64,000 nt of DNA from an uncultured Flavonifractor sp. (GTDB lineage Bacteria; Bacillota; Clostridia; Oscillospirales; Oscillospiraceae), in the NCBI GenBank assembly GCA_947346365.1, contig CANAAV010000007.1:32430-96429 (forward strand), read 5' to 3'. The position numbers were made by a program, and so were the translations under genes. Shown one piece after another: positions 1-64,000 of the stretch. The notes beneath the pieces were generated by a model. The model had not been told where the DNA came from and did no database searches. It saw nothing but the letters and a program-made list of their open reading frames with translations. The first letter of the stretch is position 1. Every line of letters starts with the position of its first letter.

Positions 1-509
1 AAGTCATGGAGATGTTCTCTTGCATTGAGCAGGAGGTTCGGGACTGGAAGGACGACGAGGAGGTGTGCGCCTGCCTGGAGCGGCTGCTCCGCAAGCAGAC
101 CGGGGACCGCTCAGGGCTCATTTACGGCATGGGCCACGCCATCTATACCATTTCAGACCCCCGCGCCGTCATTCTCAAGCGCTTCGCCAGGCGTCTGGCA
201 GAGGACAAGGGGATGCTGGAGGAGTTCGAGCTCTTTGAGGCGGTGGAACGCCTGACCCCCCAGATGCTCCACAAGGTCCGGGGGGAAAACAAGGTGGTCT
301 GCGCCAACGTGGACCTGTTTTCCGGCCTGGTCTATAAAATGATGGGCATTCCTCAGGAGCTGTATACCCCCCTCTTCGCCGTGGCCCGAATGGTGGGCTG
401 GTGCGCCCACCGGATTGAGGAGGTCTATCAGCCCAGCAACCGCATCATCCGTCCCGCCTATAAGGCGGTGGCCCCCATGAGTACCTTCGTACCGCTCGAC
501 CAGCGGTAA
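1..509 (+). CDS. gltA: Citrate synthase, C-terminal part (cut by window edge)
   Basis: This is the C-terminal third of a citrate synthase, which condenses oxaloacetate and acetyl-CoA to citrate. The reading frame is open to the left edge, so the gene starts outside the window; the first Met in frame (position 6) is internal. The segment contains the GMGHAIY histidine motif and the ANVD aspartate motif of the active site, and the IIRPAY C-terminal block. It aligns end to end with the C-terminus of the complete citrate synthase at 16072-17445, so the two are paralogues. A perfect intrinsic terminator follows 64 bp after the stop. Confidence 0.93.
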   Translation, partial: VMEMFSCIEQEVRDWKDDEEVCACLERLLRKQTGDRSGLIYGMGHAIYTISDPRAVILKRFARRLAEDKGMLEEFELFEAVERLTPQMLHKVRGENKVVCANVDLFSGLVYKMMGIPQELYTPLFAVARMVGWCAHRIEEVYQPSNRIIRPAYKAVAPMSTFVPLDQR

Positions 510-572
510 CGCTGTACCGTACTCCCTTTGCCCGCACGCTCGCGGACTAATTTGATTTTTCCGACAGCCTGT

Positions 573-609
573 GACCGCCGGAGCGCTCAGCGCTCCGGCG
601 GTCTTTTTT
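573..609 (+). terminator. Intrinsic terminator after citrate synthase
   Basis: A perfect 15-bp stem (573-587 with 589-603) is followed by six T residues. It ends the rightward citrate synthase transcript just before the convergent GNAT gene. Confidence 0.9.
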
Positions 610-611
610 GT

Positions 612-1310
612 TCAGATCAGCCAAAACAGCTTGTTCTGCGCCATCTGCATTCCCGCCCGCTCCTGCAGGCGCAGGGAGGGCGCGTTATCCGCGAATATCT
701 GTCCAAAGGGGATCGCGCTGCGCTCCATCGCCAGGCGCACCGCCCCGTGGAGCAGGGCCAGCCCCAGCCCCCGGCGGCGGTAGGCGGGCAGCACCTCCAG
801 CATTCCGATGCTCCCCTCGGCGTGGAAGCCCACAAAGCCCGCGGGCTTCCGGTCCACAAACACTCCCAGCATTCCGTCCCGGATGACCGCTTCAATGTAC
901 TCCACCCCGCCGAAGGAGTGGCTGTAGTGCTGGTAGACCCAGGGGGCCCAGCTGGGGTCCAGCAGGCGCAGGTCCGCCTGGGGCTTGGGCGGAGGAACGG
1001 GAGAGGTCCACACCGCCTGACAGCAGATCTGCTCCTCCAGCAGACCGCAGCGCTTGGCGGCCTGCTCCTTGTACCACATCTCATGGCCCACCAGCAGCTC
1101 GCATTTGGGCAGCAGCTCCAGACACCGCCGGGCGGCCTCAGGGGTGCGGGCGGACATCATATAGACCTCCCCCCGCCGCTCATGGAGCAGCACCCCGTCC
1201 TCTCGGGCGTAGAGAAGCTCCGCCGTCCCCCGGCGCAGGGGCTCCAGCATATCCGCATAGCACAGCCGGTCTTGCCCCAAATAGGCCAGGGCCTGTAGCT
1301 TTTCTTCCAT
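612..1310 (-). CDS. GNAT family N-acetyltransferase
   Basis: A 232-residue protein whose C-terminal half is a GNAT acetyl-CoA-dependent acyltransferase domain. The acetyl-CoA binding motif A is visible as VLPAYRRRGLGLALL near residues 165-180, followed by the typical NAPSLRLQERAGM region in which an Asn and a C-terminal aromatic close the fold. The N-terminal half resembles the extra domain found in GNATs with two tandem halves and has no motif of its own that I recognise. The start overlaps the neighbouring histidine kinase stop (1311) by abutting it, so the two are probably one transcript. The substrate cannot be told from sequence. Confidence 0.85.
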   Translation of the reverse strand: MEEKLQALAYLGQDRLCYADMLEPLRRGTAELLYAREDGVLLHERRGEVYMMSARTPEAARRCLELLPKCELLVGHEMWYKEQAAKRCGLLEEQICCQAVWTSPVPPPKPQADLRLLDPSWAPWVYQHYSHSFGGVEYIEAVIRDGMLGVFVDRKPAGFVGFHAEGSIGMLEVLPAYRRRGLGLALLHGAVRLAMERSAIPFGQIFADNAPSLRLQERAGMQMAQNKLFWLI

Positions 1311-2444
1311 TCAATGTTCCTCCTCATACAGGGGCAGGGTGATGATAAAGCTGGTAAAGCGCCCATTGCTCTCCGCCCGGATGCCGCCCCCATGGCGCTC
1401 CACAATCTCTTTGGCGATGGCCAGTCCCAGCCCCGCCCCGCCGGTGCGGGAGGAGCGGGCGGCGTCCAGCCGGTAAAATTTACGGAAGATGTTGGCCAGC
1501 TCTCCCTCCGGAACCTCCAGCCCCTCGTTGCGCACGGCTACCTGGGCCGAGCCCCGGAGGGCCCGGGCTGTCAGCTCCACCTGCCCGCCGGGGATGCTGT
1601 AGCTGACGGCGTTGCGCAGCACGTTGTCAAATACCCGGGCCAGCTTATCCGGATCCCCCAGCACCGTCAGGTGATGCTCGATCTCCACAACACACTCCAG
1701 CTGCTTTTCCGCAAAAAGGGGGTAAAATTCATCGGACAGCTGCTCCAGCAGCATCGAAAGCTGGATGGGGCAGCGCTCCTCCGGCCCGCTGTCCAAGTCC
1801 ATGCGGGTGATGTCAAAAAACTCCCCCAGCAGCTCCTCCAGCCGCCGGGCTTTGTCCAGGGCTATACCGGTAAATTTGCTTCTCTGCTCCGCCGTCAGGC
1901 CGGGGTCGTCCCGCAGCAGGGTCAGATAGCCCACCACCGACGTCAGCGGCGTTTTGAGATCGTGGGCCAAAAAAGCAATCAGGTCCTGGCGGCGCTGCTC
2001 GCTCTCCCGGGCGGCCTGACGGCGCTGCTCCAGCTGCAGGCGCACAGCGTCCAGGTCCTCCGCCAGGGGACTCAGCTCGCGGGGCAGGCACACCGGCCGG
2101 GCGGAGTCCTCCACCACCTGGCGTACCGTGCGGCGCACCTGTTCCATCCAACGGGTGAAGCGGCTGAGCACCAAATAAAAGGACGTCACCAGCAGAAAAA
2201 GCAGCCCAGCCGTCAAAATACTCCCCCGGCTGCTGCGGATGTAGAGCTGATAGACCTCCAGGGCCTCCTCCTCGGTCTGGCCGAACAGGGACTGCGCCCC
2301 CCAGCAGAACAGCCGGGATACCGGGTCCTGAAACAGGCTGCCCAGCACATTCAGCAGCAGCAGGCCCGCCCCGGCCGCCAACGCCGTGCCCCCAGCCGCC
2401 AGCAACAGCATTTTCAGTTTCAACCGGGTATAGCTGTGCTTCAC
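1311..2444 (-). CDS. Membrane sensor histidine kinase, orphan
   Basis: A 377-residue two-component sensor kinase of the VanS/PhoR type. There are two membrane helices (about residues 12-34 and 75-97) with a short external loop between them, a linker, the phospho-acceptor box HDLKTPL (His161), an N-box (NVLRNAVSYS) and glycine-rich ATP-binding boxes (GLGLAIAKEI). It would autophosphorylate on His and pass the phosphate to a response regulator. No response regulator gene lies upstream: the next gene upstream is divergent. The kinase is followed directly by the GNAT gene. The signal is unknown. Confidence 0.9.
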   Translation of the reverse strand: MKHSYTRLKLKMLLLAAGGTALAAGAGLLLLNVLGSLFQDPVSRLFCWGAQSLFGQTEEEALEVYQLYIRSSRGSILTAGLLFLLVTSFYLVLSRFTRWMEQVRRTVRQVVEDSARPVCLPRELSPLAEDLDAVRLQLEQRRQAARESEQRRQDLIAFLAHDLKTPLTSVVGYLTLLRDDPGLTAEQRSKFTGIALDKARRLEELLGEFFDITRMDLDSGPEERCPIQLSMLLEQLSDEFYPLFAEKQLECVVEIEHHLTVLGDPDKLARVFDNVLRNAVSYSIPGGQVELTARALRGSAQVAVRNEGLEVPEGELANIFRKFYRLDAARSSRTGGAGLGLAIAKEIVERHGGGIRAESNGRFTSFIITLPLYEEEH

Positions 2445-2539
2445 ACCCGTCCCTCCCCGCGGCCGGTTTCTTTTTCATGGTATCACGTGCCGGAAAAAAA
2501 TGCAATGGGCCCGAAGCGCGATTTCCGCAAAATATCTTA

Positions 2540-2551
2540 GAACAAACGTTT
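2540..2551. promoter_or_regulatory. LexA (DinR) box
   Basis: The sequence GAACAAACGTTT matches the Gram-positive LexA/DinR core GAAC-RNRY-GTTY at every position. It overlaps the -35 element of the promoter at 2550-2578 and so is placed to block RNA polymerase. The nearest downstream genes are the S66-family gene and lexA, which would make lexA autoregulated. Confidence 0.8.
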
Positions 2552-2578
2552 GCGCTTCTCCGCAAAATGTGTTATACT
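2550..2578 (+). promoter_or_regulatory. Sigma-A promoter of the S66-lexA operon
   Basis: TTGCGC (2550-2555), a 17-bp spacer and TATACT (2573-2578) form a good housekeeping promoter. The LexA box covers its -35 side. Confidence 0.75.
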
Positions 2579-2634
2579 ATGAAGGAGTTATGCCTGTGGC
2601 GCCCGGCCCCCGCGTTGGAAAGGAGAGCGGCAGT

Positions 2635-3351
2635 ATGCAAAGGCCAAAAAGGCTGCGCCCAGGGGACACGTTCGCGGTTGTCAGCCTCTCCTGGGGCGGC
2701 CTGGTCTCCTTTTATGGGCCCAGCGTCATGGGCGAGTTCGGCGAGTACGTGGAGATGCCCGGCTATACGCGAAAAGCCGTTTCCGATATCCTTTTTGGCG
2801 CGTGGGAGCGGTACAGCCTTCCGCCCAGCGGGGAATGGACCGACAGCCACATCCCCTGGGGGGAGGAAAATATCCATACGCCCTACGCCATGAAAAAGGA
2901 CCTGCGCGGCTATGAGGTGCTCAACGGCGCCGGAAAAGCCCGGGGGCATCTGCTGGGCGGATGTCTCGACGGATTTATGATGCTCTCCGGCACACGGCTG
3001 TGGCCCCCCCTCCAGGCGTGGAAGGGCGCCATCCTTTTTGTCGAGACAAGCGAGGAGAAGCCCTCGCCGGATTTTGTCAAGCGGACCTTTCGGAATCTTG
3101 CGGCCCAGGGCATTTTAAAGGTCCTGCATGGAATCATTGTGGCCAAGCCCCAGGATGAGGTATACTATGAGCAGTATAAGGCCTCTATCCTCCAAGTGGC
3201 GGTACCCGAGGAGGCTTTGAGAGATCTGCCTATTTTTTATAATGTAAATTTTGGACACGCCAAGCCCATTGGAATCATTCCTTACGGCATCCAGGCAGAG
3301 TTAAACTGTGGGCGCAGAACTATCACGTTTTTAGAGTGCCCCACCGTATGA
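2635..3351 (+). CDS. S66 (LD-carboxypeptidase/MccF-like) family protein with internal deletion
   Basis: A 238-residue protein related to S66 serine peptidases, which cut LD-peptide bonds in murein or inactivate microcin C-like compounds. The N-terminal family strand (GDTFAVVSLSWGG, residues 10-22) runs directly into GLVSFYGPS, which in full-length relatives lies about 100 residues later. The missing piece carries the nucleophilic Ser of the Ser-Glu-His triad, while the Glu (FVETSEE, E137) and His (NFGHAKP, H208) remain. The join is in frame, so the protein may fold but should not have peptidase activity. The start at 2635 is chosen for its GGAAAGGAG ribosome site; earlier in-frame codons precede the promoter-proximal leader. 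It is the first gene behind the LexA-box promoter, about 100 bp before lexA. Confidence 0.8.
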   Translation: MQRPKRLRPGDTFAVVSLSWGGLVSFYGPSVMGEFGEYVEMPGYTRKAVSDILFGAWERYSLPPSGEWTDSHIPWGEENIHTPYAMKKDLRGYEVLNGAGKARGHLLGGCLDGFMMLSGTRLWPPLQAWKGAILFVETSEEKPSPDFVKRTFRNLAAQGILKVLHGIIVAKPQDEVYYEQYKASILQVAVPEEALRDLPIFYNVNFGHAKPIGIIPYGIQAELNCGRRTITFLECPTV

Positions 3352-3451
3352 AACACAGTGGGAAGCGCCGGGCCAGGTCTTATCTGAAAATGGGAATACG
3401 ACCGGCGGCGAAGGATTATCACGTTTGGCACTACATTGAGGAGGGTCCGCT

Positions 3452-4063
3452 ATGAAATCCCTATCTCCAAAGCAGCAGCAGATTTACGACTATATTGTTG
3501 ACTTTTCCGCCCAGCATGGCTATCCCCCCTCCGTGCGGGAAATTGGGGAGTACGTAGGTCTCAAATCCCCTTCCACTGTGCATTTCCACCTGAAGGGACT
3601 CAAGGCCGCCGGATTTATCAGCCAGCAGGAGGGCAAAACCCGCGCCATTACCGTCAACGTCCCCCGGCGGGAAGAGCTTTTGGCGCAGGAACGGGCCGAC
3701 CAGGTCCCGGTGGTGGGCAGCGTCGCCGCCGGCTCTCCCATCCTGGCCCAGGAGTGCATTGAGGACTATCTGACTTTTGACACCGGCGGGCTCAGCGGCG
3801 AGCACTTTGCCCTGCGGGTGCGGGGAGAATCCATGAAATACGCCGGCATCCTTCCCGGCGACCTGGTGGTCGTCCACCAGCAGCAGGACGCCTACAACGG
3901 CGAAATTGTGGTGGCCATGCTGGAGGACGAGGCCACGGTTAAGACCCTGCGCCGGAAAAACGGCCACACCTGGCTGCTGCCGGAAAACCCGGAATACGAC
4001 CCCATCGACGGCGACGGCTGCCAAATTCTGGGGCGGGTTGTGGCGGTAATCCGGCGGTATTGA
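3452..4063 (+). CDS. lexA: LexA SOS repressor
   Basis: A 203-residue LexA, the repressor of the SOS DNA-damage regulon. The N-terminal winged helix-turn-helix is seen in residues 1-65 (PSVREIGEYVGLKSPSTVHFH). The autocleavage bond is Ala93-Gly94 in SVAAGSP, and the catalytic dyad is Ser127 (RGESM) and Lys164 (ATVKTL), so the protein should self-cleave on RecA filaments. It lies in one direction with the S66-family gene, DUF6440 and exoA. I see no separate promoter in the 100 bp before it, so it is probably transcribed from the LexA-box promoter at 2550. Confidence 0.97.
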   Translation: MKSLSPKQQQIYDYIVDFSAQHGYPPSVREIGEYVGLKSPSTVHFHLKGLKAAGFISQQEGKTRAITVNVPRREELLAQERADQVPVVGSVAAGSPILAQECIEDYLTFDTGGLSGEHFALRVRGESMKYAGILPGDLVVVHQQQDAYNGEIVVAMLEDEATVKTLRRKNGHTWLLPENPEYDPIDGDGCQILGRVVAVIRRY

Positions 4064-4100
4064 GCCGCCGGGCCTATACTATGAGCTTGGAGGAACCGAT

Positions 4101-4286
4101 ATGGGAAAAAAGGACCGCTTTCAGATCATCTACACCCAGGGCGTAACGGAGATCACCCGCATTTTGCTGGATACCCACACTGGGGCGCTCTACCTGCAAA
4201 CCCTCTGCGGCTACGCCGGAGGCCTCACCCCCCTGCTGGACAAAGACGGCGCCCCCATGCGCTGGGAGGCGGAGGGCGAGTCATGA
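4101..4286 (+). CDS. DUF6440 family small protein
   Basis: A 61-residue protein with the DUF6440 signature: a RFQIIYTQG start, ILLDTHTGALYL in the middle and the ending GYAGGLTPLLDKDGAP. The family has no known function. It has a GGAGG-type ribosome site (ggaggaaccgat) and its stop overlaps the start of exoA by four bases (ATGA), so the two are translationally coupled. Its place in the lexA-exoA transcription unit might hint at a link to DNA damage, but that is inference only. Confidence 0.85.
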   Translation: MGKKDRFQIIYTQGVTEITRILLDTHTGALYLQTLCGYAGGLTPLLDKDGAPMRWEAEGES

Positions 4287-5035
4287 AGCTGATCTCTTGG
4301 AACGTCAACGGCCTGCGGGCCTGTATGGGCAAGGGCTTTCTGGACTTTTTCAACAGCGCGGACGCGGACATGTTCTGCCTTCAGGAGACCAAGCTCCAGC
4401 CGGAGCAGATTCAGCTGGAGCTGCCCGGCTATAGGCAGTATTGGAACAGCGCCCAGAAAAAGGGCTACTCCGGCACGGCGCTGTTTACCCGCGTGCCGCC
4501 TCTTTCAGTAACGTCTGGAATAGGTATTCCCGCACATGACAGCGAGGGCCGGGTGATTACGGCGGAGTTTGAGCCCTGGTACCTGGTGACCTGCTACACG
4601 CCCAACGCCCAGCGGGGGCTTACCCGGCTGGATTACCGCATGGCCTGGGAGGACGCCTTTCTGGCCTACTTGCTGGATTTAGACCGGCGCAAACCGGTGG
4701 TGCTGTGCGGGGATTTGAACGTCGCCCACCAGGAGATCGACTTAAAAAACGCCAAGTCCAACCGGGGCAACGCAGGCTTCACCGATGAGGAGCGGGAGAA
4801 AATGACCCGCCTGCTCTCCAGCGGCTTTACCGACAGCTTCCGCCGCCTCTATCCGGACCGGACGGGGGCCTATTCCTGGTGGAGCTACATGTACCACGCC
4901 CGGGAGAACAACGCCGGATGGCGGATTGACTACTTTATCGTCTCCGACCGCCTGGCCCCCCGCATCACCCAGGCGGAGATCTACAGCGGCGTTTACGGCA
5001 GCGACCACTGCCCCGTGGGACTGGAGCTGATGTAA
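4283..5035 (+). CDS. exoA: Exodeoxyribonuclease III / AP endonuclease
   Basis: A 250-residue ExoIII/APE1-family enzyme that incises abasic sites and removes 3' blocks in base excision repair. It covers the whole family length. The metal and catalytic residues are all visible: SWNVNGLRA (Asn), LQETKL (Glu), GDLNVAH (Asp and Asn), and the terminal SDHCPV (Asp-His). The start overlaps the DUF6440 stop. Placement behind lexA and a LexA-box promoter fits damage-inducible expression of a repair enzyme. Confidence 0.96.
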   Translation: MKLISWNVNGLRACMGKGFLDFFNSADADMFCLQETKLQPEQIQLELPGYRQYWNSAQKKGYSGTALFTRVPPLSVTSGIGIPAHDSEGRVITAEFEPWYLVTCYTPNAQRGLTRLDYRMAWEDAFLAYLLDLDRRKPVVLCGDLNVAHQEIDLKNAKSNRGNAGFTDEEREKMTRLLSSGFTDSFRRLYPDRTGAYSWWSYMYHARENNAGWRIDYFIVSDRLAPRITQAEIYSGVYGSDHCPVGLELM

Positions 5036-5144
5036 GGCCGGCGGCAAACTTTGTCCGGCTTTGTATCGCACTTTACATTCTTTTCGTCTGCCTACTGCCA
5101 TACTTGGGGCAGACGCCAATTGATTCAATAAGGAGGCCGCTGCT

Positions 5145-6209
5145 ATGAAAGAATATCCTGTTCAGCGCTGCGCTGCGGGCAAGCCCAAGCCGGATCCGGA
5201 CACCCTGGTGTTTGGCCGCACCTTCACCGACCATATGTTTCTCATGGATTACACCGCCGGTCAGGGCTGGCATGGCGGCCGCATCGTCCCATACGGCCCT
5301 ATCTCTCTGGAGCCCTCCGCCATGGTGTTTCACTACGCTCAGGAGGTCTTTGAGGGCATGAAGGCTTACCGCGCCCCCGACGGCGGGGTACAGCTCTTCC
5401 GCCCCGCAGAAAACATCAAGCGCGTCAACAGCTCCTGTGAGCGCATGTGCATTCCGCCCCTGGATGAGGAGGACGCCCTGGCAGCCATCGAGCAGCTGGT
5501 GCGTCTGGAGGCCGGCTGGGTGCCCTCCAAGCCCGGCACCTCTTTGTATATTCGCCCCTTCATCATCGCCACCACCCCCAGTCTGGGGGTCCACGCCGCC
5601 CACAACTATATTTTCTGCATCATCTGCTGCCCCGTGGGGGCCTACTATGCCGAGGGCATCAACCCCGTGCGCATCTACGTGGAGAACGACGACGTGCGGG
5701 CGGTAAAGGGCGGCACGGGCTACACCAAGTGCGGCGGCAACTATGCCGCCTCCATCCGCGCCGGAGAGCGGGCCGAGGAGCAGGGCTACGCCCAGGTTCT
5801 GTGGCTGGATGGCGTACACCGGAAGTATATCGAAGAGGTTGGCTCTATGAACGTGCTGTTCAAGCTGGACGGCAAGGTGGTCACACCGGAGCTCACCGGT
5901 TCCGTGCTGCCGGGCATCACCCGCAAGTCCTGCCTGGAGCTGCTGCGCAGCTGGAACGTAAGTGTGGAGGAGCGCCTGATTTCCGCCGAGGAGCTCTTTG
6001 CCGCCGCCGAGGCCGGCCGGTTGGAGGAGGCCTTTGGCTCCGGCACCGCCGCGGTGGTCTCTCCCATCGGTGAGATGGGCTGGGGAGAGCGCCGTGTGGT
6101 AGTCAACGGCGGGCAGATCGGTCCCCTGACCCAGAAGCTCTATGACACGCTCACCGGAATTCAGTGGGGCACGCAGCCCGATCCCTTCCACTGGGTCGTC
6201 AAGCTGTAA
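5145..6209 (+). CDS. ilvE: Branched-chain amino acid aminotransferase
   Basis: A 354-residue PLP-dependent class IV aminotransferase that interconverts Leu, Ile and Val with their 2-oxo acids using glutamate. It is of the longer eukaryote-like BCAT type. The Schiff-base lysine is in GTGYTKCGGNYAAS, and the YIEEVGSMN and ITRKSCLELL phosphate-binding blocks are present, with the GSGTAAVVSPI motif near the end. The ribosome site is AAGGAGG, 8 bp before the ATG. It stands alone between exoA and a strong terminator. Confidence 0.95.
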   Translation: MKEYPVQRCAAGKPKPDPDTLVFGRTFTDHMFLMDYTAGQGWHGGRIVPYGPISLEPSAMVFHYAQEVFEGMKAYRAPDGGVQLFRPAENIKRVNSSCERMCIPPLDEEDALAAIEQLVRLEAGWVPSKPGTSLYIRPFIIATTPSLGVHAAHNYIFCIICCPVGAYYAEGINPVRIYVENDDVRAVKGGTGYTKCGGNYAASIRAGERAEEQGYAQVLWLDGVHRKYIEEVGSMNVLFKLDGKVVTPELTGSVLPGITRKSCLELLRSWNVSVEERLISAEELFAAAEAGRLEEAFGSGTAAVVSPIGEMGWGERRVVVNGGQIGPLTQKLYDTLTGIQWGTQPDPFHWVVKL

Positions 6210-6235
6210 TCCCTGCATCACCTGCAAAAGCACCT

Positions 6236-6271
6236 GCGGGCCGTCCTCATGTGAGAGGACGGCCCGCTTTA
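6236..6271 (+). terminator. Intrinsic terminator after ilvE
   Basis: A 13-bp perfect GC-rich stem (6236-6248 with 6255-6267) with a 6-nt loop is followed by TTTATT. Confidence 0.85.
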
Positions 6272-6307
6272 TTCCGGCAGTAACCCCCCCTTCTTGGGGT
6301 GTGTGAA

Positions 6308-6324
6308 CCATTTTCAAACAAGGC
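6308..6324. repeat. Stop-codon-abutting repeat, short copy
   Basis: The sequence CCATTTTCAAACAAGGC abuts the stop codon of the specificity subunit gene. The same 16-17 bases occur at the same position relative to the stop of two other leftward genes (see 27362-27428 and 55136-55199). Confidence 0.5.
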
Positions 6325-7824
6325 TTAAAACCGGACGCTGACCGGAATGTCGTTGGCAATCGCATCCACCGCCTTTTCCAGCAGGTCCTGTAAATATTTC
6401 ATGGACCGATCAATCTCGTAAATCCCCGCCTCCTGATTATACCCATCGTCATAGGACAAAAAATCGTTCAGCCCGCAGGGGCCCGGATGGTACGCCGCTT
6501 TTGCATTATGGTACAACCTTGTGATCTCCCGCTCCCGCTCCCGCTCCTCGGGAAAATTGGGGAAGCGCAAAAAGTCCCAGTATTTGATGGCCAGACTCCC
6601 GCCGTTGCCGCCTACAGCGTAGGCGCCTACCATCTGTTTGCTGCGGTAATAATCCAGCAGCAGTTTGACAAATACGCCCTTTTCAATGCTGTGGGAATGC
6701 TGGTTCAGGGTAATGCCGTGTATGTTAGTGATTACGTTCTCCACCTCATCTATCACCACAAAGCTTCGAAACGTGCCCTCCGCGCCGAAAATAATGTCCC
6801 CCCTGCGCAGGCACAGCAGCTGGTTGCCGTTTCCCAGATATTCATACTGCAGCACGGTCCCGATCTCAGATATATTCATTGGGCGCACCAGCGTATAAAA
6901 CCCTTCCCGCTTTTCGTCGGAATAAATGCTGGTGCCTATGTTGGATACCTGAAGATTCTGTCCTCTGCTGATTTCAAATCCAAGCTCCGTGATCGTCTTT
7001 GTACCAAAGGCGTAGTTGTGAATTAAAAATTCATTTTGCTTAAATTTCTCCGCAAACAGCGCCGAATCCAGCCGCTCCAGCTCCGCCACCTCCCGAAAGG
7101 TCGGAAGGGCGTAGCAAAAGCTCTTGGGTCCCTGGTGGTCTCTCAGCTCCTTTTCAATCCGCCGGAGAATTTCCCGGTGTTTTCTGCGCATCTCTTTTTC
7201 CTTGCGGACAATCGCCTGCACCAGCAGCTCCACATATTGGATGCTCCGCTGGGTGTCCCTGTTTGGCATCGGAATACTGCACTCTAAAAATTTGGTCTTC
7301 CCGTGGCGCAGGGTGGACCCTCTCGGAATCAGGTAGTCTATCTGCTGCCTCACAATCTCGCTTTTCATAAAAGCCAAGAGATAGTGCTTATGTGTGGTAA
7401 CCGGAAGCCTGTATATTCCGCCGCAGAGCATCGTCCCTGGGTAGTCCCGCTCCAGTATGACGGCCTCCCCTACATTGCTGTCCTTGCAGACCAGCACGTC
7501 CCCCTCCTTCAGGCCGAATTCCACATAATTCCGGGGGCTGATCGGCTGAAGGGCCTCCCCGCTGGTCTCCGGCAGGTAGCTGTAGGGCTGAAGAGCCTTT
7601 GTCCGCATAAAGGAGCACGCTGACGCTTCCACATAGCTCTCGCTCCCCACTTCGCTGCCCAGATCGGACCGCTCCAGGCCGCGGTCCAGAAAATCCGACA
7701 CCCGGCGCAGGTTTTTGTTGGCAATACACAGCGATTTGTACTGGGTGGCGGACAGCGAGTCGCTCCGCGCGCGGACTTCCCGGAAGGTCGTATAGGGCGG
7801 AACGTTAATGTAGCGCTTTTTCAT
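6325..7824 (-). CDS. RM specificity subunit (HsdS-like, two target recognition domains)
   Basis: A 499-residue DNA-specificity protein of the Type I / Type IIB kind, which tells the partner methyltransferase-nuclease which bipartite site to bind. Two target recognition domains can be seen (about residues 1-190 and 250-440), each followed by a charged helical spacer (around 200-240, rich in Arg/Lys/Glu, and the C-terminal 450-499). The start is the ATG whose ATGA overlaps the stop of the upstream subunit, with ribosome site GAGGAAG; a longer frame exists upstream but lies inside the partner gene. Base composition is visibly more A+T-rich than its neighbours, suggesting transfer. The recognition sequence cannot be predicted. 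Confidence 0.85.
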   Translation of the reverse strand: MKKRYINVPPYTTFREVRARSDSLSATQYKSLCIANKNLRRVSDFLDRGLERSDLGSEVGSESYVEASACSFMRTKALQPYSYLPETSGEALQPISPRNYVEFGLKEGDVLVCKDSNVGEAVILERDYPGTMLCGGIYRLPVTTHKHYLLAFMKSEIVRQQIDYLIPRGSTLRHGKTKFLECSIPMPNRDTQRSIQYVELLVQAIVRKEKEMRRKHREILRRIEKELRDHQGPKSFCYALPTFREVAELERLDSALFAEKFKQNEFLIHNYAFGTKTITELGFEISRGQNLQVSNIGTSIYSDEKREGFYTLVRPMNISEIGTVLQYEYLGNGNQLLCLRRGDIIFGAEGTFRSFVVIDEVENVITNIHGITLNQHSHSIEKGVFVKLLLDYYRSKQMVGAYAVGGNGGSLAIKYWDFLRFPNFPEEREREREITRLYHNAKAAYHPGPCGLNDFLSYDDGYNQEAGIYEIDRSMKYLQDLLEKAVDAIANDIPVSVRF

Positions 7825-9959
7825 TGAGCTTCCTCTTTTAAAAACAGTCTCTTCAGGCGGTCCTCCTGCATGTTGCACCACTGCCGGAAGGCCTCAACGG
7901 TCTCGGTAAATTCCTCGTCTATTTTTGCGGTTCCGTCCCGGTTGATCTCTTTTTCAAAGGTCACGGGATTCATTTTAAACTGGCTTTCAAAACATTTTAC
8001 CTTGTTTTTGGTCTTTACCTCATAGCCGACCTTTTTAATCTCCCGGGAAAATATTTGGTAGTCCCTCCGCTTGAGCTTTTTCAATTCGCTCTCCTTGGGC
8101 TTATACGCCACGATAATCGTCGGCGAAACCCCCGCCTCTGCAAAAATATTGGCCGGAAGGTCGATCATCGCGACAATTCTCATATTGTCCAGCAGCCACC
8201 GTCTGGCTTTCGCGTGGGCGTCGATGGAGGCGATGGAATTTGAGAGCACAATCGCCATTCTCCCATTTTCTTTCAGCACCCTGACCGCGTTTTCCAAAAA
8301 GATGATTCCCATGTCGATTTCCGTCTGCCCGTATTCGTTCCACAGCTCATAGCATTCCGCAATTCCAATATCCTTGCTGTCAGGAATCCACGACCGGGCC
8401 TTTCCAAAGGGAGGATTTGTCAGCACGATGTCAAACTTTTTCAGGCGCTTTCCGTCTAAACGGTTATCCCAGTTTCCGTTATAATTATGCAGGCGCTTTT
8501 CCGTTCTGGGAATCAGCTTCACGCATCCCCCGCCGCTGTCAAATTTTGTGGCAATGGAGCCCAGCCCGTCGCTCTGCACCTCAATCGTCGCGTTTCCATC
8601 CCCATTGAGCAGCATATTCAGGGTCGCCAGCTTCACCATGTCCTCGTCAATATCCATGCCGAAAATGTTGTTGTCATTCAGCCTGCCGTCGGATTTCACA
8701 TAGGATACCGACAGGAAATCCGCGATCCCAACCGTCGGGTCCACAATGCTCTCATTGTGTTTGGGATTGACGATGTCCACAATAAAATCAATGATTTGCA
8801 GCGGCGTGATAAACTGCGCGTTGTCCACCTTGCTGAATTGGGACGCGAAGCGGTAAAATACCAGCTGGTACAGATTGTTTCTCTCCGAGTGGGTAAAGCT
8901 GTAATTTTGAAACTGCTTTACAATTTCTATCACCAGCTTCACCTGGTTCTCATTGGTCTGATCGAAGTAGTTCTCCTCGAGAATTTTCGTATAGGAATTC
9001 TTGGCCTCCTTCCGGATATCGTCGATTCTCTCCAAAAACTCCTGCAGCCGGTCGTCCGTAATGGCCGTATAGCGCTCCTCGTCCGGATTAATATAGTACG
9101 CCAGTACCTGCGCATGGTTTTTTTCGTCATATATTTTCAGCGTCAGCATCTGTATGAGGATGTTGTAGCCCTTTTGATTGACAAGCCCGCATTTGTCCAT
9201 CGTATGCAGGATTTGATACAGCGCGTCGTTTAAACGCCTGGAATCTGTCTTTGAGATGATTCCCAACTCGCCCAGCGTCCGCCCGGAATAATCCTTTACG
9301 GCTTTCGCGGCGGCGTTATAGTTCACCATCTCTTTAAAGGACAGCAGGTTTGCATAGCCGTCCGGCTGGTCAAACGCCGGCTCCACCTTGCCCTTGTTCT
9401 CCACATTGAACTCATCGCTGAGCCTGTAATACGCTTTGCCCTCCGACTTAAAGAGGTAAAGCCGCCCCTCGTCATAGAGAATGCCAAACACCGTCGCCCT
9501 GGCCGACTCGTTCATATATGGCTTGAGCTGGCTGTTAAACACGCCCTTTACATCCCTGCCGCCCTCTTTTTTAAATTCAATCGCGCACACCAAATGCTCC
9601 TTCAGCCAGTTCAGCTCGTCCCACTTGGAGTCGTCTTTTTTGGCATGCAGCGCCTTATAGTGGGTGAACCAGTCCGTGCGGTCGAAGATTGCCGCGTCTA
9701 TTCTCAGCATCGCCGCGTTCTTATTTCCCTTCGGGAGAGCCACCTCCACCCCGATGTAATCCTTAGAGCACAGCCCTGCGGCCACAAAGCAGTTCAAAAA
9801 TTCCCACTTATAGTACTGTTCATTCAGCGATCCGTCTTTTTTGCGCAGGTTTGTCTCCTGCTTCTGCTCCGTGAGATGCACAGGCAGAAAGCACACAACC
9901 TGTCTGTCCAAGCGGTGGCTGGAATAGTATTCCTCACGAAGGTCGTCAAACTTTTTCAT
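7821..9959 (-). CDS. RM nuclease-like plus N6-adenine methyltransferase fusion (HsdM-like)
   Basis: A 712-residue protein. The C-terminal two thirds is a gamma-class N6-adenine DNA methyltransferase like HsdM, with a motif I variant DPTVGIADFL near residue 405 and the catalytic motif IV NPPF near 513. The N-terminal 150 residues hold RIDAAIFD then AIEFKKE about 40 residues later, which matches the D...ExK pattern of PD-(D/E)xK nuclease domains (HSDR_N type). There is no helicase motor domain here and no hsdR gene nearby. This order, nuclease then methyltransferase in one chain with a separate specificity subunit, is that of BcgI-like Type IIB enzymes. It could instead be a Type I-like methyltransferase whose motor subunit is elsewhere. 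Translationally coupled to the specificity gene. Confidence 0.85.
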   Translation of the reverse strand: MKKFDDLREEYYSSHRLDRQVVCFLPVHLTEQKQETNLRKKDGSLNEQYYKWEFLNCFVAAGLCSKDYIGVEVALPKGNKNAAMLRIDAAIFDRTDWFTHYKALHAKKDDSKWDELNWLKEHLVCAIEFKKEGGRDVKGVFNSQLKPYMNESARATVFGILYDEGRLYLFKSEGKAYYRLSDEFNVENKGKVEPAFDQPDGYANLLSFKEMVNYNAAAKAVKDYSGRTLGELGIISKTDSRRLNDALYQILHTMDKCGLVNQKGYNILIQMLTLKIYDEKNHAQVLAYYINPDEERYTAITDDRLQEFLERIDDIRKEAKNSYTKILEENYFDQTNENQVKLVIEIVKQFQNYSFTHSERNNLYQLVFYRFASQFSKVDNAQFITPLQIIDFIVDIVNPKHNESIVDPTVGIADFLSVSYVKSDGRLNDNNIFGMDIDEDMVKLATLNMLLNGDGNATIEVQSDGLGSIATKFDSGGGCVKLIPRTEKRLHNYNGNWDNRLDGKRLKKFDIVLTNPPFGKARSWIPDSKDIGIAECYELWNEYGQTEIDMGIIFLENAVRVLKENGRMAIVLSNSIASIDAHAKARRWLLDNMRIVAMIDLPANIFAEAGVSPTIIVAYKPKESELKKLKRRDYQIFSREIKKVGYEVKTKNKVKCFESQFKMNPVTFEKEINRDGTAKIDEEFTETVEAFRQWCNMQEDRLKRLFLKEEAQ

Positions 9960-10012
9960 CTCGCAGCTCCTCTATTGGTCTGTGCCCATTCCACCGCGCC
10001 GCCCAAACAGGT

Positions 10013-10050
10013 ATGAAAAACGGTCATCCTTTTGGATGACCGTTTTTCAT
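10013..10050 (-). terminator. Perfect intrinsic terminator in the RM leader
   Basis: A perfect 17-bp stem (10013-10029 with 10034-10050) and a 4-nt loop. The stem contains T5/A5 tracts on both strands, so it can act both ways. It lies between the strong leftward promoter at 10205-10233 and the RM genes, and also faces the 3' end of the HAD gene. Confidence 0.8.
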
Positions 10051-10198
10051 CAGTGGGAACCAAACGCAGGGGAACCGTTTTCTCTTTTATCCCATGCCAG
10101 CGCCCCGGATTACCGGCGCAGCGCCCTGCGGTGAAGCCCTTGCTCCAGGTGCGGAAATCCCTCCCGCCGCGCCGGATGCTCCGTCCGGGAAAGCCATC
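10013..10198 (-). ncRNA. Candidate short terminated transcript (leader or small RNA) before the RM genes
   Basis: A consensus promoter (TTGACA, 17 bp, TATAAT at 10233-10205) predicts a start at about 10198, and the perfect terminator at 10050-10013 would end the RNA after about 185 nt. Within it a GC-rich hairpin is visible around 10100-10125. A 36-codon frame (10197-10087) begins at the predicted first base, so the transcript could also be a leaderless mRNA for a Gly/Ala/Pro-rich peptide. I do not recognise an Rfam family in it. Confidence 0.45.
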
Positions 10199-10204
10199 CA
10201 GTCT

Positions 10205-10233
10205 ATTATAGTGCCGCCCGGCTCCTCTGTCAA
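10205..10233 (-). promoter_or_regulatory. Consensus sigma-A promoter upstream of RM operon
   Basis: On the minus strand: TTGACA (10233-10228), 17-bp spacer, TATAAT (10210-10205). Both hexamers are perfect. Confidence 0.85.
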
Positions 10234-10291
10234 GTTTGCGCCTAGGCAGCCTGAAGAAAGGCTCCCGCTCGATTCATAGTCCCCCTTGCGC

Positions 10292-11107
10292 TTATGTCCC
10301 TGCCCAGCCCCGCCGGGCGGCTGTCACAATATCGCCAACGCCGGAGAGCACCATACAGGGCCGGTAGGCATATTTTTTTATGCTCTCCCGGGTAGACACG
10401 CCGGAGAGCACCAGCACGGTGGACATGCCGCTCTCCATACCGGAGATTACGTCGGTGTCCATCCTGTCACCCACCATGACGGCCTCGCCGGAGTGGCACT
10501 CCAGCATCCGCAGGCCTGTGCGCATCATCAGCGGGTTCGGTTTGCCGCAGAAATAGGCCTGGGTTCCGGTCGCCATTTCGATGGGCGCGACCAGCGCCCG
10601 GCAGGCGGGAGCAATCCCCTCCTCAATCGGACCGGACACGTCAGAGTTCGCTCCAATCAGCTTGGCGCCTTTCAAAACCAGGTTGGTAGCCTTTGTCAGC
10701 GTGTCCAGAGAATAGGCGCGGCCCTCGCCGACCACCACATAATCCGGACTTACCTCATTCATTGTAATGCCCGCGTCATACAGCGCGTTCAGCAGTCCCG
10801 CCTCACCGATCGCGAAGACCGAGCACCCCGGCGCCTGCTCCTTCAAAAATGCGGCGGTGGCCAGAGCGCTGGTGTAAAAGTGCTTCTCCGGTACATCCAA
10901 TCCCATGCGGGAGAGCTTCTGCTGAAGCTCCCGCGGCGTATATCCGCTGTTGTTGGTCAAAAACAGGTACTCTTTCCTCTCCTCCTGAAGCCATTGGATA
11001 AATTCCGCCACCCCCGGCAGGATGCTGTTGCCATGATAAATCACGCCATCCATATCGCAGATGAAGCCTTTTTTCTCGTTGAAATCGAGCATTTTTTTCT
11101 GTTTCAT
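10292..11107 (-). CDS. HAD-IIA family sugar phosphatase (NagD-like)
   Basis: A 271-residue haloacid dehalogenase hydrolase of subfamily IIA, which includes NagD and p-nitrophenylphosphatases acting on nucleotide or sugar phosphates. Motif I is CDMDGVIYHG (nucleophile Asp and acid Asp), motif II is FLTNNSG, motif III lies around FCGKPNP (Lys), and motif IV is VGDRMDTD. The cap domain sits between motifs II and III, as is usual for IIA. The physiological substrate is not clear. It stands alone; a weak TATAAT-containing promoter lies about 130 bp upstream at 11249-11254 on the minus strand. Confidence 0.9.
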   Translation of the reverse strand: MKQKKMLDFNEKKGFICDMDGVIYHGNSILPGVAEFIQWLQEERKEYLFLTNNSGYTPRELQQKLSRMGLDVPEKHFYTSALATAAFLKEQAPGCSVFAIGEAGLLNALYDAGITMNEVSPDYVVVGEGRAYSLDTLTKATNLVLKGAKLIGANSDVSGPIEEGIAPACRALVAPIEMATGTQAYFCGKPNPLMMRTGLRMLECHSGEAVMVGDRMDTDVISGMESGMSTVLVLSGVSTRESIKKYAYRPCMVLSGVGDIVTAARRGWAGT

Positions 11108-11425
11108 AGCACAATTGCCTTTCCTCGTTGATTATGTAGGATGCGGCCGCGTTTTCAGCCGGCCTGTCCCCAAAGGTCCGCTATCTTTACCACCCTATGC
11201 GCGCCCGCGCCATACATACCGCCGATGCGGCTCGGCCGCCGGAATTCTATTATAAGACAAGCACGCAAAATATAAAAGCCGCTTTTTATAAAATTTCCCC
11301 GCTCCCCCGTCTCACTTCGGAAAAGGCGGAATGCTCCGCTCTTTTCCTGGAAAAATTTGAGGGTTGCGCTGACAGGGGAAAAGCGGTTACAATTTGGTTA
11401 CAAAAAGTGAAAGGATGTGACAGCC
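11108..11425. other. Divergent intergenic region
   Basis: About 318 bp between the leftward HAD gene and the rightward wall hydrolase. It holds a leftward TATAAT near 11249 and a rightward TTGCGC-18 bp-TACAAT promoter near 11373-11402. The motif TTGGTTACAAAAAGT (around 11395-11409) recurs just before the second wall hydrolase (12530-12543). No other gene is seen. Confidence 0.5.
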
Positions 11426-12232
11426 ATGCGTACCAAATGGCTGATCGCCGCAGCGCTGGCCGCGGCGGTTTTGTCCGGCGCGCCGGCCGCCGCAGCCCAG
11501 CTGACAGTGGACGGCGCGATATTGGACCAGGCAGACAGCTACATTTATGAGAACACCACCTATGTCCCCCTGCGGGCGGTGGCGGAAGCCCTCCGCCCTG
11601 ACGCGTCAATTGTCTGGGAGGACGGGCAGGCGGTCGTCCGGGCGGAGGGCCTCTCCCTAAGCGCACAGCCGGGGGCCGTGTACATACAGGCCAACGGCCG
11701 GGCCCTCTATGTACCCGACGCGGTGCAATCCCCCCAGGGGTCCACCTATCTTCCGGTGCGGGTTTTGGCCGCAGCGCTGGACGCTCAGGTCCACTGGGAA
11801 CCTGCCACAGGGGCTGTGTCCATTACCGGCGGCAGCGGCTCCATCGTTCCCGCCGAACTCCACTACGACGAGCAGGATCTCTATTGGCTCTCCCGCATTA
11901 TTTCCGCTGAGAGCAAGGGAGAGCCCCTGTTGGGGCAAATCGCCGTAGGAAATGTGATTCTCAACCGGGTAGCCTGCGCAGATTTTCCCGACAGCGTCTA
12001 TGAGGTTATTTTTGACCAGCGCTGGGGCGGGCAGTTTTCACCCGTACGCAATGGGACCATCTATGATACGCCCAGTGAAAGCAGCCTATTGGCCGCCAAG
12101 CTCTGTTTAGAGGGGGCCAATACGGCGGGGGACAGCCTGTATTTTCTGGCTCCCGAGCTGGCGGGAAACTTCTGGACCATGGAACAGCGCTCCTATGTAA
12201 CCACCATCGGCAGCCACTGGTTTTACCGGTAG
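11426..12232 (+). CDS. SleB-like cell wall hydrolase with stalk domain (copy 1)
   Basis: A secreted 268-residue protein. Residues 1-20 are a signal peptide ending in AAAA. Residues 25-130 are a copper-amine-oxidase N-terminal-like stalk domain (VDGAILDQ, YVPLRAVAEAL, YLPVRVLAAAL). The C-terminal 110 residues are a SleB/CwlJ-type hydrolase domain (SRIISAESKGEPLLGQIAVGN), with the likely catalytic Glu in SAES. Such enzymes cleave cortex or vegetative peptidoglycan. The ATG at 11426 is preferred to the in-frame GTG at 11417 because of spacing to AAAGGA. It is followed by a terminator and then a paralogue of identical architecture. Confidence 0.88.
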   Translation: MRTKWLIAAALAAAVLSGAPAAAAQLTVDGAILDQADSYIYENTTYVPLRAVAEALRPDASIVWEDGQAVVRAEGLSLSAQPGAVYIQANGRALYVPDAVQSPQGSTYLPVRVLAAALDAQVHWEPATGAVSITGGSGSIVPAELHYDEQDLYWLSRIISAESKGEPLLGQIAVGNVILNRVACADFPDSVYEVIFDQRWGGQFSPVRNGTIYDTPSESSLLAAKLCLEGANTAGDSLYFLAPELAGNFWTMEQRSYVTTIGSHWFYR

Positions 12233-12283
12233 CGCCAGCTGATACATAGAGTCGGCGAAGTCAATTCAAAACCCATTATCTCC

Positions 12284-12323
12284 AAAAAACTGTGGCGGCC
12301 TTTTAACGGCCCCACAGTTTTTT
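12284..12323 (+). terminator. Intrinsic terminator after wall hydrolase 1
   Basis: AAAAAACTGTGG and GGCC pair with GGCC and CCACAGTTTTTT around a 7-nt loop, with a one-base bulge; the right arm ends in six T. Confidence 0.85.
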
Positions 12324-12476
12324 CACGCCTGGGCAGCGGTATAGACGGGAAAATCTCCCGCCTGTTTGCATGTCCATTTTGTCAACTTCTGTCGGAATTA
12401 TCAACACTCCGCGTTTTATTTATCTCTCTATTCCGTTGCGCTGCAACAGTTTATGTCTGTTCGACAAAAGTTTTGG

Positions 12477-12505
12477 TTGACATATTGTTTGTTCTTGGCT
12501 ACAAT
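12477..12505 (+). promoter_or_regulatory. Promoter of wall hydrolase 2
   Basis: TTGACA (12477-12482), 17-bp spacer, TACAAT (12500-12505), about 55 bp before the start codon. Confidence 0.8.
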
Positions 12506-12561
12506 ATAATGACAAACCAATGAATAATTGGTTACAAAAAGTTACAGGAGGTCTTTTACGC

Positions 12562-13377
12562 ATGAGAAGACGTGCCATTTGTGCGGCCCTCTGTCTGGCT
12601 GTGTGCACAGCGCTCAGCACACCGGCAGAGGCTGCGGAAAGTGGCGTCAGCTTCGTCATTGACGGGGCTGTGATAGAGAAAGAGATTACCACTCAAACGG
12701 TAAACCAGACAATTTATGTGTCCTATTGGCCCATTGTACAGGCGCTCTATCCCGACGCCTGCGCCGTGTGGGCCAATCGCCGGGCTGAGATCAGGGCCCA
12801 GGGGCTTGACCTTTTCATCAAGCCGGAGACCCAATATATCATAGCCAACGGCCGTTACCTGTATGTCCCGGAAGGAGTTAAATGCCAGGGCAACAGCATC
12901 ATGGCGCCTGTGCGCACGCTGGCTCGGGCCCTGGGCGCCGCCGTCAGCTGGGATGGGCGCACATCCACTGTGTCCATCACATCCGGCAGCGGACCGATCG
13001 CTCCGGCCGGACAGGCCTATGCGCCAAACACTCTCTACTGGCTTTCCCGCATCATTCAGGCGGAGAGCGGCAACCAGCCCCTTCAAGGGAAAATCGCCGT
13101 AGGCAACGTGGTGCTCAACCGGGTGGAAAGCCCGCGCTTTCCCAATACGGTGTACGACGTAGTTTTTCAGCGCAATCAGTTTACCCCCGCGATGACGGGA
13201 AGTATCTACTGCACCCCCAGCGCCGAGAGCGTGATTGCCGCCAAGCTCTGCCTCGACGGGGCCAACACGGCGGGCGGCGCGCTGTATTTTGTCAATCCCC
13301 GCGCTACGCCGGGCAGCTGGGCTGAGCGCAACCGGCCCTATGTAGCCACCATTGGAGCCCACGCATTTTTTTCTTAA
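12562..13377 (+). CDS. SleB-like cell wall hydrolase with stalk domain (copy 2)
   Basis: A 271-residue paralogue of the preceding gene: signal peptide (residues 1-24, ending AEA), stalk domain with the pattern YVSYWPIVQAL ... IMAPVRTLARAL, and a SleB/CwlJ-like hydrolase domain with SRIIQAESGNQPLQGKIAVGN and the likely catalytic Glu in QAES. The start at 12562 follows CAGGAGG; the longer frame from 12520 begins upstream of the ribosome site and would add residues before the signal peptide. Separate promoter and terminators show that each copy is its own transcription unit. Confidence 0.88.
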   Translation: MRRRAICAALCLAVCTALSTPAEAAESGVSFVIDGAVIEKEITTQTVNQTIYVSYWPIVQALYPDACAVWANRRAEIRAQGLDLFIKPETQYIIANGRYLYVPEGVKCQGNSIMAPVRTLARALGAAVSWDGRTSTVSITSGSGPIAPAGQAYAPNTLYWLSRIIQAESGNQPLQGKIAVGNVVLNRVESPRFPNTVYDVVFQRNQFTPAMTGSIYCTPSAESVIAAKLCLDGANTAGGALYFVNPRATPGSWAERNRPYVATIGAHAFFS

Positions 13378-13388
13378 AGCACTGCTTT

Positions 13389-13424
13389 GCGGGCGGAAGG
13401 GAGCGGCCCTTCCGCCCGCATTTT
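13389..13424 (+). terminator. Intrinsic terminator after wall hydrolase 2
   Basis: A perfect 13-bp GC-rich stem (13389-13401 with 13407-13419), loop of 5, followed by ATTTTG. Confidence 0.75.
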
Positions 13425-13476
13425 GCGCAAAGCGCAGAAATCTGCCCTGTAAACGGCGGAAAATTCGCAAAATGCC

Positions 13477-13505
13477 TTGACTTTCCTCTTCCCGGTTGAT
13501 ATACT
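13477..13505 (+). promoter_or_regulatory. Promoter of the rplU-prp-rpmA operon
   Basis: TTGACT (13477-13482), 17-bp spacer, TATACT (13500-13505). Confidence 0.85.
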
Positions 13506-13511
13506 ATCAAA

Positions 13512-13635
13512 GCCGCTTTGAATGGGCCAATCAAGCAAGAGAATCCCAGTCCGCCCGCTGTGCACCTGCTCACGGGCGCTGCGCGCTTCTCTTCGCCCCC
13601 GACAGCGAGCCCGTTATAAAGGAGTTGAAACATAG
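13512..13635 (+). promoter_or_regulatory. rplU 5' leader (L21-leader position)
   Basis: About 124 nt separate the promoter from the L21 start codon. A hairpin around 13556-13595 is visible. Firmicutes rplU leaders carry a conserved autoregulatory structure (L21 leader); position and length fit, but I cannot confirm the fold. Confidence 0.45.
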
Positions 13636-13947
13636 ATGCACGCAATCATTGAGACCGGCGGCAAGCAGTACAAGGTGGCCGAGGGCGATACCCTCTTTAT
13701 TGAGAAGCTGCCTGTAGAGGCCGGCAGCGCCGTGACCTTTGACAAGGTCCTGGCTGTCATTGACGGGGAGAAGGCCACTTTTGGGGCCCCCGTGGTAGAG
13801 GGCGCCAAGGTAGACGCCACCGTGGCCAAGAACGGCAAGGGCAAGAAGATCATCGTCTTCAAGTATAAGCCGAAGAAGGGTTACCGCCGCAAGCAGGGCC
13901 ACCGTCAGCCCTATACCAAGGTAACCATCGGCAAGATCTCCGTGTAA
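13636..13947 (+). CDS. rplU: Ribosomal protein bL21
   Basis: A 103-residue bL21 of the large ribosomal subunit, full length. It begins [14 protein letters not shown] and ends with the conserved [16 protein letters not shown] block that contacts 23S rRNA. The ribosome site is AAAGGAG. It opens the L21-Prp-L27 operon, the standard Firmicutes order, and its stop overlaps the prp start by one base (TAATG). Confidence 0.98.
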
Positions 13948-14279
13948 TGACTACGGTGTCCTTCCACATGGAGGGGGAGCGCATTACAGGCTTTCGTGTG
14001 CGCGGACACAGCGGCTGGGCCGAAGCGGGCTCCGACGTGGTGTGCGCGGCGGTCACCAGCGCCGTGCGCCTGACCGAGTGCGCCGTCAACGACGTGCTGG
14101 GCCTGGGTGCGGCGGTGAAGCTCCGGGAGAAGGACGCGTCTCTCTCCCTCAAGCTCCCCGGCGGGCTGGGGGACGCCAACGAGCGGTTTTGTCAAAACCT
14201 TTTGGCCGCTCTGATGGTCTATCTGACCCAGCTCCAGGAGGAGTATCCCGGTTATATTTTCATAGAGGAGGCCGAGTAG
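13947..14279 (+). CDS. prp: Ribosomal-processing cysteine protease Prp
   Basis: A 110-residue cysteine protease that removes the N-terminal extension of ribosomal protein L27 in Firmicutes. The catalytic His and Cys are in RGHSGWAEAGSDVVCAAV (His21, Cys33 or nearby). The family sits between rplU and rpmA, as here, and its substrate, the next gene, carries the matching extension. The start overlaps the rplU stop, which suggests coupled translation. Confidence 0.95.
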   Translation: MTTVSFHMEGERITGFRVRGHSGWAEAGSDVVCAAVTSAVRLTECAVNDVLGLGAAVKLREKDASLSLKLPGGLGDANERFCQNLLAALMVYLTQLQEEYPGYIFIEEAE

Positions 14280-14324
14280 GCCCCCTCCCACAGCAGATAT
14301 ACACGTGTTTGGAGGTGTAATACG

Positions 14325-14609
14325 ATGCTGAATATCGGTCTTCAGTTTTTCGCCCATAAAAAGGGCGTGGGTTCCACCCGCAACGGCCGCGATTCCGAGG
14401 CCAAGCGCCTGGGCGTGAAGCGGGGGGACGGCCAGTTTGTTCTGGCCGGCAACATTCTGGTCCGCCAGCGGGGCACCCATATCCATCCCGGCGTCAACGT
14501 GGGCAAGGGCAGCGACGACACCCTGTTCGCCCTCAAGAGCGGCAAGGTGAAGTTTGAGCGCCTGGGCAAGGACCGCAAGCAGGTCTCTATTGTGGAGATC
14601 GCGGAGTAA
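14325..14609 (+). CDS. rpmA: Ribosomal protein bL27 with cleavable N-terminal extension
   Basis: A 94-residue bL27. The first nine or so residues, [10 protein letters not shown], form the Firmicutes-type extension that Prp cuts before HKKG, exposing the mature N-terminus that reaches the peptidyl-transferase centre. The body ([21 protein letters not shown]) is typical. The ribosome site is GGAGGTG. Confidence 0.98.
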
Positions 14610-14622
14610 TTGGGCATACGAG

Positions 14623-14660
14623 AGGTCCCGAACGTTTTGCCGTTCGGGACCTTCTTTTTC
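14623..14660 (+). terminator. Intrinsic terminator after rpmA
   Basis: A perfect 12-bp stem (14623-14634 with 14641-14652), 6-nt loop, then TCTTTTTC. It lies 18 bp before the obgE start codon, so some read-through into obgE is likely. Confidence 0.85.
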
Positions 14661-14677
14661 TGAAAAGGAGAACAGCT

Positions 14678-15958
14678 ATGGCAGCACCCTTTGTAGACAC
14701 CGCCCGCATCACTGTCAAGTCCGGCAATGGCGGCAGCGGCGCAGTGTCCTTTCACCGGGAAAAATATATTGCCGCCGGAGGGCCGGACGGCGGCGACGGC
14801 GGCCGGGGCGGAGACGTGGTTCTGGAGATTAACGACCATATGTCCACCCTGATGGACTTCCGCTACAAGCGCAAATACACGGCGGACAGCGGGATGGACG
14901 GGCAGGGCAAGCGCTGCTCCGGCAAGGACGGGGCGGATCTGGTGATCCGGGTGCCCCGGGGCACTGTGGTCCGGGATGCGGAGAGCGGCGAGATCATCTG
15001 CGACATGTCCCAGTGTGAGCGCTTCGTACTGGCCCGGGGAGGCAACGGGGGCTGGGGCAACAAGCATTTCGCCACTCCCACCCGGCAAGTCCCCCGTTTT
15101 GCCAAGGCCGGACTGCCGGGGCAGACCCGCGACGTGGTGCTGGAGCTGAAGCTGCTGGCGGATGTGGGGCTGGTGGGTTTTCCCAACGTGGGCAAGTCCA
15201 CCCTCCTCTCAGTGGTGAGCAAGGCTCAGCCCAAGATTGCCAATTACCATTTTACCACTCTGTTCCCCAACCTGGGGGTAGTCTACGTGGACGAGGGGGT
15301 CTCCTTCGTCCTAGCGGACATCCCCGGCATCATTGAGGGGGCCAGCCAGGGGGCGGGTCTGGGGCACGACTTTTTGCGACACATCGACCGCTGCCGGCTG
15401 CTGATCCACGTGGTGGATGTCTCCGGCTGCGAGGGCCGGGATCCGGTGGAGGATTTCAAGGCCATCCATGAGGAGCTCAAGCAGTATTCGCCCGATCTGG
15501 CGGGCCGCCCTATGCTGGTGGCAGGCAATAAAGCGGATATCGCCCAGGACCGCACCGGACTGGAAGCGCTGAAGGCCCATGCGGAGCGTCTCGGCCTGCC
15601 CTTTTATGAGATCTCCGCCGCCGCTCAGCAGGGTACCCGGGCGCTGATGTATGCCGCCGCCCAGGCTCTGGAGCATCTGCCCCCTATCACGGTGTACGAG
15701 CCCACTTATGTCCAGCGCCCGCCGGAGGTGGACCTGTCCGAGCCCATGACAATCACCCACGAGGACGATCTGTGGATCGTCGAGGGCGCCGCGCTCCAGC
15801 GGCTGATGTCCAACGTCAATTTTGGGGACTACGAATCCCGCAATTGGTTTGATAAAATGCTGCGCCAGTCCGGCCTCTTCGACCGGCTGGAGGAGATGGG
15901 GATTAAGGACGGGGACACGGTATCCCTGTATAACCTGGAGTTTGAATACCAGCGCTGA
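14678..15958 (+). CDS. obgE: GTPase Obg (CgtA)
   Basis: A 426-residue Obg GTPase, involved in late 50S subunit assembly and stress signalling. It has all three domains: the glycine-rich Obg fold (residues 1-158, GGPDGGDGGRGGDV), the G domain with [10 protein letters not shown] (G1), DIPGIIEGA (G3) and NKAD (G4), and the C-terminal OCT domain (residues about 340-426). rplU-prp-rpmA-obgE is a widely conserved order. Confidence 0.98.
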   Translation: MAAPFVDTARITVKSGNGGSGAVSFHREKYIAAGGPDGGDGGRGGDVVLEINDHMSTLMDFRYKRKYTADSGMDGQGKRCSGKDGADLVIRVPRGTVVRDAESGEIICDMSQCERFVLARGGNGGWGNKHFATPTRQVPRFAKAGLPGQTRDVVLELKLLADVGLVGFPNVGKSTLLSVVSKAQPKIANYHFTTLFPNLGVVYVDEGVSFVLADIPGIIEGASQGAGLGHDFLRHIDRCRLLIHVVDVSGCEGRDPVEDFKAIHEELKQYSPDLAGRPMLVAGNKADIAQDRTGLEALKAHAERLGLPFYEISAAAQQGTRALMYAAAQALEHLPPITVYEPTYVQRPPEVDLSEPMTITHEDDLWIVEGAALQRLMSNVNFGDYESRNWFDKMLRQSGLFDRLEEMGIKDGDTVSLYNLEFEYQR

Positions 15959-16026
15959 CGCGTCTGCCGCAGGCGGCCTGGCTTCGCTCTTTCCATCTTT
16001 CCCTATCCCGCAAAACACGCAAAACC

Positions 16027-16059
16027 ACGGCCCGCGCTGTACGGTACAGCGCGGGCCGT
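16027..16059. terminator. Bidirectional terminator between obgE and citrate synthase
   Basis: A perfect 16-bp palindrome (16027-16042 with 16044-16059) between convergent genes, followed on the plus strand by TTTAT and preceded by AAAACC for the minus strand. Confidence 0.8.
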
Positions 16060-16071
16060 TTATCCTGTCTA

Positions 16072-17445
16072 TCAGCCGCCGGAGCGCTCCCCCATGGGCA
16101 CGTACTCCCGGTGCTTCCCGACATACTTGTAAGCCGGGCGGATAATCTTGCTCATATTAATCAGCTCTTCCATCCGGTGGGCGCTCCAGCCCGCGCTGCG
16201 GGCCATGGCAAAGATGGGGGTATAGAGCTCTAACGGCAGGTCCAGCATGTGGTAGACAAACCCCGAATAAAAGTCCACATTAGCCGACACACCCTTATAC
16301 ATGGTCCGTTCTCCGGAAATAATCTCCGGTCCCAGGCGCTCCACCAGGGAATACAGTTCGTATTCCTCGTTGCGCCCCTTCTCGCGGGAAAGTTTTTCCA
16401 CAAAAGAGCGCAGGACATTGGCGCGGGGATCCGAGAGAGAGTAAACCGCGTGGCCCATGCCGTAAATCAGCCCCGCCTTGTCAAAGGCCCGCTTATCCAG
16501 CAGAGCCTGGAGATAGTGACGGACCTCGTCCTCGTCCTTCCAGTCGTGGACCTGCTCCTTCATATCCTCAAACATCTGGATAACCTTGATATTTGCGCCG
16601 CCGTGCTTGGGTCCCTTCAGGGACGCCAAAGCAGCCGCCATGCAGGAATACGTGTCTGTGCCCGAGGAGGTGACCACATGGGTGGTAAAGGTGGAATTGT
16701 TGCCGCCGCCGTGCTCGGCGTGAAGAATCAGGCAGATATCCAGCACATGGGCCTCCCAAAAAGAGTAGGAGGAGTCCGAGCGCAGCAGGGAGAGAATATT
16801 TTCCGCCGTGGACAGCTCCGCCTGGGGAGCGTGGATGTACAGGGAGCTGCCGCTTTTATAGGTGAACGCCTGGTAGCCGTAAACTGCCAGCACGGGGAAC
16901 AGCGCAATCATCTGCACACACTGGCGCATCACGTTGGGCAGCGAGATATCGTCGGCCCGCTCGTCATAGCAGGCCAGGTTGAGCACACTGCGGGCCAGGG
17001 AATTCATAATGTCCTGGCTGGGCGCTTTTAAAATCACGTCCCGAACAAAATTGTTGGGCAGAGAGCGGTAATAGGCCAGCTGCCGCTGAAACTCAGCCAG
17101 CTCTCCGGCGCTGGGCAGGCAGCCCAGCAGCAGCAGGTACGCGGTCTCCTCAAAGCCAAAGCGCCCCTCCTTCAGGGCGCCGCCTACCAGCTGTTCCACG
17201 TCTATCCCCCGGTAGTAGAGCTTGCCCTCGCAGGGGACCTCCACTGCGTCCACCACGCGCTTGGCTACAATGTCCGACACCTCTGTCAGCCCCGCCAGAA
17301 CACCCTTCCCGTTTAAGTCCCGCAGCCCCCGTTTTACATCGTACGTTACGTAGTCCTCCGGGTCAATGCCGCTGTTTCTTAGCACCTGCCGCGCAAGGTT
17401 CTCGATCTCCGGTGTAATGTCAAAATAGTTTGGATTGCTCGCCAT
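16072..17445 (-). CDS. gltA: Citrate synthase (complete)
   Basis: A complete 457-residue citrate synthase, which makes citrate from acetyl-CoA and oxaloacetate. The active-site histidines are in LHAEHGGGN and YGMGHAVY and the aspartate in SANVDFYSG. It is of the longer clostridial type with an N-terminal extension (residues 1-60). It is the paralogue of the truncated copy at the left edge. A transcription terminator separates it from obgE. Upstream, CTTAACCATTAAG (about 17501-17513) is a perfect inverted repeat that could be an operator. Confidence 0.96.
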   Translation of the reverse strand: MASNPNYFDITPEIENLARQVLRNSGIDPEDYVTYDVKRGLRDLNGKGVLAGLTEVSDIVAKRVVDAVEVPCEGKLYYRGIDVEQLVGGALKEGRFGFEETAYLLLLGCLPSAGELAEFQRQLAYYRSLPNNFVRDVILKAPSQDIMNSLARSVLNLACYDERADDISLPNVMRQCVQMIALFPVLAVYGYQAFTYKSGSSLYIHAPQAELSTAENILSLLRSDSSYSFWEAHVLDICLILHAEHGGGNNSTFTTHVVTSSGTDTYSCMAAALASLKGPKHGGANIKVIQMFEDMKEQVHDWKDEDEVRHYLQALLDKRAFDKAGLIYGMGHAVYSLSDPRANVLRSFVEKLSREKGRNEEYELYSLVERLGPEIISGERTMYKGVSANVDFYSGFVYHMLDLPLELYTPIFAMARSAGWSAHRMEELINMSKIIRPAYKYVGKHREYVPMGERSGG

Positions 17446-17558
17446 TGAAGACCTCCCATTCCAGTTTGCTTCCGCGTTTTACGGAATATCGTTAACGTCT
17501 TAACCATTAAGATAGCATAAAAGTATGTACAAATCGTGAATCCGGCAAAAATTCCCCC

Positions 17559-17593
17559 AAAAAAGGGAAAGACTGCGGATAATGCCCGCAGTC
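17559..17593 (-). terminator. Intrinsic terminator after corA
   Basis: On the minus strand an 8-bp stem (17593-17586 with 17578-17571) is followed by TTTCCCTTTTTT. Confidence 0.7.
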
Positions 17594-17607
17594 TCCGCCC
17601 AAAAGGG

Positions 17608-18531
17608 TCAAAACAGATCTCTGCGCTTCAAAATAACGGCCACCAAGAGGATGGCCAGTCCCGCCGCTACCAGCGGGAACCACCAGAACTGGTCGAAAGG
17701 CAGCCCCGCCACATTCATCCCATAGAAGCCGAAAATGATATTGGGGATGGTCAGCAGGATGGTGATAGAGGTGAGAACCTTCATGATCACATTCAGATTG
17801 TTGGAAATCACCGAGGCAAAGGCATCCATCATGCCGGAAATAATCGAAGAGTAGATGTTCGCCATTTCAATGGCCTGGCGCACCTCAATCAGCACATCCT
17901 CCAGCAGGTCGTGGTCCTCCTCATAGAGGGTGACGATGCGCCCGCGCAGAATCTTCTCCAGGGTGACCTCGTTGGCCTTCAGGGAGGTATTGAAATAGAC
18001 CAGGGATTTTTCCAGGTCCAGCAGCTGGATAAGCTCTTTGTTCCGCTGGGATTTGTAGAGCTGCCGCTCCATATAGTTATAAATTTTGTCAATCTGCTTT
18101 AAGTACTGCAAATAGCGCTTGGCCACCTGGAGCAGCATATACAGAATAAAACTGGTGCGTTTTTGGGTCTCCGCCCCCCGGACCAGGCCGTCCTGCATAT
18201 CCTTTAGAATAGAGGACTCCTTCAGGCAGACGGTGATGATGTGCTTCTCCGTCACGATGATGCCCAGCGGCAGGGTCGAGTAAACTACCGCGTCGTCCTT
18301 CTCCACGGAGGGCAGGTCGATGATGATGAGGGTCTGTCCGTCCTCGGTGTCAATGCGGGAGGTTTCCTCTTCATCCAGGGCGGCCCGCAGAAAGGCCGGC
18401 TCCACACCCAGGGTTGCGGCGGCGGTGGTCAGCTCGTCCTCGCTGGGGTAGGTGAGATTCACCCAGCAGCCGTCCTGAATTGCCTCTAGCTTGGTCATTT
18501 TCCCGTCAATGGTCTTGTGGATGCTCAGCAA
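17608..18531 (-). CDS. corA: CorA-family divalent metal (Mg2+) transporter
   Basis: A CorA-type channel for Mg2+ (or Co2+/Ni2+) in the cytoplasmic membrane. The long cytoplasmic N-terminal domain is followed by two C-terminal membrane helices; the signature GMN is in FGFYGMNVAG at the end of helix 1. I place the start at a TTG (18531) giving LSIHKTIDGK, the usual family start, with GGAAAGG upstream; an ATG at 18498 is the alternative. The frame stays open further upstream but runs into the leader terminator. The long leader (about 280 nt) contains a small ORF and a strong terminator, suggesting control by attenuation. Confidence 0.88.
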   Translation of the reverse strand: MLSIHKTIDGKMTKLEAIQDGCWVNLTYPSEDELTTAAATLGVEPAFLRAALDEEETSRIDTEDGQTLIIIDLPSVEKDDAVVYSTLPLGIIVTEKHIITVCLKESSILKDMQDGLVRGAETQKRTSFILYMLLQVAKRYLQYLKQIDKIYNYMERQLYKSQRNKELIQLLDLEKSLVYFNTSLKANEVTLEKILRGRIVTLYEEDHDLLEDVLIEVRQAIEMANIYSSIISGMMDAFASVISNNLNVIMKVLTSITILLTIPNIIFGFYGMNVAGLPFDQFWWFPLVAAGLAILLVAVILKRRDLF

Positions 18532-18571
18532 AAAAATCACGCCTTTCCCGGCGCGGGGCCCAAAAGGGTAC

Positions 18572-18656
18572 AAAAAACCGCGCGCCGTTGTGTCATTGCG
18601 CCCCAGCGGAGAGGCGCTCCTCTCCACACGGGTGCGGCGGCGACACCGGCGCGCGG
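18572..18656 (-). terminator. Strong intrinsic terminator inside the corA leader
   Basis: On the minus strand CCGCGCGCCG (18656-18647) pairs with CGGCGCGCGG (18587-18578), extended by GTGTC/GACAC, and is followed at once by TTTTTT (18577-18572). A second GGAGAGG/CCTCTCC hairpin lies inside. It sits between the promoter and the corA start, so corA expression requires read-through. Confidence 0.75.
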
Positions 18657-18748
18657 ACAGGCGGCATTATACCGCCCAGCCACGGAGCGGATGCGCCGCA
18701 CTGGTTAAACAGCATTCTCGACTCAAAGGGTCGCTGCTCACGGCACAT
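18593..18748 (-). CDS. Candidate 51-residue proline-rich leader peptide of corA
   Basis: A 51-codon frame preceded by AAAGGAG at good spacing from its ATG. It has no homology I recognise. Its second half is proline-rich (Pro at 29, 30, 34, 37, 38 and 40, within IMPPVRAPVSPPHP). The codons for that half form the left arm of the leader terminator, and the stop codon lies in its right arm. By analogy with the proline-rich MgtP/MgtL and CorL leader peptides of enteric bacteria, ribosome progress through it could decide whether the terminator forms. This is inference from layout. Confidence 0.45.
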   Translation of the reverse strand: MCREQRPFESRMLFNQCGASAPWLGGIMPPVRAPVSPPHPCGEERLSAGAQ

Positions 18749-18816
18749 ATCACTCCTTTATCCATTCAGATAAAACCGCCCCGTCCCAGCCGGAGCGGCA
18801 GCGGTTGTTCCTTTTT

Positions 18817-18845
18817 ATTATAAGCCCGTCCCATTCGAATTGCAA
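18817..18845 (-). promoter_or_regulatory. Promoter of corA leader
   Basis: On the minus strand: TTGCAA (18845-18840), 17-bp spacer, TATAAT (18822-18817). It predicts a transcript start near 18810, about 60 nt before the leader peptide. Confidence 0.75.
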
Positions 18846-19041
18846 GAAAAACCTTCTCAAGTTCCCATGGAAATCCTGGGCAGGCGTTCCTGATTTCCAC
18901 CTCTCCGGGGCACCCGGCATGCGGGCGTTTTTACCGGCGGTGAGAACCGCGGCGCACGCCTTTCCCTCACATCCCTCGCCTGCACGGCGCATCCCGTGCA
19001 GGCAAGCGGCCGCAATTGGAGGCGGAAAAACCGGGAGGAGT

Positions 19042-19080
19042 CCAAAAGAAAAGACCGCCTTTGGCGGTCTTTTCTTTTGG
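19042..19080 (-). terminator. Intrinsic terminator after tRNA-Gly
   Basis: A perfect 18-bp stem (19042-19059 with 19063-19080) with a 3-nt loop, beginning in the encoded CCA end of the tRNA and containing a run of T residues on the exit side. Confidence 0.85.
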
Positions 19081-19153
19081 AGCAGGTGACGAGGCTCGAA
19101 CTCGCTACCTCCACCTTGGCAAGGTGGCGCTCTACCAGATGAGCTACACCTGC
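19078..19153 (-). tRNA. tRNA-Gly (GCC anticodon)
   Basis: A 76-nt cloverleaf on the minus strand: acceptor GCAGGTG/CACCTGC, anticodon stem CCACC/GGTGG with loop TTGCCAA (anticodon GCC), T loop TTCGAGC, discriminator T and an encoded CCA. It marks the left side of the island that holds the RADAR-like operon. Confidence 0.97.
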
Positions 19154-19167
19154 AAGTGACGATATAT

Positions 19168-19196
19168 ATTATAGCGAATCTACCTGCCGATGTCAA
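19168..19196 (-). promoter_or_regulatory. Promoter of tRNA-Gly
   Basis: Minus strand TTGACA (19196-19191), 17-bp spacer, TATAAT (19173-19168): perfect consensus, ending 14 bp before the mature tRNA. Confidence 0.9.
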
Positions 19197-19447
19197 GTGT
19201 CATTTTCCGCTTTTCTGGGCCCCTATCCGCCGCTGCCTTTCCCAGCGGATTCGCCCGGTAAAAGCTTCAATTTCTTCGTCTGTTTATACAAAATAAAATT
19301 CTCTATTCTGGGCAAAACATAGAATATTAAATTTTTCAGTTTTTTTGTCGCAAAACGCGCGCCAATCAGATATGATTAGTACAGGAAAGATCTGTCCCTC
19401 CGCCCCAGCCCGAAAAAAGCGCCTTCCTCATCCTACATAAACGGGAA

Positions 19448-19483
19448 AGCACGCTTTCCCGTCCTAAAACGGAAAAGCGTGCT
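19448..19483 (-). terminator. Hairpin after the 74-residue gene
   Basis: Ten-bp stem AGCACGCTTT/AAAGCGTGCT with an inner CCGT/ACGG extension; the T tract on the exit side is short, so it is a weak terminator. Confidence 0.5.
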
Positions 19484-19509
19484 GGTGGGGAAGGTTTTGG
19501 AGGCGGAGC

Positions 19510-19734
19510 TTACCGGGAAAACTGCTGCGCCTGATAGGCGCTGCGCTTGAGCTGCTCGTACTCTTCAGAATTCCGGAAATAGCTGGCAGTACCGGCGCTG
19601 CGGTAAAGCGCCTTGTACAGGGCGGGAGGGAGTTGTTTCCTGCTGTGGGAAACTTTGATAACCGCTGCCGTCTGCTCCGGCGCGGCGGCCGCCCTGGTTG
19701 CAGGCGGCACTGTCATGGGTTGCATTTTAGTCAT
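19510..19734 (-). CDS. Hypothetical 74-residue basic protein
   Basis: A 74-residue protein that I do not recognise. The N-terminal third is Ala/Pro/Thr-rich and probably disordered; the C-terminal half (residues 40-74) is Tyr/Gln/Arg-rich and likely helical. There is no signal peptide or membrane helix. It looks real because it has AGGAGGG at a good distance from its ATG and a near-consensus promoter (19783-19811) with a short hairpin-bearing leader. It is divergent from the RADAR-like operon. Its role is unknown. Confidence 0.6.
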   Translation of the reverse strand: MTKMQPMTVPPATRAAAAPEQTAAVIKVSHSRKQLPPALYKALYRSAGTASYFRNSEEYEQLKRSAYQAQQFSR

Positions 19735-19782
19735 TCATATATTCCCTCCTATGGCGCGGCAACGCGCCAAATTACGTTCAAC

Positions 19783-19811
19783 AGCATACCATACCATACG
19801 GTTTTTGTCAA
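19783..19811 (-). promoter_or_regulatory. Promoter of the 74-residue gene
   Basis: Minus strand TTGACA (19811-19806), 17-bp spacer, TATGCT (19788-19783). A GGCGCG/CGCGCC hairpin lies in the leader just before the ribosome site. Confidence 0.75.
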
Positions 19812-19898
19812 CTGCCTCCCGTGGTTTTCTCCTGGGCAATTTTTACCCTGGCGAACCTTTGAAAAACCCGTATGGCGCGTTCCCTGCCGTATACGCGG

Positions 19899-19965
19899 AA
19901 GGGACCCCGCTGGGGGTCCACCAGCGGCCTCCCGCAGCGGCGGGCGGCCGCGGGTCCCTTTTTAT
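19899..19965 (+). terminator. Three-way-junction terminator-like element upstream of RADAR-like operon
   Basis: An outer stem (AAGGGACCC 19899-19907 with GGGTCCCTT 19952-19960) encloses two hairpins (CGCTGG/CCAGCG and GCC-CCCGC/GCGGG-GGC) and is followed by TTTATTA. It could end a rightward transcript or attenuate rdrA. I see no clear promoter between it and rdrA. Confidence 0.5.
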
Positions 19966-20120
19966 TAATATGCCCTGGATCTCAAAAGGATACTTGTAAA
20001 CCGGCACAATTGTTCTGCCAGCCGTCCCATACATTGGATTGTGAAAGACCGGCATCGTGAGCTTGCAATTTTATCCCTGCCCTCCGGCGGGAGAGCCAAA
20101 TAGACTGAGGAGGAGAGAAC

Positions 20121-23100
20121 ATGACGTTGAATGATCAGCCGCGCATTACCGGCGGCGAGCCCAGCCGCAAGCTGGGCGTCAAATACCTGGACACGGAACA
20201 GATGGGCAACACCTTTCCGGATTATCAGGCGCTGCTGGACCGGATTGAGGAGCACCGGCAGATTGCCGACTACGCCGCCCGCCTTCCGGGGCGGGAGCAT
20301 ACCGCCAAACGCCAGCCTCAGATGTACGACAATGTCTATGCCGTGCTGGGGGGCCGCGGCACGGGCAAGAGCTCCGTAATCCTTACCCTGTGCGAGTGGT
20401 TAAAGCAAGACAGGAATCACCAGGATTTGGTGTTCCCCATCATCACGCCGGAGATCATCAGCGAGGACAACTGCTCCATACTGGGCTGGATCATGTCCAT
20501 GACGGAACAGATCGTTACTCAAATTGAAGAGCGGGTCAAGCAGATGCGCGGCCGGTACGATCCCCGGTCTTATCCAACCTTTGAGCGCATTGGCCAGGTG
20601 GATTTTTTTAAGGACTGTCTGTTTAACTCCCATAACCAGCTGCGCGAGCACTACCAGGCCCTTATGCGGGACAGCATTCAGGACGATATTCCCCCCACCG
20701 CCTTCCCTTTTGACGAGGCGGTGGGCCTGCGGGTGCACCTCTCCCATAAGCAGTACCAGCTGATTCAGCGGCTCAACCAGTTCTGGGACGAGCTGTCCGA
20801 AACCTGGCGGGAGCTCAACCAATTGGACCACGATCTCCACTCCGGCATTTCTCATGGACAGTCCGAAACCCGGGTGCCCCAGCCGCTCATCATCCTCTTT
20901 TTTGACGACATCGACCTGGTGCCTGAGCGGAGCATGGAGCTGCTCAACTCCACCTTTCAGTATTTTACCCATTCCAGTATTGTGCTGATTATCACGGCGG
21001 CGGAGAAGGTTTTAAAGGAGGTCATTCAGCTTCGAATGCTGGAGCGGACGGTGGGCTCCACGTATAACTCCCTGCTGCTGGACGCTCACCCTGTCAAGCG
21101 CAAGGTCCATTCGGACAGCATGTGGAAGTCTATCCAGAACATGGCCAAAGAGTATTACAACAAGGTCCTCCCGCCGGCCAACCGCTACCGCCTGCGCCGG
21201 TTTGAGAGCATTTCTGAGCGCAGGCGCTATCACTACGCCAACAGCCAGCAGTCCTTTGAAATGCCCCAGGGCGTACACTCTTTCCCTCTGAACGAGTTTC
21301 TGAAAGACCAGGTGGATAAACTTATTCAATCCTTCGAGCTCGAACAGCGCGGCCAGCGGAAGAACTTTCTCCTGTCTGAAAGCGGGAGCTTCCGGGAGAG
21401 CTATTTCATCATCTTTGGGGATAAAAACCGGAATATCGCCAACAGCTGTCTGGAAATTCTCAACTGCACCAGCCAGCTGGGCGCCATTGTCCACACCCAG
21501 GGCCCCAACGGCTATTCCGCCCGGGATTATGAGGGGATGCTCCACATCCTGCGCCACATGGTTCGGGCGCTGATGCTCTCTATCTCCGACCTGGCGGACC
21601 TCTCCGAGCAAGTCGACCGGTTTTTGTACCGGCACGGTCCGGACAATCTCCCCTATGTGGACTATACCGCTGCCCTGGACTGCTATTTGGACGAGCGCCG
21701 GAAGGTGGGGTTCGCCAGCCAGAAAAGAGCCGACAGCGGCGACGAATCCCCCTCCCGGGAAGGCCTGGAAGGTCAGGAAACCCGCGCGGACGTCAGCCGC
21801 CTTCATCAGCGCACGGCGATTCATATGATGATTTTATACTTTGCGGAAAACCTGCTCTATCTGATGGTGCCGGACAAGATCGTCCGGGGGGGCTACCCGG
21901 AGCTCTCCTATCTGCTCAACAGCGACAGCTTCAGCCCAGAGACCGCCCACAGCTTTTCCGGCAGCGGCTTTAAGCTCTTCCCCTCTCGCATGGAGATGGA
22001 TCAGTTCCTGGACCGCTCCCCTTTGGTGCTGGAGCACATGGACCGCTATGTGCGGTTTGACCCCTATGACCAAACCTGCATTCAAGACTACCTGCTGGAC
22101 ACCTTCTACAGCCTGTTAAAGTCCCAAAAGGACGGGGCCTCGCTGCTGCGCGGCTACCAGATCACCGACCGGGAGTGGGTGCGCTCGGTGCTGTCCATGC
22201 TCTTTCTCCGCTACAGCGGCGTAACCCAGGTGGACCGGGGATTTTTGGAGTTCGCCGTAAAAGAGCGCAATCAGCTGGAATGCGTCAACTTCGGCGGGCC
22301 CCTCAACGCCGCTATTGTCCGGGAGCTGGAGAGCTTCCTGCGCTCCAGCAGTCTGGAGGAGACCGCCGCCGCGCGGCTGAAGGAGCTGGAGAATATCCTC
22401 AAAAACCCCCAGCAGGAGTGGGACATCCCCTTGGACGAGCAATTTCTGCGCGGCAGCAACCTATCCGTACAGGAAAAAAACCTCCAGTTCGAGCAGCTGA
22501 AAAAGGAACAGGCCACCCGCTTCATCCAGGGCTATTTCCTGCGCAGCTGGGCGGCCGAGCACGGCCGGGACGGAGGCGACGGTCAGGACAAGGAGCTCAG
22601 CTTCCGCCTGATTGCCTTTGTGGAGGCGATCATCCGCCGGGCGGCCAAGGCGATCCTCTCCTGCACCCGGCTCCAGCTGCGCAAAGACACGCTGGAGAAG
22701 CTGCAAACCTTGATGTCCCACAACTACAGCGTCTCCCTGGATCTGCTGCAGCAGCGCAATCTGCTGCGCGCGGAAGTTGACCGGGGCATGCGCTGGTTTG
22801 AGGCCCATCCTAACGAAGCCGCCACCCAGTACGCTTTTCCCAGCGAGCCGATGCTCAACTATGTCTTCACCCTGTACGACGCTCTTTTTGACACTGCTTC
22901 GGTGCCGGACGAAACCCTGGAGTATTTCCGGGCGGAGCTGATGGATCAATATTTCAAGCTGCTGGAGCTGCTCCGGCTCTACGACCGCTATGAGAGCCGC
23001 CCTGTCTCCCCCTTCCTGCCCCTTGACCTGGAGGACATGGCGGAACAGACCTCCTTCCTGCCGGAGCAGCAGGAGTCATCGGAAGAATTTCACCTGGCTT

Positions 23101-23384
23101 TCTCCTCCTGGATTATTTTGGATCTCAAGACGGCGGAATTTCTGATTCCCTACTATTTTGCCGCGCGGATGAAGGTGGCCCTGAGCACTCCCACGCCCAA
23201 AGCCGGTCCCCGCCACAGCCGGATCGTCCAGTATCCGGACCGGGACGCCGTGGACCAGGAGCTGAAAAAGCTCTATAAGAGCCTCACCACTTCCAGGGGA
23301 AGCAGCATGCTGCGGGCCATTATGAACGAGGTGCGCACCGATTTGGCCCAGCAGTACATCAAGCGCCTGGAGAACGCCCTATGA
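20121..23384 (+). CDS. rdrA: RdrA-like AAA+/KAP-type ATPase of a RADAR-like defence system
   Basis: A 1087-residue ATPase. Walker A is GGRGTGKSS (residues 77-85) and Walker B is LIILFFDDID (256-265), followed by a sensor-like IVLIITAAE. The remaining 750 residues are helical and have no motif I can name. Overlapping by ATGA is a gene for an adenosine-deaminase-fold protein. This pairing, large ATPase then large deaminase, is that of RADAR, in which RdrA assembles with RdrB into a supramolecular complex that deaminates adenosine in RNA or ATP during phage infection. The start follows GGAGGAG. Assignment rests on Walker motifs plus gene context, not on a sequence search. Confidence 0.82.
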   Translation: MTLNDQPRITGGEPSRKLGVKYLDTEQMGNTFPDYQALLDRIEEHRQIADYAARLPGREHTAKRQPQMYDNVYAVLGGRGTGKSSVILTLCEWLKQDRNHQDLVFPIITPEIISEDNCSILGWIMSMTEQIVTQIEERVKQMRGRYDPRSYPTFERIGQVDFFKDCLFNSHNQLREHYQALMRDSIQDDIPPTAFPFDEAVGLRVHLSHKQYQLIQRLNQFWDELSETWRELNQLDHDLHSGISHGQSETRVPQPLIILFFDDIDLVPERSMELLNSTFQYFTHSSIVLIITAAEKVLKEVIQLRMLERTVGSTYNSLLLDAHPVKRKVHSDSMWKSIQNMAKEYYNKVLPPANRYRLRRFESISERRRYHYANSQQSFEMPQGVHSFPLNEFLKDQVDKLIQSFELEQRGQRKNFLLSESGSFRESYFIIFGDKNRNIANSCLEILNCTSQLGAIVHTQGPNGYSARDYEGMLHILRHMVRALMLSISDLADLSEQVDRFLYRHGPDNLPYVDYTAALDCYLDERRKVGFASQKRADSGDESPSREGLEGQETRADVSRLHQRTAIHMMILYFAENLLYLMVPDKIVRGGYPELSYLLNSDSFSPETAHSFSGSGFKLFPSRMEMDQFLDRSPLVLEHMDRYVRFDPYDQTCIQDYLLDTFYSLLKSQKDGASLLRGYQITDREWVRSVLSMLFLRYSGVTQVDRGFLEFAVKERNQLECVNFGGPLNAAIVRELESFLRSSSLEETAAARLKELENILKNPQQEWDIPLDEQFLRGSNLSVQEKNLQFEQLKKEQATRFIQGYFLRSWAAEHGRDGGDGQDKELSFRLIAFVEAIIRRAAKAILSCTRLQLRKDTLEKLQTLMSHNYSVSLDLLQQRNLLRAEVDRGMRWFEAHPNEAATQYAFPSEPMLNYVFTLYDALFDTASVPDETLEYFRAELMDQYFKLLELLRLYDRYESRPVSPFLPLDLEDMAEQTSFLPEQQESSEEFHLAFSSWIILDLKTAEFLIPYYFAARMKVALSTPTPKAGPRHSRIVQYPDRDAVDQELKKLYKSLTTSRGSSMLRAIMNEVRTDLAQQYIKRLENAL

Positions 23385-26248
23385 ACCGCAAGCAGCGGGT
23401 GGAGATGATCCTTCGGGTTCTGCTGCTGCCCTTTACCCAGACGCTGCTCAAGGAGGACCTGCTGTGCGCCGCGGCGCTGTCCTACCGGGAAATGGTGCGC
23501 TGCACCAGCGCGGACCCCTACATTCGCAAGACCAACCAGGACGGCTACCGAAAGTCATGGGGCAGGCTGGAGCGCGTTTTGGAGGAACAGACCCAGTGCG
23601 AACGGCTGGGGGAGCTGGAGCAGCTGCTGGAGATGTTCTATCCGGCGGAGGAGCTCAAGGACTATCTGGACTCCCGGGAGACCGACCGGCTGGACGGATA
23701 TTATATCCAGCATATTTTTCAAATCGCGGCGGAATTCATTACCCTGCGGGACGGGGTCCTCTCCATCCGCATGTGGGAGGAAAAAGAAAAGGACAAGCTC
23801 TTTCGCGGGCAGAGCGGCCTTTACAAGGCCGAAATGTGGAGCGCGCTCTCCAGAATCGCAACCCCCGACCTGTTCCTCGCAGGCTATTTCGCGGGAAATC
23901 AGATCGACGACATCCGTCTGCTGTTCGACCTGCCGGAAAACGTATTTCTAAGCGATACCCTCTTGGCCAAGGTCAACCGCCACGGCGTGGCGGAGACCCA
24001 TATGCACATGAGCGCCGGTATGAGCTATCTGACGGTGTGGAGCGCGGTCACCGACCCCTTGGCCCAGCGGCTGGCTCAGGCCGGCCGGATTTCCGCCCTT
24101 CACGAGGCCCAGCGGGAAGAGCAGTTGGAACATGAGAGTCTGTTTGTGGCGGGCTGGCTGCGTCTGCTGATGGCCTACTACCTGGAGCAGTCCGGGGACG
24201 TGGATATTTCGGAGTCATTTTTTTCGGACAGCGCCGCCTCAAACGAACGCAGCATGGAACAGCATATACTGCGCCATATGCTGCGCGAAAGCGTAAGTCA
24301 ATGCGACATCCTGCATCTGCTCGGAGATCTGCGTCCGCGCCTGCACTATCCGGAGTCCCTTCAGCGGCTGGTGCAGGTATATCAGCTGGACCGGGAGCCG
24401 GCCCTGGACATTCTGCTGCGGGGCCCCTACAAGAAGTACCGGGGCCTGCGCACGGAGCCGGAGCTGTTGCTGCTCTACAGCGCCCTGCGGCACATCCGCC
24501 GCTATCCGAGCCACAGGAATTTTCTGCGCCTGTTTCTCCATTACGTCCGCATGAAGAACCAGTATTTCAGCGATAAGATGCAGACCTACGGCCCCAGCGG
24601 TCTGACCTTTTTCCGGCGCTATTTTCATAAGGCGGCCTCCGCCATGTATACGCCGTCTTATCCGGACGAGGTAAACGAGCGCCTTATCTACCAGGCGGTG
24701 TTCCGCAGCCAGTTCCGCTGTCAAAACCTGCAAAAGCTGGAGGTCAAAATTTCTCCCCGCATTCCCACCAACTGGGAAAAAGCGCTGCCCTTTTTTCACA
24801 CCGGCGCCCGGGGAGATAAACAGGCCATTGCAAACCAGCTGCTCAAGATTTTTACCGCGTTTTTGAACGTATGCCGGGAGCACCAGGGCCGCTCCTGCGT
24901 CCCTACTCTGGGCATTGTCTACCATTTTATCAAAAGCGACGTATACCGCCCCTCCAACGACCAGTGCTGGGTACGCACAAACGAAAATCACGAGCCTATG
25001 GATTTTGTCAGCCAGGTCCGCGCTCAGTGCGTCCGTTTTCTCAAGGCCCTGCAGCTGCTGCTGCGGGAGGTGCCTTATCTCTGCGAGTATGTAGTGGGGC
25101 TGGACGCCGCCAGTCAGGAGCTGGACGCGGACCCCTGGGTCTACGCACCGGTCTACCGGGCCGCCCGCAACCGCAGCAATACTGTTCCGGTCCAGCTGGA
25201 AACCATGGAGCTGATGCAGGGAATCGGCCTTACCTATCACGTGGGGGAGGATTACCGGCACCTTTTGTCCGGCCTGCGGCATATCGACGAGGTGCTCACC
25301 TACCTGGGTTATAAGCCGGGCGACCGCATCGGCCATGGACTGGCCCTTCAGGTCGACGTGGCGGAATGGCTCCACAATAATGAAACGGTGCCGCTGCCCA
25401 TGCTCGAGCATCTGGAGAATCAGCTGTGGCTCTGGGCTTTGTGCGGGGAGGCGCCCGAGCAGCTGGGCGGCTACCGCTACGATCTGGAGGCCAAAATCAT
25501 GGAGCTGGCCGCGGGAATCTATCAGAATACCCGCGGCCTCTCCCCCCATGTGCTCTGGGAGGGATACCGGCGCAAATTCGCCCCCCTGACGCCCCAAAAG
25601 TGCGAACAAATCCGCCGGCTGTACCTACAGGACATGCCGGAGGGGGAGTTCTGCCGCTGCCGGCACTATACGCGCAGTCCCCTTCAGAGCTTCTGCATCG
25701 GCGCCGACAGCCAGGATCCCTCCTGGGATGCGGACAAGCTGTGTATGACCAATTACTGCCCCATCTATACCCGCCACGCCAGAAAGCCCGTTTTCGTTTC
25801 CAGCACTCCCGAACAGCTGGCAATGCTCCAGGCGGTGCAGCGCTACATGCGGGAAAAGGTCCAAAACGCGGGCATTTTTGTGGAGACTAACCCCACCTCA
25901 AATATCTCCATCGGGGACATCCGCAGCGTGAGCGAATATCCCATCACTGCATTAAACGGCATTCCGCCAGCGGCGGTCCGTCAAAATTCCATCCTGCTCT
26001 CCATCAATTCAGACGACCCTCTGGTCTTCAATACCAACGTGGAAAATGAGCTGGCCCTTGTGTACCATACCCTGGCGCACCAGGGCTATGAGCGGGAAAA
26101 AATCCTACAGTGGATGGACAAAGTGCGCCAATACGGCATGGACAGCAGTTTCATCCGCACGGTAAAAAGTCCCCAGCAGCAGTGTGCAGAGCTGGAGGTT
26201 ATTATAGAGCGCCTAAAAATCATCATGGGTACGTTCGGCGAAAATTAG
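23381..26248 (+). CDS. rdrB: RdrB-like adenosine-deaminase-fold effector of a RADAR-like system
   Basis: A 955-residue protein that keeps the whole adenosine deaminase active site: HxH in AETHMHMS (His207, His209), YHVGED (metal His620, catalytic Glu623), DRIGHG (His652), NPTSN (837-841) and SDDP (metal Asp878, Asp879). Spacing between HxH and HVGED is about 410 residues, far more than in housekeeping adenosine deaminase, so there are large insertions, as in RdrB. Its start overlaps the ATPase stop (ATGA), showing tight coupling. It should deaminate adenosine-containing substrates; the exact target (RNA or ATP/dATP) cannot be read from sequence. Confidence 0.88.
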   Translation: MNRKQRVEMILRVLLLPFTQTLLKEDLLCAAALSYREMVRCTSADPYIRKTNQDGYRKSWGRLERVLEEQTQCERLGELEQLLEMFYPAEELKDYLDSRETDRLDGYYIQHIFQIAAEFITLRDGVLSIRMWEEKEKDKLFRGQSGLYKAEMWSALSRIATPDLFLAGYFAGNQIDDIRLLFDLPENVFLSDTLLAKVNRHGVAETHMHMSAGMSYLTVWSAVTDPLAQRLAQAGRISALHEAQREEQLEHESLFVAGWLRLLMAYYLEQSGDVDISESFFSDSAASNERSMEQHILRHMLRESVSQCDILHLLGDLRPRLHYPESLQRLVQVYQLDREPALDILLRGPYKKYRGLRTEPELLLLYSALRHIRRYPSHRNFLRLFLHYVRMKNQYFSDKMQTYGPSGLTFFRRYFHKAASAMYTPSYPDEVNERLIYQAVFRSQFRCQNLQKLEVKISPRIPTNWEKALPFFHTGARGDKQAIANQLLKIFTAFLNVCREHQGRSCVPTLGIVYHFIKSDVYRPSNDQCWVRTNENHEPMDFVSQVRAQCVRFLKALQLLLREVPYLCEYVVGLDAASQELDADPWVYAPVYRAARNRSNTVPVQLETMELMQGIGLTYHVGEDYRHLLSGLRHIDEVLTYLGYKPGDRIGHGLALQVDVAEWLHNNETVPLPMLEHLENQLWLWALCGEAPEQLGGYRYDLEAKIMELAAGIYQNTRGLSPHVLWEGYRRKFAPLTPQKCEQIRRLYLQDMPEGEFCRCRHYTRSPLQSFCIGADSQDPSWDADKLCMTNYCPIYTRHARKPVFVSSTPEQLAMLQAVQRYMREKVQNAGIFVETNPTSNISIGDIRSVSEYPITALNGIPPAAVRQNSILLSINSDDPLVFNTNVENELALVYHTLAHQGYEREKILQWMDKVRQYGMDSSFIRTVKSPQQQCAELEVIIERLKIIMGTFGEN

Positions 26249-26312
26249 CGCAGCCTTGGAGCTGGGATATTTTGACCTGCTTCAAGCAAAAACCGGCACA
26301 GGAGGATGCGTA

Positions 26313-26987
26313 ATGGACCATTTTTTAAAAAAATTCACTGTTATTGATTTTCTGGGAATGTTTGTTCCAGGCGCCGCCGTTATGCTGTTATGGAACTACT
26401 ACTCAGGCGGGATTACCGAACCATTCCACGCCTTTTTTGGCGAGCAGCCCGCCATTCTTGTATTCTACTTTGTCTTTTGCTCCTATTTCATGGGGATGCT
26501 GCTGCAAGAGGCAAGCAAGCCCATGGATTCCCTGCTGATCCAGCTGAAAAAAGTAAAGCAGGCCCATCAAAACGGGCAGCAGGAGCTCAAGGTAAAGCAG
26601 CTTTATAGGGCCTGCTTTGGCAAAAAAGTAACGGACGTAACACCCCAAGAGGTCTGGCGCAATATTTATCTCCATGTCCAGTCTCAGATCAGTCAATCCA
26701 AGGTTCCGCTTTTCCGCGCTTTCAGCGCGATGGGACGCACCTGCTCGGCCGCATCCATTGTCATTGCGCTGCTCTATCTCTACGCTGTGTATACCGGTGC
26801 GACCGCCTGGTCTCCCTTTCCCCTGGCGGCCTGTGCCGTCACCCTGCTGGCTATGCTGCGGCGTTATGTCCGCTTTTACGCCATTTCTGTGGAGTATACT
26901 TACGCGATTTTCATCAAAAGCGGCTGTGGGCAGACCTCCGCTCCCCCCGCGCCCCAAAGCGCAGCGGAAAGCGGAGCATCCACCTGA
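26313..26987 (+). CDS. Four-helix membrane protein, likely RADAR accessory
   Basis: A 224-residue membrane protein. Hydrophobic helices are seen near residues 9-28 (VIDFLGMFVPGAAVMLL), 47-66, 143-162 and 168-186, with a 75-residue charged cytoplasmic loop between helices 2 and 3 and a C-terminal RRYVRFYAISVEYTYAIF motif followed by a disordered tail. The start at 26313 has AGGAGG; the longer TTG frame from 26256 lacks a site. It lies 64 bp after rdrB. Some RADAR loci carry a membrane accessory (SLATT-type RdrD or Csx27-like RdrC); this could fill that place, but I cannot show homology. Confidence 0.75.
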   Translation: MDHFLKKFTVIDFLGMFVPGAAVMLLWNYYSGGITEPFHAFFGEQPAILVFYFVFCSYFMGMLLQEASKPMDSLLIQLKKVKQAHQNGQQELKVKQLYRACFGKKVTDVTPQEVWRNIYLHVQSQISQSKVPLFRAFSAMGRTCSAASIVIALLYLYAVYTGATAWSPFPLAACAVTLLAMLRRYVRFYAISVEYTYAIFIKSGCGQTSAPPAPQSAAESGAST

Positions 26988-27029
26988 CCGCGGCGCAGCC
27001 GCGCCCCCGGGACCCGGCGATCTTCCCGG

Positions 27030-27058
27030 TTGACGCAGACCAAAAAATATGCTATAAT
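27030..27058 (+). promoter_or_regulatory. Promoter of tRNA-Thr
   Basis: TTGACG (27030-27035), 17-bp spacer, TATAAT (27053-27058). The predicted start near 27065 leaves a 95-nt leader before the mature tRNA. Confidence 0.85.
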
Positions 27059-27065
27059 GCGGCTT

Positions 27066-27097
27066 AATGGTAGAGCATCGCATTCGTAATGAGAAGG
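27066..27097 (+). other. tRNA-like fragment in the tRNA-Thr leader
   Basis: The sequence shares GGTAGAGCA and the anticodon loop ATTCGTAAT with tRNA-Thr 100 bp downstream, in the same order and near the same spacing, but has no T arm and a poor anticodon stem. It looks like a decayed partial copy or attachment-site remnant. Confidence 0.5.
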
Positions 27098-27159
27098 CCG
27101 CTGGCTGTGGATAGGGCTACAAAAAACAGAATACGTCCATAGGTCGTTTCTCATAAACT

Positions 27160-27235
27160 GCTAGTGTAGCTCAGTCGGTAGAGCAGCTGATTCGTAATCA
27201 GCAGGTCAGGTGTTCGAGTCACCCCACTAGCTCCA
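27160..27235 (+). tRNA. tRNA-Thr (CGT anticodon)
   Basis: A 76-nt cloverleaf: acceptor GCTAGTG/CACTAGC, D arm GCTC/GAGC, anticodon stem GCTGA/TCAGC with loop TTCGTAA (anticodon CGT), T loop TTCGAGT, encoded CCA. One mismatch in the T stem. It marks the right side of the RADAR-like island. Confidence 0.96.
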
Positions 27236-27272
27236 AAAAGAAAGACACGCTGTAAGCGTGTCTTTCTTTTTG
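27235..27272 (+). terminator. Intrinsic terminator after tRNA-Thr
   Basis: A 17-bp stem AAAAAGAAAGACACGCT with its complement, 3-4-nt loop, ending in TTTCTTTTT. Confidence 0.9.
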
Positions 27273-27361
27273 GATTCCGCTGCCTCTTGGGCGGCTCCAC
27301 CCTCGACTGCACTCAAATCGCCCGGAGTAAATCCGGGCGATTTGAAGACTTTTGTCCTATG

Positions 27362-27428
27362 TCCAAAAACCCTTGCCAATCGAAAAAATCCCTCGCCCCT
27401 GGGCACATTCCCATTTTTCAAACAAGGC
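27362..27428. repeat. Stop-codon-abutting dispersed repeat, copy 2
   Basis: Closely similar, by eye over about 65 bp, to 55136-55199. Shared blocks include CCCTTGCCA, GAAAAAAT, CCTCGCCC, GGGCA and TTTTCAAACAAGGCC-like ends. It directly abuts the stop codon of the leftward lipoprotein gene. Confidence 0.7.
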
Positions 27429-28550
27429 CTACTCCGGATGTATCTGCTCTGCCGCTTCTTCGATCTCCGGCCGTTCGTCCCAGTCGTAGCCCATCTGCGC
27501 CAGCTCCACCCCGCTACGAAGTACCTTGTACTCCTCCAGGGTTAAATCCACCTGAAATTCCTCCCCGTTGAGAATCAGGGTATTCCAAAAGTGGGGACTG
27601 CCGTCCAAGGTCCCTTCCGTGACGGCGCACTCCAGCTCCAGCTGGCTGCACAGAAGCTGAAGGGCCAGCGCCAAACCCTCGTGGTCTGCGCCTTCGCCCA
27701 CCAGGGCGTCCCAGGCGGTACACCGCCTGGCGCCGTCTTCATAAGGCGCGTCGTTCCACCGGATAATCTCCGGAAGCTGTTCCAGCAGCAGCTCTACCCG
27801 CCGGCCCTGGCTGAATTGCTGGGTGCTCATGGGGATCAGCGCCGCCCTTGCCGCATCGGACAGCTCCGCACTCTTTCGGCGCAAGGTCTCCGGCTCCTGG
27901 GGATAGGTCAGCACAATCTCCACCACCCGCTGACTGCCCCGGTCCGGATACAGCTCTACCGTAAATTCCGGCATACCCAGCGCGGCGCCGGGCGTATCGT
28001 AGTACGCCTGACGCACCAGCTGGGCAATGGACTGCTTATCCCCGGTAAAATATCCCACCCGCAGGGCCAGCTCCGGTGAAAAATCCATCAGGGCGTCCCC
28101 CATCTCCCGCCGGATGGCGGTGGCCCCGGTAACGTTCACCAGGGAACGGATCTGTTCCGGCGCGCGGCGGTAAGAGATGGTGATGGAGGCCTCGCAGGTG
28201 GAAAGGATGCGGGTATACTCATTTTTGATAAATTCCACCGCATAGGCCCCCAGGGGGTCCTCGCTGGCTACTTCCAAACACGCGGCGTTCAGATCCGCCC
28301 CTACGTCTCCCTCATAGTCCACCAGCTGTATCGTCCCCTCCTCCATGCACTGGGAGACCAGGTACAGCACCGCGCTGACCAGCTCGGAGTAGCTGCCCGC
28401 CCGCAGAGTGGAGGGGTCCTCGCCAATGACCGGATGCTCTGCGTGGGGCTCTACCACCACATAGGACTGCTCCAGCAGGGCGGCGCACCCACCCAAAGGC
28501 AGGCAGAGCGCCAAGGCTATCGCTATTATCCGCCGTTTTACCGCCCGCAT
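27429..28550 (-). CDS. Lipoprotein with degenerate transglutaminase-like domain
   Basis: A 373-residue lipoprotein: signal with lipobox LGGC (Cys22). The C-terminal 100 residues follow the transglutaminase-like pattern (GxCxGxA...LC...L.C.V..G....PHFWN.....VDLT), with His in PHFWN and Asp in QVDLT, but the catalytic Cys position holds His (ADHEG instead of the usual VCEG). So it is probably not an active peptidase-type transglutaminase but a binding domain. Residues 40-250 resemble no family I know. The ribosome site is GGAGGGCGGGG. A repeat abuts its stop codon. Confidence 0.65.
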   Translation of the reverse strand: MRAVKRRIIAIALALCLPLGGCAALLEQSYVVVEPHAEHPVIGEDPSTLRAGSYSELVSAVLYLVSQCMEEGTIQLVDYEGDVGADLNAACLEVASEDPLGAYAVEFIKNEYTRILSTCEASITISYRRAPEQIRSLVNVTGATAIRREMGDALMDFSPELALRVGYFTGDKQSIAQLVRQAYYDTPGAALGMPEFTVELYPDRGSQRVVEIVLTYPQEPETLRRKSAELSDAARAALIPMSTQQFSQGRRVELLLEQLPEIIRWNDAPYEDGARRCTAWDALVGEGADHEGLALALQLLCSQLELECAVTEGTLDGSPHFWNTLILNGEEFQVDLTLEEYKVLRSGVELAQMGYDWDERPEIEEAAEQIHPE

Positions 28551-28600
28551 TGCGCCCCGCCCTCCTTTTCGGAAAATTCATTCTAAAAGAATTCGTATTC

Positions 28601-29191
28601 TCAATAGCCCAGCGGCTCTCCGATCAGGACCACTTCCGCCCGCTTGCTTCCCTTTGGTTTTCCCCACAGAACGCTCAGAGCCCTGCAAATGCGCTCCGGG
28701 CTTTTGCAGTCATAGCATTTGTCCGCCTTTACCGCGCAGGGGGTCTTCTTTTTCAGCCGTTGGGCGTTTTTGGGCGAGGCAATGTTGCGCGCCCGCCAGA
28801 GGGCGGCGTCATAGTCCGGGGCCAGCTTATTTTCTCCTACGATGAAGTAGACCTCCTCATGCCCAAAGATGGAGGAAGCCACCCGGTTTCCGGTGCCGTC
28901 AATATTGACGATCTCCCCGGTCTCCGCCAGACCGTTTACCGAGGTGAGGTACACCGGCGTCACCGCCGCTTCCTCCAGGGAATCTCCGCTCCAGTGGCTC
29001 ACAATCCGCGCGTGGGAGGCCAGGCGCTTCAGCAGCCCCATCTCCTCCAGGGTCATAGAGCCGCCATAGCCCACCGTCTTGCCGTCCAGCTTGGCGTCCA
29101 GATAATCCGCGGCCTCCTTAGCTGTGGCAAAACAGGTCACCTCAAAGCCCCGCTCCTCTAAGTTCGCTTTCACCTTTGTAAAATCCTTCAT
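28601..29191 (-). CDS. LUD domain protein (LutC/YkgG-like, DUF162)
   Basis: A 196-residue protein of the LUD family, whose members take part in lactate utilisation (LutC/LutB) but also occur alone. Recognisable blocks are GYGGSMTLEEMG, YLTSVNGLAETGEIVNIDGTGNRV and VYFIVGENKLAPDYDAALWRARNIASPKNA. A C-terminal KCYDCKSPERICR cysteine group suggests metal binding. The other Lut genes are not adjacent, so the stand-alone function is unclear. Confidence 0.88.
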   Translation of the reverse strand: MKDFTKVKANLEERGFEVTCFATAKEAADYLDAKLDGKTVGYGGSMTLEEMGLLKRLASHARIVSHWSGDSLEEAAVTPVYLTSVNGLAETGEIVNIDGTGNRVASSIFGHEEVYFIVGENKLAPDYDAALWRARNIASPKNAQRLKKKTPCAVKADKCYDCKSPERICRALSVLWGKPKGSKRAEVVLIGEPLGY

Positions 29192-29215
29192 CCCGCTCGC
29201 TCCTCTTTGTTTTAA

Positions 29216-30085
29216 TTATAGGTCGTTTTGCTTATAGGTTCTAAATCCGTCGCCCAGCACCTCGTGGGCCTCGCACACAATCAGAAACGCCGCCGGGTCC
29301 AGTTCCTTCACCGTCCGCTTCAGCGCCACAATCTGCCGCTGCTTAAACGCCACCATCAGCACCTGTTTCTCCGCGCCGGAGTAGGCCCCCTCTCCGTGGA
29401 GGACGGTCACCCCTCTGTCCATATCGTGGATGATAGCCTCTACAATCTCCTTATGCCGGTCGCTGATGATATAGGCCACCTTTGCGTGGTCCATGCCATA
29501 AAGCATTCCATCCATGACCATGGAGGAAATATACAGCCCTATAATGCCGTACATGGCGCTGTAGATGTTGCGAAAGGCCGCCGCCACCGCTAAAATGACC
29601 ATCAGGTCCACCGCCAGCAGCACCTGCCCCATAGGCAGCCAATTAATTTTCAGCTTCACCAGCCGGGCAACCAGGTCGGTCCCCCCGGTGGTCGCCCCCG
29701 GCAGAAACACCAGCCCCAGGGAAACTCCCAGCAGCACACCCCCGAAAATGCACGCCAGCATAGGGTCCATGGGCTCAAAGGTGTGCACAGCCGTCAACAT
29801 ATCAATCATCAGGGAGGAGACAAACATGGCGTACAGAGAGGATACCAGCACATGCCCGCCCAGAAATTTCCATCCCAAGAGGAACGTGGGGATGTTTAAG
29901 AGAATCACCGCCATGCCGATGGGGAACCAGGGCAGGATATAATTGATGATCTGCGCGATGCCGGTCATGCCGCCAAATCCAATCTGATTGGGTACATAGC
30001 ACCAGTTAAAGCCCACGGCGTAAATTGCGCAGCCCAGGGTAATCAGGCCGTAGGGGGCCAGATACTGCTTCCAAATTTTCTGCAT
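29216..30085 (-). CDS. YitT family membrane protein
   Basis: A 289-residue YitT/DUF161 membrane protein with about five helices, including the glycine-rich GFGGMTGIAQIINY and PGATTGGTDLVARLV repeats of the family, and a C-terminal DUF2179 domain (GVTVLHGEGAYSGAEKQVLMVAFKQRQI). Its function is not established. It lies between parC and the LUD gene, all leftward, with short gaps. Confidence 0.9.
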   Translation of the reverse strand: MQKIWKQYLAPYGLITLGCAIYAVGFNWCYVPNQIGFGGMTGIAQIINYILPWFPIGMAVILLNIPTFLLGWKFLGGHVLVSSLYAMFVSSLMIDMLTAVHTFEPMDPMLACIFGGVLLGVSLGLVFLPGATTGGTDLVARLVKLKINWLPMGQVLLAVDLMVILAVAAAFRNIYSAMYGIIGLYISSMVMDGMLYGMDHAKVAYIISDRHKEIVEAIIHDMDRGVTVLHGEGAYSGAEKQVLMVAFKQRQIVALKRTVKELDPAAFLIVCEAHEVLGDGFRTYKQNDL

Positions 30086-30120
30086 GTCAACCTCACTGTT
30101 TCAAACTGTACTGGGCCGGA

Positions 30121-32370
30121 TCACAGCTTCAGCTCCAGCTGCCGCTCCGTCCGGTCCTCCTCTTTCAGCAGCATACCCGCCGCCGGCAGGGAACGGGCGC
30201 GGTAGCGGCCCGGATTTTGGATAGGGGTCTGCTCCAGCGGCAGGGCGGCGGCTACCTTCCACTTGGGCTTCAGGGTCATGACGTTGACCCCCTGGGTGCT
30301 CCGGGTGGTCTTGGGGCTCAAAGCGGCGGTGTGGAATACCACCACTCTCTCCTCCGTGGAGTATACCGCCATCTCCCGGTCCTCATTCAGCAGCCAGGCC
30401 GCCGCCAGCGGGGACTTATCCGAGTAAGCGCCTGTCAGCCGTTTCCGGCGGGTCTGGGTCTGATAGGCGGACAGCTCTACCCGCGCGGCCTTGCCATTTT
30501 CAAAGAAAAAGAGCAGGTGTCCGCTGTAGTCAGAGGTAATGCAGGCCCAGCGGAAGCTCTCGCCCGGCTCCATTCCCAGCTTTGTGGGCAGAAAGTCCCC
30601 CAGCAGGCTGGCCTTGGAGTCGTCAAAATCCGACAGTCGGGCCTTGTAGCACTGCTGGCGGTCGGTAAATACCAGCAGCTCGTCCCGGTTGGAGGCCTCC
30701 CACTCAAGCCAAGCCCCGTCCCCCTCCTTATACTTCTGCTCAGAGCTCATGCGCAGGGACTGGGGGGTAATCTTTTTAAAATACCCCTCCCTGGAACAGA
30801 ATACGCGAACGGGGTAATCGGGAATTTCCTCTGCCGGGTCCGCCGCCGCCGCGGGCAGCTCATAGACAATCTCCGTGCGCCGGGGCACGGCATACTTTTT
30901 TTTCACCGCCTGGAGCTCCTGCGTGATGATGCTCTTGACTCTCTCCGGGTGGTTTACAATGTCCTGGAGATCGGCAATCTCCTCCTCCAGCCCGGCCACC
31001 TCTTCTATACGCTTGAGGATATACTCCTTGTTGATATTGCGCAGGCGGATGTCCGCCACATATTCCGCCTGCACATCGTCGATGCCGAATCCAATCATCA
31101 GATTGGGCACCACCTCCGCGTCCTCCTCGGTGTCCCGGATGATGGCGATCGCCCGGTCAATGTCCAGTAAAATCCGTTTCAGGCCCTTGAGCAGGTGGAG
31201 CTTCTCCTGCTTTTTGTGCATGGCGAAATAGGTCCGCCGCCGCACGCCGTCCATTCGCCAGGCGGTCCACTCCTTTAAAATCTCTTTTACCCCCATGACC
31301 CGCGGCATTCCGGCAATCAGAATATTGAAGTTGCAGGCAAAGGAATCCTGAAGCGGCGTGGCCTTAAACAGCTTTGCCATCAGCTTTTCCGCGTCTGTTC
31401 CCCGTTTCAGATCCACAGCCAGCTTCAAGCCGTTTAAATCCGTCTCGTCCCGCATGTCGGAAATCTCACGGATTTTGCCGCTCTTAATCAGCTCCGACAC
31501 CTTGTCCATGACGGCCTCCACCGTGGTCGTATAGGGAATCTCATAGATCTCAATGAGATTCTCCTTGGGCACATGCCGCCACTTGGCCCGTACCTGAAAC
31601 GACCCCCGCCCGGTGGCGTAAATCTGCCTCAGGGACCCCTCGTCGTACAGCAGCGCCCCGCCTGTTGGAAAGTCCGGTGCTTTCAAATACTCCAGCAGAT
31701 CCACATCCGGATTCTTCAAATACGCCGCCGCGCCGTCGCACACCTCGCCCAGATTGAAGCCGCACAGATTAGAGGCCATGCCCACCGCAATCCCCTGATT
31801 GGCGCTGACCAGTACATTGGGAAAGGTGGTGGGCAGCAGAGCCGGCTCTTTTAACGAGCCGTCATAGTTGTCTACAAAATCCACTGCATCTTGGTCAATA
31901 TCCCGGAAGAATTCCCCGGTGATGGCGTCCAGCCGGGCCTCTGTGTATCGGGGCGCGGCCCAGGCCATGTCCCGGGAATACACTTTTCCAAAGTTTCCTT
32001 TAGAGTCCACCAGCGGGTGGAGCAGGGCTCCATAGCCCCGGGACAGGCGCACCATCGTGTCATAGATCGCCGCGTCCCCGTGGGGGTTGAGCTTCATCGT
32101 CTGCCCCACAATGTTGGCGCTTTTGGTGCGGCTGCCCCCCAGCAGCTTCATGGTGTACATGGTATACAGCAGCTTCCGGTGGGAGGGCTTAAAGCCGTCA
32201 ATCTCCGGTATGGCCCGGGAGACGATTACGCTCATAGCGTAGGGCATATAGTTGATTTCCAGCGTTTGGGTAATGGGCTGCTCCAGCACCTCCGGGCGCA
32301 GACCCATGACGTTAGGGTTGCCGCTGTGCCTGGTCCCCTCCTGGGGCGGTTTTTTCTTCGCCATCGGCAT
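30121..32370 (-). CDS. parC: Topoisomerase IV subunit A (ParC-like)
   Basis: A 749-residue type IIA topoisomerase A subunit. The active-site Tyr is in APRYTEARL, and the conserved PHGDAAIYDTMVRLSRG and NILIAGMPRVMGVKEIL blocks are present. It lacks the QRRGGKG gyrase box that the true GyrA at 44213 has, so it is assigned to the ParC side: decatenation rather than supercoiling. A ParE partner would usually lie directly upstream, but there is only a repeat element and an alcohol dehydrogenase there. The first ATG (32370) is chosen; 32364 is the close alternative. Confidence 0.85.
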   Translation of the reverse strand: MPMAKKKPPQEGTRHSGNPNVMGLRPEVLEQPITQTLEINYMPYAMSVIVSRAIPEIDGFKPSHRKLLYTMYTMKLLGGSRTKSANIVGQTMKLNPHGDAAIYDTMVRLSRGYGALLHPLVDSKGNFGKVYSRDMAWAAPRYTEARLDAITGEFFRDIDQDAVDFVDNYDGSLKEPALLPTTFPNVLVSANQGIAVGMASNLCGFNLGEVCDGAAAYLKNPDVDLLEYLKAPDFPTGGALLYDEGSLRQIYATGRGSFQVRAKWRHVPKENLIEIYEIPYTTTVEAVMDKVSELIKSGKIREISDMRDETDLNGLKLAVDLKRGTDAEKLMAKLFKATPLQDSFACNFNILIAGMPRVMGVKEILKEWTAWRMDGVRRRTYFAMHKKQEKLHLLKGLKRILLDIDRAIAIIRDTEEDAEVVPNLMIGFGIDDVQAEYVADIRLRNINKEYILKRIEEVAGLEEEIADLQDIVNHPERVKSIITQELQAVKKKYAVPRRTEIVYELPAAAADPAEEIPDYPVRVFCSREGYFKKITPQSLRMSSEQKYKEGDGAWLEWEASNRDELLVFTDRQQCYKARLSDFDDSKASLLGDFLPTKLGMEPGESFRWACITSDYSGHLLFFFENGKAARVELSAYQTQTRRKRLTGAYSDKSPLAAAWLLNEDREMAVYSTEERVVVFHTAALSPKTTRSTQGVNVMTLKPKWKVAAALPLEQTPIQNPGRYRARSLPAAGMLLKEEDRTERQLELKL

Positions 32371-32719
32371 CAATCCTCTGCTCTCATGTGGATGTTTGAT
32401 AGGGATTATACCAGCTTATCCGCCAAAAGGCAAGGAAAGCCGGACGCGAATTCCGCCGGGGCGCGCGCAGGCTGTCGAAAAAGGCTTTGCCTTTTTCGAC
32501 AGCGGGGGTGCAGCCCGACTGCGCGCAGGCTCTGTCCGCCGTTGGCGGACAGAGCCCACACTTGCGGGCCGAGAAGTGTTTTCTCCGACTCACATGTCGC
32601 CGGAGAAAACGGATTTTAATTTTTTCCCGCCTGCAGGCGGGAACTCTGCGGGGCTTTTTCGACAAGCTGAGCGCGCCCCGGCAATGCCGGGGCGCGCGAA
32701 TCGCCGATTACTTCTCTTT
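32371..32719. other. Intergenic region filled by a hairpin element
   Basis: About 349 bp between parC and the alcohol dehydrogenase. It is almost entirely occupied by inverted repeats (see 32458-32697). No gene is seen. Confidence 0.6.
32458..32697. repeat. MITE-like nested-hairpin element
   Basis: The ends carry imperfect inverted repeats (32458-32485 with 32651-32678; GGGCGCGC and TGTCGAAAAAG shared). Inside and at the right end lie five hairpins: 32472-32502 (14-bp perfect), 32529-32555 (12-bp), 32578-32610 (10-bp), 32626-32641 (16-nt palindrome) and 32671-32697 (12-13 bp). No coding capacity. Confidence 0.6.
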
Positions 32720-33865
32720 TTACATCACTTTGCGGAACAGCGTCTTGAAGTCCTCAATGGTAGCGGTCTTGGGATTGCCGGGGGCGCAGGCGTCGGCGGC
32801 GGCGGACTCGGCCAGGAAATCCAGGTCCTCCTCCTTCATGGCCTCCAGCTTAGTGGGAATGCCCACGTCCACGGAGAGCTGGCGCACCGCGTCAATGGCG
32901 GCCTTGCGGTAAGCGGCCTGATCCATGCCGGCGGTATCCACGCCCATGGCCTCGGCAATGGCTTTAAATTTCTCGCCGGTGGCTTCCTGGTTAAATTCCA
33001 TCACGATGGGCAGCATCATGGCGCAGGCCACGCCGTGGGGCGTGTCGTACACCGCGCCCAGGGTGTGAGCCATGGAGTGGGCAATGCCCAGTCCCACGTT
33101 GGAGAAGGCCATGCCGGTGACAAACTGACCCAGCGCCATACCCTCCCGGCCCTCGGGATCGTTTTCCACAGCCTTGCGCAGATTGGCGGAGATCAGACGG
33201 ATTGCCTCCAGATTCAGGCAGTCGGGCAGCGCCCAGGCGGCGGCGGTAGTATAGCCCTCAATGGCGTGGGTCAGCGCGTCCATGCCGGTGGCGGCGGTCA
33301 GTCCCTTGGGCATGGTGGACATCATGTCCGCGTCCACAATTGCCACATCGGGAATGTCATTGACGTCCACGCAGACGAATTTGCGTTTCTTCTCCACATC
33401 GGTGATGACGTAGTTGATGGTGGCCTCGGCGGCGGTGCCGGCGGTGGTGGGCACCGCTACGGTGAACACGGTGCGGTTTTTGGTGGGGGCCACGCCCTCC
33501 AGGGAGCGCACGTCGGCGAATTCCGGATTGTTGACAATGATGCCGATTGCCTTGGCCGTGTCCATGGAGGAGCCGCCGCCGATGGCGATCATATAGTCCG
33601 CGCCGGAGGCCTTGTACGCCTCTACGCCGGCTTTCACGTTTTCAATGGTGGGGTTGGGCTTGATGTCGGAGAAAACAGCGTACGCCATCCCATTGGCGTC
33701 CAGCAGGTCGGTGACCTTTTTCGTCACACCGAATTTAACCAGGTCGGGATCGGAGGCAATAAAGGCCTTTTGGAAGCCCTTACTCTGAATGATGCCGGGG
33801 ATCTCCTGAATCGCCCCTTCGCCGTGGTAAGATACGCCGTTGAGTACAAAACGATTAACAGCCAT
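32720..33865 (-). CDS. Iron-containing alcohol dehydrogenase (FucO-like)
   Basis: A 381-residue group III, Fe-dependent alcohol dehydrogenase. The NAD binding GGGSSMDTAKAIG motif and the metal His residues in HAIEGYTT, AHSMAHTLGAVYDTPHG are visible. It resembles lactaldehyde reductase FucO and ethanol dehydrogenases, which reduce short aldehydes with NADH. Its nearest neighbours are a class II aldolase and MtnA, which would produce acetaldehyde or a methylthio-aldehyde, so it may reduce that product. It has its own promoter with an inverted repeat in the spacer. Confidence 0.93.
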   Translation of the reverse strand: MAVNRFVLNGVSYHGEGAIQEIPGIIQSKGFQKAFIASDPDLVKFGVTKKVTDLLDANGMAYAVFSDIKPNPTIENVKAGVEAYKASGADYMIAIGGGSSMDTAKAIGIIVNNPEFADVRSLEGVAPTKNRTVFTVAVPTTAGTAAEATINYVITDVEKKRKFVCVDVNDIPDVAIVDADMMSTMPKGLTAATGMDALTHAIEGYTTAAAWALPDCLNLEAIRLISANLRKAVENDPEGREGMALGQFVTGMAFSNVGLGIAHSMAHTLGAVYDTPHGVACAMMLPIVMEFNQEATGEKFKAIAEAMGVDTAGMDQAAYRKAAIDAVRQLSVDVGIPTKLEAMKEEDLDFLAESAAADACAPGNPKTATIEDFKTLFRKVM

Positions 33866-33933
33866 GACACGTTACCTCCAAATTTCTTTCCGGCCCGCCG
33901 GTCCACAGCGCTTTACCCGGAATACTGCTTTTA

Positions 33934-33962
33934 AGTATACCGTATTTGTCCAAATACAACAA
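33934..33962 (-). promoter_or_regulatory. Promoter with spacer operator before the alcohol dehydrogenase
   Basis: Minus strand TTGTTG (33962-33957), 17-bp spacer, TATACT (33939-33934). The spacer is filled by a perfect 7-bp inverted repeat GTATTTG-TC-CAAATAC (33942-33957), a likely repressor site. Confidence 0.65.
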
Positions 33963-34006
33963 CGTCCTTTTTTGTCCTTCCGGTGGGGGGCTTTGTTCCA
34001 TAAGGA

Positions 34007-34678
34007 CTATTCCCGCCCGCCGGTAGAAACACCCCCGCGTTCCCGCTGCTCCACCAGACGGCCGATCTGTTCGCCGCTGAGCTCATTGGCCCGTCCCAGA
34101 ATAAACCCGGCGTACAGACTGACCTTTGCGTAGTACTCCAGGGATTCCATGCGGTAATAGGCCTGCATCACGTCCGTCCCCCAGGTGAGGGCTCCGTGAT
34201 TTGCCAGCAGCACGGCGTTGTATGCTTTGCAGTAGGGGGCGATGGAGTCCGGCACCTCCTGGGTGCCCGGCTGGGCATAGGGGGCCACGGGGACGGCTCC
34301 CAGCTGCACAATGGCCTCCGGCAGAATGGGCCTGTCCAAGGGAATGCCTGCGATAGCGAAGGAGGTGGCCGCAGGAGGGTGGGCGTGCACTGCCGCCCGG
34401 ACGGCGGGATTTTCCCGGTATAAGCGCAGGTGCATTTTCAGCTCGCTGGAGGGCCTGCTCGTCCCCTCCAGCACCCTGCCCTGCAAATCGGTTTTAACCA
34501 GCATCTCTTCTGCCATATGGCCCTTGGACACCCCTGTGGGCGTGGTCCACAGAGCGTCAGGGGAGACCAGGACGCTGATGTTTCCGTCGTTGGAGGCCAC
34601 AAAGTCTTTCTCGTACAGCCGCCGCCCCACTTCCAAAATCAGCGCCCTGGCGGCGGCATCATCCGGATAGGCCCTCAT
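34007..34678 (-). CDS. Class II aldolase (fuculose-phosphate aldolase / Ald2 type)
   Basis: A 223-residue zinc aldolase of the FucA/AraD/MtnB family. Metal ligands appear in AVHAHPPAAT (HxH) and in LLANHGALTWG, with the catalytic Glu in RPSSELKMHL. It would split a ketose-1-phosphate into DHAP and an aldehyde. Its start overlaps the mtnA stop by four bases, strong evidence that it acts on the MtnA product (5-methylthioribulose- or 5-deoxyribulose-1-phosphate). Confidence 0.92.
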   Translation of the reverse strand: MRAYPDDAAARALILEVGRRLYEKDFVASNDGNISVLVSPDALWTTPTGVSKGHMAEEMLVKTDLQGRVLEGTSRPSSELKMHLRLYRENPAVRAAVHAHPPAATSFAIAGIPLDRPILPEAIVQLGAVPVAPYAQPGTQEVPDSIAPYCKAYNAVLLANHGALTWGTDVMQAYYRMESLEYYAKVSLYAGFILGRANELSGEQIGRLVEQRERGGVSTGGRE

Positions 34679-35757
34679 ATCTCCGCCTCCGTTTCCGCAA
34701 TTCCCAGCTGCTGAAAGGCCCGGTCAAAGGGCGGATAGGCGATCCCCCGTTCCGTGATGATTCCGGTCACCAGGCCGTGATGGGTCACGTCAAAAGCGGG
34801 GTTGCGGACCTTGACCCCCTCCGGGGCCATGGGCCGGGCGTACCACAGCGCCGTCACCTCCTCCGGCGCTCGCTCTTCAATGACAATCTTTTCTCCACTG
34901 GGGATGGACAAATCAATGGTAGAGCTGGGGGCGCAGACATAGAAGGGAATACCGTAGTGCCGGGCCAGAATCGCCACGGCGCTGGTGCCGATTTTATTGG
35001 CAAAGTCTCCGTTGGCGGCCACCCGGTCACAGCCTACAAAGACGAGATCGACCTCCCCCCGGCCCATGATGTAAGAGGCCATGTTGTCGCAGATCAGGGT
35101 GGTGTCCACCCCGGCCGAGCACATCTCAAAGGCGCTCAGCCGCGCCCCCTGAAGCAGCGGCCGGGTCTCGTCACAGAACACCCGCAGATCCTTCCACCCG
35201 TGCTCCAGCGCGATATACACGGGGGCCAAGGCGGTGCCGTACTTGGCGGTGGCCAGGGTCCCCGCGTTGCAGTGGGTCAGAATGCCGTCTCCGGGGCGCA
35301 GCAGGGAAAAGCCCAGCTGCCCGATGCTCCGGCTGATGGCAACATCCTCCTCCCGGATGGCGTGGGCCTCCTGGCACAAGCGCTTTTTCATCTGTTCCAC
35401 TCCCAGCGTTCCCCTGTGCCGCTGCAATACTCCCTCCATGCGCCTCAGGGCCCAAGACAGATTCACGGCTGTAGGCCGGGCCGAGTCCAGGTATTCCTTC
35501 TGCTTTTGAAAATGAGCGCAGAAGCGCTCCATATCCTCCGTGTCCAGCTGGGCCGACAGCAGGTAAATCCCATAAGCGGCGGCTACGCCGATAGCCGGCG
35601 CGCCCCGCACCCGCAGGGAATAAATGGCCTCCCAAATCTCTTCTCCCTTGGACAGGCGCAGGTATTTCACCTCTCCCGGCAGCAGGGTCTGGTCCAAAAT
35701 CACCAGCGATTGCTCATCCTTCGATAAGCGGACGGTGTCTAAGCTCAGCGCGTTCAT
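34675..35757 (-). CDS. mtnA: Methylthioribose-1-phosphate isomerase (MtnA)
   Basis: A 360-residue aldose-ketose isomerase that converts 5-methylthioribose-1-phosphate (or 5-deoxyribose-1-phosphate) to the 1-phospho-ketose. The catalytic Cys is in LTHCNAGTLAT and the catalytic Asp in GCDRVAANGD. The start at 35757 follows AAGGAG; a longer upstream frame has no site. No MTA/SAH nucleosidase, MtnK or MtnP is adjacent, so the phosphate must be added elsewhere. The downstream aldolase and dehydrogenase suggest a DHAP-shunt rather than the universal methionine salvage pathway (mtnB-C-D absent). Confidence 0.93.
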   Translation of the reverse strand: MNALSLDTVRLSKDEQSLVILDQTLLPGEVKYLRLSKGEEIWEAIYSLRVRGAPAIGVAAAYGIYLLSAQLDTEDMERFCAHFQKQKEYLDSARPTAVNLSWALRRMEGVLQRHRGTLGVEQMKKRLCQEAHAIREEDVAISRSIGQLGFSLLRPGDGILTHCNAGTLATAKYGTALAPVYIALEHGWKDLRVFCDETRPLLQGARLSAFEMCSAGVDTTLICDNMASYIMGRGEVDLVFVGCDRVAANGDFANKIGTSAVAILARHYGIPFYVCAPSSTIDLSIPSGEKIVIEERAPEEVTALWYARPMAPEGVKVRNPAFDVTHHGLVTGIITERGIAYPPFDRAFQQLGIAETEAEI

Positions 35758-35774
35758 ACGATAGGCTCCTTTCC

Positions 35775-36506
35775 TTATTTCCGCCGGAAGGCCCGCAGGT
35801 AGACCTCCACCGACCGGGTCATTTCCCTGGAAAAATCGGAGTTGTATTTTCTCTTGCAAAAACGCTCCAGCCATGTCCTGTAGGGAAGCGCTCCGGCGTC
35901 TTTTTTCAGCATTTCCTCCAGCTCCGCCTCTCCCAGGCGGCGGTAGCCGTTTTCGTGCACAATATGCCTAAGCGCGCATCGCTCCGGCTTGGGCCGCTCC
36001 CGCTGCTGCAGGGTGGGACAGCCAATTACCAGCATAGCGGCGGGAAAGACATATTCCGGCAGCCGGAGCATCTCCCGATGGGTTTCGCACTGCTCCATAA
36101 TATCGCCAATGTAGCAGGAGCCCAGCCCCAAGCTCTCCGCGGCGGTAACGGCGTTTTGGGCGGCAATATTCGCGTCGCTCACCGCCAGCAGCAGATCCCC
36201 TACTCCCGGATTCCGGGGACCGCAGCCGCCGAAGCGGAACGCATCATACCATTTTTGGCAGTCGGCGCAGAAAATCAGCACCACCGGAGCCTCGGCGATA
36301 AAGGGCTGATTGTCGCAGCTCACCGCCAAACGATTTTTCAGGTTCTGATCGGTAATATCTAAAATTGTATAAAGCTGCTGGTTTCCCGCCGTGGGGGCGG
36401 CGCACGCCGCCTCCAGTATCGCCCGCTTGTCTTCCTGGGAAACCGGCTGTCCGGTGTAGGCCCGCACGGACTTGCGCGCGTGCAGGCTGCGCAGAATTTC
36501 GTTCAT
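35775..36506 (-). CDS. Nitroreductase family protein
   Basis: A 243-residue FMN-dependent nitroreductase-fold protein. It begins SLHARKSVRAYTGQPV, the usual RRSxRxY FMN-binding block, with ACAAPTAGNQQLYTI, and SLGLGSCYIGDI and VIGCPTL near the middle and end, the latter two in the region that binds FMN. A C-terminal extension of about 50 residues (after the cofactor domain) is rich in charged residues. The start at 36506 follows AAGGAG. The substrate is unknown; it ends 18 bp before mtnA and is in the same direction. Confidence 0.88.
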   Translation of the reverse strand: MNEILRSLHARKSVRAYTGQPVSQEDKRAILEAACAAPTAGNQQLYTILDITDQNLKNRLAVSCDNQPFIAEAPVVLIFCADCQKWYDAFRFGGCGPRNPGVGDLLLAVSDANIAAQNAVTAAESLGLGSCYIGDIMEQCETHREMLRLPEYVFPAAMLVIGCPTLQQRERPKPERCALRHIVHENGYRRLGEAELEEMLKKDAGALPYRTWLERFCKRKYNSDFSREMTRSVEVYLRAFRRK

Positions 36507-36517
36507 AAAAGCTCCTT

Positions 36518-37555
36518 TCAAAGTCCCATATGAGCCCGTACCTCTTCCCGGAATTCTACCATCTCCGGATAATCGTAAAAAAACTGAATTTTTTTCTCCC
36601 ACACCGCCTCTCCCTGAACGGGCTGCTCCAAAATAAACCAGGTAAAGCACTCGGCGATGTCCTCACAGGGATCACTGGCGGCGTAGCCGGTGACGAAATC
36701 CTCCGGATGGCGCAGCAGGAAATGAGCGCTCTGCCGGTTTGCCAGCCGGTCGTCCAGGTAATCCGCCCAAAAGCTCCGGTAAAATGCGTCCAGGTAGGAC
36801 CCGTCCATAGCCGTCATGCCCTCCTCGCTGTATGTGCGGGCCCTTTGGCGGCTTCCATATTCCACCTGCGTGCTGTTGAGGGTCAGGTAGTGGGCATATT
36901 CATGCAGCACCGTCTGCGTAAACCATCCCCAATCCTCCGCGTCCGCCGGGTCCACCGCAATGGCCCAGTCCTCGCCTTTGCTGTCCATCGGATATACGTA
37001 GGCCAGCGTTGCGTCCAATCCGTCGGTGAACACCACCAGCTTCGTAAAATCGCTCCATGCCTCCTCGGGCAGAAGAGCACGCATCCGCCGCCATAGATCC
37101 AGGTACTCCCTCTCCTGTTCAGAGAACGAGGGCTGTGCCTGTGTCAGCAGTGCCGGCCGCAGAGTGCCGCCGGACTCAATGGCATATTCCGCTAAAACCC
37201 GCTCCCCCGGCGCCTCAGCGCTCCAATCTGCCCCGCTTCCGATGTATTTCGCCGTATAGCGCTCATATAGACGGTTGAGCTGTTCTATCAGGCGAGTTTC
37301 TCCGGCGGATTTTTCCCACACATCCGCCTCCTCCCGTTCCCGGCGCAGGGGAATCACCTGTTCCAGCAGGGCGGTCACCCGTTCCCGCTCCCTCTGGCTC
37401 ACCAGGCCGGATAACGCGCCAAGCTGTGCCTGGGCCAGCCGTTCTGCCTCCTGCCGCGGGGCTTCTCTCTCCGGAGAAGGCGGCGCAGCGGAGCTCTCGC
37501 CGCAGCTAGCGCACAGCAGCACAAGCAGCAGCACCGCAGTCATTCGTCTTTTCAT
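36518..37555 (-). CDS. Putative zinc-metalloprotease lipoprotein (HExxH)
   Basis: A 345-residue lipoprotein with a signal ending in the lipobox LLCASC, followed by an Ala/Pro/Glu-rich linker. The zinc protease motif HEYAH (His218, His222) is in VLHEYAHYLTLNS, and a downstream EEGMTAMDGSY and AECFTWFI may supply a further ligand. The start (ATG 37555) has GAGGAGG. The family is not one I can name. It diverges from dnaA, with about 208 bp between them, and ends 12 bp before the nitroreductase start. Confidence 0.7.
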   Translation of the reverse strand: MKRRMTAVLLLVLLCASCGESSAAPPSPEREAPRQEAERLAQAQLGALSGLVSQRERERVTALLEQVIPLRREREEADVWEKSAGETRLIEQLNRLYERYTAKYIGSGADWSAEAPGERVLAEYAIESGGTLRPALLTQAQPSFSEQEREYLDLWRRMRALLPEEAWSDFTKLVVFTDGLDATLAYVYPMDSKGEDWAIAVDPADAEDWGWFTQTVLHEYAHYLTLNSTQVEYGSRQRARTYSEEGMTAMDGSYLDAFYRSFWADYLDDRLANRQSAHFLLRHPEDFVTGYAASDPCEDIAECFTWFILEQPVQGEAVWEKKIQFFYDYPEMVEFREEVRAHMGL

Positions 37556-37693
37556 AACGCCCTCCTCTACACCCCCGTCCGGCCCCGCATCCCGCGGATT
37601 TCTGCCGCTATTGTACCATGTGCCGCAAAAAAAGGAAAGACAGATTCTTCGTCTGAAACTCAATTTATTTTTAGGAATATATCCCCCAAAATG

Positions 37694-37722
37694 TTGCCCT
37701 ACCCGCAAAAATTTGGTATAAT
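37694..37722 (+). promoter_or_regulatory. dnaA promoter
   Basis: TTGCCC (37694-37699), 17-bp spacer, TATAAT (37717-37722), about 42 bp before the dnaA start. Confidence 0.8.
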
Positions 37723-37763
37723 ATATGAAGTATGAAATTTGAAGGAAACGAGGTGTCCCCCGG

Positions 37764-39077
37764 ATGAATTCCCCTGCCGACGTCTGGACAAAGGTACTCT
37801 CGCTGATGAACGGGGACATGACCGCCACTACCATTAATACCTGGTTTGACGACTGCGCCGCGGTCTCCCTGGACGAAAACCGCTTTGTCCTGCACACCCC
37901 CTCCAATTTTAAACGGGACATCATCGTCTCCCGCTACCTGCCCGCTGTGCAAAAGGCTCTGCGGGAGCTCTTTTCCGCCGATTTTGAGGTCGTCGTCCTG
38001 GGGGAGGGGGAGCTGGAGCAGCACAATAAGTCCTCCGGCGAGAGCTTTATGCCCGGCACGGAGGAGTATACCTTCGAGCGTTTTGTAGTAGGCGCTTCCA
38101 ATAAGTTCGCGCATGCCGCGGCCCAGTCGGTGGCCGACCGGCCGGGGCAGAGCTACAATCCCCTGTTTATCTATGGGGAATCCGGCCTGGGCAAGACCCA
38201 TCTGCTCTATGCCATCGCCCATAAGCTCCACGCCAGCCATCCGGATTTCCGCATCTTGTATATCAAAGGGGACGCCTTCACGAACGAGCTGATCGGCGCC
38301 ATTCGAGAGGGCCGCAACCAAGAATTTCGGGAAAAATACCGCTTTGCCGACGTATTTCTCATGGACGACGTGCAGTTCATCGCCGGTAAAGAGAGCTCTC
38401 AGGAGGAGATGTTCCACACCTTTAATTCTCTTTATGAGGCCGGACGGCAGATCGTCTTCACCGCCGACCGCCCTCCCAAGGAGATGCTGCGCTTAGACGA
38501 CCGGCTGCGCACCCGGTTTGAGTGGGGTCTTCCGGTGGATATCCAGCCGCCGGACTATGAAACCCGCGTAGCCATCATCAAGAACAAGGCCATCCGCCGG
38601 GGCATCAACCTGCCCGACCCGGTCTTACAGTACATTGCGGAGAACATCACCTCCAACGTCCGCCAGATCGAGGGCACGGTCAATAAAATTCTCGCCTTTC
38701 AGGAGCTGATGGGAGAGAGCGTGGACGTAGACACCGTAACCCGCGCCGTACGGGACATGTTCAAGGATAAGGCGGACTTTCTCCCCTCCTCCGACGTTAT
38801 CATTGAGGAAGTCAGCAAATTTTACAATATTGAAGCGGAGGCCATCCGGGGCCAGGGCCGCACCAAGGACACCGCCCAAGCCCGGCAAATCGCCATGTAT
38901 CAGATCCGCCGCATGACCAATCTCTCCCTCAAGGAAATCGGGCGGGAATTTGACAACCGGGATCACTCCACGGTCATGCACTCCATCGAGCGCATTGAAA
39001 AATTGATGAAGCAGTCTCCGGAGATCGCGGAGATTATCAAGGACATCAACGCCAATATCAACGCCCGCTACGAGTAG
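37764..39077 (+). CDS. dnaA: Chromosomal replication initiator DnaA
   Basis: A 437-residue DnaA. Domain I is at the N-terminus (WTKVLSLMNGD), domain III contains the P-loop GESGLGKTHLLYA and the Walker B DVFLMDDVQF, and domain IV ends in the DNA-binding signature EIGREFDNRDHSTVMHSI. DnaA-ATP melts the origin and loads the helicase. Strong promoter upstream, dnaN downstream. Confidence 0.99.
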   Translation: MNSPADVWTKVLSLMNGDMTATTINTWFDDCAAVSLDENRFVLHTPSNFKRDIIVSRYLPAVQKALRELFSADFEVVVLGEGELEQHNKSSGESFMPGTEEYTFERFVVGASNKFAHAAAQSVADRPGQSYNPLFIYGESGLGKTHLLYAIAHKLHASHPDFRILYIKGDAFTNELIGAIREGRNQEFREKYRFADVFLMDDVQFIAGKESSQEEMFHTFNSLYEAGRQIVFTADRPPKEMLRLDDRLRTRFEWGLPVDIQPPDYETRVAIIKNKAIRRGINLPDPVLQYIAENITSNVRQIEGTVNKILAFQELMGESVDVDTVTRAVRDMFKDKADFLPSSDVIIEEVSKFYNIEAEAIRGQGRTKDTAQARQIAMYQIRRMTNLSLKEIGREFDNRDHSTVMHSIERIEKLMKQSPEIAEIIKDINANINARYE

Positions 39078-39306
39078 ACGAAATTCTCCACATTTTGTTG
39101 ATATGTGGAAAACCCTATGTGGAAATCTTATCCTCTCTTTTGTCCCTGTGCAAAACCTCTCCTATTTTTCCACTACCCCTGTGCACGCGCTTTTCCTTCT
39201 CTGCCAACGGTTTTCCCGTTCTTTCCACAATTTTTTCTCCTACGGCTTACTATTACGAATCTATATGCTTTCCTCTCCTGCCGGAAGAGGAGAAACGGAG
39301 GCCTTT
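39078..39306. other. oriC: Likely oriC region with degenerate DnaA boxes
   Basis: 229 bp between dnaA and dnaN, AT-rich in places. DnaA-box-like sites (one or two mismatches to TTATCCACA): 39084-39092 (plus), 39104-39112 (minus), 39118-39126 (minus), 39147-39155 (minus) and 39221-39229 (plus). None is a perfect box. No gene is seen. Confidence 0.6.
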
Positions 39307-40419
39307 ATGAAATTCACCTGCGAAAAAGCTCTGCTGCAATCCGCCATTTCCACCGTCTCCCGCGCGGTTTCCCCTAAAAGCTCCATTCCCGCTCTGGAGG
39401 GAATCCTTTTAGAGGCCAATACAGACCTGCGCCTAACCGGCTATAATCTGGAAACCGGCATCCGTACAACTGTACCCGCCGAGATCTCAGAATCAGGTAC
39501 TCTCGTGTTGGGCGCTCGCCTGTTCGGCGAAATTATCCGAAAGCTGCCTGACGATACCGTCGTATTTCAATCTCAAAATTACACCGTCAATATTAAATGC
39601 GGCATGAGTGAATTCAACATCATGGCCATCGACCCGGAAGAATTTCCGGAGCTGCCTACAGTAGAATACCAGAATTCCCTAGAGATTCCCCAAGGGCTGC
39701 TGCGCTCCATGATCTCCCAGACCCTGTTCGCGGTCAGCGATAACGAAAGCCGGCCGATTCACACGGGGTCCTTGTTTGAGGTGGACGATACAGGACTGAC
39801 CATCGTCTCGGTGGACGGCTACCGCCTGGCTCTGCGGCACGAGCCCATCGTCAAGAAAGAAGGCGCGCAGGAGTTTTCCTTCGTGGTCCCCGGCGCCGCC
39901 CTGTCTGAGGTGGAAAAAATCTGTGCAGATACGGATGAAGCCGCCGACGTTATTCAGGGCGCCCGCCATATTATGTTTAAGGCCGGCAGCACCATGCTGG
40001 TCTCCCGTCGGCTGGAGGGAGAATTTTTAGCTTACCGGCAGGCGATTCCTCGCAGTAATCCCATCCACGTGGAGGGAGATAAGCGAGCGCTGCTGTCCTC
40101 CATTGACCGGGTAAGCCTCATCATCAGCGACAAGCTGAAAAGCCCTCTGCGGTGCATCTTCGATGAGGGTATATTGAAGCTGTCCACCAAGACCGCCATC
40201 GGAGACGCCAACGACGTGTGCCCTATCAGCGGCAGCGGGGGAGGACTGGAGATCGGCTTTAATAATAAATACCTTATGGACGCGCTGAAAGCCGCCCCGG
40301 CGGACCGGGTGCGGATGGAGCTGTCCACCGGAGTCTCTCCCTGTGTGATTCTGCCTGTAGAGGGGGAGGAGCATTTTCTGTACATGGTCCTCCCGGTGCG
40401 CCTGAAAGCCGGAGAATAA
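39307..40419 (+). CDS. dnaN: DNA polymerase III sliding clamp (beta)
   Basis: A 370-residue beta clamp, the ring that holds DNA polymerase III on DNA. It has the three-domain length, with FEVDDTGLTIVSVDGYRLALR in the middle domain and the ending VEGEEHFLYMVLPVRL, which closes the hydrophobic protein-binding cleft. The start is the ATG at 39307 after AAACGGAGG; an in-frame extension upstream runs through the DnaA boxes and is not real. Confidence 0.98.
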   Translation: MKFTCEKALLQSAISTVSRAVSPKSSIPALEGILLEANTDLRLTGYNLETGIRTTVPAEISESGTLVLGARLFGEIIRKLPDDTVVFQSQNYTVNIKCGMSEFNIMAIDPEEFPELPTVEYQNSLEIPQGLLRSMISQTLFAVSDNESRPIHTGSLFEVDDTGLTIVSVDGYRLALRHEPIVKKEGAQEFSFVVPGAALSEVEKICADTDEAADVIQGARHIMFKAGSTMLVSRRLEGEFLAYRQAIPRSNPIHVEGDKRALLSSIDRVSLIISDKLKSPLRCIFDEGILKLSTKTAIGDANDVCPISGSGGGLEIGFNNKYLMDALKAAPADRVRMELSTGVSPCVILPVEGEEHFLYMVLPVRLKAGE

Positions 40420-40457
40420 GCGCTTAGAAAAGCGGGACAGGTGGAATAGGAGGACTT

Positions 40458-40670
40458 ATGGAAGAACAATATGTCGCCATTCACACCCCTTTTATCAAGC
40501 TGGAGGGTCTTCTCAAGCTGGAAGGGGTGGCTCAGACCGGGGGAGAGGCCAAAGAGATGATTCAAGAGGGACTCATAAAGGTTAACGGCGCGGTGTGCAC
40601 CCAGCGGGGGAAAAAGCTCTACCCCGGCGACTGGGTAGAGGCCAGCGGCGCGCGTCTAACGGTGCGATGA
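40458..40670 (+). CDS. yaaA: S4-domain RNA-binding protein YaaA
   Basis: A 70-residue protein of the YaaA/RlbA family with a single S4 RNA-binding domain (IKLEGLLKLEGVAQTGGEAKEMIQEGLIKVNG). It lies between dnaN and recF, where it always occurs in Firmicutes, and its stop overlaps the recF start (ATGA). Confidence 0.95.
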   Translation: MEEQYVAIHTPFIKLEGLLKLEGVAQTGGEAKEMIQEGLIKVNGAVCTQRGKKLYPGDWVEASGARLTVR

Positions 40671-41770
40671 CGGTTACGCAGCTTACGCTGGAGGAATTTC
40701 GCAATTACGCGCGGCTGTCCCTTTCCCTTTCTCCCGGAGTCAATGTGATCTATGGAGAAAACGCCCAGGGTAAAACCAATCTGCTGGAAGCGGTGGGTTA
40801 CCTGTCCGCGGCCTCCTCTCACCGGGCCCGGTACGACCGGGAGCTGATCCGCTTCGGGGCCGGCCATGCCTGTATCTCAGCGGAGCTGCTGGCCTATGGA
40901 AGAGAATTTACGCTGACCGCCCGGCTGCACCGGGGAGCCCGGCGGCAGCTGTTTTCCAACGGCGTGCGCCTGAAAACCGCCGGGGAGCTGTCCGGAATAC
41001 TGACGACGGTTTTTTTCTGTCCGGAGGATCTGTATTTAATCCGGGAAGGGGCGGCGGTGCGCCGCCGGTTTTTGGACGGCTGCATCTGCCAGCTGCGCCC
41101 CCGGTACGGAGAGGCGCTGGCGGAATACCGCCGGCTTTACGAGCACAAGACCCGCATACTCCGGGACTGCGGGACAAAGCCCTCTCTGCTGGACGCGCTG
41201 GAGGAGTTTAACGTGCGTATGGCGCAGGTGGGCGCGGTGCTGATTCATTACCGGGCTCATTTTATCAAGCGCCTGCGGGAGGTAACGCCGGAAATCCACC
41301 GGGATTTTTCCGGAGGGCGGGAGGAGCTGGATTTGTCCTATGCGACGGTGAAGACCATTCCCGATCCACAGGCACCTGCCAAAGAGCTGCTGCCCTTTTT
41401 GCTGGAGCACCAGCGCAGCCATTATCAGGCGGAGCTGGAATCCAGGCAGTGCCTGTCCGGACCTCATAAAGATGATTTGCAGGTGTTTATTGATCAGGTA
41501 AGCGCAAAATCCTTTGCCTCGCAGGGACAAACCCGCACGGCGGCCCTGTCGCTCAAGCTGGCCTGCCGGGAGATTTTGTATCAGGAGACAGGGGAGTGGC
41601 CCGTGCTGCTGCTGGACGACGTGCTCAGCGAGCTGGACGAGCGCCGCCGGGAATATGTGCTGCGGCGGATTACCGGGGGCCAGGTGCTCATTACCTGCTG
41701 TGAGGATGTAGGACCCGCAGCGTTGGAAAAGGGTAGCGTTTTTCACATCCGGGGCGGAGCGCTGGTATAA
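40667..41770 (+). CDS. recF: DNA replication and repair protein RecF
   Basis: A 367-residue SMC-like ATPase that helps RecA load onto gaps. The Walker A is GENAQGKTNLLEA, the ABC signature lies around LSGPHKDDL, and Walker B is LLLDDVLSELDE. Translationally coupled to yaaA. An upstream in-frame extension reaches into yaaA and is rejected. Confidence 0.97.
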   Translation: MTVTQLTLEEFRNYARLSLSLSPGVNVIYGENAQGKTNLLEAVGYLSAASSHRARYDRELIRFGAGHACISAELLAYGREFTLTARLHRGARRQLFSNGVRLKTAGELSGILTTVFFCPEDLYLIREGAAVRRRFLDGCICQLRPRYGEALAEYRRLYEHKTRILRDCGTKPSLLDALEEFNVRMAQVGAVLIHYRAHFIKRLREVTPEIHRDFSGGREELDLSYATVKTIPDPQAPAKELLPFLLEHQRSHYQAELESRQCLSGPHKDDLQVFIDQVSAKSFASQGQTRTAALSLKLACREILYQETGEWPVLLLDDVLSELDERRREYVLRRITGGQVLITCCEDVGPAALEKGSVFHIRGGALV

Positions 41771-41863
41771 GAGGGAAGCCGCTGCCTCTCAGGGGCGTTC
41801 TTATGCGCCGGCCTGGCGGGCGGAAACGCCGAGATTGTTAGAATAAAGTAGCGGGTGAGTGTG

Positions 41864-42148
41864 ATGTATCTGCATTTAGGGCAGTCGGCGGTCGTGTCTC
41901 AGCGCAGTATAATCGGTATTTTTGATCTGGATCATACCAGTGTCAGCGCGCGCACCCGGCGTCTGTTGGACTTGGCGGAAAAAGAGGGCCGGGTAGTGAG
42001 CGTTTCAGAGGATCTGCCGAAATCTTTTGTCCTGTGCGGTGAGGAAAAGGGACCTTCTGTGGTCTACCTGTCTCAGCTGTCCACCGCCACGCTGCGGGGC
42101 AGGGCGGAGAGGCTGGGCTTTACGGCGGAGGAAACTGCTGTAAATTAA
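41864..42148 (+). CDS. remB: Extracellular matrix regulator RemB (DUF370)
   Basis: A 94-residue RemA/RemB-family DNA-binding protein (MYLHLGQSAVVSQRSIIGIFDLDHTSVS). RemB sits between recF and gyrB in Bacillus, as here. The start at 41864 is chosen; a GTG nine bases upstream is possible. Confidence 0.93.
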   Translation: MYLHLGQSAVVSQRSIIGIFDLDHTSVSARTRRLLDLAEKEGRVVSVSEDLPKSFVLCGEEKGPSVVYLSQLSTATLRGRAERLGFTAEETAVN

Positions 42149-42181
42149 GAAAACAGTGGGGCCCGGCGCCCCTTGCGATAA

Positions 42182-44197
<2,016 letters not shown>

Positions 44198-44212
44198 GGG
44201 AGAAGAACGTCA

Positions 44213-46753
44213 ATGTCTAAAAAACCCCAATATGACCCGGAGGAGATCCGTTATCCGGACCAAAAGATTGTTACCTCTCCCCTGGTGCCGGAGATGGAGC
44301 AGTCCTATATTGAATACGCTATGAGCGTGATTGTCGGCCGGGCCCTGCCCGACGTACGGGACGGACTCAAACCGGTACACCGGCGGATTCTCTACGCCAT
44401 GTATGAGGATAATCTGACCCATGACAAGCCCTTCAAAAAATCCGCCACCTGTGTGGGCGATGTGCTGGGCCGCTATCACCCCCATGGAGATGCCAGCGTG
44501 TATGACGCGTTGGTCCGTCTGGCACAGGACTTTTCCATGCGCTATCCCCTGGTGGACGGGCACGGAAACTTCGGTTCGGTGGACGGCGACCCCCCGGCGG
44601 CCTACCGGTATACGGAGGCCCGGCTGGATAAAATATCCCAGGAAATGCTTCGGGATATCGAAAAGGACACGGTGGACTGGGATCCCAACTTTGATGAGAG
44701 CCGCCGGGAGCCCCGGGTGCTGCCCAGCCGCTTCCCCAATCTGCTGGTCAACGGCTCCAGCGGCATTGCGGTGGGTATGGCCACCAATATCCCTCCCCAT
44801 AATCTGCGGGAGGTCATCGACGCGGCGGTGTGCATTCTGGACAATCCGGAGGCCGCTCTGGATGACCTGATGGAATATGTAAAAGGGCCGGATTTTCCCA
44901 CCCGGGGTATGATTATGGGCCGGGCGGGCATCCGCCAGGCATATGCCACCGGGAAGGGGCATATCCGTGTCCGGGCCCGGACCGAGTTTGAGGAGTTTGG
45001 CAATAACCGCACCCGCATTATTGTGACGGAAATTCCCTATCAGGTCAATAAGCGTATGCTCATCAAGAATATGGCCGACCAGGTGGAGGACAAACGGCTG
45101 GACGGCATCTCGGATATCCGGGACGAGTCCGACCGCAACGGAATGCGCATTGTCATTGAGCTCAAGAAGGACGCCAACGCCCAGGTAGTGCTCAACCGGC
45201 TGTTTGCCCAGACGCAGCTTCAGACCACCTTCGCCATCAATATGCTGGCATTGGTGCATAACCAGTCCCAGCCTAAGATTCTCTCCCTGCGGCATATTTT
45301 AGACGAATATCTGGCCTTCCAGGAGGAGGTCATTTTGCGCCGGACCCGGTTCGACCTGCGTAAAGCCCAGGAGCGGGCCCATCTGCTGGAGGGACTGTTA
45401 ATTGCCCAGGACAATATTGACGAGGTCATCCGCATCATCCGTACCAGCTATGACAATGCCAGGGATAATCTCATGGCACGGTTTCATTTGGACGAAGTGC
45501 AGGCCCAGGCCATCTGTGACATGCGCCTGATCTCCCTGCAGGGGCTCAACCGAGAGAAGCTGGAGGCGGAGTATAAGGAGCTGGAGGAGCGGATCGCCTA
45601 TTTTAACCGCCTGCTCAGCGACGAGGGGCTGCTGCGCCAGGTGCTTAAGGACGAGCTGGTTGAAATCCGTGATAAATATGGAGATGAACGGGTGACAGAA
45701 ATCGCCTTTGCCGAGGATGACTTGGATGTGGAGGACCTGATTGAGGAGGAATCCTGCGTTTTTACCCTGACGGCAGCGGGATATATCAAGCGTACACCGG
45801 TATCCGCCTATAAGGCCCAGCGCCGGGGCGGCAAGGGAATCACCGCCCAGTCGCTCAAGGAGGAGGATTATGTAGAATCCGTATTCACGGCCTCTACCCA
45901 CGATTTTATTCTCTTCTTTACCAATAAGGGGCGGGTCCACCGAAAGAAGGGATATCAAATTTCCGAGGCGGGGCGGACCGCTAAGGGCAGCTATATCGGC
46001 AATATCCTGCCGGTGGAGCCGGGAGAAAAGGTTACGGCCATGATTCACCTGCGGGAATTTCCGGAGGACCGCTATCTGACGATGGTCACCCGCGGCGGCA
46101 CGGTAAAGCGGATTCAGCTCTCCACGATCAATACCGCCCGGAAAGCGGGCATCCGCTGCATCACCCTGGAGGAGGGGGACGACCTCATCTGCGTCCGGGA
46201 AACCGACGGGGAGCAGTGTATTTTAATCGCTACCCATGACGGCATGGCCATCGCCTTTTTGGAGACGCAGGTACGCTGTATGGGCCGGGACGCCTGCGGC
46301 GTAAAGGGCATCAATCTGCGTCCGGGGGACTATGTGATTGGGGCCGCCCGGGCAAAGCGCGGCCACCAGGTGCTGATGGTCACAGAAAACGGCTACGGCA
46401 AGCGCACCGCCATGGATGAGTATATCCGTGCCGACGGACCTCAGAAACGGGGCGGATACGGCCTGAAGGGCTATCAGGTTACGGAAAAGACCGGCCCGGT
46501 AGTGGGGGTCAAGGTGGTCAACGACGGGGACGATATTCTGCTGATTAATGACGCGGGGGTTATCATCCGTATGGCGGCTTCCGGAATCAGCACCTATAGC
46601 CGCGCGACCCAGGGGGTCAAACTCATGAACCTAGAAGAAGGGGTAAAAGTAATCTCCTTTGCCCGCACGGAGCATGAGGAGGGCGAAGATCTGGAGGAAA
46701 GTCCTGTTCCGGCAGACGTGCCGGAATCCGGAGTGGAAACGGCGGAGGAGTAA
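44213..46753 (+). CDS. gyrA: DNA gyrase subunit A
   Basis: An 846-residue GyrA. The catalytic Tyr is in AYRYTEARL, and the gyrase box QRRGGKG (residues about 540) in the C-terminal beta-pinwheel domain gives DNA wrapping and negative supercoiling. The C-terminal tail after the last blade is acidic. It pairs with gyrB directly upstream. Confidence 0.98.
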
Positions 46754-46759
46754 CATTCG

Positions 46760-47026
46760 ATGGGAAGCATGGTCTTTTCGCTGGTTGGAATGTTCAGCCC
46801 CACCGGAGTAGAGGCGGTGGCGCTGGCAGTCTGCGTCATTTTAACGGTGGTCTCCGTCCGGACGGTAAAGAAGGACGCAGCCGCCCGGAAGAGGCGTAAA
46901 GAGGGCCGGCGCCGGCGGAGAAAAACTCCGCCGGACCGCCAGGACCAGCTGGAGGTGCTCTATCGGGCGGGAATCCTAACCCGTGAAGAATATGAGCAGC
47001 AGAAGAAAGCAAGGAGGAAAGAATGA
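46760..47026 (+). CDS. Small membrane protein with SHOCT-like C-terminus
   Basis: An 88-residue protein. One hydrophobic helix (residues about 5-32) is followed by a strongly basic stretch (KKDAAARKRRKEGRRRRRK) and a C-terminal SHOCT-like motif (LEVLYRAGILTREEYEQQK). Such proteins are thought to oligomerise or recruit partners. Its stop overlaps the next start (ATGATG region), so it is co-translated with the downstream lipoprotein. Function unknown. Confidence 0.75.
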   Translation: MGSMVFSLVGMFSPTGVEAVALAVCVILTVVSVRTVKKDAAARKRRKEGRRRRRKTPPDRQDQLEVLYRAGILTREEYEQQKKARRKE

Positions 47027-48060
47027 TGAGTAGATCTTATTTACCGGTCCGGCTGCTGGCTTTCGCTCTGGCGGCCGCCATGGTGCTGGGCGGCTGCGGA
47101 GAGTCTGCCGCGCCAAAGGACACCCCCACTCCTACGCCCACGGCGGCGCCAACGGCCTCGCCTGAGCCGGAATCCCCCAATTTTTATAAGTATAATACTT
47201 ATCTGGAGACCTTGGATTACCTGTATGACAATGTGAGTTATTTGGACCACTATTTTGCGGTAGTGGCCTACCAGGAAGAGTTTGCGGTGCTGGACGGCGG
47301 AGAGTACGGCGATTTGCAGATCAGTGTGGGTACGGCCGTCGGCGACTATCTGAGCCGGCTGGATACCTGCCTGGAACTGGCGGAGGAGGAGCCCAGCTAC
47401 CCGGAGATGGACGCCGCCATAAAGGCGCTGGTGCCCCTGGCGAAGGAGAATGAGCAGGCTCTGCTGGACATTGCCAGCTATGCCCGCAGCGGCGATTGGC
47501 GGGAGGACAATCTGGAGCGGGCGGCGCAGCTCCATGCGGCGTTGCTGCCCACCATCGATCCTTTTATGGCAGCCCTGGCGGACGCCCAGGTGGAGATGGA
47601 CCGGCTGGACGAATCCTTCCAGGATGAGGAGCTCGCCCGCATGCGGGAAAATGGTGAGATGATCGCCTATTACAGCAATATCCTGCTGAACGATACGGTG
47701 GATTTCTATACGCTGGCTTGCGCGGAGGGGAATATCAGTGCAGAGCAGATCATCCCCATGAATATGGACGAGCTGAGCGCGGCGGCGGCCCGGGTGAAGG
47801 AAACCGGAGCGCTGCTGCTGGAGGCGCTGGAGGATAAGTCGGAGCGGGGGAGGACCGTAAAGCTGGACTACATGAATGAGGACGATTTGAAGTTCCAGTA
47901 TTACCGCTCCTACCAGACCCATGTAAACGGCATCTTGCACTATGTGGAGGAGGCTATGACTTACGCCGGGCAGGGCGGAGATATCTCCGGCAGTCTGGAG
48001 TTTGTGGAGATGAATTATTCCGAGCTGATCTCCGATTATAACGACTGCATCGTCGGGTAA
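47023..48060 (+). CDS. Lipoprotein of unknown function
   Basis: A 345-residue lipoprotein: signal sequence to LGGCGE (lipobox Cys around residue 25), then a Thr/Pro-rich linker ([16 protein letters not shown]) and a largely helical, acidic body containing a [14 protein letters not shown] segment. This layout (lipid anchor, flexible linker, helical ectodomain) is common in DUF3829-like secreted proteins, but I do not claim a family. Lies in a gyrA-downstream operon with the preceding small protein and rnhA. Confidence 0.7.
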
Positions 48061-48068
48061 GCCGGACT

Positions 48069-48515
48069 ATGAAGCAAGTGACCATTTACACCGACGGGGC
48101 CTGTTCGGGCAATCCCGGTCCCGGCGGCTGGGGGGCCATCCTCCGGTATGGAGAGCATGAGAAGGAGCTCTCCGGCGGCGAAGCCTCCACCACCAATAAC
48201 CGGATGGAGCTTACTGGAGTCATCGCGGCGCTGGAGGCGCTGAAGGAGCCCTGCGAGGTGGAGCTATACTCCGATTCCAAGTATGTGATCGACGCGCTGG
48301 AAAAGGGCTGGGCCCAGGGCTGGAAAAGGCGGGGCTGGATCAAGCCGGATAAAAAGCCGGCGTTGAATGCGGATTTGTGGCAGCGGCTGCTGGAGCTGTG
48401 CGCTTATCACACACTGCGCCTGCATTGGGTAAAGGGACACGCCCAAAACGCGTATAACAACCGCTGCGACCAGCTGGCGGTAGCCCAGAGCCAGCGTTAT
48501 AAAAAAAGCGAGTAA
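48069..48515 (+). CDS. rnhA: Ribonuclease HI
   Basis: A 148-residue type I RNase H, which removes RNA from RNA-DNA hybrids. The catalytic acidic residues are visible: Asp in [11 protein letters not shown], Glu in [11 protein letters not shown], Asp in YSDSKYV and Asp in NRCDQLA. The full enzyme length is present. A terminator follows. Confidence 0.97.
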
Positions 48516-48530
48516 GCGATCAAAGAATCC

Positions 48531-48563
48531 GCCCGGAGTGTACGCTTGCACTCCGGGCCTTTT
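48531..48563 (+). terminator. Intrinsic terminator after rnhA
   Basis: A 10-bp perfect stem (48531-48540 with 48549-48558) with an 8-nt loop, then CTTTTC. Confidence 0.85.
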
Positions 48564-48694
48564 CTGCCGGACTGTTATGGAAAGAAAAGCGGCTTGTTTC
48601 AATGCAATTCTTCTTTACTTCTTTGCTACGTCTGTGGTAAAATAACATGAACACTGCGTGACATAGTTTTTGAAATGAGGAGGGGGGACTGAAT

Positions 48695-49270
48695 TTGGAG
48701 GAGATTCGGCAGCTAAAGGAGCAGCTGGAAACGGAACGCCCGGTAGAGTGGGAGGCCTTTCCGGACATTGGGCTATATATGGATCAGCTCATCTCCTACA
48801 TGCCCCGGCAGCTCATTCACTATGGAGAGGGGGAGAGCCTGACCTCCGCTATGGTGAATAATTATATCAAGGACGGGGCCCTGCCCCGTGCGGAGGGAAA
48901 GCGCTACTTCCGAATTCATCTGGCTTATCTCACGGCAATCTGCGCCTTAAAGCAGGTGCTGTGTGTGAAGGATGCGGCGCTGCTTCTGGCCTGTGCCGCC
49001 CAGGACCGGCGGCCCGAGGAGCTGTACGCCCTGTTTCAGGAGGAGCTGGATCACGCTTTGGATGTGACCGCCGGTATGCTGGACAGCTCCGCCGGCGAGG
49101 AGGAACTGCCCCGGCTTGCCATGGCGCTGGCCCTGCGCAGCTATGCGGACCAATTGGCCTGTGAGCGGGTCTTGGATATTCTGGCGGAGCGGGACAGCTT
49201 TAAACCGGAGAGGCACGGGCATAAAAACGGGAAGCAGGGGAAAGAGACTGCAAAAACCGGTGTAGAATGA
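48695..49270 (+). CDS. DUF1836 domain protein
   Basis: A 191-residue protein with the DUF1836 signature: SAMVNNYIKDGALPRAEGKRYFRIHLAYL, a winged-helix-like block in which proteins of this family probably bind DNA. It starts at TTG after AGGAGGGGGG; no nearby ATG fits. The C-terminal residues (170-191) are basic and probably disordered. Lies 22 bp before degV. Confidence 0.85.
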   Translation: MEEIRQLKEQLETERPVEWEAFPDIGLYMDQLISYMPRQLIHYGEGESLTSAMVNNYIKDGALPRAEGKRYFRIHLAYLTAICALKQVLCVKDAALLLACAAQDRRPEELYALFQEELDHALDVTAGMLDSSAGEEELPRLAMALALRSYADQLACERVLDILAERDSFKPERHGHKNGKQGKETAKTGVE

Positions 49271-49291
49271 TTACTGGAGGCTATCATTATT

Positions 49292-50164
49292 ATGAGTAAT
49301 TACATTTTGATCACAGATTCTTCGGCTGATCTGACGGAACGGATGGTAAAGGAGCTGGACGTCGAGGTGCTTCCGCTGACCTTTACCATCAAAGGAAAGA
49401 GCCGTCAAAACTGGCCGGATAACCGGGATATGTCGCCGAAGGCTTTTTATAAGCTGCTGCGGGAGGGGGAGATGGCTACCACCGCGGCGGTCAATGTGGC
49501 GGATGTGATTGAGAAGGTGGAGCCCTATTTGAAAGATGGACAGGATGTGCTGATGCTGTCTTTCTCTTCCGGGCTGTCCGCCACCTGTAATTCCGCGCAG
49601 ATTGCCGCCCAGGAGTTGGGAGAAAAGTATCCGGAGCGGAAGTTTTTTGTGGTGGATACGCTCTGCGCGTCCCTGGGGCAGGGACTGCTGGTGTGGCACG
49701 CGGCCCAGCGCAGGGCCGCGGGAGAGAGCATTGAGGCCGTGCGGGCTTGGACGGAGGAGCATAAGCTCAATTTGTGCCACTGGTTCACGGTGGACGACCT
49801 GCACTTTTTGAAGCGGGGCGGCCGGGTGTCCGCTGCCACCGCTATGGTGGGAACCATGCTGTCTATTAAGCCGGTGCTCCATGTAGATGACGAGGGGCAC
49901 TTGATTAAGGTGGGCACCGCCCGGGGGCGGAAGGCATCCCTGCGCGCTCTGGTGGACCATATGGCCCAGACCGCCATTGACCCAGGCGAGCAGACCATTT
50001 TTATCAGCCATGGGGACTGTGAGGAGGACGCCAAGGCGGTAGCGGAGGACGTCAAGGCCCGCTTTGGGGTAAAGACGGTTGTGATCAACAATGTAGGACC
50101 GGTGATTGGGGCCCACTCGGGCCCTGGCACGGTGGCGCTCTTCTTCCTGGGAACCAGCCGCTGA
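49292..50164 (+). CDS. DegV family fatty-acid-binding protein
   Basis: A 290-residue DegV protein, a fatty acid carrier that in Firmicutes (FakB) feeds fatty acid kinase FakA. It begins ILITDSSADLT and has LSSGLSATCNS-like and GGRVSAATAMVGTMLSIKPVL segments. Its stop overlaps the prmA start by one base. A FakA gene is not in view. Confidence 0.93.
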   Translation: MSNYILITDSSADLTERMVKELDVEVLPLTFTIKGKSRQNWPDNRDMSPKAFYKLLREGEMATTAAVNVADVIEKVEPYLKDGQDVLMLSFSSGLSATCNSAQIAAQELGEKYPERKFFVVDTLCASLGQGLLVWHAAQRRAAGESIEAVRAWTEEHKLNLCHWFTVDDLHFLKRGGRVSAATAMVGTMLSIKPVLHVDDEGHLIKVGTARGRKASLRALVDHMAQTAIDPGEQTIFISHGDCEEDAKAVAEDVKARFGVKTVVINNVGPVIGAHSGPGTVALFFLGTSR

Positions 50165-51111
50165 TGAAGGACGCCGTGTGGCTGGAGATCAGCCTGGATA
50201 CAGATCCCGCGGAGCTGGAAGGCGTGTGCGCCCGGCTCACCGCCAATGGAGTTACGGGTCTGGTGATTGAGGACGAGGAGGACTTTAAAACTTTTTTAGA
50301 GCAGAACCGCCAGTACTGGGACTATGTAGACGGGGATTTACTGGACCGGATGCGGGGCGTGTGCCGGGTGAAATTTTACGTTACCGACGACGCCGCCGGC
50401 CAAGCGCAGCTGAAGCGGTGGCTGGAGGGCGTCAGCCTTCCCTATACTGCCGTGCACCTGGGGGAAAACGACTGGGCCCACAGCTGGCAGAAGTATTATA
50501 AGCCCATGCCCGTGGGGGAGCGGCTGTACATTGTGCCGGAGTGGGAGCGGGGCGCTCCCCTGCCGGAGGGGCGCAGCCCGCTCTACTTAAATCCCGGTCT
50601 GACCTTCGGAACAGGCAGCCATGCCTCCACCCAGCTGTGCTTGATGGGACTGGAGCGGTATGTCCGGCCGGGATGCCCGGTGCTGGATTTGGGCTGCGGC
50701 AGCGGAATTTTGTCCATTGCGGCGCTGGTCCTAGGGGCCAGCCGGGCCATGGCGGTGGATATCGACCCAAAGGCGGTAGATGTGGCCTATGAAAACGCCG
50801 CCATGAACGGCATCGGGCGGGACCGGTACACGGTCCGGGCGGGGGACGTCATTGGAGACGAGGAGCTCGCCTCTGAGCTGGGCGAAGCGGAGTATGCTCT
50901 GGTGCTGGCGAATATTGTGGCGGACGTTATCATCCCTCTCTCTGTCAGGGCGGGACGGTTTTTGGCCCCCGGCGGAGTATTTCTCTGCTCCGGGATTATT
51001 GACAGCCGCGCCGGCGAGGTGAGCGCCGCCCTGGAGGGAAATGGGCTGAGTGTCTTTGCGCGTTGGGAGCGCAAGGGCTGGGTGGCCCTGGCTGCCCGGC
51101 AGGACACATGA
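50164..51111 (+). CDS. prmA: Ribosomal protein L11 methyltransferase
   Basis: A 315-residue SAM-dependent methyltransferase that trimethylates ribosomal protein L11. The N-terminal substrate-binding domain (residues 1-90) is followed by a catalytic Rossmann fold: FGTGSHASTQL, motif I LDLGCGSGILSIAAL and motif IV LVLANIVADVI. Coupled to degV. Confidence 0.95.
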   Translation: MKDAVWLEISLDTDPAELEGVCARLTANGVTGLVIEDEEDFKTFLEQNRQYWDYVDGDLLDRMRGVCRVKFYVTDDAAGQAQLKRWLEGVSLPYTAVHLGENDWAHSWQKYYKPMPVGERLYIVPEWERGAPLPEGRSPLYLNPGLTFGTGSHASTQLCLMGLERYVRPGCPVLDLGCGSGILSIAALVLGASRAMAVDIDPKAVDVAYENAAMNGIGRDRYTVRAGDVIGDEELASELGEAEYALVLANIVADVIIPLSVRAGRFLAPGGVFLCSGIIDSRAGEVSAALEGNGLSVFARWERKGWVALAARQDT

Positions 51112-51112
51112 A

Positions 51113-51151
51113 GAAAAAAGGGGATCCGGTATTGCGCCGGACCCCCTTTTT
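51113..51151 (+). terminator. Intrinsic terminator after prmA
   Basis: An AAAAAGGGG...TCCGG stem pairs with CCGGA...CCCCTTTTT around TATTGCG, with one bulge; ends in TTTTTGAT. Confidence 0.85.
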
Positions 51152-51171
51152 GATAATATATTGTAATATAA

Positions 51172-51690
51172 TTAAAGAATATAACCAGCTATTATTCCGC
51201 TGCTATAGCTGAGCAGCAACGCCAGAACAAAGACTATGATCTCGACGGCCAGATCTCTGCGCTGCCTGCCCGCCTGCTGTAGGCTCCAGTAGCGGGAGAC
51301 GTCGTCGTGGCGGAAGAGGGCCAGCAGCAGCGTGACCCGGGCTAGGAGGAGCACCGCGCTTAGGGCGGTATTGGAGTTGAGGGCGCCGGTGCCGCCGAAT
51401 TGAAGGGTGCCGATCAGGCCGCCTACCGACTGGATGACAGAGATGCACAGCAGAGCCAGGCCCGGCCAGCTGCCCCGGTAGATGGCCCAGAGGATGACCG
51501 CCGTGGGCAGCAGGTCCAAAAACGCCGCGGTCAGGGTAAAGCCCAGAAAGGCGGAGGTCAGCGGCTGTTGCAGCTGCCTCCATAGGAGGACAGGCGTAAA
51601 TATCCCGGCGAGCAGGTCCAGCAGCAGGACCAGTCCCAGCAGGGCCAGCAAAAGTCCCCGGCCCCGGCGCCGCTCCCTCTTGTAATCCAT
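51172..51690 (-). CDS. Multi-pass membrane protein of unknown function
   Basis: A 172-residue membrane protein with about four to five hydrophobic helices (near residues 10-30, 45-65, 70-85, 108-125 and 148-170) and a basic N-terminus (YKRERRRGRG). I do not recognise a family. The start at 51690 follows AAGGAG; an in-frame extension of 50 residues upstream is rejected as it lacks a site. It is convergent to prmA and divergent from thyA. Confidence 0.75.
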   Translation of the reverse strand: MDYKRERRRGRGLLLALLGLVLLLDLLAGIFTPVLLWRQLQQPLTSAFLGFTLTAAFLDLLPTAVILWAIYRGSWPGLALLCISVIQSVGGLIGTLQFGGTGALNSNTALSAVLLLARVTLLLALFRHDDVSRYWSLQQAGRQRRDLAVEIIVFVLALLLSYSSGIIAGYIL

Positions 51691-51999
51691 GGAAGATCCT
51701 CTCCTTTGCAGCTGTGCTTTGTGCTGCGGCGCCATGAAGCATAGCAAAATGGCGTCATGGGCCATCTTTTGCGAACCCCGGCGAAGCCGAAGAGCAAAGG
51801 GGTTGAAATCGAGGTATGGCAGCCGCTTTGCGCTTATCATACCATATTCTCTTGTGAAAGGGCAAGTGCCTGTGGTATAATCTTAAAAATTGTACCGATC
51901 GTGGGCTTTGGTATAAAAGCCAGCAATTGTGATAACAAAATGTATTTTATAGATCTTACATTACAGTTTGCGGAATGATTTTGTTGGGGGGAACGATCT

Positions 52000-52830
52000 G
52001 TGAGCCGAGCTGACGAGATTTTTATTCACAACTGCCGGGAAATTCTGACCCAGGGGGTGTGGGATACGGACTTACCTGTGCGGCCCCGGTGGGAGGACGG
52101 CGCAAGCGCCCATACGGTGAAAAAATTTGGCATTGTCAACCGCTATGACCTGCGGGAGGAATTTCCCGTGCAGACCATCCGGCGTATGGCGTTTCAAAGT
52201 GCGGTGGATGAGCTGCTGTGGATTTGGCAGAAGAAGTCAAATAATGTCCGCGATTTGAACAGCCATATCTGGGATGCCTGGGCGGATGAAAGCGGGTCCA
52301 TCGGGAAGGCCTACGGGTACCAGCTGGGGGTGAAGCACCAGTATGCCGAAGGGGAGTTCGACCAGGTGGACCGGGTGCTCTACGATTTAACGCACAACCC
52401 CGCCTCCCGGCGGATGGTAACCAGTCTGTATAATCATCAGGACCTGCGCGAGATGGCTTTGTACCCCTGCGCCTGGTCTGTGACCTTTAACGTCTCGGGA
52501 AATGTGCTCAACGCCGTGCTTAACCAGCGCTCTCAGGATATGCTGACCGCCAACGGCTGGAACGTCATGCAGTATGCCGTTCTTTTACACATGCTGGCCC
52601 GGGTTTCCGGCCTGGTGGCTGGGGAGCTGGTCCATGTGATTGCGGACGCGCATATTTATGACCGGCACGTACCCGTGGTGGAGGCGCTTTTGAAGCGGGA
52701 GCCCTATCCCGCCCCCCGGCTGTGGATCGACCCCGCCCTCACGGATTTTTATGCTTTCCGCCCGGACAGCTTCCGTCTGGAGGATTACCGCTTCCACACT
52801 TTGGGCGCGCCTATTCCAGTGGCGGTTTAA
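52000..52830 (+). CDS. thyA: Thymidylate synthase
   Basis: A 276-residue ThyA, which makes dTMP from dUMP with methylene-tetrahydrofolate. The catalytic Cys is in YPCAWSVTFNV; LNQRSQDM and HVIADAHIYDRH bind dUMP and folate. A GTG start follows TGGGGGG. It is followed by folA, the enzyme that recycles its dihydrofolate product, 14 bp later. A promoter (TATAAT near 51877) lies about 120 bp upstream. Confidence 0.95.
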   Translation: MSRADEIFIHNCREILTQGVWDTDLPVRPRWEDGASAHTVKKFGIVNRYDLREEFPVQTIRRMAFQSAVDELLWIWQKKSNNVRDLNSHIWDAWADESGSIGKAYGYQLGVKHQYAEGEFDQVDRVLYDLTHNPASRRMVTSLYNHQDLREMALYPCAWSVTFNVSGNVLNAVLNQRSQDMLTANGWNVMQYAVLLHMLARVSGLVAGELVHVIADAHIYDRHVPVVEALLKREPYPAPRLWIDPALTDFYAFRPDSFRLEDYRFHTLGAPIPVAV

Positions 52831-52843
52831 GGGGCGGCGGCGG

Positions 52844-53332
52844 ATGAATGCGATTGTCGCGGCGGATCAAAACTGGGGGATTGGAAAAGACGGGGACCAA
52901 CTGTGCTATCTTTCGGAGGACTTGAAGCATTTTCGGGCGCTGACCCTGGGTCACGCGGTGATTTTGGGCCGGCGGACTCTGGCCACTTTTCCCGGCGGGC
53001 GGCCCTTAAAAGGCCGGCGGAATTTGATCTTATCCCGGGACCCGGCCTTTCAGCCGGAGGGGGCGGAGGTGTTTCGGGACATTTCCGCCCTGCTGGAGCG
53101 CGCTCCGGCGGACGCCTTTGTGATCGGCGGCGGGAGCGTCTATCAGAGTATGCTGGACTACTGTGATACCGTCTATGTGACCTGTCTGGAGGGGGTCTGG
53201 CCCGCGGACGTGTTTTTCCCGAATTTGGATGCGGATCCCCGTTGGCGTCTGGCAGATGAGGGGCCGCAGATGGAGCAAAAAGGGACGGGTTTTCGCTATT
53301 TGATTTACCGGAGGGTTTGCGATGTATGTTGA
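52844..53332 (+). CDS. folA: Dihydrofolate reductase
   Basis: A 162-residue DHFR that reduces dihydrofolate to tetrahydrofolate. It begins MNAIVAADQNWGIGKDG (active-site loop), then LGRRTLATF (NADPH phosphate binding) and FVIGGGSVYQ. The acidic residue that contacts folate is in SEDLKHFR. It directly follows thyA and overlaps the next gene. Confidence 0.95.
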   Translation: MNAIVAADQNWGIGKDGDQLCYLSEDLKHFRALTLGHAVILGRRTLATFPGGRPLKGRRNLILSRDPAFQPEGAEVFRDISALLERAPADAFVIGGGSVYQSMLDYCDTVYVTCLEGVWPADVFFPNLDADPRWRLADEGPQMEQKGTGFRYLIYRRVCDVC

Positions 53333-53888
53333 CGCTCTGCGGGCCTATGTGCCCCAGGATGAGCAGGAAGCGACTGATAAGCGGATGATTCTGGAGTATA
53401 TCAGCCTTTTTCCGGATACGATCCTGACGAGGGAGAACGAAATTGCCCACATTACAAGCTCCGGTTTTGTGGTCAACCGGGACGCCACAAAGGTGTTGAT
53501 GGCCCACCATAATATCTACCGGGTCTGGGCCTGGACTGGGGGACACGCCGACGGCGAGGGGGATCTGCTCTCGGTGGCGCTGCGGGAGGCCAGGGAGGAG
53601 ACCGGGGTGGCCCGTGTGCGCCCTGTGTCCGCGGAGATTGCCTCGGTGGACATTCTGCCGGTGTGGGGGCATGTGAAACGGGGCCGCTACGTCTGTGCAC
53701 ACCAGCACTTGAATGTCTCCTACCTGCTTGTGGGGGAGGAGGGGGATCCCCTGCGCCCGCGGGAAGGGGAGAATACCGGGGCGGCCTGGCTGGAGGCGGA
53801 GCGGCTTTTGGAACTGACCAACGAATGGCAGATGGACGGGGTGTATACCAAGCTCCTGGCCCGGGCCAGGCGGCTGCTGGGGGTATAG
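53322..53888 (+). CDS. NUDIX hydrolase
   Basis: A 188-residue Nudix pyrophosphohydrolase. The Nudix box is GGHADGEGDLLSVALREAREETG, with the REAREETG metal-binding end intact and Gly in place of the leading Glu. The N-terminal 50 residues form an extra helical cap, and a YVCAHQHLNVSYLL strand follows. It could cleave oxidised nucleotides or, given its neighbours, a folate-pathway pyrophosphate; this is not certain. It overlaps folA by 11 bases. Confidence 0.88.
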   Translation: MYVDALRAYVPQDEQEATDKRMILEYISLFPDTILTRENEIAHITSSGFVVNRDATKVLMAHHNIYRVWAWTGGHADGEGDLLSVALREAREETGVARVRPVSAEIASVDILPVWGHVKRGRYVCAHQHLNVSYLLVGEEGDPLRPREGENTGAAWLEAERLLELTNEWQMDGVYTKLLARARRLLGV

Positions 53889-53919
53889 CTGCTTTTTTAC
53901 TTTAATTTACTAAAACTTC

Positions 53920-53948
53920 TTGCCCCCTCCGGCCTTTTGGAGTATAAT
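53920..53948 (+). promoter_or_regulatory. asnA promoter
   Basis: TTGCCC (53920-53925), 17-bp spacer, TATAAT (53943-53948). Confidence 0.8.
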
Positions 53949-53979
53949 GGCGGAGTCTGAAAGAAAGGAGCGTTTGGTT

Positions 53980-54993
53980 ATGCTGCAAACTGTCATTCCC
54001 CAGGGGTATGCCCCCTGTCTCAATCTTTACGACACGCAAAAGGCGATTGGCCTACTCAAGCGCCTGTTTGAGGATACTTTGGGCGGATCTCTTCACCTGC
54101 GCCGGGTGTCTGCGCCTTTGTTTGTGGAGGCGTCCACCGGTTTGAACGACGATCTCAACGGCGTAGAGCGTCCGGTTTCTTTTGATATTCCCTGTGCCGG
54201 GCGGGACGCCCAGGTGGTGCACTCTCTGGCCAAGTGGAAGCGCATGGCCCTTTTTCGCTACCAGTTCTGCGTGGGGGAGGGGCTGTATACCGATATGAAC
54301 GCTGTCCGCCGGGATGAGGAGCTGGATAATCTCCATTCGGTGTACGTGGACCAGTGGGATTGGGAAAAAGTGATTGCCCCCAGGGACCGCAATGTAGAGT
54401 ATTTAAAAGAGACGGTGCGCACCATCGTGGGGGCCATTGCCGAGACGCAGAGCACTCTGCGCTCGGTGTTTCCCCAGTTGACCGCCCTGCCCCCGGTGGC
54501 GGGGGAGGTGAGCTTTGTCACCGCCCAGGAGCTGGAGGACCGCTGGCCGGAGCTGACCCCCCGCCAGCGGGAGGACGCCTGGGTGAAGGACCATCCGGTG
54601 AGCTTTCTGATGGGCATCGGCGGAGCGCTGAAGTCCGGCGCTCCGCACGACGGGCGGGCCCCCGACTATGACGACTGGGGCTTGAACGGAGACATTCTGC
54701 TGTGGAATCCCGTGCTGGAGCGGGCCTTTGAGGTGTCCTCCATGGGCATTCGGGTAGACCCGGAGGCGATGGACCGGCAGCTCTCCATCGCCGGGTGCGA
54801 CAGCCGCCGGACACTGCCGTTCCATAAGCTGCTGCTGGAGGGGAAGCTGCCCCTGACCATCGGCGGCGGGATTGGACAGTCCCGGCTGTGTATGCTCCTG
54901 CTGGGCAAGGCCCATATTGGAGAAGTTCAGGCCAGCGTGTGGGACGAGAAGACCATAGAGGCCTGCCGGGATGCGGGCGTGGTGCTGCTGTAA
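53980..54993 (+). CDS. asnA: Aspartate-ammonia ligase
   Basis: A 337-residue ammonia-dependent asparagine synthetase, related to class II aminoacyl-tRNA synthetases. It ligates ammonia to Asp with ATP. Motif 2-like ALFRYQFCVGEGLYTDMNAVRRDEE and motif 3-like IGGGIGQSRLCMLLL are visible, plus SVYVDQWDWEK. The start (53980) has AAGGAG; a longer frame begins upstream of the promoter. Own promoter and terminator. Confidence 0.96.
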   Translation: MLQTVIPQGYAPCLNLYDTQKAIGLLKRLFEDTLGGSLHLRRVSAPLFVEASTGLNDDLNGVERPVSFDIPCAGRDAQVVHSLAKWKRMALFRYQFCVGEGLYTDMNAVRRDEELDNLHSVYVDQWDWEKVIAPRDRNVEYLKETVRTIVGAIAETQSTLRSVFPQLTALPPVAGEVSFVTAQELEDRWPELTPRQREDAWVKDHPVSFLMGIGGALKSGAPHDGRAPDYDDWGLNGDILLWNPVLERAFEVSSMGIRVDPEAMDRQLSIAGCDSRRTLPFHKLLLEGKLPLTIGGGIGQSRLCMLLLGKAHIGEVQASVWDEKTIEACRDAGVVLL

Positions 54994-55019
54994 AGAGTGG
55001 TCCTGCTGTAAGGGATAAG

Positions 55020-55056
55020 AGGACAGCCCGCCGGGAAAATCCCGGCGGGCTGTCCT
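55020..55056. terminator. Hairpin between asnA and ychF
   Basis: A 17-bp perfect palindrome with AAA loop (55020-55036 with 55040-55056), without a long T tract; probably the asnA terminator. Confidence 0.65.
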
Positions 55057-55135
55057 GGTTAGAGTACCCAGATGACGGGCCTTTTTCCACCCGGACGGCG
55101 GGGTTTCTCCTTGAAATCCGTCAGGATTCCGGTGT

Positions 55136-55199
55136 CAAAACCCCTTGCCAGTTGAAAAAATTCCTCGCCCAGGGCATATTTCCAGTTTTGAAACAAGGC
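55136..55199. repeat. Stop-codon-abutting dispersed repeat, copy 3
   Basis: Similar over about 65 bp to 27362-27428 and, in its last 16 bp, to 6308-6324; it ends directly at the stop codon of ychF. Confidence 0.7.
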
Positions 55200-56291
55200 C
55201 TAGACGTTAAACCGGAACAGGACAATATCCCCGTCCTTCATCACGTATTCTTTTCCCTCGGAGCGGACCAGGCCTTTCTCCCGGGCGGCGGCCATAGAGC
55301 CGCAGGCGGTCAGGTCGGCGAAGGCGACCACTTCCGCCCGGATGAAGCCCCGCTCAAAGTCAGTGTGGATTTTGCCCGCAGCCTGGGGCGCCCGGGTACC
55401 CTGGGTGATGGTCCAGGCGCGGCATTCGTCCTCGCCGCTGGTGAGGAAGCTGATTAGGCCCAGCAGGGCATAGCTGGCCCGGATCAGCCGGTCCAGGCCG
55501 GATTCCGTAATGTGCAGCTCTTCCAGAAACAGGGATTTTTCCTCCGGCTCCAGCTGGGCGATTTCCGCCTCCAGCTTGGCGCAGACAGGAATGACCTGGG
55601 CCGCCTCCTTGGCGGCCAATTCGGCCACCTGCCGGTAATAGGGGTTGTCCCGGTAGGCGGCAAAACCGTCCTCGTCCAGATTCGCGGCATAGATGACGGG
55701 TTTAAGGCTCAATAGCTCCGAGGTGGAGATAACCGCCGCGTCGTCCTCATCGCACGCGAAGGACCGGGCGGAGTTGCCGTCGTTGAGCCAATCTCTCAGC
55801 CGGGAAAAGAGCTGCGCCTCATGGAGAAATTTTTTGTCGCTCTTGGCGGCTTTCTGGGCTTTGTCAATGCGTCGTTCCACCATCTCCACGTCGGCCATGA
55901 TAAGCTCAATGTCGATGATGCTGATGTCCCGCAGGGGGTCGGTGGAGCCCTCCACATGGATGACGTTTTCATCGTCAAAGCAGCGGACCACGTGGACGAT
56001 GGCGGCGCACTCCCGAATGTTGGCCAAAAATTTATTGCCCAGTCCTTCGCCTCTGGAGGCCCCTTTGACCAGCCCCGCGATATCTACGAATTCCACCACC
56101 GCCGGGGTGGTTTTTTTGGGGTGGTACATCTGGCTCAGAGCGTCCAGCCGGCTGTCCGGCACGGCTACCACGCCCACGTTGGGGTCAATGGTGCAGAAGG
56201 GGTAGTTAGCGCTCTCCGCGCCGGCGTTGGTAATTGCGTTGAACAGGGTCGATTTGCCCACGTTGGGCAGGCCCACGATTCCTAATTTCAT
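55200..56291 (-). CDS. ychF: Redox-regulated ATPase YchF
   Basis: A 363-residue Obg-like ATPase. G1 is [13 protein letters not shown] and G3 is [16 protein letters not shown]. In this family G4 is replaced, so the enzyme prefers ATP. The C-terminal TGS-like domain ends with the usual [11 protein letters not shown]. It begins at the ATG at 56291; the longer frame adds residues with no ribosome site. Lies between asnA and noc, on the other strand. Confidence 0.96.
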
Positions 56292-56519
56292 GGCGGATAG
56301 CCTCTCTTTCGGTGGATGGTTCACCCATTATATCCTATGGGATAGGGAAATTCAAGCCATAGGGAGGAGAAAGGGAGAAAAGCGGCCTGTGGGAAAAGGG
56401 GACGAACAGCACAGAAATGGAAAATATTTCCCAATCGACGGCGCTCGCCTTTTTTTGCGCGGAGCTGTGCTATGATATAGATATTCCCAATATTTCCCAC
56501 AAAAGAGGAGGGCGAAGCT

Positions 56520-57341
56520 ATGAATTTCCTGCGCAGAAAAGGTCTGTATGAGAATGGACGCATCCTGTACCTGCCGGTTGACGCCATTGCCCCCAATCCG
56601 GGTCAGCCCCGCCGTAATTTTTCTCCGGAGGGATTGGCGGAGCTGTCTGCCAGTATTCGGGAACATGGCATTCTTCAGCCGTTGTCGGTCCGCCGGGGGG
56701 AGCAGGGCGGCTATGAGCTGGTGTCCGGCGAGCGCCGGCTGCGAGCAGCGCGGCAGGCGGGGCTGGAGGAGGTTCCCTGCATTCTAGTGGCGGTGGACAG
56801 CGAGGGCTCTTCTCTGCTGGCCTTGGTGGAAAATCTTCAGCGCCGGGACCTGGACTTTGTGGAAGAGGCCGCGGCGCTGGCAAAGCTGATTCAGACCTAT
56901 GGGCTGTCCCAGGAGGAGGCGGCCCGCCGTATCGGAAAATCCCAGTCCGCGGTGGCCAATAAGCTCCGTCTGCTCCGCCTTGCGCCGGAGGTGCTTGCCC
57001 TGCTGCGGGAGCACGGCTGTACGGAGCGGCACGCCCGGGCGCTGCTTCGGCTGGAGGATCCGGACCTCCGCCTGGAGGCGGCCCGGCGGCTGGTGGAGCA
57101 GCGGCTGACGGTGGCCCAGACAGAGCAGATGGTAGAGGCGCTGCTGACGCCTCCCCTCCCGGCGCCTCCCTCCCGGCAGAAGCCTAAGTACATGATTAAA
57201 GACGTACGGCTGTTTCTCAACACCATTACCAGGGGCCTGACGATTATGAAAACGGCAGGAGTGGACGCGGCCTGCGACCGGAAGGAGACTGACGACACGA
57301 TTTTTTTGACGATTCGCATTCCCAAGCAGACGCGGGTGTGA
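56520..57341 (+). CDS. noc: Nucleoid occlusion protein Noc (ParB family)
   Basis: A 273-residue ParB-like CTPase. It begins with a short amphipathic tail (MNFLRRKGLY) as in membrane-binding Noc, then the ParB box (SGERRLRAARQAG), the EN-LQR motif (LVENLQRRDLDF) and a helix-turn-helix (LSQEEAARRIGKSQSAVANKLRLL). A C-terminal KPKYMIKDVRLFLNTI region is typical of Noc. Noc stops Z-ring formation over the chromosome. It lies upstream of parA, with two parS sites in between. Repeated AATATTTCCCA boxes upstream may be Noc sites. Confidence 0.93.
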   Translation: MNFLRRKGLYENGRILYLPVDAIAPNPGQPRRNFSPEGLAELSASIREHGILQPLSVRRGEQGGYELVSGERRLRAARQAGLEEVPCILVAVDSEGSSLLALVENLQRRDLDFVEEAAALAKLIQTYGLSQEEAARRIGKSQSAVANKLRLLRLAPEVLALLREHGCTERHARALLRLEDPDLRLEAARRLVEQRLTVAQTEQMVEALLTPPLPAPPSRQKPKYMIKDVRLFLNTITRGLTIMKTAGVDAACDRKETDDTIFLTIRIPKQTRV

Positions 57342-57507
57342 CGCCGGCCGCCGGGACTGCGCGGAATGTAAGGGGAGAGTGGAGCCCGCCGCCGGCTGAG
57401 ATAAAGGGCGGCGGATTGGGCGCTCAGTCTGGCCGGTGGTTTTGGGTATCGGGCGAGGGGAAAACGCTCCCCGGCTCTATTTGTATTGCGCTTGTCTTCC
57501 GGGGGAG

Positions 57508-57523
57508 TGTTTCACGTGAAACA
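57508..57523. promoter_or_regulatory. parS: parS site 1
   Basis: The 16-bp sequence TGTTTCACGTGAAACA, a perfect palindromic ParB binding site, flanked by GGGAG/CTCCC that extends the symmetry. Confidence 0.97.
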
Positions 57524-57547
57524 TTCTCCCGGTTCGCTTTTTTTCGA

Positions 57548-57563
57548 TGTTTCACGTGAAACA
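57548..57563. promoter_or_regulatory. parS: parS site 2
   Basis: A second perfect TGTTTCACGTGAAACA, 40 bp from site 1, in the noc-parA gap. The 297-bp gap (57342-57638) contains both sites and no real gene. Confidence 0.97.
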
Positions 57564-57638
57564 TCTTGAATTACCTGCCCGCCCGGATTATAATGGTACA
57601 CGTTGTATAGAAAGATGCGGGAAAAAGGCAGGTGTGCT

Positions 57639-58403
57639 ATGGCAAAAACCATTGCGATTGTAAACCAAAAAGGCGGCGTGGGGAAAACGACTACCTGTGT
57701 AAACCTGGCGGCAGCCTTGAAAAATCAGAGCTGCCGGGTATTGGCCTGTGATTTTGACCCCCAGGCCAATACCACCTCCGGTTTCGGGGTGGATAAGACA
57801 GCCTCGCCCAATATCTACGATGTGCTGCTCAACGATGCGCCGCCCATGAAGGCGGTGGTCAAGACGCCCTATGGAGACGTGCTTCCCTCTAATAAGGCCT
57901 TGGCGGGCGCCTCCATTGAGATGATTGGAATGGAGGGACGGGAGTACCGGCTGCGCACGGCTCTGGAGACAGTGGGAGATGCGTATGATTATATCCTCAT
58001 CGACTGTCCCCCCTCTCTGGAGCTGCTGACAGTGAACGCCCTGTGCGCGGCGGATACCGTGCTGGTGCCCGTCCAGTGTGAGTATTACGCGCTGGAGGGG
58101 CTGAGCGATCTGCTGTCTACGGTCCGGATTGTCAAACGCTCGCTCAATCCCAATATCGCGCTGGAGGGGGTGGTCCTAACCATGTACGACGGACGGACCA
58201 ACCTGTCCATGCAGGTGGCGGAAGAGGTCAAACGCCACTTTCCAGGACAGGTCTACGCCACGGTGATTCCCCGGAATGTGCGCCTGAGCGAGGCGCCCAG
58301 CCACGGCAAGCCGGTCTCAGCCTACGATTCCTTTTCCCGGGGTACGGAGGCCTATGCTCAATTGGCAAAGGAATTGATTGAACAAAACCGTCCTTCCCAC
58401 TGA
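57639..58403 (+). CDS. parA: Chromosome-partitioning ATPase ParA (Soj)
   Basis: A 254-residue Walker-type ParA. The deviant Walker A is KGGVGKTTT with the signature Lys, A' motif CDFDPQANTT, and Walker B DYILIDCPP. ParA binds DNA with ATP and is stimulated by ParB; Soj also affects DnaA activity. The start at 57639 follows AGGTGTGCT; an upstream in-frame MYRKM start is rejected. Confidence 0.97.
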   Translation: MAKTIAIVNQKGGVGKTTTCVNLAAALKNQSCRVLACDFDPQANTTSGFGVDKTASPNIYDVLLNDAPPMKAVVKTPYGDVLPSNKALAGASIEMIGMEGREYRLRTALETVGDAYDYILIDCPPSLELLTVNALCAADTVLVPVQCEYYALEGLSDLLSTVRIVKRSLNPNIALEGVVLTMYDGRTNLSMQVAEEVKRHFPGQVYATVIPRNVRLSEAPSHGKPVSAYDSFSRGTEAYAQLAKELIEQNRPSH

Positions 58404-58450
58404 GGGGAGGATGCAGGTGAAAGCCAAAATAAAAGGATAAGGAGGAGCTT

Positions 58451-59347
58451 ATGGCGTCAGAACGCGGCTTAGGCAAGGGTCTGGGCGCACTTTTGGGCGA
58501 TGCCGCCTTACAGTCTCAGGAGGGCGGTTCGCTCTCCCTGCCCATCTCTCAAGTGGAGCCGGGCATCAAACAGCCCCGCAAGCGCTTTGATGAGGAGAGC
58601 TTGGCGGACCTGACGGAATCCATCCGCATTCACGGGATCATTCAGCCTTTGACAGTGCGCCGGCTGTCCTCCGGCTATTACCAGATTATTGCCGGGGAGC
58701 GCCGCTGGCGGGCGGCAAAGCAGGCCGGTTTAAAAGAAGTCCCGGCGGTAATCATTGAGGCGGACGACCGAAAGGTCATGGAGCTGGGTCTGATTGAAAA
58801 CCTTCAGCGGGAGGACCTGAATCCCATGGAGGAGGCCGGAGGGTACCGGGTGCTCATGGAGGAGTACGGACTGACGCAGGAGGAGGTAGCCCAGCGGGTG
58901 GGCAAGTCCCGGCCCGCGGTGGCGAACGCCCTGCGCCTGTTGGCTCTGCCCGACTCGGTCCGTCTGCTGTTGGAGGAGGGCAGGCTCTCCGCGGGACATG
59001 CGCGGGCGATCTTGGCGGCTCCGGCGGGGGACGCGCAGAAAAAATTGGCGCAGAAGGTGGTGGCGGAGGAGCTGTCCGTCCGTCAGACCGAGGCGCTGGC
59101 CAAGCGCCTGATAAAGGAAAAGCAGGAGCTTGAGGATTTTGGCGGGGAAAAGCTGACGGACCCCATGAAAATGTATCGGGACGCCGCCGCCAAGGAGCTG
59201 AGCGCCCACTGGGGGCGCAAGGTCTCCATTACCATGGGGCCCAAGCGGGGCAAGGTAGAATTTGAGTTTTATAATGACGAGGATTTGACTTTGCTGCTGG
59301 ACCGGCTGGAGCGCCGCCTCTCCGAAGAGGGGAGGGGTTCTGATTGA
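58451..59347 (+). CDS. parB: Chromosome-partitioning protein ParB (Spo0J)
   Basis: A 298-residue ParB CTPase clamp. A short basic N-tail (MASERGLGKGLGALLGD, contacts ParA) is followed by the CTP-binding domain (GERRWRAAKQAG, ENLQREDLNPMEEA), a helix-turn-helix (TQEEVAQRVGKSRPAVANALRL) and a C-terminal dimerisation domain. It loads at parS and spreads. The first 18 residues are typical of Spo0J. Overlaps the next start. Confidence 0.97.
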   Translation: MASERGLGKGLGALLGDAALQSQEGGSLSLPISQVEPGIKQPRKRFDEESLADLTESIRIHGIIQPLTVRRLSSGYYQIIAGERRWRAAKQAGLKEVPAVIIEADDRKVMELGLIENLQREDLNPMEEAGGYRVLMEEYGLTQEEVAQRVGKSRPAVANALRLLALPDSVRLLLEEGRLSAGHARAILAAPAGDAQKKLAQKVVAEELSVRQTEALAKRLIKEKQELEDFGGEKLTDPMKMYRDAAAKELSAHWGRKVSITMGPKRGKVEFEFYNDEDLTLLLDRLERRLSEEGRGSD

Positions 59348-59928
59348 ACACCGGCCAGGAACACAACCAACTGGAGGATCTTCAGCACGAGGCGGAGCAC
59401 ACCCGCCCCCCAAAACGGGGCGGAGCGGTTATGGGGTATCTGGTCGTCCTGTTTGGAGCGGCCTTTCTCCTGTTGCTGATGTCCTACTTTATGCAGCAGC
59501 GCACCAACCGGGAGGCCATGGACGATCTTCAGCAGACCTCCAGCTCAGCGGTACAGTCTCTTGAAAATTTGATCGCGGAACGGGATGCTCTGAAACGGCA
59601 GGTGAGCGGACTAGAGGAACAGGTTGCCGACTTGGAGAGCGAGCTGGAGGCGGCGAAGAGCGACATAACTGTCTGGATGGGCCGCACAGAGGACAATTAC
59701 GGAATCATCGACGCCCTGGACAGCCTGAATCACGTTCGCGCCCTCTATAATAAGCACCGAAATCAGGAGGCTCGAGCCTATATTGCCGGACTGGAACAGA
59801 TAGAGGGAGTGGACGTGACGGAATACTACCTGCAAATTTACGTGAACCGGGGGAGCGGCGCGGCCGAATGGTTGGAGACCTACAATCCCCTGGAGGCCTG
59901 GCGGCAGCTAAAAGAGTGGCTGGAGTAA
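59344..59928 (+). CDS. Membrane-anchored coiled-coil protein
   Basis: A 194-residue protein that I do not recognise. A single hydrophobic helix (residues about 31-47, VVLFGAAFLLLLMSYF) follows a short polar N-terminus and is followed by a coiled coil (residues about 60-103) and a small C-terminal alpha-helical domain. It begins at TTG overlapping the parB stop (TTGA), so it is tightly coupled to parB, and ends ten bases before the third parS. Its place suggests a role in segregation or division, but nothing proves that. Confidence 0.7.
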   Translation: MNTGQEHNQLEDLQHEAEHTRPPKRGGAVMGYLVVLFGAAFLLLLMSYFMQQRTNREAMDDLQQTSSSAVQSLENLIAERDALKRQVSGLEEQVADLESELEAAKSDITVWMGRTEDNYGIIDALDSLNHVRALYNKHRNQEARAYIAGLEQIEGVDVTEYYLQIYVNRGSGAAEWLETYNPLEAWRQLKEWLE

Positions 59929-59937
59929 TACGGGGAA

Positions 59938-59953
59938 TGTTTCACGTGAAACA
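59938..59953. promoter_or_regulatory. parS: parS site 3
   Basis: A third perfect TGTTTCACGTGAAACA, downstream of the parB operon and before serS. Confidence 0.97.
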
Positions 59954-60000
59954 CACGCGGGGATAGAGACCGTCAAAACAGTAAACGAGGTGGATAGAAT

Positions 60001-61332
60001 ATGATCGACATTAAATTTCTCCGGGAAAACCCCGAGGCGGTACGGGAGAATATGCGCAAGAAGTTTCAGGAGGATAAACTCCCCCTGGTGGACCAGGTGC
60101 TGTCGCTGGACAGGGAAAACCGGGATACCATCCAGGCGGCCCAGGACCTGCGCACCCAGCGCAACGCACTGTCAAAGCAGGTGGGTATGCTCATGGGTCA
60201 GGCAAAAAAGACCAACGATCCCGCCAAGCTGGAGGAGGCGGAACGGCTGAAAAAGCAGGTCTCCGACGGCGCGGAGCGCCTGGCGGCCCTGGAAAAACGG
60301 GAGGATGAGCTGGCGGCGGAAATCCGGAAAATTATGCTGGTGATTCCCCAGATAATCGACCCGTCGGTGCCCATCGGCCCGGACGACTCCGCCAATGTAG
60401 AGGTGGAGCGCTTTGGGGAGCCGTCGGCGCCGGACTTCCCGGTGCCCTATCACACGGAGATCATGGAGAGCTTGGACGGCATCGATATGGACGCTGCCGG
60501 CCGGGTGTCCGGCTCCGGCTTCTACTACCTGCTAGGGGATGTGGCGCGGCTGCACGAGGCGGTGCTGGCCTATGCCAGAGACTTCATGATTGACAAGGGC
60601 TTTACCTTCTGCATCCCGCCCTTTATGATTCATAGCAATGTGGTGGAAGGGGTGATGTCCTTTGCGGACATGGAGGCGATGATGTATAAGATCGAGGGAG
60701 AGGACCTCTACCTGATCGGCACCAGCGAGCACTCCATGATCGGCCGGTTTATTGACCAGATTCTGCCGGAGGAAAAGCTGCCCCAGACGCTGACCTCTTA
60801 TTCTCCCTGCTTCCGGAAGGAAAAGGGGTCCCACGGCATTGAGGAGCGGGGCGTATACCGCATTCACCAGTTTGAAAAGCAGGAGATGATCGTGCTGTGC
60901 AAGCCGGAGGACTCCATGGGCTGGTACGAAAAAATGTGGCGCTATTCGGTGGAGCTGTTCCGCAGCATGGATATTCCCGTGCGGCAGCTGGAGTGCTGCT
61001 CCGGGGACCTGGCGGATCTGAAGGTCAAATCCTGTGATATCGAGGCATGGTCCCCCCGCCAGCAAAAGTATTTTGAGGTGTGTTCCTGCTCCAACCTGGG
61101 AGACGCCCAGTCCCGCCGCCTGAAAATCCGCGTCAAAGGGCCCGACGGAAAAACCTATCTGCCCCATACCTTAAATAATACCGTGGTAGCGCCCCCGCGG
61201 ATGCTCATCGCCCTGTTGGAAAATAACCTGTGCGCCGATGGCAGCGTCAAGATTCCCGCTGTTCTGCGGTCTTACATGGGCGGCAAAGAGCGGCTGATTC
61301 CCAAGACACACGGAAAAGACGCGCAGGACTGA
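60001..61332 (+). CDS. serS: Seryl-tRNA synthetase
   Basis: A 443-residue SerRS, which charges tRNA-Ser. The N-terminal coiled-coil arm (residues 30-100) is followed by the class II core: motif 2 CFRKEKGSHGIEERGVYRIHQ and motif 3 NNTVVAPPRMLIALLENN. The ribosome site is ACGAGGTGG. No T-box leader is seen upstream. Confidence 0.97.
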   Translation: MIDIKFLRENPEAVRENMRKKFQEDKLPLVDQVLSLDRENRDTIQAAQDLRTQRNALSKQVGMLMGQAKKTNDPAKLEEAERLKKQVSDGAERLAALEKREDELAAEIRKIMLVIPQIIDPSVPIGPDDSANVEVERFGEPSAPDFPVPYHTEIMESLDGIDMDAAGRVSGSGFYYLLGDVARLHEAVLAYARDFMIDKGFTFCIPPFMIHSNVVEGVMSFADMEAMMYKIEGEDLYLIGTSEHSMIGRFIDQILPEEKLPQTLTSYSPCFRKEKGSHGIEERGVYRIHQFEKQEMIVLCKPEDSMGWYEKMWRYSVELFRSMDIPVRQLECCSGDLADLKVKSCDIEAWSPRQQKYFEVCSCSNLGDAQSRRLKIRVKGPDGKTYLPHTLNNTVVAPPRMLIALLENNLCADGSVKIPAVLRSYMGGKERLIPKTHGKDAQD

Positions 61333-61345
61333 AAGGAGGAGCCCG

Positions 61346-61699
61346 GTGGCGGAGGAAGAAAAGCGGCCTAGCGGGCAAGAGCCCTATGTGCCCGCCTCCC
61401 CGGCAAAGCGCGTTTTGGCCTGGGTGGGAGTGGCCTATATGGCGCTGCTGGTGCTGCTGAACCTGTACCCCTTTTACAGCGGCGGACAGTATCTGACGGG
61501 AGTAGGGCCCCTGCTGGTATGTCCCGGCGCAGCGGGCATGGCGGCGCTGTGCCTGCTTCAGCTGCGGCAGGAGGCGGAGCGCCCGGCGTGGAAAACGTGC
61601 GCGCTGGCGGGCCTGACGGCGCTGTGCGCCGTGGTGGCGCTGGTGGCGCTGGCGGACGGAATCCCCGCCCTGCTGGCGGGGCTGGGGGTGGGAGCATGA
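61346..61699 (+). CDS. Small three-helix membrane protein
   Basis: A 117-residue protein with a short polar N-terminus and about three hydrophobic helices (residues 25-44, 52-69 and 85-108). It has no family I recognise. The start is a GTG with AAAGGAGGAG in front of it. Its stop overlaps the rsmG start (ATGA), and it follows serS by 13 bp. Confidence 0.7.
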   Translation: MAEEEKRPSGQEPYVPASPAKRVLAWVGVAYMALLVLLNLYPFYSGGQYLTGVGPLLVCPGAAGMAALCLLQLRQEAERPAWKTCALAGLTALCAVVALVALADGIPALLAGLGVGA

Positions 61700-62415
61700 G
61701 ACGACTGATCGCCCAGGGGCTGGCGGAACTGGGCCTGGAGGGGCGGGTGCCGCCCCAGTCGGCCCAGACGCTGGAGCGGTACGGGGCGCTGCTGCTGGAG
61801 AAAAACCGGGTGATGAACCTGACCGCCATCACCCAGCCGGAACAGGTGGCCCGGCTGCACATGCTGGACTGTGCCGCTCTTTTGAACGTGCCCGGAGTGG
61901 AGCTCGCAGGAAAGCGGGTTATCGACGTGGGTACCGGGGCGGGATTCCCGGGCATGGTGCTCCAGCTTTTGTGCCCGGGCGCCCGGGTCACGCTGCTGGA
62001 CAGTCTGGGCAAGCGGCTGGACTGGCTGCGGGAGATTGCCCCGGCCCTGGGAGCGGAGCGGGTGGAGATCCGCCATGGCAGGGGAGAGGAGCTCTCCCAC
62101 GAGCCGGACTGGCGGGAGAGCTTTGACTACGCTGTGTCCCGGGCGGTGGCGCCGCTGGAAATCCTGTGCGAGCTGTGCCTGCCCTATGTGGCGCCGGGAG
62201 GGAGACTGCTGGCGATGAAGGCCGTGGACTGTGAGGAGGAGCTCTCTCGGGCGGCTCGGGGAATTGCCCTGCTGGGGGGCGAGCCGGAGCGCAATTGGGA
62301 TTACGCGCTGCCGGGCACGGACGTCGTGCACCGGGTGGTGGTGGTGAAAAAGCGCGCGCCTACGCCCAAGGGCTATCCCCGCCGCTGGACGAAGATACAA
62401 AAAACGCCGCTATAG
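61696..62415 (+). CDS. rsmG: 16S rRNA methyltransferase RsmG
   Basis: A 239-residue SAM-dependent methyltransferase that makes m7G527 in 16S rRNA. It contains the RsmG blocks LLLEKNRVMNLTAITQP and motif I IDVGTGAGFPGMVLQLL, followed by the LLDSLGKRLDWLREI segment and an SRAVAPLEILCE strand. Starts in the overlap with the membrane protein gene. A 20-odd-bp hairpin (62425-62460) follows. Confidence 0.96.
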   Translation: MRRLIAQGLAELGLEGRVPPQSAQTLERYGALLLEKNRVMNLTAITQPEQVARLHMLDCAALLNVPGVELAGKRVIDVGTGAGFPGMVLQLLCPGARVTLLDSLGKRLDWLREIAPALGAERVEIRHGRGEELSHEPDWRESFDYAVSRAVAPLEILCELCLPYVAPGGRLLAMKAVDCEEELSRAARGIALLGGEPERNWDYALPGTDVVHRVVVVKKRAPTPKGYPRRWTKIQKTPL

Positions 62416-62424
62416 AAATAGAGA

Positions 62425-62460
62425 CGGAGAAATAGATTGGGAAAAATCGCTATTTCTCCG
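62425..62460. repeat. Inverted repeat after rsmG
   Basis: CGGAGAAATAG (62425-62435) pairs with CTATTTCTCCG (62450-62460) around a 14-nt loop; there is no clear T tract. Could be a weak terminator. Confidence 0.4.
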
Positions 62461-62532
62461 GATAAAAACATTGATTCTGTTGTGAATTTGTGATATGGTA
62501 ATAAAGCAGGCTAACGCAGAGGGAGGGAGTAG

Positions 62533-63273
62533 ATGTCTACAGCCATTGTGATCACATCGGGCAAGGGCGGCACCGGAAAGACCTCCCTTACCGGCGGCGT
62601 CGGCTCCTGCATGGCGGCGCTGGGAAAGCGGGTGCTGTGCATCGACATGGACGTGGGTCTGCGCAATTTGGATCTGACCTTGGGGATGAGCGACCGGGTG
62701 CTGATGGATTTTACCGATGTGCTCCAGGGGCGCTGCACGCTGGAACGGGCCGCGGTGCCCCACCGGGAGATCCGCGGGCTGTCCCTGCTGACGGCGCCGG
62801 TGTCTCTGCCGGAGGAGCCGCTGGAGGAACAGGCCATGCTGGAATTAATCCGCCAGGCCAGGGAGAGCTATGACTATATTTTGATGGACTGCCCCGCCGG
62901 GCTGGGGGCGGGTTTCCGGCTGGCCTGCTGCGGGGCCGACCGGGCGGTCATGGTCTCCACCTCCGACGCGTCCGCCCTGCGGGGGGCCCAGCGGACGGCC
63001 CACATACTGCGGGAGCGGATACCGGAAATCCATCTGGTGGTAAACCGGGTGCAGCCCAAGCTGCTGCGCCGGCTGAACGCCACGATTGACGACGCTATGG
63101 ACGCCGCCGGCCTGCCCCTGCTGGGGCTGGTGCCGGAGGACTCCCAGGTGATGCTGTATGCCAACCGGGGTTTCCCGCTGATTCTGTGCACCAACCGGGG
63201 GGCGGTTGTGGCCTATTTGAATATTGCCCGGCGGCTGATGGGAGAAAAAACGCCGCTGATGCGGGTGAGATAA
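62533..63273 (+). CDS. minD: MinD-like septum site-determining ATPase
   Basis: A 246-residue deviant Walker A ATPase of the MinD/ParA superfamily. The P-loop is SGKGGTGKTSL, the A' motif DMDVGLRNLDLTLG, and Walker B DYILMDCPAG. The C-terminal IARRLMGEKTPLMRV region resembles the MinD membrane-targeting helix. MinC and MinE genes are not adjacent. It could be a MinD acting alone or a MinD-related ATPase with another partner. Confidence 0.85.
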   Translation: MSTAIVITSGKGGTGKTSLTGGVGSCMAALGKRVLCIDMDVGLRNLDLTLGMSDRVLMDFTDVLQGRCTLERAAVPHREIRGLSLLTAPVSLPEEPLEEQAMLELIRQARESYDYILMDCPAGLGAGFRLACCGADRAVMVSTSDASALRGAQRTAHILRERIPEIHLVVNRVQPKLLRRLNATIDDAMDAAGLPLLGLVPEDSQVMLYANRGFPLILCTNRGAVVAYLNIARRLMGEKTPLMRVR

Positions 63274-63295
63274 CATAAGGAAAGGAAGCGGCATT

Positions 63296-63712
63296 ATGAA
63301 TATCGCGCTGATGGCACACGACAATAAAAAAGAACTGATGGTTCAGTTCTGCATCGCCTACTGCGGCATTTTATCCAAGCACACGGTCTGCGCCACCAGC
63401 ACGACAGGGAAGCTGGTGGGTGAGGCCACAGGGCTGTCCGTCAGTCTGTTTTTATCCCACGCCCATGGCGGAAGCCAGCAGATTGGGGCCAGGATCGCGT
63501 ATAACGAGATTGACATGGTGCTCTTTTTCTCCGATCCCCAATCCAACGATCTGGACGCGGATCTCAATTATATCACCCGCCTGTGCGACCAGTACAATAT
63601 ACCCTTTGCCACGAACGTAGCCACGGCGGAAATGCTGATTCACGGCTTGGAGCGGGGAGACCTGGACTGGCGGGACATCATCAATCCAAAGACCAAACCG
63701 TTTACGGCATAA
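63296..63712 (+). CDS. mgsA: Methylglyoxal synthase
   Basis: A 138-residue MgsA that turns DHAP into methylglyoxal and phosphate. It begins IALMAHDNKKELM, has TSTTGKL and LSHAHGGSQQIGARI phosphate-binding loops, and the catalytic Asp in NEIDMVLFFSDP. The ribosome site is AAGGAAAG. It ends the minD-mgsA unit and is followed by a terminator. Confidence 0.96.
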   Translation: MNIALMAHDNKKELMVQFCIAYCGILSKHTVCATSTTGKLVGEATGLSVSLFLSHAHGGSQQIGARIAYNEIDMVLFFSDPQSNDLDADLNYITRLCDQYNIPFATNVATAEMLIHGLERGDLDWRDIINPKTKPFTA

Positions 63713-63736
63713 CACGGCGGAGCCTGAAAGGTTCTC

Positions 63737-63764
63737 GGCGGGGCGGCGCCCCGCCTTTCCTTTT
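63737..63764 (+). terminator. Intrinsic terminator after mgsA
   Basis: A perfect 8-bp stem GGCGGGGC/GCCCCGCC around GGC, followed by TTTCCTTTT. Confidence 0.8.
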
Positions 63765-63842
63765 ACTGCCGGGAAGGTGACAAGTAAACCGGGGAAACAG
63801 GCTGTTTCCCTGGTAATTTTTATGTTGCGCATACGAAATTCC

Positions 63843-63871
63843 TTGACAGAAGAGCTCAGGGGACTTAAAAT
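63843..63871 (+). promoter_or_regulatory. Promoter at the right edge
   Basis: TTGACA (63843-63848), 17-bp spacer, TAAAAT (63866-63871). It would drive a gene beyond the window; the remaining 130 bp hold a GAAGA...TCTTC hairpin and no start I can defend. Confidence 0.7.
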
Positions 63872-64000
63872 AGATTTGGTGTATTTTTTGAAGAACGAGG
63901 AGTCAGCTCTTCAAATTTTGTGCAGAGTCCGGCCGCCTGGCCGGCTGCTCATCCCCGGCGGTGTCTCTGCGCCGCCGGTATACCGTAAACGGAAGAGCGG

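Follow-up and report, generated by a model that had tools for sequence, protein, structure and literature searches.

A probable divergent RADAR cassette with a Csx27-like gene in a Clostridia genome

Layout and surroundings of the locus

In the window (the whole analysed stretch of 64,000 nucleotides from an uncultured Flavonifractor sp.) an RdrA-like, an RdrB-like and a Csx27-like gene lie next to each other, and all three frames are intact according to a check of the open reading frames (Table 1). The initial annotation described the first two as a 1087-residue ATPase and a 955-residue deaminase joined by an ATGA overlap; both frames, and every ATPase and deaminase motif it named, are found where it placed them. 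The membrane protein is present as well, but its start shifts from the TTG at 26256 to the ATG at 26313. The latter is the most likely start because an AGGAGG precedes it and both homologues begin at the same methionine.

Table 1. Features of the cassette and its flanks (positions in the window).
Feature	Position	Strand	Details
rdrA-like AAA+ ATPase gene	20121..23384	+	1087 aa
rdrA-like residues			Walker A K83; Walker B D262/D263; sensor-1 position A294; possible sensor-2 R437
rdrB-like adenosine deaminase gene	23381..26248	+	955 aa; ATGA overlap with rdrA
rdrB-like catalytic residues			H207, H209, H620, E623, H652, D878, D879
Csx27-like membrane protein gene	26313..26987	+	224 aa; 64 bp after rdrB
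Shine-Dalgarno-like GAGGAGGAG before rdrA	20107..20115	+	from sequence
AGGAGG before Csx27-like ATG	26300-26305	+	from sequence
tRNA-Gly (gcc)	19078..19153	-	upstream flank, outside cassette
tRNA-Thr (cgt)	27160..27235	+	downstream flank, outside cassette
Partial tRNA-Thr-like copy	27069..27097	+	between cassette and tRNA-Thr

A search with Rfam at the gathering cut-off (17000-30000) yields the two tRNAs and nothing else. The partial tRNA-Thr-like copy is a 29-base local match with a score of 33, equalled by 0 of 2000 base shuffles, and is possibly an integration footprint. Flanking direct repeats were sought around the cassette, yielding just short two-copy matches. Five stretches were also compared for an empty site, which is uninformative because gene order around the locus is not conserved in them. 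The cassette had further been placed beside the replication origin; in practice this means that 10.8 kb separate it from dnaA (37764-39074), which is followed by dnaN, a recF-like gene, gyrB and gyrA. A stray contaminating piece of the assembly is rejected as an explanation, since the GC content of the cassette (0.578) is near that of the window (0.584) and its contig is shared with the genes from dnaA to gyrA.

Similarity of the two large proteins to RdrB and RdrA

Searches with the deaminase return RdrB: NCBIfam RdrB matches with E=8.6e-53 over residues 202-921, the PADLOC RdrB model with E=5.1e-35, and the solved RdrB 8fnw with E=5.5e-20 for the single sequence and 9.8e-50 for the family profile. 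That profile ranks ordinary adenosine deaminases (ADAs) far behind, the best of them at 1.7e-7. The ADA model yields 31.4 bits (cut-off 216.55). The verified motifs are H207/H209, HVGED at 620-624, GH at 651-652 and SDDP at 877-880. Both HxH histidines, H620, E623 and H652 are identical in 23/23 rows of the clade described below, 9/9 other RdrBs and 8/8 ordinary ADAs. The two Asp (D878, D879) are kept in 22 of the 23 clade rows and in all of the 9 and the 8, and the lone gap at both fits the truncation of one relative (L038) by its contig end. This alignment (A3) omits L015 and L053, includes the contig-cut L020 and L038, and represents the split RdrBs of L033 and L035 by the longer piece only. 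With positions counted by hand, H620/E623/H652 align with H498/E501/H530, the E. coli RdrB residues given in PMC9994260.

The window protein has an N-terminal extension of 207 residues, 413 residues from HxH to HxGE and 227 from GH to DD; the corresponding medians are 19/184/58 in the 8 ordinary ADAs and 164/367/235 in the 9 other RdrBs. The earlier wording of a deaminase fused in a larger frame is therefore inexact: the frame holds a single deaminase that carries insertions of the RdrB type. Read by eye, the alignment shows no evident counterpart to the E. coli glutamates E595-E597 of the shell interface. Judged by its sequence, the deaminase is firmly placed in the RdrB family.

For the ATPase, with GGRGTGKSS at 77-85 and FFDDID at 260-265, the single-sequence match is weak (NCBIfam RdrA E=1.5e-5, PADLOC E=0.0016), and a PDB search with the sequence alone found nothing. 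In the PDB, E. coli RdrA (8fnt/8hr7) is the sole credible hit of the family profile, at 1.5e-7; its matches up to E=10 do not include S. suis RdrA (8fnu). When the family is compared by hhalign with seven other RdrAs, the result is 99.3% over the ATPase half, with no alignment beyond that half. The PADLOC mad8 model also matches 7/19 members (best E=1.3e-4). The Walker A-to-B spacing is 180 residues against 131-159 in the seven other RdrAs, which would leave room for the RdrA crown; the E. coli crown residue K150 has no evident counterpart when the alignment is read by eye. R437 is invariant in 19/19 members and equated with sensor 2 by its position alone. This alignment (A4) omits L015 and L053, as well as L020, which has no upstream sequence, and L028, where RdrA is split. 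On these sequence comparisons, the similarity to RdrA appears remote but specific.

The proposed pairing as RADAR is supported and withstands the refutation test set for it: the ATPase profile leads to E. coli RdrA and the deaminase goes with RdrB rather than with housekeeping ADA. Both proteins had been called very large, and they are larger than their counterparts, yet not extraordinary: RdrA has 1087 residues, where E. coli RdrA has 947 and seven further RADARs have 836-993, and RdrB has 955, where E. coli RdrB has 799 and nine further RdrBs have 799-912. The pair scores below both NCBIfam cut-offs, which are set for equivalogs (180 against 800 bits for RdrB, 23.7 against 600 for RdrA).

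Relatives, distribution and sister loci

In a tree of 23 clade rows, 9 other RdrBs and 8 ordinary ADAs, the window and 22 relatives form one RdrB clade with a bootstrap of 100, comprising Bacillota and one Fusobacteriota plasmid. This clade is split from all others. The ordinary ADAs, on a long branch, arise from within the remaining RdrBs, and the tree therefore does not show all RdrB to be a single clade. RdrA lies upstream of rdrB in 21/21 relatives with upstream sequence, counting L028, where RdrA is split in two and the second piece is unscored. RdrA and RdrB distances over 19 loci correlate with r=0.92 (0 of 2000 permutations as high); the two are co-inherited. On a Cetobacterium plasmid in the clade, both genes are annotated as hypothetical. 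L014 and L023 are one locus, counted once, and L032 and L039 come from the same MAG.

Distribution is sporadic. Among the 30 nearest genomes only the window's own carries RdrB, and 7/391 genomes of the class, the window's own included, have frames of RdrB size (8/391 matched the search, G241 with an ADA-size frame). In the phylum, 8/398 match the RdrB model, namely the window and seven ADA-size frames of 321-385 aa. An RdrA model matches in 4 of the 7 RdrB-bearing genomes and in none of G000, G109 and G363. One genome of the window's class (G199) has an RdrAB locus base-for-base identical to L023, which is labelled 'uncultured Clostridia bacterium', in line with the original assignment to Clostridia. 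A family search around G337 (1/41, G337 itself) and an order search around G199 (2/22, both already known) yield no new locus. Viral contigs scanned with a 3-row RdrB alignment and the phage records searched yield no match.

For the third gene, a profile search of 21 of the 22 relatives (L053 left out) gives two Csx27-like homologues, L020 and L035. The window protein has three hydrophobic 19-residue stretches and matches PADLOC Csx27 weakly (E=0.0026); its family membership rests on the stronger scores of the homologues (5.7e-10 and 1.5e-12).

In 3 of the 22 relatives (L028, L029, L032) a fused Ham1-SIR2 gene lies directly beside rdrA or rdrB, with E values of 1.9e-36 to 8.8e-34 for Ham1 (PF01725) and 4.4e-27 to 1.9e-16 for SIR2_2. 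These loci are on three separate branches of the RdrB tree, the fusion takes two positions, and no deaminase other than RdrB was found in their 16-17 kb stretches. A Fisher test gives p=1.3e-4 for 3/22 loci against 0/391 genomes, an indicative value only, as the two samples differ in kind; the 0/391 means no match spanning both halves among the 14 matches listed. The window's genome has no match to Ham1-SIR2 at E 1e-25, and 0/12 other RdrB loci examined carry it. The SIR2 half alone is unspecific, because three class genomes carry a SIR2 of the fusion type with no Ham1 or deaminase match in the ~10.5 kb around it. A tblastn of Ham1-SIR2 against plasmids gave 297 records; the 30 matches listed are all Pantoea, with Ham1 and SIR2 separate, and one inspected Pantoea locus has no deaminase found within 4 kb.

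The Ham1 half of the fusions reads VEHT where four solo Ham1s of class genomes read ADDT or ADDS, a change that would replace a catalytic Asp of Ham1 enzymes. VEHT recurs in the Ham1 proteins of two prophage operons of the deaminase-Ham1-SIR2 type, and in that of one Ham1-SIR2 pair from Pantoea. On five IMG/VR contigs of two distinct types, genes for an adenosine deaminase, a Ham1 and a SIR2 protein stand in a row. Such a row is presumably the make-up of Kongming, with KomA as deaminase, KomB as Ham1-like and KomC as SIR2-like protein. The window would resemble Kongming in that a deaminase-family enzyme, as KomA would be, feeds an inosine nucleotide signal; the sister loci, not the window, add a fused Ham1-SIR2 resembling sensor plus effector. 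The window differs by its lack of Ham1-SIR2 and by a 955-residue RdrB with RdrA, against deaminases of 326-342 residues in the prophage operons. In Kongming, dITP binds KomB, whereupon KomC is activated and NAD+ is depleted, as described in PMC12948488 and PMC12774641.

Proposed function and alternatives

The cassette is very probably a divergent, Csx27-associated RADAR anti-phage system. The RADAR assignment is directly supported by gene content and order, RdrB membership, RdrA similarity, catalytic residues, insertions and co-inheritance. With RADAR of E. coli, S. suis and C. rodentium (reference structures 8fnt/8fnw/8hr7 and 8fnu) it shares the gene pair and its order, the catalytic residues, the RdrB insertions and the RdrA-specific profile similarity. 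It differs from these in its separate clade, its larger RdrA and the loss of the sensor-1 Asp. Assembly into ring and shell, the substrate, the trigger, defence itself and what the membrane protein does are inferred. By homology, an RdrA ATPase ring, a heptamer in RADAR, would sense infection and dock onto a hollow RdrB shell, a dodecamer in RADAR, which would then convert ATP/dATP to ITP/dITP; these would poison the nucleotide pool so that phage production by the infected cell ceases. The Csx27-like protein would be an accessory, perhaps a membrane effector. Cad1, a CARF-adenosine deaminase, likewise converts ATP to ITP (PMC11645235), but it carries a CARF domain and acts together with type III CRISPR, and its PADLOC match to the window is weak (E=0.013).

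A tentative alternative makes RdrAB a sensor and signal maker, with ITP/dITP as a second messenger that raises an alarm rather than only poisoning, and the exchangeable neighbour gene as the effector reading it. The fused Ham1-SIR2 of the three sister loci would then bind (d)ITP and destroy NAD+, and in the window the Csx27-like protein would take its place as a membrane effector gated by nucleotides. The fusions on three branches and in two positions, RdrB as sole deaminase found beside them, the shared VEHT and the presumed Kongming make-up of the IMG/VR rows speak for this model. Against it, the window's genome and the 12 other RdrB loci yield no Ham1-SIR2, and the step to the Csx27-like protein would be one of analogy. 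Moreover, E. coli RADAR protects as a two-protein system according to PMC9994260.

It is quite improbable that the cassette is a decaying or ATPase-dead copy, in which the sensor-1 change, given the role we presume for that residue, disables RdrA. Ala replaces the Asp (D253 in E. coli RdrA) in the window and in L021, but all three frames are open, Walker A and B are intact, and L021 is 36.5% identical in this region, which argues for tolerated variation. Editing of adenosines in RNA by RdrB, which PMC9994260 and PMC7699616 recount as the first proposal for RADAR, is very improbable. PMC9994260 describes no more than a minor A-to-G signature, and in vitro no editing of RNA though ATP was deaminated; RdrB has the fold of mononucleotide deaminases, which the window protein shares by profile. 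Of the two substrates first considered, RNA and ATP, published support is much better for ATP (PMC9994260). A housekeeping adenosine or AMP deaminase adjoining an unrelated ATPase has a Pfam A_deaminase match (E=9.1e-8) in its favour, but is contradicted by profiles, spacing and tree, as well as by the adjoining RdrA in 21/21 relatives and the sporadic distribution (1/30 nearest, 7/391 class genomes), and its probability is negligible.

Judged by sequence, the RADAR cassette of the window is a new, divergent member. It is not a new kind, because RADAR had been known before both from Gram-positive bacteria and in association with Csx27: S. suis RADAR was tested and RADAR reported from 75 genera and 7 phyla (PMC9994260), so a Gram-positive variant is not novel as such, and a commentary on Gao et al. 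2020 (PMC7699616) lists a Csx27-associated subtype. The latter has the same three kinds of gene, its accessory protein being compared through the PADLOC Csx27 model only. RADAR is put at <1% of genomes in PMC9994260, and PMC13327615 quotes a DefenseFinder count of 135/22,818. Since such frequencies rest on sequence detection and the window clade scores poorly, RADAR in Bacillota may be undercounted, judged by the NCBIfam and PADLOC RdrA models. The Ham1-SIR2 loci suggest that RADAR can generate a signal for interchangeable effectors, of which the Csx27-like gene would be one. They make it testable whether RADAR ITP/dITP is a poison only or also a second messenger like the dITP of Kongming, and bear on the purpose of the accessory membrane proteins of RADAR.

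Identity of the deaminase and the ATPase

The initial annotation had read the operon as RADAR, the RdrA plus RdrB anti-phage system. RdrB sequence tests, the RdrA family profile and the tree agree with this, and the operon is a genuine and probably functional RADAR of a divergent clade. By the sequence tests run, the deaminase is RdrB. The NCBIfam RdrB model matches its residues 202-921 at E=8.6e-53 (180 bits, under the cut-off of 800) and the PADLOC model matches at 5.1e-35. As a single sequence it finds the solved E. coli RdrB at 5.5e-20; the annotated Aliivibrio RdrB does no better (8.7e-19). A profile of the window protein and 20 relatives puts RdrB far ahead (9.8e-50) of ordinary adenosine deaminases (1.7e-7 or worse). 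Motif-to-motif spacing reveals the RdrB insertions. The accessible text of PMC9994260 names the RdrB zinc histidines and catalytic glutamate; of the residues named there, three align between the window deaminase and E. coli RdrB, and the HxH pair aligns in a joint alignment with other RdrBs and adenosine deaminases. The interface glutamates tested in E. coli RdrB (E595-E597, same text) have no evident counterpart in the window RdrB, so shell assembly is something we only infer.

For the ATPase, the proposed similarity to RdrA emerges from the family profile and hhalign, but the single sequence is weak (NCBIfam 1.5e-5, PADLOC 0.0016; no PDB match up to E=1). The family profile (window plus 18 relatives) finds E. 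coli RdrA in the PDB at 1.5e-7 and besides this two designed proteins only (E 0.38 and 4.3), missing the S. suis RdrA; hhalign of the clade RdrA with seven other RdrAs gives 99.3%, over the ATPase half. Walker A and Walker B are both preserved. Where E. coli RdrA has its sensor-1 Asp (D253), the window has Ala (A294, 21000-21002), as does L021; counted by eye among 19 clade RdrAs, the position holds Asp in 14, Glu in one (L035) and Asn in two (L032, L033). Walker A and B are 180 residues apart in the window, 155-196 in the clade and 131-159 in the seven other RdrAs. The window's spacing is consistent with the crown insertion of RdrA described in the accessible text of PMC9994260.

Gene layout and surroundings

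Both large reading frames are intact and lie where the initial annotation had placed them, and all motifs reported for their products were found at the residues assigned to them. A membrane protein gene does follow rdrB, but its start is most likely ATG 26313, preceded by AGGAGG (product 224 aa), and not TTG 26256. The cassette is flanked by tRNA-Gly on one side and tRNA-Thr on the other, has a GC content like its surroundings (0.578 against 0.584) and lies 10.8 kb from dnaA, which is followed by dnaN, a recF-like gene, gyrB and gyrA. The gap from the cassette to the complete tRNA-Thr holds a 29-base partial copy of this tRNA, perhaps an insertion footprint. Upstream of rdrA, about 0.9 kb holds no convincing gene and no Rfam match; a GC-rich inverted repeat followed by T-rich sequence, seen there by eye, is absent from the terminator scan listing.

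Features in the window and in related loci
Feature	Position	Remark
rdrA-like gene	window 20121-23384	ATGA overlap with rdrB-like gene
rdrB-like gene	window 23381-26248	ATGA overlap with rdrA-like gene
Partial tRNA-Thr copy	window 27069-27097	
Stretch upstream of rdrA	window 19200-20120	
Inverted repeat	window 19900-19907 with 19952-19959	
Fused Ham1-SIR2_2	L028:1971-3374	6 bases before rdrA
Fused Ham1-SIR2_2	L029:9501-10967	19 bases after rdrB
Fused Ham1-SIR2_2	L032:1196-2905	overlaps listed rdrA start
rdrA in two frames	L028:3381-5153 and 5211-6788	
rdrB in two frames	L033:6995-9847	
rdrB in two frames	L035:7001-9973	
899-aa protein	L039:24-2723	1 base before rdrA
Adenylosuccinate synthetase gene	L054:7612-9213	0.9 kb downstream of RADAR
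RloB-like gene; protein with four hydrophobic stretches	L023:1516-2253 and 2352-3113	upstream of rdrA
VanZ-like membrane protein gene	L053:9087-9518	72 bases after rdrB

A sporadic clade

One scan of genome contigs yielded 20 loci which, with L015 and L053, make 22 relatives, hosted by Clostridia, Bacilli and one Fusobacteriota plasmid. In the RdrB tree (23 clade rows, nine other RdrBs and eight ordinary adenosine deaminases; 523 columns) the window's clade splits from all other rows with a bootstrap of 100. The window RdrB is closest to that of L020 (51% identity), followed by that of L021 at 42%. Clade RdrA is found upstream of rdrB in all 21 relatives having sequence there, and the RdrA distances are correlated with those of RdrB (r=0.92). 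NCBIfam models match 21/21 clade RdrBs and 17/19 clade RdrAs at E 0.01, the PADLOC RdrA model 8/19; both NCBIfam scores of the window are far under the cut-offs. Distribution is sporadic: among the 30 nearest genomes, only the window's own has the system. Three assemblies (L028, L033, L035) show rdrA or rdrB as two frames. Distant RdrB relatives (L075-L077, 22-25% identity) lie on IMG/VR contigs, and RADAR-type genes may therefore be carried on prophages.

Neighbour genes and proposed mechanism

A single protein with Ham1 and SIR2_2 domains touches the RADAR operon in three relatives (L028, L029, L032), each of which sits on its own branch of the RdrB tree. When 391 class genomes were searched for Ham1-SIR2 at E 1e-25, none of the 14 listed matches covered both halves. 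In IMG/VR, adenosine deaminase, Ham1 and SIR2 genes are consecutive on five contigs of two distinct types, a row which we take to be the Kongming make-up. VEHT in the Ham1 half is common to the RADAR-linked fusions and the Ham1 proteins of both prophage operon types and of a Pantoea pair; the motif there reads ADDT or ADDS in four solo Ham1 proteins. Searches of the three loci's sequence stretches with three deaminases found none except RdrB, and the simplest reading is that RdrB provides the inosine nucleotide. In Kongming, dITP binds KomB, KomC is activated and NAD+ is depleted (accessible text of PMC12948488 and PMC12774641). The former handles RADAR and Kongming separately in that text, and the accessible portions of the open-access literature searched gave no link between RADAR and Ham1-SIR2 or Kongming proteins.

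L039 is a second RADAR in the MAG of L032; its 899-aa protein matches Csm3/Cas7-type CRISPR models in the N-terminal part (E=1.4e-15) and has no Pfam match. The Rhizobium RADAR (L054) is annotated with adenylosuccinate synthetase, an enzyme of the IMP-to-AMP route; further neighbours occur in a Clostridia MAG (L023) and on the Cetobacterium plasmid (L053). The window's third gene matches PADLOC Csx27 at 0.0026, and its homologues adjoining rdrB in L020 and L035 at 5.7e-10 and 1.5e-12; a further candidate in L034 (hhalign 51%) is not recognised by PADLOC. A weak DUF4231/SLATT-like gene lies 0.5 kb upstream in one of the relatives (L024). Since the accessible text of PMC7699616 gives Csx27-associated (and SLATT-associated) RADAR subtypes, the window's gene combination is an already published arrangement.

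By homology with the system in the accessible text of PMC9994260, RdrA would most likely sense infection and RdrB would then produce ITP/dITP, halting growth and phage replication. By analogy with the Ham1-SIR2 loci, the Csx27-like protein may be an effector. The main interest of the finding lies in the clade's swappable neighbour genes.
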